From Phycisphaerales bacterium UBA1926 (GTDB lineage: Bacteria > Planctomycetota > Phycisphaerae > Phycisphaerales > UBA1924), in the NCBI GenBank assembly GCA_002337215.1, contig DDFO01000014.1:9931-33701 (forward strand): a DNA stretch of 23,771 bases. Reading direction: 5' to 3'. Shown here piece after piece: positions 1 to 23,771 of the stretch. Under the pieces are notes generated by a model. That model ran no database searches, had not been told where the DNA came from, and saw only the letters and a list, made by a program, of their open reading frames with translations. Position 1 is the stretch's first letter; every line of letters starts with the position of its first letter. The position numbers and the translations under genes are program-made.

Positions 1-782
1 GTGCCGTGCTCGACAAACGCGACCTCGCCAACGCCGAGCCGCCGCGCCATGAGCGGGAGGGCCGCGTCGAGCAGGGCGGCGCGTGAACGCTGCAGCGCCG
101 CGAGGAGCGGCGCGTCGCCGATCGAGTCGCCGTGCTCCTTCGCCGGAACGGGCGCGATCGGTTTGGGATCGACCTGCGATTCGGGCCTCACCGCGGGCTG
201 GACGGGCGCGGCAATGGGCTTGACCTCCGCGGTATCCGCAGGTGGAGGGCTCACCGACTTGGTCGATTCCCTTTCCATTGCGGCGGATTCACACGCTCCG
301 AGCGGGTTTGCGATCGGATCGTCGGGCCGAGTGTCCCGTGCCGTGGTGTCGCCGGAACGATCGCGTGCCACGAGACGCCGCAACGTCGCGGGCGTCGCGT
401 CCGCGTTGATCACGGCGTCGTACCCATCGCGGATCGCCTCATCACCGGCCTGCGCTCGCGCGATCCGGGCCGATGGATCCGCGGATCGGACCGCGCCAAG
501 GAACGCCCCGAGCGAGCCGTTCGGCTCCGCGTCGGGGCCCACGATCACCAGCGTCCGGCGGTCCGCCTGCCCGCCGTCTCGCCGGTCGTTCTGCTGTGTG
601 TCATGAATCGGTGTCGCGATCTCGCCGACCGCTTCGAGGGCCGTCCGCGTGCGCACGGGCTCGAACCCCTCGTCCCGCACGGCAGCGTCGAGCCCGGTCT
701 CACCCACGAGCACAACCCGCACCGGCGTCGCAGACGGATCGTTCGCGGGAGCTTTGAGATGAGAAGTGGACGGATCGTGCAT
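1..782 (-). CDS. Partial protein with receiver-like N-terminal domain; C-terminus beyond left edge
   Basis: The minus-strand frame stays open from an ATG at 782 to the window edge, giving about 260 residues. An AGGA ribosome site lies 6 nt before the ATG. Residues about 18-130 alternate hydrophobic strands and helices (VRVVLVG, RTLVIVG, YDAVINAD) like a response-regulator receiver. The expected phospho-acceptor strand instead reads LVIVGPDAE, so phosphorylation is doubtful. A Pro/Ala-rich linker follows (about residues 165-215). Then a helix (LLAALQRSRAALLDAALPLM) could begin a signalling output domain such as GAF or GGDEF, but that part is cut off. It lies 87 nt downstream of another receiver-like protein and is probably the last visible gene of the ftsW-murG transcription unit. 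The function is not recognised. That it is a real coding region is fairly sure; the domain call is inference. Confidence 0.6.
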   Translation of the reverse strand, partial: MHDPSTSHLKAPANDPSATPVRVVLVGETGLDAAVRDEGFEPVRTRTALEAVGEIATPIHDTQQNDRRDGGQADRRTLVIVGPDAEPNGSLGAFLGAVRSADPSARIARAQAGDEAIRDGYDAVINADATPATLRRLVARDRSGDTTARDTRPDDPIANPLGACESAAMERESTKSVSPPPADTAEVKPIAAPVQPAVRPESQVDPKPIAPVPAKEHGDSIGDAPLLAALQRSRAALLDAALPLMARRLGVGEVAFVEHG

Positions 783-869
783 CGAAATTCCTGCGTGAAC
801 CATCAAGCCTGAAGCCGATCGGAATACGGCTGAACCGCCCCGAACCGGATTCTGTTCCGCGTCCGGGGC

Positions 870-1508
870 CTACCTGCTCCGCGGGCCGGGCGTGTCCGGT
901 CCCGTGTCGTCAACGTCGTCGTCGGCGAGCAACATGTTCAATTCTTCATCGGTCAGAACCGAGCCCGGCTGGTCGGAAGTCTGGCCTATCGAAGGGCTGC
1001 CCGCCACCGGATCCGCGTCTGAGATGCCAGCCGCACGGGGATCGGGTTCGGGTTTGCCCCCAGATCCGGTACGCGTCTCGGCCTCGCCCTGTTCGGTCCG
1101 CCAGCGTTCGAGATCGTCTTCCTGGACCTCGCGGATCTGATCGCGCGGGCTCGCCGCGTAGGCCCACTGGACCGCTTTGGGCGCGTAGACCGAGACCGCC
1201 TCGACGAGATCCGCCGCGTGAGCAATCCGCTCGGGCTCGACCAGCGCCAGAATCGGCAGCGCCACACCTTCGTCCCGGGCCAGGCGGCAGATCAGAACGA
1301 GAGCGGCGTAAATGTCGTCGGTTGCCTCGGTCTCGATCTTCTTGGTCCGCAACGCCTGCTCGAGACGTTCGGGGACCGATGACCCCGGCGCATGGACAAG
1401 GACACACCGCAACGACGTCGCCTTTTCTGGGGGTGTCACCTCAGCCACACCCCCCATGTTAGAGGGGATGACCGTCACCGCATACGCCGATCCGCCGAAG
1501 TTGCCCAT
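870..1508 (-). CDS. Hypothetical protein with degenerate receiver-like domain
   Basis: This 212-aa protein starts 22 nt after the murG stop, so it is almost certainly co-transcribed with murG. A purine-rich AGAGGA lies about 14 nt before the ATG, which is rather far; a start at Met18 is possible. Residues about 30-125 have the strand/helix rhythm of a receiver domain (RCVLVHAPG, then ILALVEPERI, then AVQWAYAA), but no conserved aspartate sits at the end of the third strand. The C-terminal third is low-complexity and rich in Gly, Pro and Asp. It ends in an acidic segment containing LTDEELNMLLADDD, which could be a short docking peptide. No family is recognised. Its place between murG and a second receiver-like protein suggests a signalling or scaffold role tied to envelope growth, but this is inference from context only. 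Confidence 0.6.
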   Translation of the reverse strand: MGNFGGSAYAVTVIPSNMGGVAEVTPPEKATSLRCVLVHAPGSSVPERLEQALRTKKIETEATDDIYAALVLICRLARDEGVALPILALVEPERIAHAADLVEAVSVYAPKAVQWAYAASPRDQIREVQEDDLERWRTEQGEAETRTGSGGKPEPDPRAAGISDADPVAGSPSIGQTSDQPGSVLTDEELNMLLADDDVDDTGPDTPGPRSR

Positions 1509-1530
1509 GATCGTCCGGATAATCCTCTTC

Positions 1531-2736
1531 TCAGCCCAGCATCGCCGTTACAGACTGCGCGACCGTGTTCGCGCCGTCCGCCGGGCCCAGCAGAGCGAGC
1601 ATATCCCGGATCGCCTCCCGCCGGGCGTGCGAGGTGAGAAGTTCGCGGAGCGATTCTGCGTTGTGGACAAGGTTTTCGTCGGTGTCGATGCGGTCTTCAC
1701 CCAGAACGCCCGCCCCGCGATCGGTCAGAATTGCCGCGTTCGCCCGCTGATGGGCGTCCTTGTGGAACGGATAGGGCAGGAAGAGAGACGGCGTGCCGGT
1801 CGCCCACGCCTCCGCCACGGTCCCCGCGCCCGCTCGGCAGACCGACACATCCGCGGCATCCCACGCGAGCCCCATCGCACCGATCCGCGGCGCGACGATC
1901 GCCGGGATTCCCAGAGACGCGTAGTGCTCGGCGACTGCTCGCCCGTCATCGCGTCCGGACTGGTGGAGGACCTGCCAGCCTGCGTCGCGGAGTTCGTCGG
2001 CGTGCGCATGGGCGAATGCCACGAGGAACGTGTTGATCGTGCGCGCGCCCTGGCTCCCCCCCGTCACCAGCAGCGTCGGCCGACCGGGGTCGAGTTCCAG
2101 CGTCCGCCGGGCCTCCTTGGCGTCAGTGCGGACGAGCACCTCGGCCCGCACGATCGGGCTGATGGGCCCGCTCTCGAACGGCTCGAAAAGATCGGAAGAC
2201 CGGCCGACACAGAATCGGGCATCGGCCCTTGCGGCGATCCAGCGGTTCGCCTTTCCGGGCACGGCATCGAGATTCACGAGTACGACCGGGCATTTTTCCG
2301 CGAGGGCCGCCTTCACCGGGGCGGCGCTCACGTAGCCGCCCATCGCGACGAGCACGGGCGATCGGCCCGTCCGTTCGCGTTCGTCGCGGAGGAGCATCCG
2401 CGTCTCACGGACGCAGGCGCCCCACGTGGACGCGAGTCTCCAGGCGGCCTTGGGCCGAACACCGAACGGGCGGGCGGGGATCTCCGAGGCCGCGTCGAGG
2501 TCGCCCCGCGCGACGGCTTCGTCGAGGAGCGTTCGGTCGAGTTCCTTGTCGGATCCGATCATGATCCGGCGGACGGCGTGCGTGTTCGGGTCGGCGGCGA
2601 TGGACTCGGCGATCGCGAGGGCCGGGAAGATATGCCCCCCGGTTCCGCCTCCCGCGAAGACGACCGACCCGGATACCGGGCCGGATACCGGGCCGGTGGT
2701 CGTTTGGTCTTGGTCGTGAGCGTGCGCGCCGTTCAT
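1531..2736 (-). CDS. murG: UDP-N-acetylglucosamine:lipid I GlcNAc transferase MurG
   Basis: MurG adds GlcNAc to undecaprenyl-PP-MurNAc-pentapeptide (lipid I) at the inner face of the membrane, making lipid II. The protein has the GT-B signatures: the glycine loop GGGTGGHIFPALAIAE near residues 29-44, a second glycine-rich loop VTGGSQGART, and the UDP-GlcNAc motif CRAGAGTVAEAW followed by PYPFHKDAHQRANA near the C-terminus. The start chosen is the ATG at 2736, which overlaps the ftsW stop as ATGA (2733-2736). The frame is open to an ATG at 2793, but that would add 19 poorly conserved residues inside ftsW. The resulting 401 aa is somewhat longer than the usual 350-380, because of an extra N-terminal segment of about 25 residues. 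That segment holds a GPVSGPVSG repeat encoded by a short tandem DNA repeat near 2670-2700. Translation is probably coupled to ftsW. Confidence 0.95.
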   Translation of the reverse strand: MNGAHAHDQDQTTTGPVSGPVSGSVVFAGGGTGGHIFPALAIAESIAADPNTHAVRRIMIGSDKELDRTLLDEAVARGDLDAASEIPARPFGVRPKAAWRLASTWGACVRETRMLLRDERERTGRSPVLVAMGGYVSAAPVKAALAEKCPVVLVNLDAVPGKANRWIAARADARFCVGRSSDLFEPFESGPISPIVRAEVLVRTDAKEARRTLELDPGRPTLLVTGGSQGARTINTFLVAFAHAHADELRDAGWQVLHQSGRDDGRAVAEHYASLGIPAIVAPRIGAMGLAWDAADVSVCRAGAGTVAEAWATGTPSLFLPYPFHKDAHQRANAAILTDRGAGVLGEDRIDTDENLVHNAESLRELLTSHARREAIRDMLALLGPADGANTVAQSVTAMLG

Positions 2737-4013
2737 GCCGCGATTGTTGCGGCGTGCGAAGACGCTGGCCGGGTCGCGCGTGCCGGCTTGCATTCGATCG
2801 TCGAGCCTGCGGGGCTCAGCCCGACAGTCTCAGCCCCGGCGCTGCGGGTCGCGCGGTCGATGGCGCACACCAGCCCCAGCGAGGCGGCGGTGAGCACCCA
2901 GCCCGTGCCTCCCGAGCTCAGCAGGGGGAGCGCGATGCCCTTGGTGGGCCCCAGACCGGTGACGACGACGAGATTGATCATCGCCTGGGTCATGATCGTC
3001 GCGAGGACACCGACCACGAAGTAGCGGAGGACGGGGACTTGCTGATGGCGGACGACGCCCACCAGCGCCCAGGCGAGCAGGAGATAGAGCCCGATGACGG
3101 CGGTCGCACCGGCGAGGCCGGTCTCTTCACAGATGACGGCGAACAGGAAGTCGGTCGTGTCCTCGGGGAGGTAGCCGAACTTCTGGATCCCGTGGCCCAG
3201 CCCGCGCCCCGCGACGCCGCCCCCGGCGACAGTGGACATCGACTGGATCATGTGGTAGCCCGATCCCCGTGGATCGGCGAAGGGATCGAGGAAACTCAGG
3301 ATCCGCTGGACGCGGTAGGGACTGGTGGTGATGGCGATGAAGAGCCCCACCGCTGCGGGGACGGCGAAGATCGCGAACTGCCAGATCCGCGCACCCGCGG
3401 CGATGAGCAGGACGCACAGCGCGGTCGCGACCAGCACACCGGTCCCGAGGTCTTCGAGCACGATGAACCCGGAGACCACAGCGATCGCGGCAACCGCCGG
3501 AAAGAGCCCGAAAGGGAAGGACTTCAGCCGCCCACCGAGGGCCGCGGCGTACCAGGCGAGCAGCGGGATCATCCCCCACTTCGCAAACTCGCTGGGCTGC
3601 ACGGACCCGACGACGGGCAGCGCGATCCAGCGGGCCGAGAAATTGACCTCGCGTTGGATGCTCGGGACGTAGACCAGCGCCAGCAGCCCCAGCATCGCGA
3701 GCGAGCCGGCGACGAGGCCCGCGTACAGATAGCCCATCGGCGCGTGGGGCGCCGGGGTGACGAGGCCCGCGAGACGGCGGACCGGCAGCAGGGCGCAGAT
3801 CGCGAACGCGATCATGGAGACGACCAGCAAGGCGGCAGGCCTGCTGGTGACGATGCTCATCGTGTCGAGCATCGGCGCGGGCGACACGGCTTCGAGCCCC
3901 GCGATGCCGTCGGGGACGGGCGTGACGGTCATCCCGGCGGAGTTGACCATGACCACACCGATCACCAGGAGGGCGAGCGTGCACAGAAACACCAGGCTCG
4001 ATCGGGTCGGCAT
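2733..4013 (-). CDS. ftsW: Septal peptidoglycan polymerase / FtsW family protein
   Basis: This 426-aa polytopic membrane protein has about ten hydrophobic segments. Family signatures are QPSEFAKW (about 139-146), DPFADPRGSGYH (about 243-254), PEDTTDFLFAVICEETG (about 283-299) and the FtsW-type PTKGIALPLLSSGG (about 356-369). FtsW polymerises lipid II glycan strands at the division site together with a class b PBP. RodA is the alternative member, but the SSGG loop and the direct coupling to murG favour FtsW. An unusual extracytoplasmic insertion of about 30 residues lies between the first two membrane segments. The stop overlaps the murG start. No clear Shine-Dalgarno is seen before the ATG at 4013. 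The C-terminal tail of about 35 residues after the last membrane helix is basic and poorly conserved. Confidence 0.93.
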   Translation of the reverse strand: MPTRSSLVFLCTLALLVIGVVMVNSAGMTVTPVPDGIAGLEAVSPAPMLDTMSIVTSRPAALLVVSMIAFAICALLPVRRLAGLVTPAPHAPMGYLYAGLVAGSLAMLGLLALVYVPSIQREVNFSARWIALPVVGSVQPSEFAKWGMIPLLAWYAAALGGRLKSFPFGLFPAVAAIAVVSGFIVLEDLGTGVLVATALCVLLIAAGARIWQFAIFAVPAAVGLFIAITTSPYRVQRILSFLDPFADPRGSGYHMIQSMSTVAGGGVAGRGLGHGIQKFGYLPEDTTDFLFAVICEETGLAGATAVIGLYLLLAWALVGVVRHQQVPVLRYFVVGVLATIMTQAMINLVVVTGLGPTKGIALPLLSSGGTGWVLTAASLGLVCAIDRATRSAGAETVGLSPAGSTIECKPARATRPASSHAATIAA

Positions 4014-4076
4014 TGGCGTTCTATCGGCGCGGCGGCGCGGTTCGCTGCAAGGAGTGAATGTCTCGGGCCGGGACGC

Positions 4077-4095
4077 GGGCCGGAACGTTCGGCCC
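4077..4095 (-). terminator. Possible hairpin terminator after the CoA-transferase gene
   Basis: GGGCCG (4077-4082) pairs with CGGCCC (4090-4095) around a 7-nt loop, starting 9 nt after the stop of the CoA-transferase/GNAT gene. There is no T-tract, so it may only be a stabilising hairpin. It would separate this gene from ftsW, which starts at 4013. Confidence 0.3.
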
Positions 4096-4103
4096 TGGAC
4101 CGG

Positions 4104-5987
4104 TCAGGGAGTAAGCGCGGGTTCGCTGAAGGGGATCTCGAGGGCGTACTCCCCCTTGTCGAGTTCGCTCTCCACGCGGTAGCCGCACTTGTGGAAGACG
4201 CGGAGCATGCCGCTGTTCTCGGCGAGGACGGAGGCGGTGAACCCCGCGATTCCGTTGGTCTGGGCGACGCTCACGAGGGTTTCGATCAGGGCGGTGCCGA
4301 TGCCCTTGTTCTGCCACTCGTCCTGCACGAGGAACGCGGCTTCCGCCAGGTTGGTCCGCGCGTCGCGGAGGTAATGAGCGATACCGAGCATCTCGGCGTT
4401 CTCGCCGCGGCCCGCGAGGACGACGAGCCCCATGTCGGACTCGTAGTCGATGCGGAGCAGGTTCTGGATCTTCTCGTGCGGGAGCGTCTTGAGCATCTGG
4501 AAGAACCGGTAGTGGATTGATTCGGGGGACAGCTTGTAGAACAAGTCACGAACGCGGGCCTCGTCGGTGATCTTGAGCGGACGCATGAACACGTCCGTGC
4601 CGTCGCGGAGCTCAAACGTGCGTTCGAGCTCTTCGGGGTAGACGGGCGTCTTGATCGGCATCTCGATCTGATCGGCGTAGACGAGGTTGCGGGCCTTCGC
4701 CTCCGAGAGCAGCCAGGGACGGAAACGCGGGTGGGCGATCTCGATGAGCGCCATCGCCCGCTCTCGGATGGTCCGCCCGTGCAGGTAGGCGACGCCGAAC
4801 TCGGTGACGACGTAGTGGACATCCCCGCGGCTCGTGACCACGCCCGCGCCGGGCTTGAGGTGCGGGACGATGCGGGAGAATGCCTCGTCGTGCGCGGTCG
4901 AGGGGAGCGCGATGATGGGCTTGCCTCCCTTGGACCGGGCGGCACCGCGGGTGAAATCGACCTGCCCGCCGATGCCGCTGTAGAACAGATCGCCCAGGGA
5001 ATCTGAGCAGACCTGCCCGGTGAGGTCGACCTCGATCGCCGAGTTGATCGCGACCATCTTGTCGTTCTTGGCGATGACGAACGGGTCGTTGGTGTACTCG
5101 GTGGGCCGGAACTCGACGAGCGGGTTGTTGTGGATGAAGTCGTAGAGCGTGCGCGAGCCCATCACGAAGCTGGCGACGATCTTGCCGCGGTGGAGGGTCT
5201 TGGCGCGGTTGTTGATCACGCCCTTCTGGACAAGCGGGATGATCCCGTCGCTGAACATCTCGGTGTGGACGCCCAGGTCCTTGAGATCACCGAGGTAGCC
5301 CAGGACGGCGTCGGGGATCGAGCCGATGCCGAGTTGGAGCGTCGAGCCGTCCTCGATCAGCCCCGCGATGTGCTTTGCGATCCGGCTCGCCAGTTCGCTG
5401 GGCGCACCCTGGGGCGCTTCGATCACGGGGCGGTCGCTGGGGACCAGCGCGTCGATATCGCGGGTGTGGATGAAGCAGTCGCCCAGCACGCGCGGCATGT
5501 TCTCGCAGACCTCGGCAATGACGATCTTGGCGCTCTCGGCGGCCGACTTGACGATGTCGGTCGCGGCCCCGAAGCTGCAGTATCCGTGCTCGTCGGGGGG
5601 GCTCACGCAGATGAACGCAACATCGATCACCACGCGTTTGCTGCGGAAGAGGGCGGGGATCTCAGAGAGGAAGATCGGGGTGTAATCCGCACGCCCCTGC
5701 GCCACGGCTTCCCGGACATTCGGGCCGATGAAGTACGCGTTGTGCCTGAACTTCTGCTGGAAACTTGCCTCGGCGTACGGGGCGATGCCGAGCGTCAGGA
5801 TGTGGACGATCTCGGTGTCACCGATGTCTGCGCGATCGGTGAGCGCCTCGACGAGCCGTTGCGGTTCGGCGGCGCCTGAGCCCACGAAGATCCGCTGCCC
5901 CGGCTTGACGCACGCGACCGCCTCCTCTGGAGTACGGATCTTGTCGCTGTGCGCGGTCTGCCACGGGGTGTGCTGCTGACCAACCAC
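4104..5987 (-). CDS. Bifunctional acetyl-CoA hydrolase/transferase - GNAT acetyltransferase fusion
   Basis: The 627-aa protein has two domains. Residues about 16-450 match the acetyl-CoA hydrolase / 4-hydroxybutyrate CoA-transferase family. Visible signatures are GSGAAEPQRL, SPPDEHGYCSFG, the CoA-binding LGIGSIPDAVLGYL (about 219-232) and HTEMFSDG. E243 of HTEM is at the position of the glutamate that forms the glutamyl-CoA thioester in this family. Residues about 465-620 form a GNAT fold with the acetyl-CoA motif QNKGIGTALIE. The GTG start at 5987 has a strong AAGGAG (5994-5999) 6 nt upstream. The family moves CoA between short-chain acids; the GNAT partner could acetylate protein lysines, as in other fused acyl-CoA/GNAT enzymes. 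It is divergently transcribed from a deacetylase, so the pair could write and erase acetylation. That link is inference. Confidence 0.9.
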   Translation of the reverse strand: MVGQQHTPWQTAHSDKIRTPEEAVACVKPGQRIFVGSGAAEPQRLVEALTDRADIGDTEIVHILTLGIAPYAEASFQQKFRHNAYFIGPNVREAVAQGRADYTPIFLSEIPALFRSKRVVIDVAFICVSPPDEHGYCSFGAATDIVKSAAESAKIVIAEVCENMPRVLGDCFIHTRDIDALVPSDRPVIEAPQGAPSELASRIAKHIAGLIEDGSTLQLGIGSIPDAVLGYLGDLKDLGVHTEMFSDGIIPLVQKGVINNRAKTLHRGKIVASFVMGSRTLYDFIHNNPLVEFRPTEYTNDPFVIAKNDKMVAINSAIEVDLTGQVCSDSLGDLFYSGIGGQVDFTRGAARSKGGKPIIALPSTAHDEAFSRIVPHLKPGAGVVTSRGDVHYVVTEFGVAYLHGRTIRERAMALIEIAHPRFRPWLLSEAKARNLVYADQIEMPIKTPVYPEELERTFELRDGTDVFMRPLKITDEARVRDLFYKLSPESIHYRFFQMLKTLPHEKIQNLLRIDYESDMGLVVLAGRGENAEMLGIAHYLRDARTNLAEAAFLVQDEWQNKGIGTALIETLVSVAQTNGIAGFTASVLAENSGMLRVFHKCGYRVESELDKGEYALEIPFSEPALTP

Positions 5988-5993
5988 GATGAA

Positions 5994-5999
5994 CTCCTT
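5994..5999 (-). promoter_or_regulatory. Ribosome binding site deciding a GTG start
   Basis: AAGGAG on the minus strand lies 6 nt before the GTG at 5987. It fixes this GTG as the start of the CoA-transferase/GNAT gene. Confidence 0.75.
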
Positions 6000-6093
6000 G
6001 ATCGCAGAGATCTATGATGGGACGGGACGGGATGAGACGGACTCGTACACCGCGGAACGACACTCGGCCGAATCGTGAGAAACCGGGACGACC

Positions 6094-7137
6094 ATGACGG
6101 CCCACACACTGCTGGTGACCGATGACGCGATGCTCGAGCACGACACGGGATTCGGGCACCCCGAGTGTGCGGATCGGCTGCGGGCCGCGTGTCGCGCGAT
6201 CGAACAACGGCAGTTTTCTCATGTCTGCTGGGGGGCCGCCCAGCCCGCGACCGATCGAGACATCCTCGCGGTTCATTCGGCAGAACACATCGAGTGGATC
6301 GCTTCGCTGAGGGGACGCGTGACAGCGATCGACCCGGACACGGTGCTCTCGGCCGGGAGCGTGGACGCGGCGTACATGGCCGCGGGAGCAACGCTCCGCG
6401 CGGTCCGCGCGGTGACCGAAGGCGACGCGAGGAACGCGTTCGCGCTCGTGCGCCCGCCCGGGCACCACGCCGAGCCCGACCAGGCGATGGGCTTTTGTCT
6501 TTTCAACAACATCGCGATCGCGGCCGATGATGCGCGCCGCCGGGGGGCGTGCGATCGCGTCATGATCGTCGATTGGGATGTGCATCACGCAAATAGTACC
6601 CAGCAGGTCTTTTATTCGCGGGATGATGTGCTGCTTGTTTCGCTGCACCAGTACCCGCTCTTCCCGGGGACGGGCCGGCTCGATGAGGTCGGGGAGGGCC
6701 CGGGGATCGGCTACACCGTGAATCTCCCGCTGCGGGCCGGGCAGGCCGACGCGGCGTACCTCTCGCTGTTCGAGCGGATCATCCTCCCGATCGGCGACGC
6801 CTACAGGCCGGATCTTGTCCTCGTCTCCGCCGGCTTTGACGCGCACGCCGACGACCCGCTCGCGGATATGCGCGTTTCAACCGACGGATTCGCGACGATG
6901 CTTGCCTACTGCCGAGGCATCGCCGACAAGCACGCGGAAGGCCGGCTGGCGTTGGTCCTTGAAGGGGGATACCACCTCGGAGCCATCGCCGAGAGCGTGA
7001 GCGCGTGTGTCGCGGGGCTCGGGCCGCGCGGAGACATTGACGATCACCCTCGCTGCGCCCCCCCACTGGCACCAGATCTCGACGAGTTCCGGCGTTTCCA
7101 CGCGCGCCGCTGGGCATGCCTGCGGGACCCGCGATAA
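6094..7137 (+). CDS. HDAC-family zinc deacetylase (acetoin utilisation / acetylpolyamine amidohydrolase type)
   Basis: This 347-aa cytoplasmic enzyme belongs to the arginase/deacetylase superfamily. It removes acetyl groups from lysine side chains or acetylated amines using a zinc ion. Active-site residues are visible: the charge-relay pair in RPPGHHA (H124, H125), zinc ligands D162 and H164 in WDVHHANSTQ, the third ligand D249 in SAGFDAHADDP, and the catalytic Tyr293 in EGGY. The usual DVHHGNGTQ motif reads DVHHANSTQ here, a mild variant. The ATG at 6094 has only a weak GGGA upstream. The gene is divergent from the CoA-transferase/GNAT fusion, and 106 nt separate the two starts, so a shared control region is likely. 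The physiological substrate cannot be told from sequence. Confidence 0.9.
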   Translation: MTAHTLLVTDDAMLEHDTGFGHPECADRLRAACRAIEQRQFSHVCWGAAQPATDRDILAVHSAEHIEWIASLRGRVTAIDPDTVLSAGSVDAAYMAAGATLRAVRAVTEGDARNAFALVRPPGHHAEPDQAMGFCLFNNIAIAADDARRRGACDRVMIVDWDVHHANSTQQVFYSRDDVLLVSLHQYPLFPGTGRLDEVGEGPGIGYTVNLPLRAGQADAAYLSLFERIILPIGDAYRPDLVLVSAGFDAHADDPLADMRVSTDGFATMLAYCRGIADKHAEGRLALVLEGGYHLGAIAESVSACVAGLGPRGDIDDHPRCAPPLAPDLDEFRRFHARRWACLRDPR

Positions 7138-7303
7138 CCCCGGGTGGTCGGGCCTCGGTTCGCATCGAAAGGCGCTCAACGCCAACCTGGCCGCTTCAGG
7201 TCCGCGGACTCGGAATTGGAATCGATCGGCGCAGCCGACTGCCGGTTCTCGGACTTTGCTCACGCCGAACCGATTGTGAGCGGGAACTTGCGTTGGTTGA
7301 GAA

Positions 7304-7330
7304 GAGCCGCCTTGCTCTCACGGCGGGCTC
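7304..7330 (-). terminator. Possible terminator of tRNA-Tyr
   Basis: Read on the minus strand, a GC-rich stem (GAGCC-CGCC pairing with GGCGGCTC, one bulge) is followed by TTCTC. It begins 17 nt after the tRNA-Tyr 3' end. Confidence 0.35.
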
Positions 7331-7347
7331 GGAAGCGTCAGAAGAAA

Positions 7348-7430
7348 TGGGCGAGGAGGGATTCGAACCCCCGAAGACGTACGTCAGCAGATTTACAGTC
7401 TGCCCCCTTTGGCCACTTGGGTACTCGCCC
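7348..7430 (-). tRNA. tRNA-Tyr (anticodon GTA)
   Basis: The minus strand folds as an 83-nt class II tRNA. The acceptor stem GGGCGAG (from 7430) pairs with CTCGCCC, and the discriminator is A at 7348. The anticodon arm is CAGACTGTAAATCTG with anticodon GTA. A long variable arm (GACGTACGTC) and the T-arm GGGGGTTCGAATCCCTC follow. The 3' CCA is not encoded. Small reading frames across this stretch are by-products of the tRNA. A TATCAT-like -10 element sits about 22 nt before the 5' end (7452-7457). Confidence 0.95.
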
Positions 7431-7579
7431 TGCCGTTGTTCGGCGGGGGGCATGATAGCCGGCGTTGGGGCGGGCGTTCCACCGGATCTGCCCCCACAGT
7501 TGGCATGATCTCCCGGGCACCGAAAACCGCTTGCATTCCGGCGCAGACCTGCGAAGATCCGCTGATGAGGGAGGTTTCG

Positions 7580-8659
7580 ATGTTCAGATGTGCTGGTTCG
7601 AAGTCGGTTTTTGTCGCCGCGGGGATCGCGGCCGCTGCGGTGTCCGGGGCCTCGGCGCACGCCGGCATCCGCGTCGTCGCGTCCTTCCCGGCGAGCGACA
7701 TCGACGTTCCCTCATCCGGCGCGGTGGTGCCGCTGCAGGTCTCGGGGCTGAGCGAGCTCGTCAGCGGGTTCGGGATCACCGGAGAATGGGTCGGTGTCGT
7801 GCGCGACAACGGGGGCGGCGTGAACCCCTGGCCGCTCGATTTCGGCGTGCATGTCTCGACACCCGCGGGAGTGACGCGTTCGAGCCCCGCGCCCTGGTTC
7901 GGCGATGTGTCCATCGCGGACTATCCGGTCGCCGACGCCTTCGACGGGTTCGGCGGCATCGATCCGAACGGCGAGTGGCAGATCGCACTCGATTCGGGCA
8001 ACCCTTCGCCGTGGGTCGCCGGGCTGCGGGACGTGACGTATCACCTGCTGGCCGAGTCGGGCGCTGATCTCGAATTCGGGTACTCCGAGAGCACTCAGCA
8101 GGGCAACGCATGGAGTCGTCCGTTCTTCATCGAGGGCGTGTCGGGGCTGGGCCCCGTCGACTATCACGTGCTCGAGTTCACGGTGAGCGTCTCGGGGCTC
8201 TACTCGTTCGAGAGCCTGCTCGCCAGCGGGGGCGATCACTGGACGTGCCTGTACAAAGACGACTTCCTCGACATCCTCCCGCTTTTGAACCTGCACGAGT
8301 ACAGCCTGGGCAACGGGTTCAGCCCGTTCGACGTGCCCCGCGGCGAGTCGAGCTTCGACCAGCTTCTGCTCGAGGGCACGACCTACTACTGGGTCACCAG
8401 CCAGTGGGCGTCTTTCTCGGCTTTCAGCGAGTTCACCAACACGATCAGCGGGCCCGGCGAGGTGCTCGTGGCGGGCGCGGGCTGCAACGCCGCAGACAAC
8501 GCCGAACCCTTCGGCGTGCTCGATCTCGCGGACGTCCAGGGGTTCGTCGGCGCGTTCCTGAATCAGGAGCCCGCGGCGGACGTCGCCGCTCCCGAGGGCG
8601 TGTGGGACCTCGCCGACGTGCAAGGGTTCGTTGTCGCGTTCAACGCGGGCTGCCCCTGA
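7580..8659 (+). CDS. Secreted protein with P-domain-like region and GC-type dockerin-like tail
   Basis: This is a 359-aa exported protein. The start at ATG 7580 is set by GGGAGG 5 nt upstream; the frame is open further upstream, but that part overlaps the tRNA region. Residues 1-28 are a Sec signal peptide ending in SASAHAG-like context. Residues about 32-160 resemble the proprotein-convertase P/Homo B beta-sandwich (FGGIDPNGEWQIALDS, VTYHLLAES). The middle part (about 165-295) is a second beta-rich region of unknown type. The tail (301-359) begins and ends with cysteine and holds two copies of DLADVQGFV-x-AF at about 315-326 and 343-354. That matches the GC-type dockerin-like C-terminal domain common in Phycisphaerae, thought to anchor or sort secreted proteins. 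No catalytic residues are evident, so the role is unknown. Confidence 0.85.
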   Translation: MFRCAGSKSVFVAAGIAAAAVSGASAHAGIRVVASFPASDIDVPSSGAVVPLQVSGLSELVSGFGITGEWVGVVRDNGGGVNPWPLDFGVHVSTPAGVTRSSPAPWFGDVSIADYPVADAFDGFGGIDPNGEWQIALDSGNPSPWVAGLRDVTYHLLAESGADLEFGYSESTQQGNAWSRPFFIEGVSGLGPVDYHVLEFTVSVSGLYSFESLLASGGDHWTCLYKDDFLDILPLLNLHEYSLGNGFSPFDVPRGESSFDQLLLEGTTYYWVTSQWASFSAFSEFTNTISGPGEVLVAGAGCNAADNAEPFGVLDLADVQGFVGAFLNQEPAADVAAPEGVWDLADVQGFVVAFNAGCP

Positions 8660-8677
8660 GCATGGGATGCCCTTGTT

Positions 8678-8699
8678 CGCGTGATCCGAAATTCACGCG
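8678..8699. terminator. Hairpin between convergent genes
   Basis: CGCGTGA (8678-8684) pairs with TCACGCG (8693-8699) around an 8-nt loop. It lies in the 47-nt gap between the convergent dockerin-tailed protein and alkaline phosphatase genes. It may terminate both, although no long T-tract is present. Confidence 0.4.
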
Positions 8700-8706
8700 G
8701 GTCGGG

Positions 8707-10155
8707 TCAGGTCAAGCCGAGCGCGTTCACCATGAGCGCGTGCAGTTCGTAGTTCTCGATGCGGTGCGTGAGAGACTCCGACCCGGGGCCGAACGCGGTG
8801 GCTTCGACGTGCTCGGCGGTGTGGTTCTTGCTGACAAACGCGATGCCGTAGTGGTCGGCCATGACCTTGCCGACCGCGCTGACCAGCGAGTTGGCGCCGC
8901 GGAACGGATCGACTCGCTCGCCGCGTGTGGGCTTGAGCGCCCAGTCGACCTGCTCATCGGAGAGTGTTACGCCCGCGTGCTCGCGGACGAGATCGCGGAG
9001 CCCGCTGGCCCAATCTTCGCGCGGCCTTCCGCGGAGTTGGCCGAGCATCCATGACAGCGTGTGCGTGGTGCCCAGCAGCGTGTCGAGGCCCCGCCTGGCT
9101 TCATCGCCGTAGAGCGTGAGTTGGGGGCCGCCGTTGCCATGGTCGGTGGTGATGATCACCAGCGTGTCGTCCAGGCCTTCTTCCCGTTTCCGGTCGGCGA
9201 CCCAGTTGGTGACCGCCTCGATCGTCTCCTCGAACGCGAGTTGATCGTGAAGAATCGCGGGGAAATCGTTGGCGTGCCCGCCGTGATCGACCCGCCCCGC
9301 CTCGACTTGCAGCACGAACCCGTTCTCATGCTTCGACAGCCGCTCGATCGCGAGCATCGCCATCTCGCGGATGTGCGGCTCGGTGTCGGGCCGATCGAGC
9401 TCGTAGCTCATGTGATCATCGGTGAAGAGCCCGAGGAGCCGGCCTTCGACGCCCGCGGCCCGCCGCATCGACGAGGCGTCGCGGACGATGGTCAGATCCG
9501 GATGGCCCGCGAGCAGATCGTCGGAGAAGTTGCCGGCGCCCCCGCCCAGCAGCACGTCCACACCTCGCTCGAGTTCCTGCTCGGCGATGATCTTCTCCAT
9601 GCTCCGTCTCGGGACGGTCGCGACGAACGAGGCCGGCGTCGCGTGCGTGATCCGCGCCGTCGAGACGAGCCCGGTCGCCTTGCCGGCTCGCTTCGCGGAA
9701 ACCAGAATCGGTTCGAGCTCGCCTTCGTTGGTGTCGAAGCAGATCGACCCGTTGTAGAGCCGACGCCCGCAGCCCCAGGCCGACCCGCCGGCTGCGGAGT
9801 CGGTGACCAGCGAATCCGCCGCTCGCGTGGACATCATCGAGCGGCGCACGCCCGGCTTGCTCCAGAGGTTCGCCCAGTGCGAGCCCGATTCGGGAGACCC
9901 GCCTCCACGCTCGCGCATCACCATGTCGGCGATGGTGAACGTGCCGATGCTCATCCCGTCGACGACGAGGAAAATGACGTTCTTCGCTTTCCCAGCGCTC
10001 GGCTTTGGGCCAGTCCTCTCGGGCTGCGACCGTGCCGACGCGAGCCCCCCGGCCGCGAGCAGGCCCACGCCCGCGCCGAGAACAGCACGGCGACTTGGAT
10101 GCCGCTCGGGCCGGCCACGCGGCCGCCGAGTTGATTGTTCGTGCTCGGGTTGCAT
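8707..10155 (-). CDS. Tat-exported alkaline phosphatase (PhoA family)
   Basis: This 482-aa phosphomonoesterase scavenges phosphate outside the cytoplasm. The N-terminus carries a twin-arginine signal, SRRAVLGAG (about 21-29), with a following hydrophobic stretch, so the folded enzyme is probably exported by Tat. Signatures of the family are the metal aspartate in FLVVDGMS (D66), the nucleophile serine in VTDSAAGGSAWG (S120), RITHATPASF, the metal site VEAGRVDHGGHAND, ITTDHGNGGPQLTLYG, and NHTAEHVEATAFGPGSE. Length and order of motifs look complete. The ATG at 10155 follows GGAGGAG with a 5-nt spacer. It is the last chromosomal gene before the element boundary, and its promoter region is close to the displaced tRNA fragment, so integration may have altered its upstream sequence. 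Confidence 0.93.
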   Translation of the reverse strand: MQPEHEQSTRRPRGRPERHPSRRAVLGAGVGLLAAGGLASARSQPERTGPKPSAGKAKNVIFLVVDGMSIGTFTIADMVMRERGGGSPESGSHWANLWSKPGVRRSMMSTRAADSLVTDSAAGGSAWGCGRRLYNGSICFDTNEGELEPILVSAKRAGKATGLVSTARITHATPASFVATVPRRSMEKIIAEQELERGVDVLLGGGAGNFSDDLLAGHPDLTIVRDASSMRRAAGVEGRLLGLFTDDHMSYELDRPDTEPHIREMAMLAIERLSKHENGFVLQVEAGRVDHGGHANDFPAILHDQLAFEETIEAVTNWVADRKREEGLDDTLVIITTDHGNGGPQLTLYGDEARRGLDTLLGTTHTLSWMLGQLRGRPREDWASGLRDLVREHAGVTLSDEQVDWALKPTRGERVDPFRGANSLVSAVGKVMADHYGIAFVSKNHTAEHVEATAFGPGSESLTHRIENYELHALMVNALGLT

Positions 10156-10199
10156 CGGCGTCTCCTCCGCGGCCCGCGTTGCGCGGAGCCGTCCTCAAG

Positions 10200-10246
10200 C
10201 GTCCCGGGAGGGATTCGAACCCCCGACCGGCGGATTAGAAGCCCGC
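10200..10246 (-). repeat. Displaced 3' part of tRNA-Arg(TCT): element attachment site
   Basis: The minus strand reads as positions 27-73 of a tRNA. The anticodon stem is GCGGG/TCCGC with loop CTTCTAA (anticodon TCT), followed by the variable loop, the T-arm with loop TTCGAAT, the acceptor 3' strand CCGGGAC, and discriminator G. The matching 5' acceptor strand GTCCCGG and a D-arm are missing; the sequence upstream of the anticodon stem is unrelated (TTTTTCTT) and no partner is found within the next 200 nt. An adjacent tyrosine integrase makes this the classic displaced half of a tRNA att site. The full tRNA-Arg is predicted at the far end of the element, outside the window. Confidence 0.8.
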
Positions 10247-10343
10247 AAGAAAAACGCGAAAACCGCTATTTTTCCCGCTCGTAAAGGCGGGGCTTTCACC
10301 GACTAACCCCGGTGAGCAACCCCGAACGGCGGACCTCGGTCAC

Positions 10344-10349
10344 TATACT
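10344..10349 (+). promoter_or_regulatory. Possible -10 element for the integrase gene
   Basis: TATACT lies 35 nt before the preferred integrase start at 10384. No good -35 is seen. If used, transcription would begin near 10356, which excludes a start at 10312. Confidence 0.35.
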
Positions 10350-10383
10350 CGCACGGATTCTTGCCATGCCAGGACCCCGCAGC

Positions 10384-11628
10384 ATGCCACAAGCCAACAA
10401 GAAACACAACCTTCACACCCCCGCAGACGACGCCCCCGTCTGGCCCTTCCCCGAGATCGTCCGGCTCACCCCCATCGTCCGGCTCAACCAGTGGACCAAG
10501 AAGCACGCCGGCAAACGCTACTACTTCGGCACCCTCGACGACCCCGCCGCCGCGCTCCAGTGCTGGCGGCTCGACTGGCCCGCCATCACCGCCGGCGAGC
10601 CCCGCCCCACCCGCTCGACCGCCGGGCGGCCCGGCACCCCCGGGTGCCAGCTCCGACGCGTCATCGCCGCCCACCTCGAGTCGGTCGCACGCCGCGTCCG
10701 ACGCGGCGAGCTCGCCCCGCGCACCGCCCGCGAGTACGACGAGATCGCCGCCGTCGTCGACGACGAACTCGGCTCCCGACCCGTCGGCGCCCTCGGCCCC
10801 GTCGACTTCGAGAAACTCCTCGACGGCCGGTGGGGCGACCTCGCGCCCGACTCGCGCCGCAAACGCGTCACCCTCACCAAGGCGATCATCCGGGGCGGGT
10901 GCGACCTGCTCGAGGTCGAGCCCCCGAACTTCGGCAAGGGCTTCAAGAGCCCGCCGCAGAAGCTCATCCGCCGGCAGCGCCGCGAGTCGGTCGCCGGCAA
11001 GCACTTCGAACGCTGGGAGATCCGCCGCATGCTCGCCCGGTGCGACGCCCAGTCCCGCGAGCCGGGCCCCGCCGATTGGGCGACCAGCAAGGCGTGCATC
11101 CTGCTCGCGATCAACGGGGCCCTCGGGCAGAGCGAGATCGCGACGCTCCGCGCCGACCGCTGCGACCTGGGCGGCGGCTGGATCGACCAGGACCGGACCA
11201 AGACCGACGCCGAGCGACGCGTCCCCCTCTGGCCCGAGACCGTCGCCGCCATCAAGGCCGCCAGGGCATCACGCCGGGGCACGCCCGCCGCGCGGTCCCC
11301 CCTGCTGCTCACCACCAAGGCGGGCGGCCCGCTCGTGCACGGCAAGACCGACGGGATCGATCTCCGCTTCACCCGCATCCGCGACGGCGCCCTCGCCCGC
11401 CCGCGGGGGAGCTTCTACTGGTTCCGGCACACGTGGATCACCGTCTCGACCACCGCGGCCGTCCCCGCCGCCGAGCACGCCCGCAAGATCATCTGCGGGC
11501 ACGTCCTCACCGACGTGCACGACCGGTACGTGAGCGAGTTCCCGGCGGACATGCTGCGGGCCGTCAGCGACCACGTGCGGGCGTGGCTCTGGCCGAACCT
11601 CGCTCGACAGGGTGCGGCCGATTCCTGA
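10384..11628 (+). CDS. Tyrosine recombinase / integrase of the element
   Basis: This protein catalyses site-specific insertion and excision, here presumably at tRNA-Arg. With the start at ATG 10384 (AGGA 9 nt upstream) it has 414 aa. ATG 10366 and GTG 10312 are alternatives in the same frame. The N-terminal part contains WTKKHAGKRYYFG followed by DDPAAAL, a hallmark of planctomycete integrases. A core-binding helical domain covers about 90-200 and the catalytic domain about 205-395. Visible catalytic positions are the lysine in RTKTD (about 273), YWFR-HTW with Arg about 348, the histidine in ICGH (about 373) and the nucleophile Tyr about 382 in DRYV. The first catalytic arginine position appears to be Gln (GALGQSE, about 249), and the first HxxR histidine appears to be Tyr. 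It converges on the first of three paralogous genes. Confidence 0.88.
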   Translation: MPQANKKHNLHTPADDAPVWPFPEIVRLTPIVRLNQWTKKHAGKRYYFGTLDDPAAALQCWRLDWPAITAGEPRPTRSTAGRPGTPGCQLRRVIAAHLESVARRVRRGELAPRTAREYDEIAAVVDDELGSRPVGALGPVDFEKLLDGRWGDLAPDSRRKRVTLTKAIIRGGCDLLEVEPPNFGKGFKSPPQKLIRRQRRESVAGKHFERWEIRRMLARCDAQSREPGPADWATSKACILLAINGALGQSEIATLRADRCDLGGGWIDQDRTKTDAERRVPLWPETVAAIKAARASRRGTPAARSPLLLTTKAGGPLVHGKTDGIDLRFTRIRDGALARPRGSFYWFRHTWITVSTTAAVPAAEHARKIICGHVLTDVHDRYVSEFPADMLRAVSDHVRAWLWPNLARQGAADS

Positions 11629-11656
11629 CCGGCCCCCCCCCATCCTTCCGCGCGGG

Positions 11657-12445
11657 TCAGCCGGGGTGCCCGGAGGCGTCGCCCTCATCCGGCAGTAAAT
11701 CCGCCTCGAGCTTGCGGACCATCGCCATGGCGATGACCGTCGGACGCAGCACGGCCTCGTTGTGTTCCGGGTGCGTCCCGGTCGGCAGAATCGCGAGCAT
11801 CTCGTCGCAGATGGCGAGGCATACTTTGAGGTGCACCAAGATCTGCCTATGGATGATCTCGGGCCGGTAGGCCGGCACTTTGGTCGGGAGGATGATCAGC
11901 TCGCCGTCGCCGAGCTCGATGGCCGTTGCCGCGACATCGAGCACTGATTCGATCGTGCTCAGGTGCGTGTACTCGCTCAGCTCTCCGTACACCCGCGCGT
12001 ACTCCTCCCCGAGGGCCGCCGCGTGAGCGACACGCCTGGGGCCGCCGCCCTTCCTGCCGGGGAGTGGCCCCGCGGTGGCGGTCCTGATCTGTCGCAGCCG
12101 CGATGCGATCTCGAACTCATGCCGAACCACCGCGATCGCTCGCGAGCTGTAGCCGCCCAACAGAGCCGCCCGCGTGATCTCGACACCGGACACGAAGGCG
12201 TGGATCAGCAGCAGCCGCGCACGAAGCGACTCGTCGTCGCCGGGTGCCGAGTAGAACGGGACGAGTTGAAATCGCGAGAACGCCGCATTGATGAGGGCGA
12301 ACGCGTTGCCGAAGTCGTGGCCCATCGCCGCGTCGGCCTGCGCCCTGCTCGCGGCGGCGTACCCGTCCGCGCGTGAACCGAATCGCTTGCCCTCAACGAG
12401 CAAATCCTCGATCTCTTTGGTTGTGAAATTGAGCGTCTCAGCCAC
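11657..12445 (-). CDS. Paralogue A of a three-gene tandem family, unknown function
   Basis: This 262-aa protein is predicted to be almost entirely helical. Two blocks are shared with the two upstream genes at the same residue numbers: 88-121 (VEITRAALLGGYSSRA, then RHEFEIASRLRQIR) and 153-167 (YGELSEYTHLSTIES). A third, weaker block near 205-225 (HLKVCLAICDEMLAI) also aligns. No signal peptide or catalytic motif is recognised. The general layout, a hydrophobic helix with an acidic/arginine face followed by an 'LSxxxH' segment, recalls HEPN-like or DUF5677-like helical proteins, but this is only an impression. It is last in a minus-strand run C-B-A and converges with the integrase, 28 nt apart. 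Base composition is closer to the host than that of its two sisters. Confidence 0.8.
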   Translation of the reverse strand: MAETLNFTTKEIEDLLVEGKRFGSRADGYAAASRAQADAAMGHDFGNAFALINAAFSRFQLVPFYSAPGDDESLRARLLLIHAFVSGVEITRAALLGGYSSRAIAVVRHEFEIASRLRQIRTATAGPLPGRKGGGPRRVAHAAALGEEYARVYGELSEYTHLSTIESVLDVAATAIELGDGELIILPTKVPAYRPEIIHRQILVHLKVCLAICDEMLAILPTGTHPEHNEAVLRPTVIAMAMVRKLEADLLPDEGDASGHPG

Positions 12446-12502
12446 CGACCCATCGTACCGATTGTCAGGTGGGCGGCGGATCGGTCGCCGATTGCTGTCG
12501 GC

Positions 12503-13285
12503 TCAGTCCTCGGTGGCCGTCTTCGCCTTCCGCGCTTCGCTGTGTTTGAGGAGATAATGCTGCATCAGTGCCATCGACTGCCAGATTCGGTTCGCGGCAT
12601 CCTTGCTGCCGATCGTCTCCGCGAACTCGGCGACGTCCTCGAGGACATGAGCGCAGAAGACACAGTGCGCCTCCATCATTGCGGACGCCCAGTACTCAAC
12701 GAGCTCGGGCTCGATGCGGGCGACTTGCATTTCGCCCTCCCCCATGCCGGCCGGAACCGGCACTGTTCTCGTGGTAAAATCTGCGATAGCTTCGACGGAC
12801 GAGAGGTGAGCGATATCGCTCAGGTTTCCATACAGAACGTCGAAATTTTCATTGAGTGTCTTGGCGTGCGGGACCTTCTTTTTTCTGAATGCGCCGCTGT
12901 CTTTGAATTCGTATTTGCCCTCGCGGAGCAGGCGGATTCTCGAAGCATGCTCAATCTCTTGCCGAAGAAGTGCGGCAGCACGGATGTAGAACCCCTGGAG
13001 GATCGCGATGCGCGTGATCTGGCTCCCCGCGACGAAAGCGGTTGCGTAAACCAGGAACTGGGATCGTCCGTCTCTGTCGCTGAATTTGCCTTTAAATTTC
13101 AGCATCTCGACTTGGGAAAATCCCGCGTTGATTGCGAGAACCCCGAGGCGCATTGCCTCGCCAAATAAATCCTGGGTCTCCTGGCTCACGTCGGACGCGC
13201 ATTTGTAGATATGTCCATGGAACTGCTGACCAACACGCAATATCGCATCGCGATCTTCTGGACTCACCGTGATTCCGCCGTCCAT
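12503..13285 (-). CDS. Paralogue B of a three-gene tandem family, unknown function
   Basis: The frame is open up to 13555, but the ATG at 13285 is chosen. It gives 260 aa, avoids overlap with gene C, and puts the shared blocks at exactly the positions seen in A and C: SQITRIAILQGFYIRA (88-103), RQEIEHASRIRLLR (108-121) and YGNLSDIAHLSSVEA (152-166). An AAGGCGG lies about 11 nt upstream. The protein is helical. It has a Lys-rich stretch (about 122-140) between the two blocks, and the C-terminal block HCVFCAHVLEDVAEFAETIG contains two cysteines. The DNA is noticeably richer in A/T than neighbouring genes, with runs of T and A, which suggests later acquisition or a different donor. Function is unknown. 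Confidence 0.8.
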   Translation of the reverse strand: MDGGITVSPEDRDAILRVGQQFHGHIYKCASDVSQETQDLFGEAMRLGVLAINAGFSQVEMLKFKGKFSDRDGRSQFLVYATAFVAGSQITRIAILQGFYIRAAALLRQEIEHASRIRLLREGKYEFKDSGAFRKKKVPHAKTLNENFDVLYGNLSDIAHLSSVEAIADFTTRTVPVPAGMGEGEMQVARIEPELVEYWASAMMEAHCVFCAHVLEDVAEFAETIGSKDAANRIWQSMALMQHYLLKHSEARKAKTATED

Positions 13286-13346
13286 GTTGTTCACCGCCGC
13301 CTTGTCATGGGATGCGTATGAGCCGATACCAACGGCTTCGCCACCT

Positions 13347-14147
13347 TCAACCCGAGCCATCAGAGTCTTCGCTAACAGTACTGCCTGGATCGCCCTCACC
13401 AATCCGGTCTTGCAGCCTGAGCAGATACGTACCGCCGACCATCCCTGCCTTGACGATTGCGCGGGCGAGATCGAACTCGCCAGTATTGTTTGCGAATTCT
13501 GCAAGCTCTTCGCAGATGGAGCAGCACAACAGAAGATGGACCAACATATGGTCACGCGCTACCCAAGCTTTGAATCTCGGCTCGATAAGAGGCACCGCTA
13601 CTGATGCGGCACCTTCACGGATATGGATGTCCGCGCCAAGGCTGGTGATCGATTCGAGCGTTGAGGCGTGCGCATGCTCGCTGAGTTTGCCATAAAGCCG
13701 GCCGAGACGGCTGTCGAGGGTTGTCGGGGGGGCGACCTTTCGGCCGTCGAATCCCCCGCACGGCTTCACTTTGACCTCGTTGCGCCTGAATTGTCGCACA
13801 CGTGATGCGATCTCGAATTCCTGCCGGATCAGTGCCGCGGCGCGCATGTTGTAACCCCCGAGAATCGCGATGCGAGTCAACTGGGTACCGGCGATGAACG
13901 AACAAATGTACAGATTCCTGTGCGCGAGGGATCCAGGATCGGTGATGTTGCCGCTGTACTTCAGTTGCCGCGCGTAGGAAAATGCCGCGTCGAACGATTG
14001 GACAATCGGCTGGAACTCGTCACCAAATAGGGCCGATGCTTTTCGAGTCGATCTCGCTCCCGCGATGGCAACAAGCTGGCCGTACCGCTTGCCAGCGTCC
14101 ATGATCTCATCGAATTCCTTCCGATCTACGCCTTCAATCTCTTCCAT
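13347..14147 (-). CDS. Paralogue C of a three-gene tandem family, unknown function
   Basis: First gene of the C-B-A run, 266 aa. The ATG at 14147 has AGGA about 8 nt upstream. Shared blocks are TQLTRIAILGGYNMRA (88-103), RQEFEIASRVRQFR (108-121) and YGKLSEHAHASTLES (152-166). A C-terminal helical block (about 198-230, LLLCCSICEELAEFANNTGEF) resembles the corresponding part of B. The last residues are Ser/Gly/Asp-rich. The gap to B is 61 nt, so the three genes are probably one transcript. Its base composition is lower in GC than the integrase. No known domain is recognised. The position, beside the integrase on the opposite strand, is typical of cargo or defence genes of an integrated element. 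That role is inference. Confidence 0.8.
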   Translation of the reverse strand: MEEIEGVDRKEFDEIMDAGKRYGQLVAIAGARSTRKASALFGDEFQPIVQSFDAAFSYARQLKYSGNITDPGSLAHRNLYICSFIAGTQLTRIAILGGYNMRAAALIRQEFEIASRVRQFRRNEVKVKPCGGFDGRKVAPPTTLDSRLGRLYGKLSEHAHASTLESITSLGADIHIREGAASVAVPLIEPRFKAWVARDHMLVHLLLCCSICEELAEFANNTGEFDLARAIVKAGMVGGTYLLRLQDRIGEGDPGSTVSEDSDGSG

Positions 14148-14300
14148 GTGGTGATCCTACCCAGCCTTAAAGATCGGTCCCACTCCGAAGCTTCCGGACA
14201 TCCCACGTCCCCAGAATTGTTCCGCCGCAACTCCTTCACGCTATTTGCTCGGGATTTTCGCCGCATGCCTAGTGATCGCGACGAGTCACGTCGGCGGACT

Positions 14301-14422
14301 GCCGCGGGTGCCGCGGGTTTCCCATTGACTCCGTCTCGTGTGCACCGTTCTCAGTAATTCTTAGAATATCTCGGACCTTGATCTTCGCGCGTCGGGTATA
14401 GAAGACCCGCGGCACCCGCGGC
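14301..14422. repeat. 18-bp perfect inverted repeat built from paired CCGCGGGT iterons
   Basis: The left arm GCCGCGGGTGCCGCGGGT (14301-14318) is the exact reverse complement of the right arm (14405-14422), with an 86-nt spacer. Each arm is two direct copies of CCGCGGGT separated by one G. The spacer contains the local AT-rich patch. Confidence 0.8.
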
Positions 14423-14449
14423 TTTTGGACCGTCGCCCGCGCACGAGAA

Positions 14450-14486
14450 CGCGGCCCCGAGGGGACGCGGAGTCCCCGGGGCCGCG
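14450..14486. repeat. Long GC hairpin
   Basis: CGCGGCCCC pairs with GGGGCCGCG (9 bp), then a 2-nt bulge, then GGGGAC pairs with GTCCCC (6 bp) around a 5-nt loop. Its right arm overlaps a further CCGCGGGT copy (14482-14489). No T-tract follows. Confidence 0.6.
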
Positions 14487-14606
14487 GGTCGCGGCGTGTC
14501 CGCACGTTCGCTTTCGTCCCGGCCCGCCGTCTCTATGGGGGTTGGCCGGAGGCCAGCAGCAGCCGGCTATCTGCCATTCGATCCGGCGTCACCCGACCCG
14601 ATCCCA

Positions 14607-14630
14607 AAAAGTGCGCCGCGGCGCACTTTT
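14607..14630. terminator. 24-bp palindrome with A- and T-tracts, possible bidirectional terminator
   Basis: The half-site AAAAGTGCGCCG is followed immediately by its exact reverse complement, ending in TTTT. The layout suits a two-way rho-independent terminator between the C-B-A genes and the replication operon, although the hairpin has no free loop. A dimeric-protein binding site is the alternative. Confidence 0.45.
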
Positions 14631-14719
14631 CGCCCTCCGCATTCGGGGTCAACCCCGGCTCCGACCCCACCGGCTCCCCGCCGACATCGAGCGACCAGTC
14701 GACACCACCGGTTGCGGTG

Positions 14720-14749
14720 CCCAAATGTTTGTCATGACAAACATTTGGG
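14720..14749. repeat. 30-bp perfect palindrome
   Basis: The half-site CCCAAATGTTTGTCA is followed immediately by its exact reverse complement. It is AT-rich compared with its surroundings and has no mismatch. It could be an operator for a dimeric regulator, a recombination or nicking site, or a hairpin in RNA just past the end of the replication operon. Confidence 0.75.
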
Positions 14750-14830
14750 TGAACCCGCAATTAGCAGTTCCCCGCTAGGTCCCGAAGGTCGACATGCTTC
14801 TCGACGACGCCGGCATGCTCGGGGCGGGCT

Positions 14831-15094
14831 TCACGAGACCCCTCCCGCCTCGGCCGTTCGGATCGAATCGCGCAGCGATGCCCGGGCCTCGCGGATCTCG
14901 GTCCGCGCCGACTTCGGTCGCCTGGTTGACTTGGTGGGGGTCGCGGCCGATTCGCGGACCGGCTCGCGGAACATGATCCGGAGCCGTCCGTCACGCATCC
15001 GCGTCGTCTGGATCGAATTGCCCGAGCGGCGGGCGAGCCCGTCGAGCAGGGCGTCGAGCGGCGCGTGCTCGATGGTGTTGGCGATGTCGCTCAC
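14831..15094 (-). CDS. Small hypothetical protein at the end of the replication operon
   Basis: This 87-aa protein starts with GTG at 15094 after AGGGGGTG, a plausible ribosome site. The N-terminal half (MSDIANTIEHAPLDALLDG, then a short strand RLRIMFREPV) looks folded. The C-terminal half is basic and helical (about residues 50-87). The function is not recognised. The GTG overlaps a TGA stop of a longer upstream frame as GTGA (15091-15094), which may be translational coupling or chance. Its place downstream of the helicase suggests a replication accessory or DNA-binding role, but this rests on position only. Confidence 0.55.
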   Translation of the reverse strand: MSDIANTIEHAPLDALLDGLARRSGNSIQTTRMRDGRLRIMFREPVRESAATPTKSTRRPKSARTEIREARASLRDSIRTAEAGGVS

Positions 15095-15538
15095 GCGGCA
15101 CCCCCTGACGGGTTGCCGGTCTTGCCGGGTCGATGGGTGGTCTTCAATGGGCGTCCGATGATCCGCTGATCAGCCGCGTTCCCTTTCGCTTCATCGGGGC
15201 CGGATGTGAATCGCCCCCCGCCGGGGGCGACTCCGCCGGCCGGCCGATGTCGGCCTTCGGTGAGTCTGCATCGACCATACCGCGCGACGGGGCGAACGTC
15301 CCAACACGCGGCGTGCACGAAGGGCAGAAAGTGCGGATTCTCTCGAAACCTGCAAAACGCACCCGATTCGGCGGGTGACCTCGCTCGTTTCCCATCCGCG
15401 GAGCTTTCCGGGCGTGCACCCGACCGACCCAACTACCCGGCCCCATAGCCTAAGAATCGGCCCTCACTGGCCCGCAGGAGCGGTCGCCGGGTCCCCGTCG
15501 CCGCCGGGTTGCGGTCGGGTGGGGCGGGTACGCGCTCG
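15095..15538. other. 444-nt gap between helicase and small protein genes
   Basis: Two minus-strand frames cover part of it: 15091-15432 with a TTG start, and 15144-15446 with an ATG. Neither has a clear ribosome site or recognisable protein. A hairpin TCGCCCC/GGGGCGA lies at 15211-15230. TGCAAAACGC at 15351-15360 repeats a 10-mer found at 20781-20790. I cannot assign a function to this stretch. Confidence 0.4.
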
Positions 15539-17092
15539 TCATCCGGCCCCCGCGTCCGGCATGCCCGCGAGTTCATCGCGGGAGACCACTCGGTACTCGT
15601 CGTCGGGTCCAGGGTGGCCCGGCCTGCGGACCTCAAAGATGCGCTGCGTCGGACCGTCTCCGGTCGGGAGGCAGACCTCGTATCCGGCCGTCTCGAGCGC
15701 CGGCTTCAGACGCCGCAGGTCCCCGCTGAGCTTGCGGGGCGTGACCTTGAGTTCTTTCGGCGTATTCCCGGCCGGTGTGATCGCCGCGAGGATCTGCCCG
15801 GCGGTCCCTCGCACTGTGCCGGCTCGATCGACGACGGCGAGCAGGTAGGGCGTGATCGCGGAACTCTCGAGCACGTCCTCGGCGACCCGCAGCTCCTGAC
15901 CGCCGTACGTCGCCAGGGTGCTCGTGCCGGCGGTCTCGTCCATCGCGGCGAGGAACCGGGCGAAGTCCGCCATCCGCGGCATCTCCTCGAGCTCGACGGC
16001 GTCGATCACCGCGAGCGCGTCGGCGAATCGGTCGAGCAACGCGCCGAGGATCTTCGGGTGCGCGGACGCGAACTTGCGGGTGAGCTCCTCCTCGATGCGG
16101 CGTTGCCCGGCCGGGATCTGTGCGAGATCGGCGACCAGCATCCGCTCCGCGAAGTCGCCCCGGATCGCGGTGACTTCGATCGAGTTGAGGATCGCGGCCC
16201 TTCGGAAACTCGCGGCCGTCACGCCGCCGTTCGTGTACAGCTTCCGCTTGAGGAACCCTCCCCCCGTGCACAGGCGGCAAAGACTGTCCGACAGGTCGTT
16301 GCTGATCGCAGAGACGTTGTCGAGCAGGACGACACGCGAGCTCTGGGCCGCCATGATGAGCTGCTCGTTATCCCGCGGCGGCTGTCGGTCCTCGCAGGTG
16401 GTCGGATCAACAAGCCTCGCGAGCAGCCGCGTCGCCGAGCTTTTCCCCGTGCCCTGGCCCCCACTCAGCAGCAGGATCGGGCAGGGCGTCGCGGGTCGCC
16501 AGCACGCGAGCATCCACCCGACGACGATGTCGAGCTGCTCGGGCGCGAGATTGATGAACTCCCGCAAGGTGTCGATGTCACCGCCCCGCTCGGGCGTCGG
16601 CATCGCTCCGGTGAGCGGTGTTCGCCGGAACGGCGTCGGGGACCGGTCGAGCACGTCCCATCCCCCGCCGGTGACCCGGATCGCCCGGCCGGTCTCATCG
16701 CCGAGATCGATGACGGCCCCGGGCTCATCGCCGATCGCGGCGACGCGGATCGGGATCGGCTCGGCGTCGGCCTGCCTCGCTTCCGATTTGATCACACGCA
16801 TCGCGCTCGTGATCGCTTCGCCGGACGCCGCGTCCCCGGTGGAGGCGAAGTACGCCGCGGCGAGATCGTCATCGAAGGATCCGTCGTCAAGATCGGCGGC
16901 GATGTTCGGGCCCTCGCGCGGGATCGCGAAGAGCGCACCGCCCTCGCTGGATCTGGCGAATCGGTACCCGGCCCTCGCGAGCTCGATGAGCTTCTTGGCC
17001 GCGCTCGGCTTGCCGCTCCTGGCGGGCTCGTCGCTGACCTCGTGAACGGTGTAGCCCGCGGGGAGTTTGAATGGGTCGGTCGCCTGGGTCAT
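15539..17092 (-). CDS. P-loop ATPase, probable replicative helicase of the element
   Basis: The 517-aa protein has a central ATPase domain. Walker A is GGQGTGKS (211-218) and Walker B is VVLLDNVS (254-261). They are followed by a segment TGGGFLKRKLYTN (276-288) that resembles the DNA-contact hairpin of phage and plasmid replication ATPases. About 190 N-terminal residues precede it; they are rich in small beta segments and could recognise DNA or the primase. The C-terminal part (about 440-517) looks like a winged-helix region. The ATG at 17092 overlaps the stop of the preceding gene as ATGA. The role, unwinding at the element's origin, is inferred from the motifs and from the primase gene two positions upstream. 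No close named family is recognised. Confidence 0.75.
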   Translation of the reverse strand: MTQATDPFKLPAGYTVHEVSDEPARSGKPSAAKKLIELARAGYRFARSSEGGALFAIPREGPNIAADLDDGSFDDDLAAAYFASTGDAASGEAITSAMRVIKSEARQADAEPIPIRVAAIGDEPGAVIDLGDETGRAIRVTGGGWDVLDRSPTPFRRTPLTGAMPTPERGGDIDTLREFINLAPEQLDIVVGWMLACWRPATPCPILLLSGGQGTGKSSATRLLARLVDPTTCEDRQPPRDNEQLIMAAQSSRVVLLDNVSAISNDLSDSLCRLCTGGGFLKRKLYTNGGVTAASFRRAAILNSIEVTAIRGDFAERMLVADLAQIPAGQRRIEEELTRKFASAHPKILGALLDRFADALAVIDAVELEEMPRMADFARFLAAMDETAGTSTLATYGGQELRVAEDVLESSAITPYLLAVVDRAGTVRGTAGQILAAITPAGNTPKELKVTPRKLSGDLRRLKPALETAGYEVCLPTGDGPTQRIFEVRRPGHPGPDDEYRVVSRDELAGMPDAGAG

Positions 17093-17940
17093 GCTGGGTC
17101 GACCTCCTCGCCCAGGATCTCACGCACCCGATCGACCGATGTTTTGTAGCCGAAGATCGTGGCCCATGCGACCATCGGGGGCGGTGGATGACCGATGGCG
17201 ATGATCGCGGCCGCGATCGCCTCGAGCTCGGAGCAAGGCCGGATCGGGCCCGCCGAGTTCTCCCACCGGCCGACGAGGACGGGGCGGAGTGCGATCATCT
17301 CGGCGATGTCAACGTGGACCCCGGCGCCGCGCGTCCTCCCGACAAAGGGCGAGTCATCGAGCGCTGACGCGCGGATCAGCGATCGCCAGTCTGAGACAAC
17401 ATGGACCGCCGCCGGCGTGAGCCCGCCCGACGCTCGATCGAGCAACCACTCGAATGGGTTCTCCAGCCCGGTGGGGAGATAGAGCCCGTCGGGCGGTATG
17501 TAGCCCTCGATCCGGCACCCGTCTGGCCCGATGAGATCGAGCCCCGTCAGGATTCCGAGGCCCGAGTAAATCGGGATCACGAACCCGGTCGGGCAGTCCC
17601 CCCTGACCATGCGGCGGCCGCCGGCGGTGAGCACGCTCGCATCGACGTAGCCCGGTCCGAGGTCGATCCGCGAGTGCTCGGCTTCGGCCGCGATCGGCAC
17701 GATCTGCTTGAAACGCTCGGCGTGCTCCGGGTTCGATTCGAACGCCGCTCTCGCCTGGGCCAGGATCGTCTCGGGCAGGGCATCGAAGAACGCCCAGTGT
17801 CGATCGTCGCGGAGCATGCCCCGGTTCTTCAGCTCGCGTCGGCCGTCCGCCGTCCTCGAGAGTTCGCGGGCCTGTCGGAGGTCATCGACTGTCCCGGGGA
17901 TCTCCCGTCGATGCTGTTTCTTGCCTTTGGGTCCGTCCAT
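17089..17940 (-). CDS. Hypothetical protein of the replication operon, possible degenerate Toprim-like domain
   Basis: The frame is open to 18312, but the ATG at 17940 is chosen because AGGAG (17947-17951) lies 6 nt before it; the product is 283 aa. It overlaps the primase gene by 59 nt. The N-terminus is basic (MDGPKGKKQHRRE). A segment of about residues 100-200 (GFVIPIYSGLGILTGLDLI, then GPDGCRIEG, then YLPTG, then VHVVSDW) follows the order seen in phage primases: an 'IPI...G' sheet, a glycine-rich product strand, then a strand where Toprim domains carry their glutamate. Here that place reads VVSDW, so the site looks inactive. The C-terminal part is helical. The gene sits between primase and helicase. 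A structural or loader role is plausible but unproven. Confidence 0.7.
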   Translation of the reverse strand: MDGPKGKKQHRREIPGTVDDLRQARELSRTADGRRELKNRGMLRDDRHWAFFDALPETILAQARAAFESNPEHAERFKQIVPIAAEAEHSRIDLGPGYVDASVLTAGGRRMVRGDCPTGFVIPIYSGLGILTGLDLIGPDGCRIEGYIPPDGLYLPTGLENPFEWLLDRASGGLTPAAVHVVSDWRSLIRASALDDSPFVGRTRGAGVHVDIAEMIALRPVLVGRWENSAGPIRPCSELEAIAAAIIAIGHPPPPMVAWATIFGYKTSVDRVREILGEEVDPA

Positions 17941-18880
17941 CGGGGTCTCCTGCGGTGGCCTGCCTTGCGAGCCATTCGCGCGTGTCTTTGCAGTCCGCCG
18001 GGGGCATCGCCATCCGCAGCGGCTCGGTCTTCCATGCCTTGCCCAGGTCGATCGCGACGGCCTTTGCGCCGTCGCGACCCGGCCAGGCTCCGTTTTTCTT
18101 CTTGTCGTTCTCGCCGATCGCGATGGCATCACGCCCGCGGAGCAGATCCGCGAGCATGCGAACGATCGCCTTGCCGGCCTTCGCGCTCGGCCGCCCCACC
18201 GCCGGGTATCCCGCGGTGATCGCCGCCGCGGTGTCGCTCGCCCCCTCAACGACCCAGACCGCGCCCTCGAGTTCGCCGATCGTGTCGGGGTAAAACAACC
18301 CGAGCCGGCCACCCTTCAGCGTCATCTTCTTGCCGCCATCGACCGGACGGGTGTTGATCCCGACGATCCGGCCCGCCGCGTCGCGCATCGGGAACGTCCA
18401 TGCGTCGGCCCTCGCGAGCGGTGCCCCGAGGTGCTCGTTGATGTCCGCGACCGTCGCGTACCCGACGCGCAGCAGCCGCAACGCGTCCGCCCCGACACCG
18501 AGCAGGCTCGCGAGATCCTCGACCCGAGCATCGGTCGCCTGGGACTCGAAACGCTGCTGCATCGGTGCCCAGTCGATCACCGGTCGATCGTCTCGCGGGT
18601 ACCGCGTCCGCGTGCCGCGCTGCCGGGGTGATCCGTCCGAGCGGGTCGACGCGAACCCGTCCCGGCTCGAGAGCCCGAGCGATCTCATGACCTCGCCGTA
18701 CCGGCAACCGGCGTGACAGCACACGAGCACGCGGCCGTCGTCGCCCCGGCTCACGCTCAGGCTGGGCGACGAATCCTCGTGTGATGGGCACCGGGCGGAC
18801 CACCTGGAGCCGCCGCCGGTCGGGCCGCAGCCCGCCTCGGCGAGCGCGTCGATGATGGTGCGCAGCGGGTCATCGCTCAC
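17882..18880 (-). CDS. DNA primase with CHC2-type zinc finger and Toprim domain
   Basis: The 332-aa protein starts with GTG 18880, which overlaps the preceding stop as GTGA; AGGGGGG lies about 11 nt upstream. The zinc ribbon is visible: CPSHEDSSPSLSV (C31, H34) and VCCHAGC (C55, C59). A helical linker follows, then the strand FPMRDAAGRIVGINTR (about 163-178) leading into Toprim. The Toprim glutamate is in VWVVEGASD (E212). The second acidic motif reads IGENDKKKNG (E257, D259), and KDTREWL near 298-304 ends the domain. Primases make the RNA primers for replication; here it would serve the element. The frame is open to 19186, but that upstream part is inside the HTH genes. It is compact compared with bacterial DnaG. 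Confidence 0.85.
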   Translation of the reverse strand: MSDDPLRTIIDALAEAGCGPTGGGSRWSARCPSHEDSSPSLSVSRGDDGRVLVCCHAGCRYGEVMRSLGLSSRDGFASTRSDGSPRQRGTRTRYPRDDRPVIDWAPMQQRFESQATDARVEDLASLLGVGADALRLLRVGYATVADINEHLGAPLARADAWTFPMRDAAGRIVGINTRPVDGGKKMTLKGGRLGLFYPDTIGELEGAVWVVEGASDTAAAITAGYPAVGRPSAKAGKAIVRMLADLLRGRDAIAIGENDKKKNGAWPGRDGAKAVAIDLGKAWKTEPLRMAMPPADCKDTREWLARQATAGDPDGRTQRQETASTGDPRDSR

Positions 18881-19077
18881 GGACGGGTACCCCCCCTGGC
18901 GACGAAGTCCTCGAGCTCGCGACGGGGGATGAGCACCCTTCGGTTCGCGTGTACCGCACCGAGTTCGCCCCGCTTGATCAGCCGGCGGACCGTCCGCTCG
19001 GAGACCGCGAGGATGTTCGCGGCCTCGGCGATCGAATTCATCTGCCGCTCGTGCGCGGGTGGGGTTCGGCCGATCAT
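18877..19077 (-). CDS. Small HTH protein, excisionase (Xis)-like
   Basis: The 66-aa protein has a helix-turn-helix over about residues 14-40 (SIAEAANILAVSERTVRRLI) and then the typical RVLIPRRELEDFV wing of MerR/excisionase-type proteins. The ATG at 19077 overlaps the previous stop as ATGA (19074-19077). It could direct excision together with the integrase or regulate the operon. It is the second of two neighbouring HTH proteins. Confidence 0.8.
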   Translation of the reverse strand: MIGRTPPAHERQMNSIAEAANILAVSERTVRRLIKRGELGAVHANRRVLIPRRELEDFVARGGTRP

Positions 19078-19316
19078 GCCGGCACCTCTGGGGCGATCGG
19101 GCCGAGGCGACCGTGGTGCAGGGCATTGAGGTCTGAGAGACGGAGTCGCGTCGACCGACCGACACGGACAAAGGGCAGCGTTCCATCGTCGACGAGGGCC
19201 GCGAGGCGGGCCGGCGTCGTAGTCAGGAGCAGGGCCGCGGTGTGAACATCGATGAGCCGCGGATACCGGTCTGGGATCGCGGGCGGCAACGGTTCGAGAG
19301 ACGGGGTTGCAAACAT
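19074..19316 (-). CDS. Small HTH protein, excisionase-like, first gene of the replication operon
   Basis: The 80-aa protein has an HTH-17-like region of about residues 19-65 (RLIDVHTAALLL, then ARLAALVDDGTLPFVRVG, then RLRLSDLNAL). The ATG at 19316 has an excellent AAGGAG (19323-19328) with a 6-nt spacer, the best ribosome site of the operon, which fits a leading gene. With its neighbour it forms a pair of related small DNA-binding proteins. It may be a regulator rather than the true Xis. Confidence 0.75.
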   Translation of the reverse strand: MFATPSLEPLPPAIPDRYPRLIDVHTAALLLTTTPARLAALVDDGTLPFVRVGRSTRLRLSDLNALHHGRLGPIAPEVPA

Positions 19317-19392
19317 TCTGGGCTCCTTGTCGATACGGACTGCTCAGGCAGTGCCGCTCGTGACAGGAGTACCAGCCGTCATCGATGTAGTC

Positions 19393-19410
19393 GTCACGAA
19401 AAATCGCGAC
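19393..19410. promoter_or_regulatory. Imperfect inverted repeat upstream of the replication operon
   Basis: GTCACGA (19393-19399) and TCGCGAC (19404-19410) match as an inverted repeat with one mismatch around AAAA. It lies 77 nt before the first gene of the operon, a suitable place for an operator of one of the HTH proteins. Confidence 0.3.
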
Positions 19411-19450
19411 GGATGGGTGTTATTCGCATTCGCCGAACTTGATCGTTGGC

Positions 19451-20653
19451 TTATTTTCTGGGGGCCAATGAAGCCCAGTCTTTCGACAGCGACACCAGGA
19501 CCGGGCCGAACGTCTCGCCCTTCCCGCTCGGCTCTGCCTGGCCCCAATAGAGGGCAGCATCATCGACACGGGATCTGTTGAAGCGGATGGCGGAAAGTGT
19601 GTCCGAAATCCGCTTCGCCTTCGTTCCGTCTCGCCCGCGAGACCGATCACCCGAAGAATGGCCGGGAGGGGCCGAGTGACTGAGGGCGTTTCGGATCGTC
19701 CCCTTGGAAACGGCACCCTCGCCGATGCACTCCGCGTAGGTGTTCAAATCGGTAATCCGTTCCTCGGTCAGAGGAGTCCCATCACCGCCATCCGACGTGG
19801 CGTGGTTGAGAAGCCTTCTCGCTGCTGCGAGCCGCTCGCCTTTGGCCTCCGAGCGTTTGGACGCCTCCCGGATCTCGCCGAGGTGCGCTTCAATCTCACG
19901 GAGCGACGCACGGACCCCGGCATCCGTAGAACGGTCGAAGCGAACACCGCTGTCGAAAGTCGCGGCCCATGCGAAGTAGTCCGCGACGGTGCCGGGGTCG
20001 GACGGCAGGCCCTCGATCTGGCCTCGGAGGCGTGCGAGCGTCTCTGGATGTAGCTCGGCCTGGAGATTGCGCAACATGTCCTGATCGAACCGGGGCTCGA
20101 ATTGAAACGGGCTGCAGATCCGGCCGACGTATTGGATCAGCCCGACGGGTGCCAATCGCGGTTCGCTGTCATCGGTTAGGGAGAGCGTCCCGCGGTTACG
20201 GTTCCGGATCGACTCAAGCTCGGCCTCCAAAAACTCATCTCGGCTTGTGTCGTGGATCGCCCACGCACGATCGATCAGCGTGATGATCTCGGCGAACCGA
20301 CTAAATGCTCCGATGTGATCCTCGCCGAGTTCGTCAATCGCGAGGTCGGCCGCCATCCACCGATCTGATTCGTCGGCGTGGCACTGGGGGAAGTCGTCGC
20401 AGTCAGAGCTTGCAAGGAAGCTGATATGCCGAGCGATCACGATCGAGGCGAAGATCGGCTGGCCGGCGTGGGGCTCGACGTGCTCCGCGTAGGTCGCATT
20501 CGCACGGTCGATCCCGGCCCGGACCGCATCGATCGCGTGCTTCCGCCGTTCAGACATCGGGTCGGCGAACTCCCGCAGGACCCGCTCGACCTGGTCCCAA
20601 TCGATCTCGCTCCTCGGCGAGACCGGTCCGATCTTCATCGACAGTGCGCTCAT
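19451..20653 (-). CDS. Uncharacterised 400-aa element protein
   Basis: The start is ATG 20653, with GGGAG 6 nt upstream; the frame is open to a GTG at 20683 that has no ribosome site. The protein looks soluble and mostly helical and acidic. A His/Cys cluster occurs in the first third (ARHISF, then SDCDDFPQCH). A charged helix of about 260-300 (LREIEAHLGEIREASKRSEAKGERLAAARRLL region) could be a coiled coil. The segment after it, ITDLNTYAECIGEGAVSKGTIRNALS, looks like a helix-turn-helix with recognition helix SKGTIRNAL, so DNA binding is possible. It ends 134 nt before the replication operon, in the same direction, and starts opposite to the plus-strand genes. It could be a switch regulator. 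Function is not recognised. Confidence 0.75.
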   Translation of the reverse strand: MSALSMKIGPVSPRSEIDWDQVERVLREFADPMSERRKHAIDAVRAGIDRANATYAEHVEPHAGQPIFASIVIARHISFLASSDCDDFPQCHADESDRWMAADLAIDELGEDHIGAFSRFAEIITLIDRAWAIHDTSRDEFLEAELESIRNRNRGTLSLTDDSEPRLAPVGLIQYVGRICSPFQFEPRFDQDMLRNLQAELHPETLARLRGQIEGLPSDPGTVADYFAWAATFDSGVRFDRSTDAGVRASLREIEAHLGEIREASKRSEAKGERLAAARRLLNHATSDGGDGTPLTEERITDLNTYAECIGEGAVSKGTIRNALSHSAPPGHSSGDRSRGRDGTKAKRISDTLSAIRFNRSRVDDAALYWGQAEPSGKGETFGPVLVSLSKDWASLAPRK

Positions 20654-21064
20654 CGCATGCTCCCGTGTGCGGTCCGTGCTCACTAGACCAACATACTTAC
20701 CACATGCGACCTGATCCGTCCGCGCCTCGCCGTGGAATCCGGCCGCATCACACTAAAAAACACGAGAAATTCGCGTTTCTTGCAAAACGCGAACTGGCCT
20801 GCTCGCGACCGCGACCCATCGCCACCTTGCCCCCGAGCCAACAATGATGCTGCCAAATTGCTCGCACGCGAATAACCCGCCTCGATCGCAGTTCGCGCAC
20901 GCCGCGTTCGGCTCGTCGTGTGGTTAGATGTCGGTGCAATGAATCCCAACCACTCAACGACAACCGGGCCGGCTCGATCGGTGGCGTCCTTTCCGCCGTC
21001 CATCGGGAATGCATTGCCCGCCGCCGATCGGTCGGCCCCGCTGTCGTTGCGAAAGGACGATCAC
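20654..21064. other. Divergent intergenic region
   Basis: This 411-nt gap sits between oppositely transcribed genes and must hold promoters for both directions. No strong -35/-10 pair is clear; a TATGTT-like -10 on the minus strand lies at 20690-20695. It is relatively A/T-rich (20750-20800) and contains the inverted repeat at 20770-20793. Confidence 0.5.
20770..20793. promoter_or_regulatory. 9-bp perfect inverted repeat, candidate operator
   Basis: TTCGCGTTT (20770-20778) and AAACGCGAA (20785-20793) are exact reverse complements around a 6-nt spacer. The site sits midway between divergent genes. The right half AAAACGCGAA recurs at 10251-10260 beside the att site. Confidence 0.5.
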
Positions 21065-21583
21065 ATGACCACCGCTGAAACCAAGACCGAACCGATGTCG
21101 CTGGGAGCCCGCTTCGCCCAGGTCCTCACCAAGCGACACCGAGACATGTCGCCGCGGGCGACTGCGACCATCGATCGGCTGATCCGGCGAGACCCGGAAA
21201 AACTCTCCGACGCCGAGGTCAACCAACTGATCGAGGCGTTCGAGATTCTCGATCTCCGGTCGCTTCGCGTGACTTGGTCCGATCTGAAGCCGGCAAAGCT
21301 CATCGAGGCCGTGCGGGCCAAGGTGCTCGGTACCGATCGGAGCCGTGAGCGGATCCTCGAGATCGCGGCGACTCGTGAAGACCTGGAAGCGGACATCCTC
21401 GAGCTCGAGGAGCGGAGGCTCGCCGCTGTCGCCGAGTGCGAGGCCGCCGAGCGACGCGTCGCCGAAGCCGACGCGAAACTCGCCCAGCGCAGGAACGATC
21501 GCAAAGCGAGAGCGGACCTGATTCGTGCATACAACACGGACCGTCGCAACTTCGAGCACCTGCCGTTTCAGGAGGTGGAGTAG
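21065..21583 (+). CDS. Coiled-coil hypothetical protein
   Basis: The 172-aa protein starts at ATG 21065 with AAGGA 7-8 nt upstream; the frame is open to 20918 without a ribosome site. Residues about 30-90 are helical (RATATIDRLIRRDPEKLSDA, then VNQLIEAFEIL). Residues about 95-155 are a long charged coiled coil with heptad leucines and alanines (LEADILELEERRLAAVAE). It has no signal or membrane segment. It is the first gene of the plus-strand unit and its TAG stop overlaps the next start by one base. A structural or assembly role in a phage-like late operon is possible, but it is not recognised. Confidence 0.75.
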   Translation: MTTAETKTEPMSLGARFAQVLTKRHRDMSPRATATIDRLIRRDPEKLSDAEVNQLIEAFEILDLRSLRVTWSDLKPAKLIEAVRAKVLGTDRSRERILEIAATREDLEADILELEERRLAAVAECEAAERRVAEADAKLAQRRNDRKARADLIRAYNTDRRNFEHLPFQEVE

Positions 21584-22134
21584 TGCCGACGGAACCAGGA
21601 CAACTCATCCGTGCTCAAGAGCGTGCACGACGGGCGCGCGAGGCGGCGGCCGCGAGCAAGACTGGGCCCTCGACCAAGGCGGGCGATGTTCTTCGCGCCG
21701 GGGCTCGCAAGGCTCGATCCGATCGATTGAAGTCGGAGAAGGCGAAGCCGGCGAAGAAGCAGCTGAGCCCGCCGAAGGCGTCGCCGCAACCCTCGACCGT
21801 CTCCGCCGGCGCCGTGTTCTACGCACTGCTGAGCCGCGAGGCGGAGCAGCGAGGCAGAGACTCGGCGTCTCGTTCGGCTGCCAAAACGTGGAAGGCCGTT
21901 GCGGATGCGCACCCGGCGATCCGCGAAGCGTTCGTCGCGGAGGAACGGGCGGGCGTGCCCTGGCGTCGGCACCTCGACTGCCGGGCCGAGTCGAAACTGC
22001 CCGCGGCGGAGGCGTGCGCCGACTACGTCACGACGGGCCTGTCGCTCGACGCGGCCCGCCGACGCATCGGCGAGCGGTGTCCGAACATCAGTGAGCATCA
22101 CCGCGCGGCGACCGAGCCGATCGCGCGATTCTGA
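21583..22134 (+). CDS. Basic hypothetical protein coupled to the coiled-coil gene
   Basis: The 183-aa protein starts with GTG at 21583, which shares its G with the preceding TAG stop; GGAGG lies about 7 nt upstream. The N-terminal 75 residues are disordered and rich in Lys, Arg, Ala and Pro (SEKAKPAKKQLSPPKASPQP). The C-terminal half looks folded and helical (AVFYALLSREAEQRG, then KTWKAVADAHPAIREAFVAE, then a final LSLDAARRRIGE helix). The basic tail suggests nucleic-acid contact. No family is recognised. Confidence 0.7.
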   Translation: MPTEPGQLIRAQERARRAREAAAASKTGPSTKAGDVLRAGARKARSDRLKSEKAKPAKKQLSPPKASPQPSTVSAGAVFYALLSREAEQRGRDSASRSAAKTWKAVADAHPAIREAFVAEERAGVPWRRHLDCRAESKLPAAEACADYVTTGLSLDAARRRIGERCPNISEHHRAATEPIARF

Positions 22135-22231
22135 TTCGTTGGCTCGTCCCGCCCACGGCGGCCCTCGCTGGCGGCCGAGGGTGTTTGCCGGAGTTCCTTT
22201 CGTGCAGCGCGGTCATGCCGTGACGCATTCG

Positions 22232-22263
22232 CCTCCCTGGGGATCCCATGCCCCCCAGGGGGG
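22232..22263. repeat. GC hairpin
   Basis: CCTCCCTGGGG (22232-22242) pairs with CCCCAGGGGG (22253-22263), one G-T pair, around a 10-nt loop. Confidence 0.5.
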
Positions 22264-22276
22264 GATTTGGTGCCCC

Positions 22277-22314
22277 GCTCGCTGTCGCAGACATTCGCGG
22301 CAGCGAGCTTTCTT
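22277..22314 (+). terminator. Rho-independent terminator candidate
   Basis: GCTCGCTGTCGC (22277-22288) pairs with GCGGCAGCGAGC (22297-22308) with one G-U pair and an 8-nt loop, followed by TTTCTT. It lies 143 nt after the stop of the basic protein. Confidence 0.6.
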
Positions 22315-22343
22315 GGGGGTTGGTCATGCCCCCCGGGTCTCCG

Positions 22344-22373
22344 CCTGCGGCCGTTCGTTTGACCGGCCGCAGG
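22344..22373. repeat. 10-bp perfect inverted repeat
   Basis: CCTGCGGCCG (22344-22353) and CGGCCGCAGG (22364-22373) are exact reverse complements around a 10-nt loop. Confidence 0.55.
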
Positions 22374-22400
22374 ATTCAGGCGTCGGCACGCCGGACCTTG

Positions 22401-22436
22401 CTCGCAGTCGCACGCAGGTGCGGCTGCGGGTTTCTT
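22401..22436 (+). terminator. Second rho-independent terminator candidate
   Basis: CTCGCAGTCGCAC (22401-22413) pairs with GTGCGGCTGCGGG (22418-22430), two G-U pairs, around a GCAG loop, followed by TTTCTT. It lies 77 nt before the next gene, so it could also act as an attenuator of that gene. Confidence 0.55.
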
Positions 22437-22512
22437 CGCGGGGCGCGGTCTCGCGTCAATTCACCCTCGGGGCGAGCGCTCGCGGGCCCCGGTCTCGAAT
22501 CGATGGTGAACC

Positions 22513-23771
22513 ATGCCCGACATCGTGACGACACTCGGCGCCGACGTTTCTGATCTCAAGGGCGGACTGCGACAGGCCGCACGCGAATACGAATCGCACA
22601 AGCGCGAGGTCTCTCGGATCGATCGGAAGTTCGGGGCCGACGCTGCCCGCGAGTTCGATCGCATCATCGGCAAGCAGAGGGCGATGCAGGACGGCCAGAA
22701 TCGGTTTGCCCGCGCGGCGGGTCGGATGGCGGGGCGCGTCAAGGCCCACTGGGGGACGATCACCACTGTGATGGCCGCGGGGACGGCCGCGATGGCGGGT
22801 GGGATCGCTATGGCCGAGCGGTCGGTGAGCCGGTATGCCGAGCGGTACGAGTTCGCGGCCCGGCGCATTGAACTCGCGAGCGTCCGGATGGCCAAAGGCC
22901 GGGATAAATTCGACCGGAACATTTTTCTGACCTACGACACCGCGGATCCCGGGTCGGTCGGCTCGTCGCTCTACGGCGCAGCCGCGGCGGTGCAGGACTA
23001 CCTCGCCGGCCTGGCCCGCGGCGGGGCGTACGGGGGATTCGATGAGATCGAGAAGACCAACCGCGGGCTCGACCGAGCGGAGCGGGTCGACCGGAACATC
23101 GTCAATGCGCGGAACGACCGCATGCTCCGCGCGTCGGACCGCGCGCGGCTGTTCTCTGAGCGTGGCCTGACGGGTGCGGCGACGATCGAGAAACTCCGGC
23201 TCCAGAAATTCGGCGAGTCGCAGAAACTCAACAGCGCAAACATCAACGCGGGCCAGCGGATGGACGCGATCGCCCGGCTTGAGGCGTCGTTCGAGCGGAT
23301 GGCCCAGCGGTTCGAGCGGTTCGACGCCTCGGTCGACGCCGAGCGGGGGTACCGGTCGGCCGGGCTGCGGGCCGACGACGGGACCGTCGCCGGCAGGTTC
23401 CGGTCGCGTCGGAACATCATCCTCGCCGAGGCGGAGGCGTCGCGGCGGGGGATCGAGACCGGGGACGGGACGCCCGAGAGCCGGGCCGAGGCGCTCGAGC
23501 TGCTCGAGCTGCAGACCAAGCGACGCATCGATGCGCTCAACCGCGAGCGCGACACGCAGGCCGCGATCGCCCGGATCGAACGCGACCGCGTCGGGCTGAT
23601 CGGGCAGGTCGGATTCGACGCCCGGCGGCGGATGGCCGCCAGCGAGGCCGAGCTCGCCCGGGCCCGGGCCCGCGGGACCATCACCGACGGGTTCGCACTC
23701 GCCGACGAGCTCGCCCGGATCGACGCGACCGAGTCGTCGACGCTCGCGGGGATCGGACGCGACGAGGCGGG
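22513..23771 (+). CDS. Phage tail tape-measure-like protein, partial at right edge
   Basis: The frame is open from ATG 22513 to the window end (419 codons seen). No good ribosome site precedes this ATG. Residues 1-40 (TLGADVSDLKGGLRQAAREY, then KREVSRIDRKF) match the way many tail tape-measure proteins begin: a short strand, 'D-x-S-x-x-x-x-G-L', then a long helix. Residues about 81-100 are a hydrophobic, Ala/Gly-rich stretch. The rest is long charged helix with heptads and many Arg, as in tail-length rulers. In phage tails this protein sets tube length and enters the host envelope. No tail tube, terminase or capsid gene is seen before it, so another coiled-coil protein is an alternative. Confidence 0.6.
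   Translation, partial: MPDIVTTLGADVSDLKGGLRQAAREYESHKREVSRIDRKFGADAAREFDRIIGKQRAMQDGQNRFARAAGRMAGRVKAHWGTITTVMAAGTAAMAGGIAMAERSVSRYAERYEFAARRIELASVRMAKGRDKFDRNIFLTYDTADPGSVGSSLYGAAAAVQDYLAGLARGGAYGGFDEIEKTNRGLDRAERVDRNIVNARNDRMLRASDRARLFSERGLTGAATIEKLRLQKFGESQKLNSANINAGQRMDAIARLEASFERMAQRFERFDASVDAERGYRSAGLRADDGTVAGRFRSRRNIILAEAEASRRGIETGDGTPESRAEALELLELQTKRRIDALNRERDTQAAIARIERDRVGLIGQVGFDARRRMAASEAELARARARGTITDGFALADELARIDATESSTLAGIGRDEA

What the first reader, a model, noticed from the sequence alone, without database searches (positions are those of the whole stretch)
11657..14147. Cassette of three tandem paralogues of an unrecognised helical protein family
Genes C, B and A (266, 260 and 262 aa) are divergent, yet they keep two sequence blocks at identical residue numbers: [RH][QH]E[FI]Ex-ASR-x-R at 108-121 and YG-x-LS-x(3)-H-x-S[TS]-x-E at about 152-167. 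So the first 150 residues have no net length change. Keeping three copies on a mobile element suggests distinct partners, a hetero-oligomer or diversified recognition, as in defence or addiction cargo. The fold may be HEPN/DUF5677-like, but no known catalytic motif is seen.
Basis: partly seen in the sequence, partly recalled or inferred. Interest (0 to 1): 0.75.

Follow-up and report, generated by a model that had tools for sequence, protein, structure and literature searches.

The report
Three-gene cargo of a mobile island
Three related genes of an undescribed protein family sit in the swappable cargo slot of a mobile DNA island, and their distant relatives elsewhere ride on plasmids, phages and transposons, some beside antiviral genes, so they are probably an uncharacterised defence module.

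Summary

The host is a 16,036-bp element in tRNA-Arg(UCU) with 47-bp att repeats, integrase and replication genes. Congener G398 has a syntenic element with different genes in the integrase-adjacent slot; in G397 a related integrase has an empty slot. So the trio is exchangeable cargo.

Some relatives adjoin DUF4238 (a tested anti-T7 protein) or lie near HamA, Gabija, AbiEii or ArdC. Defence is the best reading, not shown. The model is a confident eight-helix bundle without a solved match. DUF5677 kinship is limited to one aligned motif; the HEPN motif is not a family feature.

The parts
10195..10241 (.). attL: 47-bp copy of the 3' part of tRNA-Arg(UCU); identical to the site at the far end (contig C32:36161-36207, outside the window), where the intact tRNA gene lies
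10312..11628 (+). tyrosine integrase (438 aa)
   Evidence: phrog_1 E 5e-19; Pfam PF00589 E 3e-5, 24.2 bits, below its cut-off of 27.1
11657..12445 (-). gene A, 262 aa, third gene of the cargo operon; G+C 66%
12503..13285 (-). gene B, 260 aa; G+C 56%
13347..14147 (-). gene C, 266 aa, first gene of the cargo operon; G+C 57%; modelled (pLDDT 83)
14148..14830 (.). 683-bp intergenic region upstream of C with a 30-bp perfect palindrome (14720-14749), a 24-bp perfect palindrome (14607-14630) and a 25-bp inverted repeat, 88% complementary (14301-14325 / 14398-14422); possible control region
   Evidence: no Rfam match
14831..15094 (-). orf87, small protein that bounds the cargo slot on the side away from the integrase
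   Evidence: homologue beside the integrase in L074 (tblastn E 2e-6); orf79 in L075 taken as its counterpart by position only (no tblastn hit there)
15539..17092 (-). P-loop ATPase of the replication module, called helicase-like here (517 aa); 59% identical in the syntenic element of G398
   Evidence: weak matches only: Pfam AAA_16 19.1 bits under cut-off 32.6, phrog_1156 DNA primase E 4e-4; in six of seven other loci fetched its homologue lies beside or within an ORF with a primase match
17089..17940 (-). second replication-module ORF (283 aa from the ATG at 17940), overlapping the primase gene; unknown
   Evidence: counterpart by position in L075 at 9598-10509; no PHROGs match for the longer ORF
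17882..19186 (-). DNA primase
   Evidence: phrog_6088 E 2e-19; PADLOC RTasDnaG-like E 2e-6; Zn_ribbon_DnaG under cut-off
19074..19316 (-). excisionase-like HTH (80 aa)
   Evidence: TIGR01764 27.1 bits, just under cut-off 28.8
19451..20683 (-). 410-aa protein of unknown family; a 407-aa ORF lies at the same place in L075 (similarity not detected)
20918..21583 (+). 221-aa protein, unknown; weak match in L075 (E 0.008)
21436..22134 (+). 232-aa protein, conserved in L075 (36% over 91 residues)
22513..23771 (+). ORF running off the window, conserved N-terminus in L075 (48% over 58 residues); unknown
   Evidence: no PHROGs or Pfam match

Best explanation
C, B and A are the cargo operon (read C to B to A) of a 16-kb satellite-like integrative element in tRNA-Arg, placed in the element's swappable slot between integrase and replication module. 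They are three old duplicates of an undescribed all-helical family that elsewhere occurs as a single gene, often on mobile DNA. Most likely they protect the host or the element against phages or rival elements. Proposed mechanism (inferred): each protein is an eight-helix bundle whose conserved basic residue R/K108, E112, Y152 and H160 in helices 4 and 5 form a common binding or active pocket, probably for nucleotide or RNA as in HEPN-like proteins. The poorly conserved helices 1, 6, 7 and 8 bind different partners or triggers, so that three copies widen recognition or build a mixed oligomer that stops growth on infection. Shown: mobility context, slot, paralogy, model confidence, conserved core. 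Inferred: operon, defence, pocket, division of labour.
For: Element and slot: att repeats, tRNA-Arg, integrase and primase; the slot is 3,202 bp here, 2,846 bp with other genes in congener G398, 2 bp beside a related integrase in G397. Base composition of B and C: 56-57% G+C against 63-73% for the other element genes. Rarity: 1 of 397 class genomes with A4, 1 of 392 phylum genomes with A7, the one being its own. The trio profile hits 26 of 26 relative loci at E 0.0014 or better (E for that set of ORFs); profile-profile Prob 99.2, E 1.7e-19. Relatives: 1 bp after a DUF4238 gene in L009 (likewise L011, L019, L020), and a single DUF4238 protein gave strong resistance to T7 (PMC9122126, passage). 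HamA (Hachiman) in L009, AbiEii in L014, GajA and GajB (Gabija) in L023, ArdC in L026, Tn7-like genes in L022. All three copies keep G98, A103, R108, E112, Y152, S156, H160 and P190.
Against: No functional data for any member. The neighbour survey covers 22 chosen proteins for the 13 genome-collection loci and has no background rate; in 5 of the 13 (L021, L024, L025, L029, L031) nothing mobile or defensive was seen. Of ten chosen neighbours scanned against PADLOC three gave no match. None of the three window proteins is in PADLOC-DB. Away from the core the trio departs from the family: of 25 columns invariant in 10 representative relatives A keeps 9, B 14 and C 11, so function need not be shared. 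No promoter consensus upstream. The host assembly is 74% complete.
Confidence: 0.5

Rival explanations
1. The trio serves the element itself: control of excision, copy number, superinfection exclusion between sister elements, or interference with a helper phage, rather than defence of the cell.
For: It sits directly beside the integrase (28-bp gap); the 683-bp upstream region has two long perfect palindromes that could be operators; phage relatives sit just before the terminase genes.
Against: The syntenic element of G398 does without it and has other genes in the slot; relatives occur with unrelated mobility systems (plasmids, Tn7-like genes, prophages).
Confidence: 0.22
2. Toxin-antitoxin-like addiction: one or two copies are toxic and the third neutralises them.
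For: Short array of three diverged paralogues on a mobile element; helical proteins without assigned catalytic motif.
Against: All three copies keep the same conserved core, and the 26 relatives are single genes of the family without a constant partner (DUF4238 neighbour in 4 of 26).
Confidence: 0.13
3. Accessory metabolism or regulation unrelated to conflict (for example a ligand-binding helical protein).
For: Function wholly untested; the conservation pattern fits any binding pocket; some loci show only ordinary neighbours among those scanned (L021, L025, L031).
Against: Patchy distribution, often on mobile DNA, and rarity in the class and phylum.
Confidence: 0.15

Closest known systems
DUF5677 (Pfam PF18928)
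   Same: Y-x2-LS-x3-H-type motif aligns (hhalign score 24.3 for the trio and 25.6 for its relatives, against best shuffled 11.7 and 16.8); an R or K followed further on by a conserved H in 32 of 32 segments, as R/K108 and H160 here
   Different: No Pfam match; alignment probability only 6-8% over about 30 columns, motif 1 not aligned; the R and H are a median of 113 residues apart there (98-130) and 45 here (44-53)
HEPN superfamily (PMC3710099)
DUF4238 single-gene anti-phage system (PMC9122126)
   Same: Genetic neighbour of single-copy relatives on rhizobial DNA, 1 bp apart in L009
   Different: Different protein: the Pfam DUF4238 model does not hit the trio or the relatives scanned; not seen beside the trio
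P4-like satellites and other prophage hotspots of anti-phage genes (PMC9122126)
   Same: A small slot (1-5 kb in that paper) of high gene turnover between two conserved genes of an integrative element; integrase plus replication genes (for P4 recalled)
   Different: No recognised packaging or capsid gene and no known helper; different hosts; the P4 slot lies next to cos

Membership tests
DUF5677 (PF18928) | match to the Pfam model over its cut-off of 27.1 bits | tested here: not met
   no DUF5677 hit at E<=1 for A, B or C or for 4 full-length and 1 partial relatives; my own DUF5677 profile gives A E 0.51 only
DUF5677 (PF18928) | profile-profile relation | tested here: inconclusive
   motif 2 only, Prob 6.5-7.7%, score above the 79 column shuffles that ran (of 80)
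HEPN superfamily | conserved R-x4-6-H motif | tested here: not met
   R198 with H204 in 20 of 34 distinct sequences; B lacks the R, A has a shifted R-x4-H. Some HEPN families also lack the motif (PMC3710099, passages)
HEPN superfamily | HEPN fold | tested here: inconclusive
tRNA-integrating element with tyrosine integrase | integrase next to a direct repeat of a tRNA 3' end, intact tRNA at the other end | tested here: met
phage satellite (P4-like, PICI) | own replication module and excisionase | tested here: inconclusive
   primase by PHROGs, P-loop ATPase with weak matches only; excisionase HTH just below cut-off
phage satellite (P4-like, PICI) | packaging or capsid-remodelling genes, induction by a helper phage | not testable with these tools
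   no head, packaging or tail PHROGs hit at E<=0.1 among the element proteins scanned, but the far end was only partly readable; helper dependence needs an experiment
known anti-phage defence systems | match to a PADLOC-DB model | tested here: not met
   0 families for A, B, C at E<=1

The most novel reading that the evidence does not exclude
A new defence family, sharing one motif with DUF5677, in which a single-gene system (one copy in each of the 26 relative loci found) has become a three-paralogue system: one conserved helical core with three recognition surfaces, perhaps a hetero-oligomer, carried as interchangeable cargo of a group of tRNA-targeting satellite-like elements for which two narrow paper searches found no description.
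Probability: 0.2. Interest if true: 0.75.

Novelty: new variant of a known kind. Interest (0 to 1): 0.5.

Why it matters
It links an apparent orphan trio to a real, unnamed protein family found on plasmids, prophages and beside Tn7-like genes and gives that family a conserved core to test. It also points to an exchangeable cargo slot in a tRNA-integrated element whose helicase-like gene has relatives in 28 of 248 genomes of the class, its own included. Slots of this kind have been productive places to find new anti-phage systems (PMC9122126, passages).

Tried and rejected
First homology searches failed and would have left the trio as an orphan: alignment A1 against 5.8 billion proteins (7,999 candidates scored, none; as C itself, which is in that database, was not returned, this search was not sensitive), C alone (only itself), A1 against genome contigs and viral contigs (none). 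The way in was tblastn of C against plasmids (5 weak records, best E 7e-4), then L009, L008 and L007 as queries. A phage hit (Gordonia Gsput1, 2 records, E 0.02) was not followed; L009 had no match in phages.

Structure: a first model from three sequences had pLDDT 65; its Foldseek and VIA rows (BAR domains, vinculin tail, designed bundles) were set aside in favour of those of the 30-sequence model. No PDB or BFVD match at E<0.1; absence of a match does not show a new fold. PDB sequences: two chance-level rows (best E 0.11).

HMM comparison with alignment A7 and all of its shuffles was invalid (stale output file). In one search the A7 alignment failed in local mode and its 40 shuffles gave nothing; the A7 global row there (1 aligned column) is meaningless.

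Considered and set aside: a tape-measure-like reading of the ORF at 22513 (no PHROGs or Pfam support); an RNA gene in the upstream region (no Rfam match in 10100-23771); the 30-bp palindrome as a genome-wide operator (its inner 22 bp occur at this one site only with up to 3 mismatches); the helicase-like gene as viral (no relative in viral contigs). Of the seven other loci of that gene that I fetched (L096-L102), five have a tRNA gene overlapped by the end of a tyrosine integrase gene, L102 one overlapped by a serine recombinase gene, and L101 no tRNA in the stretch and no integrase looked for; there the integrase points towards the tRNA, unlike in the window, so these are cousins rather than the same element.
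Full report
What was checked. The three genes exist at the stated places, all on the minus strand, separated by 61 bp (C-B) and 57 bp (B-A), and so probably form one operon read C, B, A. They are paralogues: local alignment scores of 208 to 328 against shuffled maxima of 56 to 72. Motif 1 begins at residue 108 in all three, motif 2 at 152 or 153. The genome held has no fourth copy.

Where they sit. A 47-bp repeat of the 3' end of tRNA-Arg(UCU) lies at 10195-10241, and its second copy, at the intact tRNA gene, lies 16,036 bp further on, outside the window. Between them are a tyrosine integrase, the trio, a small ORF (orf87), a P-loop ATPase that I call helicase-like (weak matches only), a primase, an excisionase-like HTH and several unknown proteins. 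All 3 genomes held for the genus have a related integrase. In G398 it belongs to a syntenic element of 15,405 bp in tRNA-Arg(CCU), with 44-bp repeats, the helicase-like protein 59% and the primase 56% identical; between integrase and the small ORF that sits where orf87 does lie 2,846 bp of different genes. None of four ORFs of that stretch has a Pfam hit over cut-off. In G397 a related integrase lies 2 bp from an orf87 homologue, without cargo; the rest of that 9.3-kb contig gave no match to the other element proteins. The trio therefore occupies an exchangeable slot. B and C are also lower in G+C (56-57%) than the other element genes (63-73%). The helicase-like gene has relatives in 28 of 248 genomes of the class at E 1e-10, its own included. 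In six of the seven loci that I fetched, the end of an integrase or recombinase gene overlaps a tRNA gene beside the module: tyrosine integrase in L096-L100, serine recombinase in L102; in L101 no tRNA was found. I call the element satellite-like; neither a helper phage nor packaging genes were found.

The family. Profile libraries do not know the three proteins (one chance-level PHROGs row, E 0.38, and two chance-level NCBIfam rows, E 0.19 and 0.33, for A), and the first homology searches were empty (one search found only C itself). A weak tblastn match on plasmids led to relatives in Xanthomonas, Methylocystis, Rhizobium, Agrobacterium, Shinella, Ponticoccus, Sulfurospirillum and Paracoccus plasmids, to 30 proteins without Pfam domains, to 13 genome contigs and to 4 viral contigs. 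A profile built from the trio alone finds a member in all 26 loci fetched (9 plasmid, 13 genome, 4 viral), the weakest at E 0.0014, and the family profile finds one member in each (in L011 split over two reading frames) and no second one. The stretches reach at most about 6 kb to each side and some contigs end sooner, so a more distant second copy is not excluded. Some of the 26 are not independent: L028 and L034 show the same match in contigs of equal length, and L026 and L027 differ little. Profile-profile comparison of trio and relatives gives Prob 99.2 and E 1.7e-19 over 178 columns. In the tree of 37 rows the trio is one side of a branch with support 100/100 and deep branches inside, so the duplications look old; many rows are long, so finer order is unsure. 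Searches with the family alignments found no genome but its own among 397 of the class (A4) or 392 of the phylum (A7).

Structure and conserved core. With 30 sequences in the alignment AlphaFold2 gives C at pLDDT 83 and pTM 0.79, as eight helices. In 34 distinct sequences G98, A103, E112, Y152, H160 and P190 never vary, R108 is R or K, S156 is S or N; all three window copies keep R108 and S156 too. Elsewhere the trio goes its own way: of 25 columns invariant in 10 representative relatives A keeps 9, B 14 and C 11, and of 40 columns conserved at 80-99% each keeps 12, against 8-12 of 86 at variable columns. Among A, B and C themselves helices 3, 4 and 5 are most alike (6/23, 11/22 and 4/14 positions identical in all three); helices 1, 6, 7 and 8 differ most (1/33, 1/15, 3/37, 0/27). 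A shared pocket in helices 4 and 5 with variable outer helices is my inference; no coordinates were at hand to test it. Solved structures give nothing decisive.

Kinship. Against 32 DUF5677 segments, motif 2 aligns with a score of 24.3 (trio) or 25.6 (relatives), above 40 of 40 and 39 of 39 column shuffles that ran (best 11.7 and 16.8), but the probability is below 8%, only about 30 columns are involved, and motif 1 is not aligned. DUF5677 does have an R or K before and an H in its motif in 32 of 32 segments, but a median of 113 residues apart, against 45 here. None of the members tested matches the Pfam model. The HEPN definition in PMC3710099 (passages) rests on R-x4-6-H. At the one aligned place that I counted, R198 with H204, it is present in 20 of 34 sequences and not in B. 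I therefore file the family under neither.

Neighbours of the relatives. The plasmid and viral sets are biased by their collections. In the 13 genome-collection loci, 8 have a mobile or defence gene within about 6 kb: L019 and L020 (DUF4238 directly upstream, by BLAST to the gene in L009; L020 also an integrase), L022 and L023 (Tn7-like genes scanned in L022, TniB over its Pfam cut-off, TnsA-like and TnsB-like (rve, Mu-transpos_C) just under theirs, with homologous ORFs in L023; Gabija GajA and GajB in L023), L026 and L027 (ArdC; L026 scanned, L027 has a homologous ORF), L028 (phage genes homologous to those scanned in L035) and L030 (IS200-like transposase). In L021, L024 (a Y-family DNA polymerase, not counted), L025, L029 and L031 none was seen. 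Only 22 chosen neighbours of these 13 loci were scanned, and there is no background rate. On plasmids the strongest cases are L009 (DUF4238 gene 1 bp upstream, integrase, HamA of Hachiman 4.6 kb away) and L014 (AbiEii, restriction-like genes). DUF4238 as a single protein gave strong resistance to T7 in E. coli (PMC9122126, passage) and is listed as a defence system in PMC12629846 and PMC10855318 (passages).

Reading. Shown: paralogy, cargo slot in a tRNA element, membership of an unnamed family that is often on mobile DNA, retained core in all copies, single-copy state in every relative locus found. Inferred: defence as the function (about one in two), a common pocket, and division of labour among the three copies. 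Rivals are service to the element itself, an addiction module, or an unrelated accessory role. A triple set is so far seen only in this island, which is the surprising part, and a plain phage challenge would test it.

Limits. The host genome is 74% complete and no name was given; from gene content I would guess a planctomycete (recalled, not tested). Complex prediction was not possible. The papers searched are an open-access subset; the only DUF5677 paper there is unrelated to function (search listing), and searches joining phage satellites with planctomycetes returned none.

Noticed in passing
14607-14630 and 14720-14749: Two long perfect palindromes (24 and 30 bp) in the intergenic region upstream of C, far longer than any other in the in-window part of the element (next longest 16 bp); the inner 22 bp of the longer one occur once in the genome. 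Possible operators or an origin.
   Followed up: partly
L026:1-12744 and L027:1-12744: Contigs labelled Methylopila jiangsuensis and Brevundimonas diminuta share ORFs at identical coordinates across the 12.7-kb stretch around the family member: recent transfer or contamination.
   Followed up: no
L077-L102: The helicase-like gene of this element has relatives in 28 of 248 class genomes, many inside a longer ORF with a primase match; six of seven loci looked at have a tRNA gene overlapped by an integrase or recombinase gene at one end of the module, with from none to several small ORFs between. A group of integrative elements worth describing.
   Followed up: partly
L022, L023: The family member lies near Tn7-like genes in two Rhodobacterales genomes; the other side differs, with a helicase in one and Gabija in the other.
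   Followed up: partly
L028, L032-L035: In a Rhodobacteraceae phage group a single-copy member sits just before the terminase genes (after DNA methyltransferase genes in L033 and L035) and carries K instead of R108 and MN instead of LS in motif 2.
   Followed up: partly
7348-7430: tRNA-Tyr gene in the host flank, not the att site of this element.
   Followed up: no
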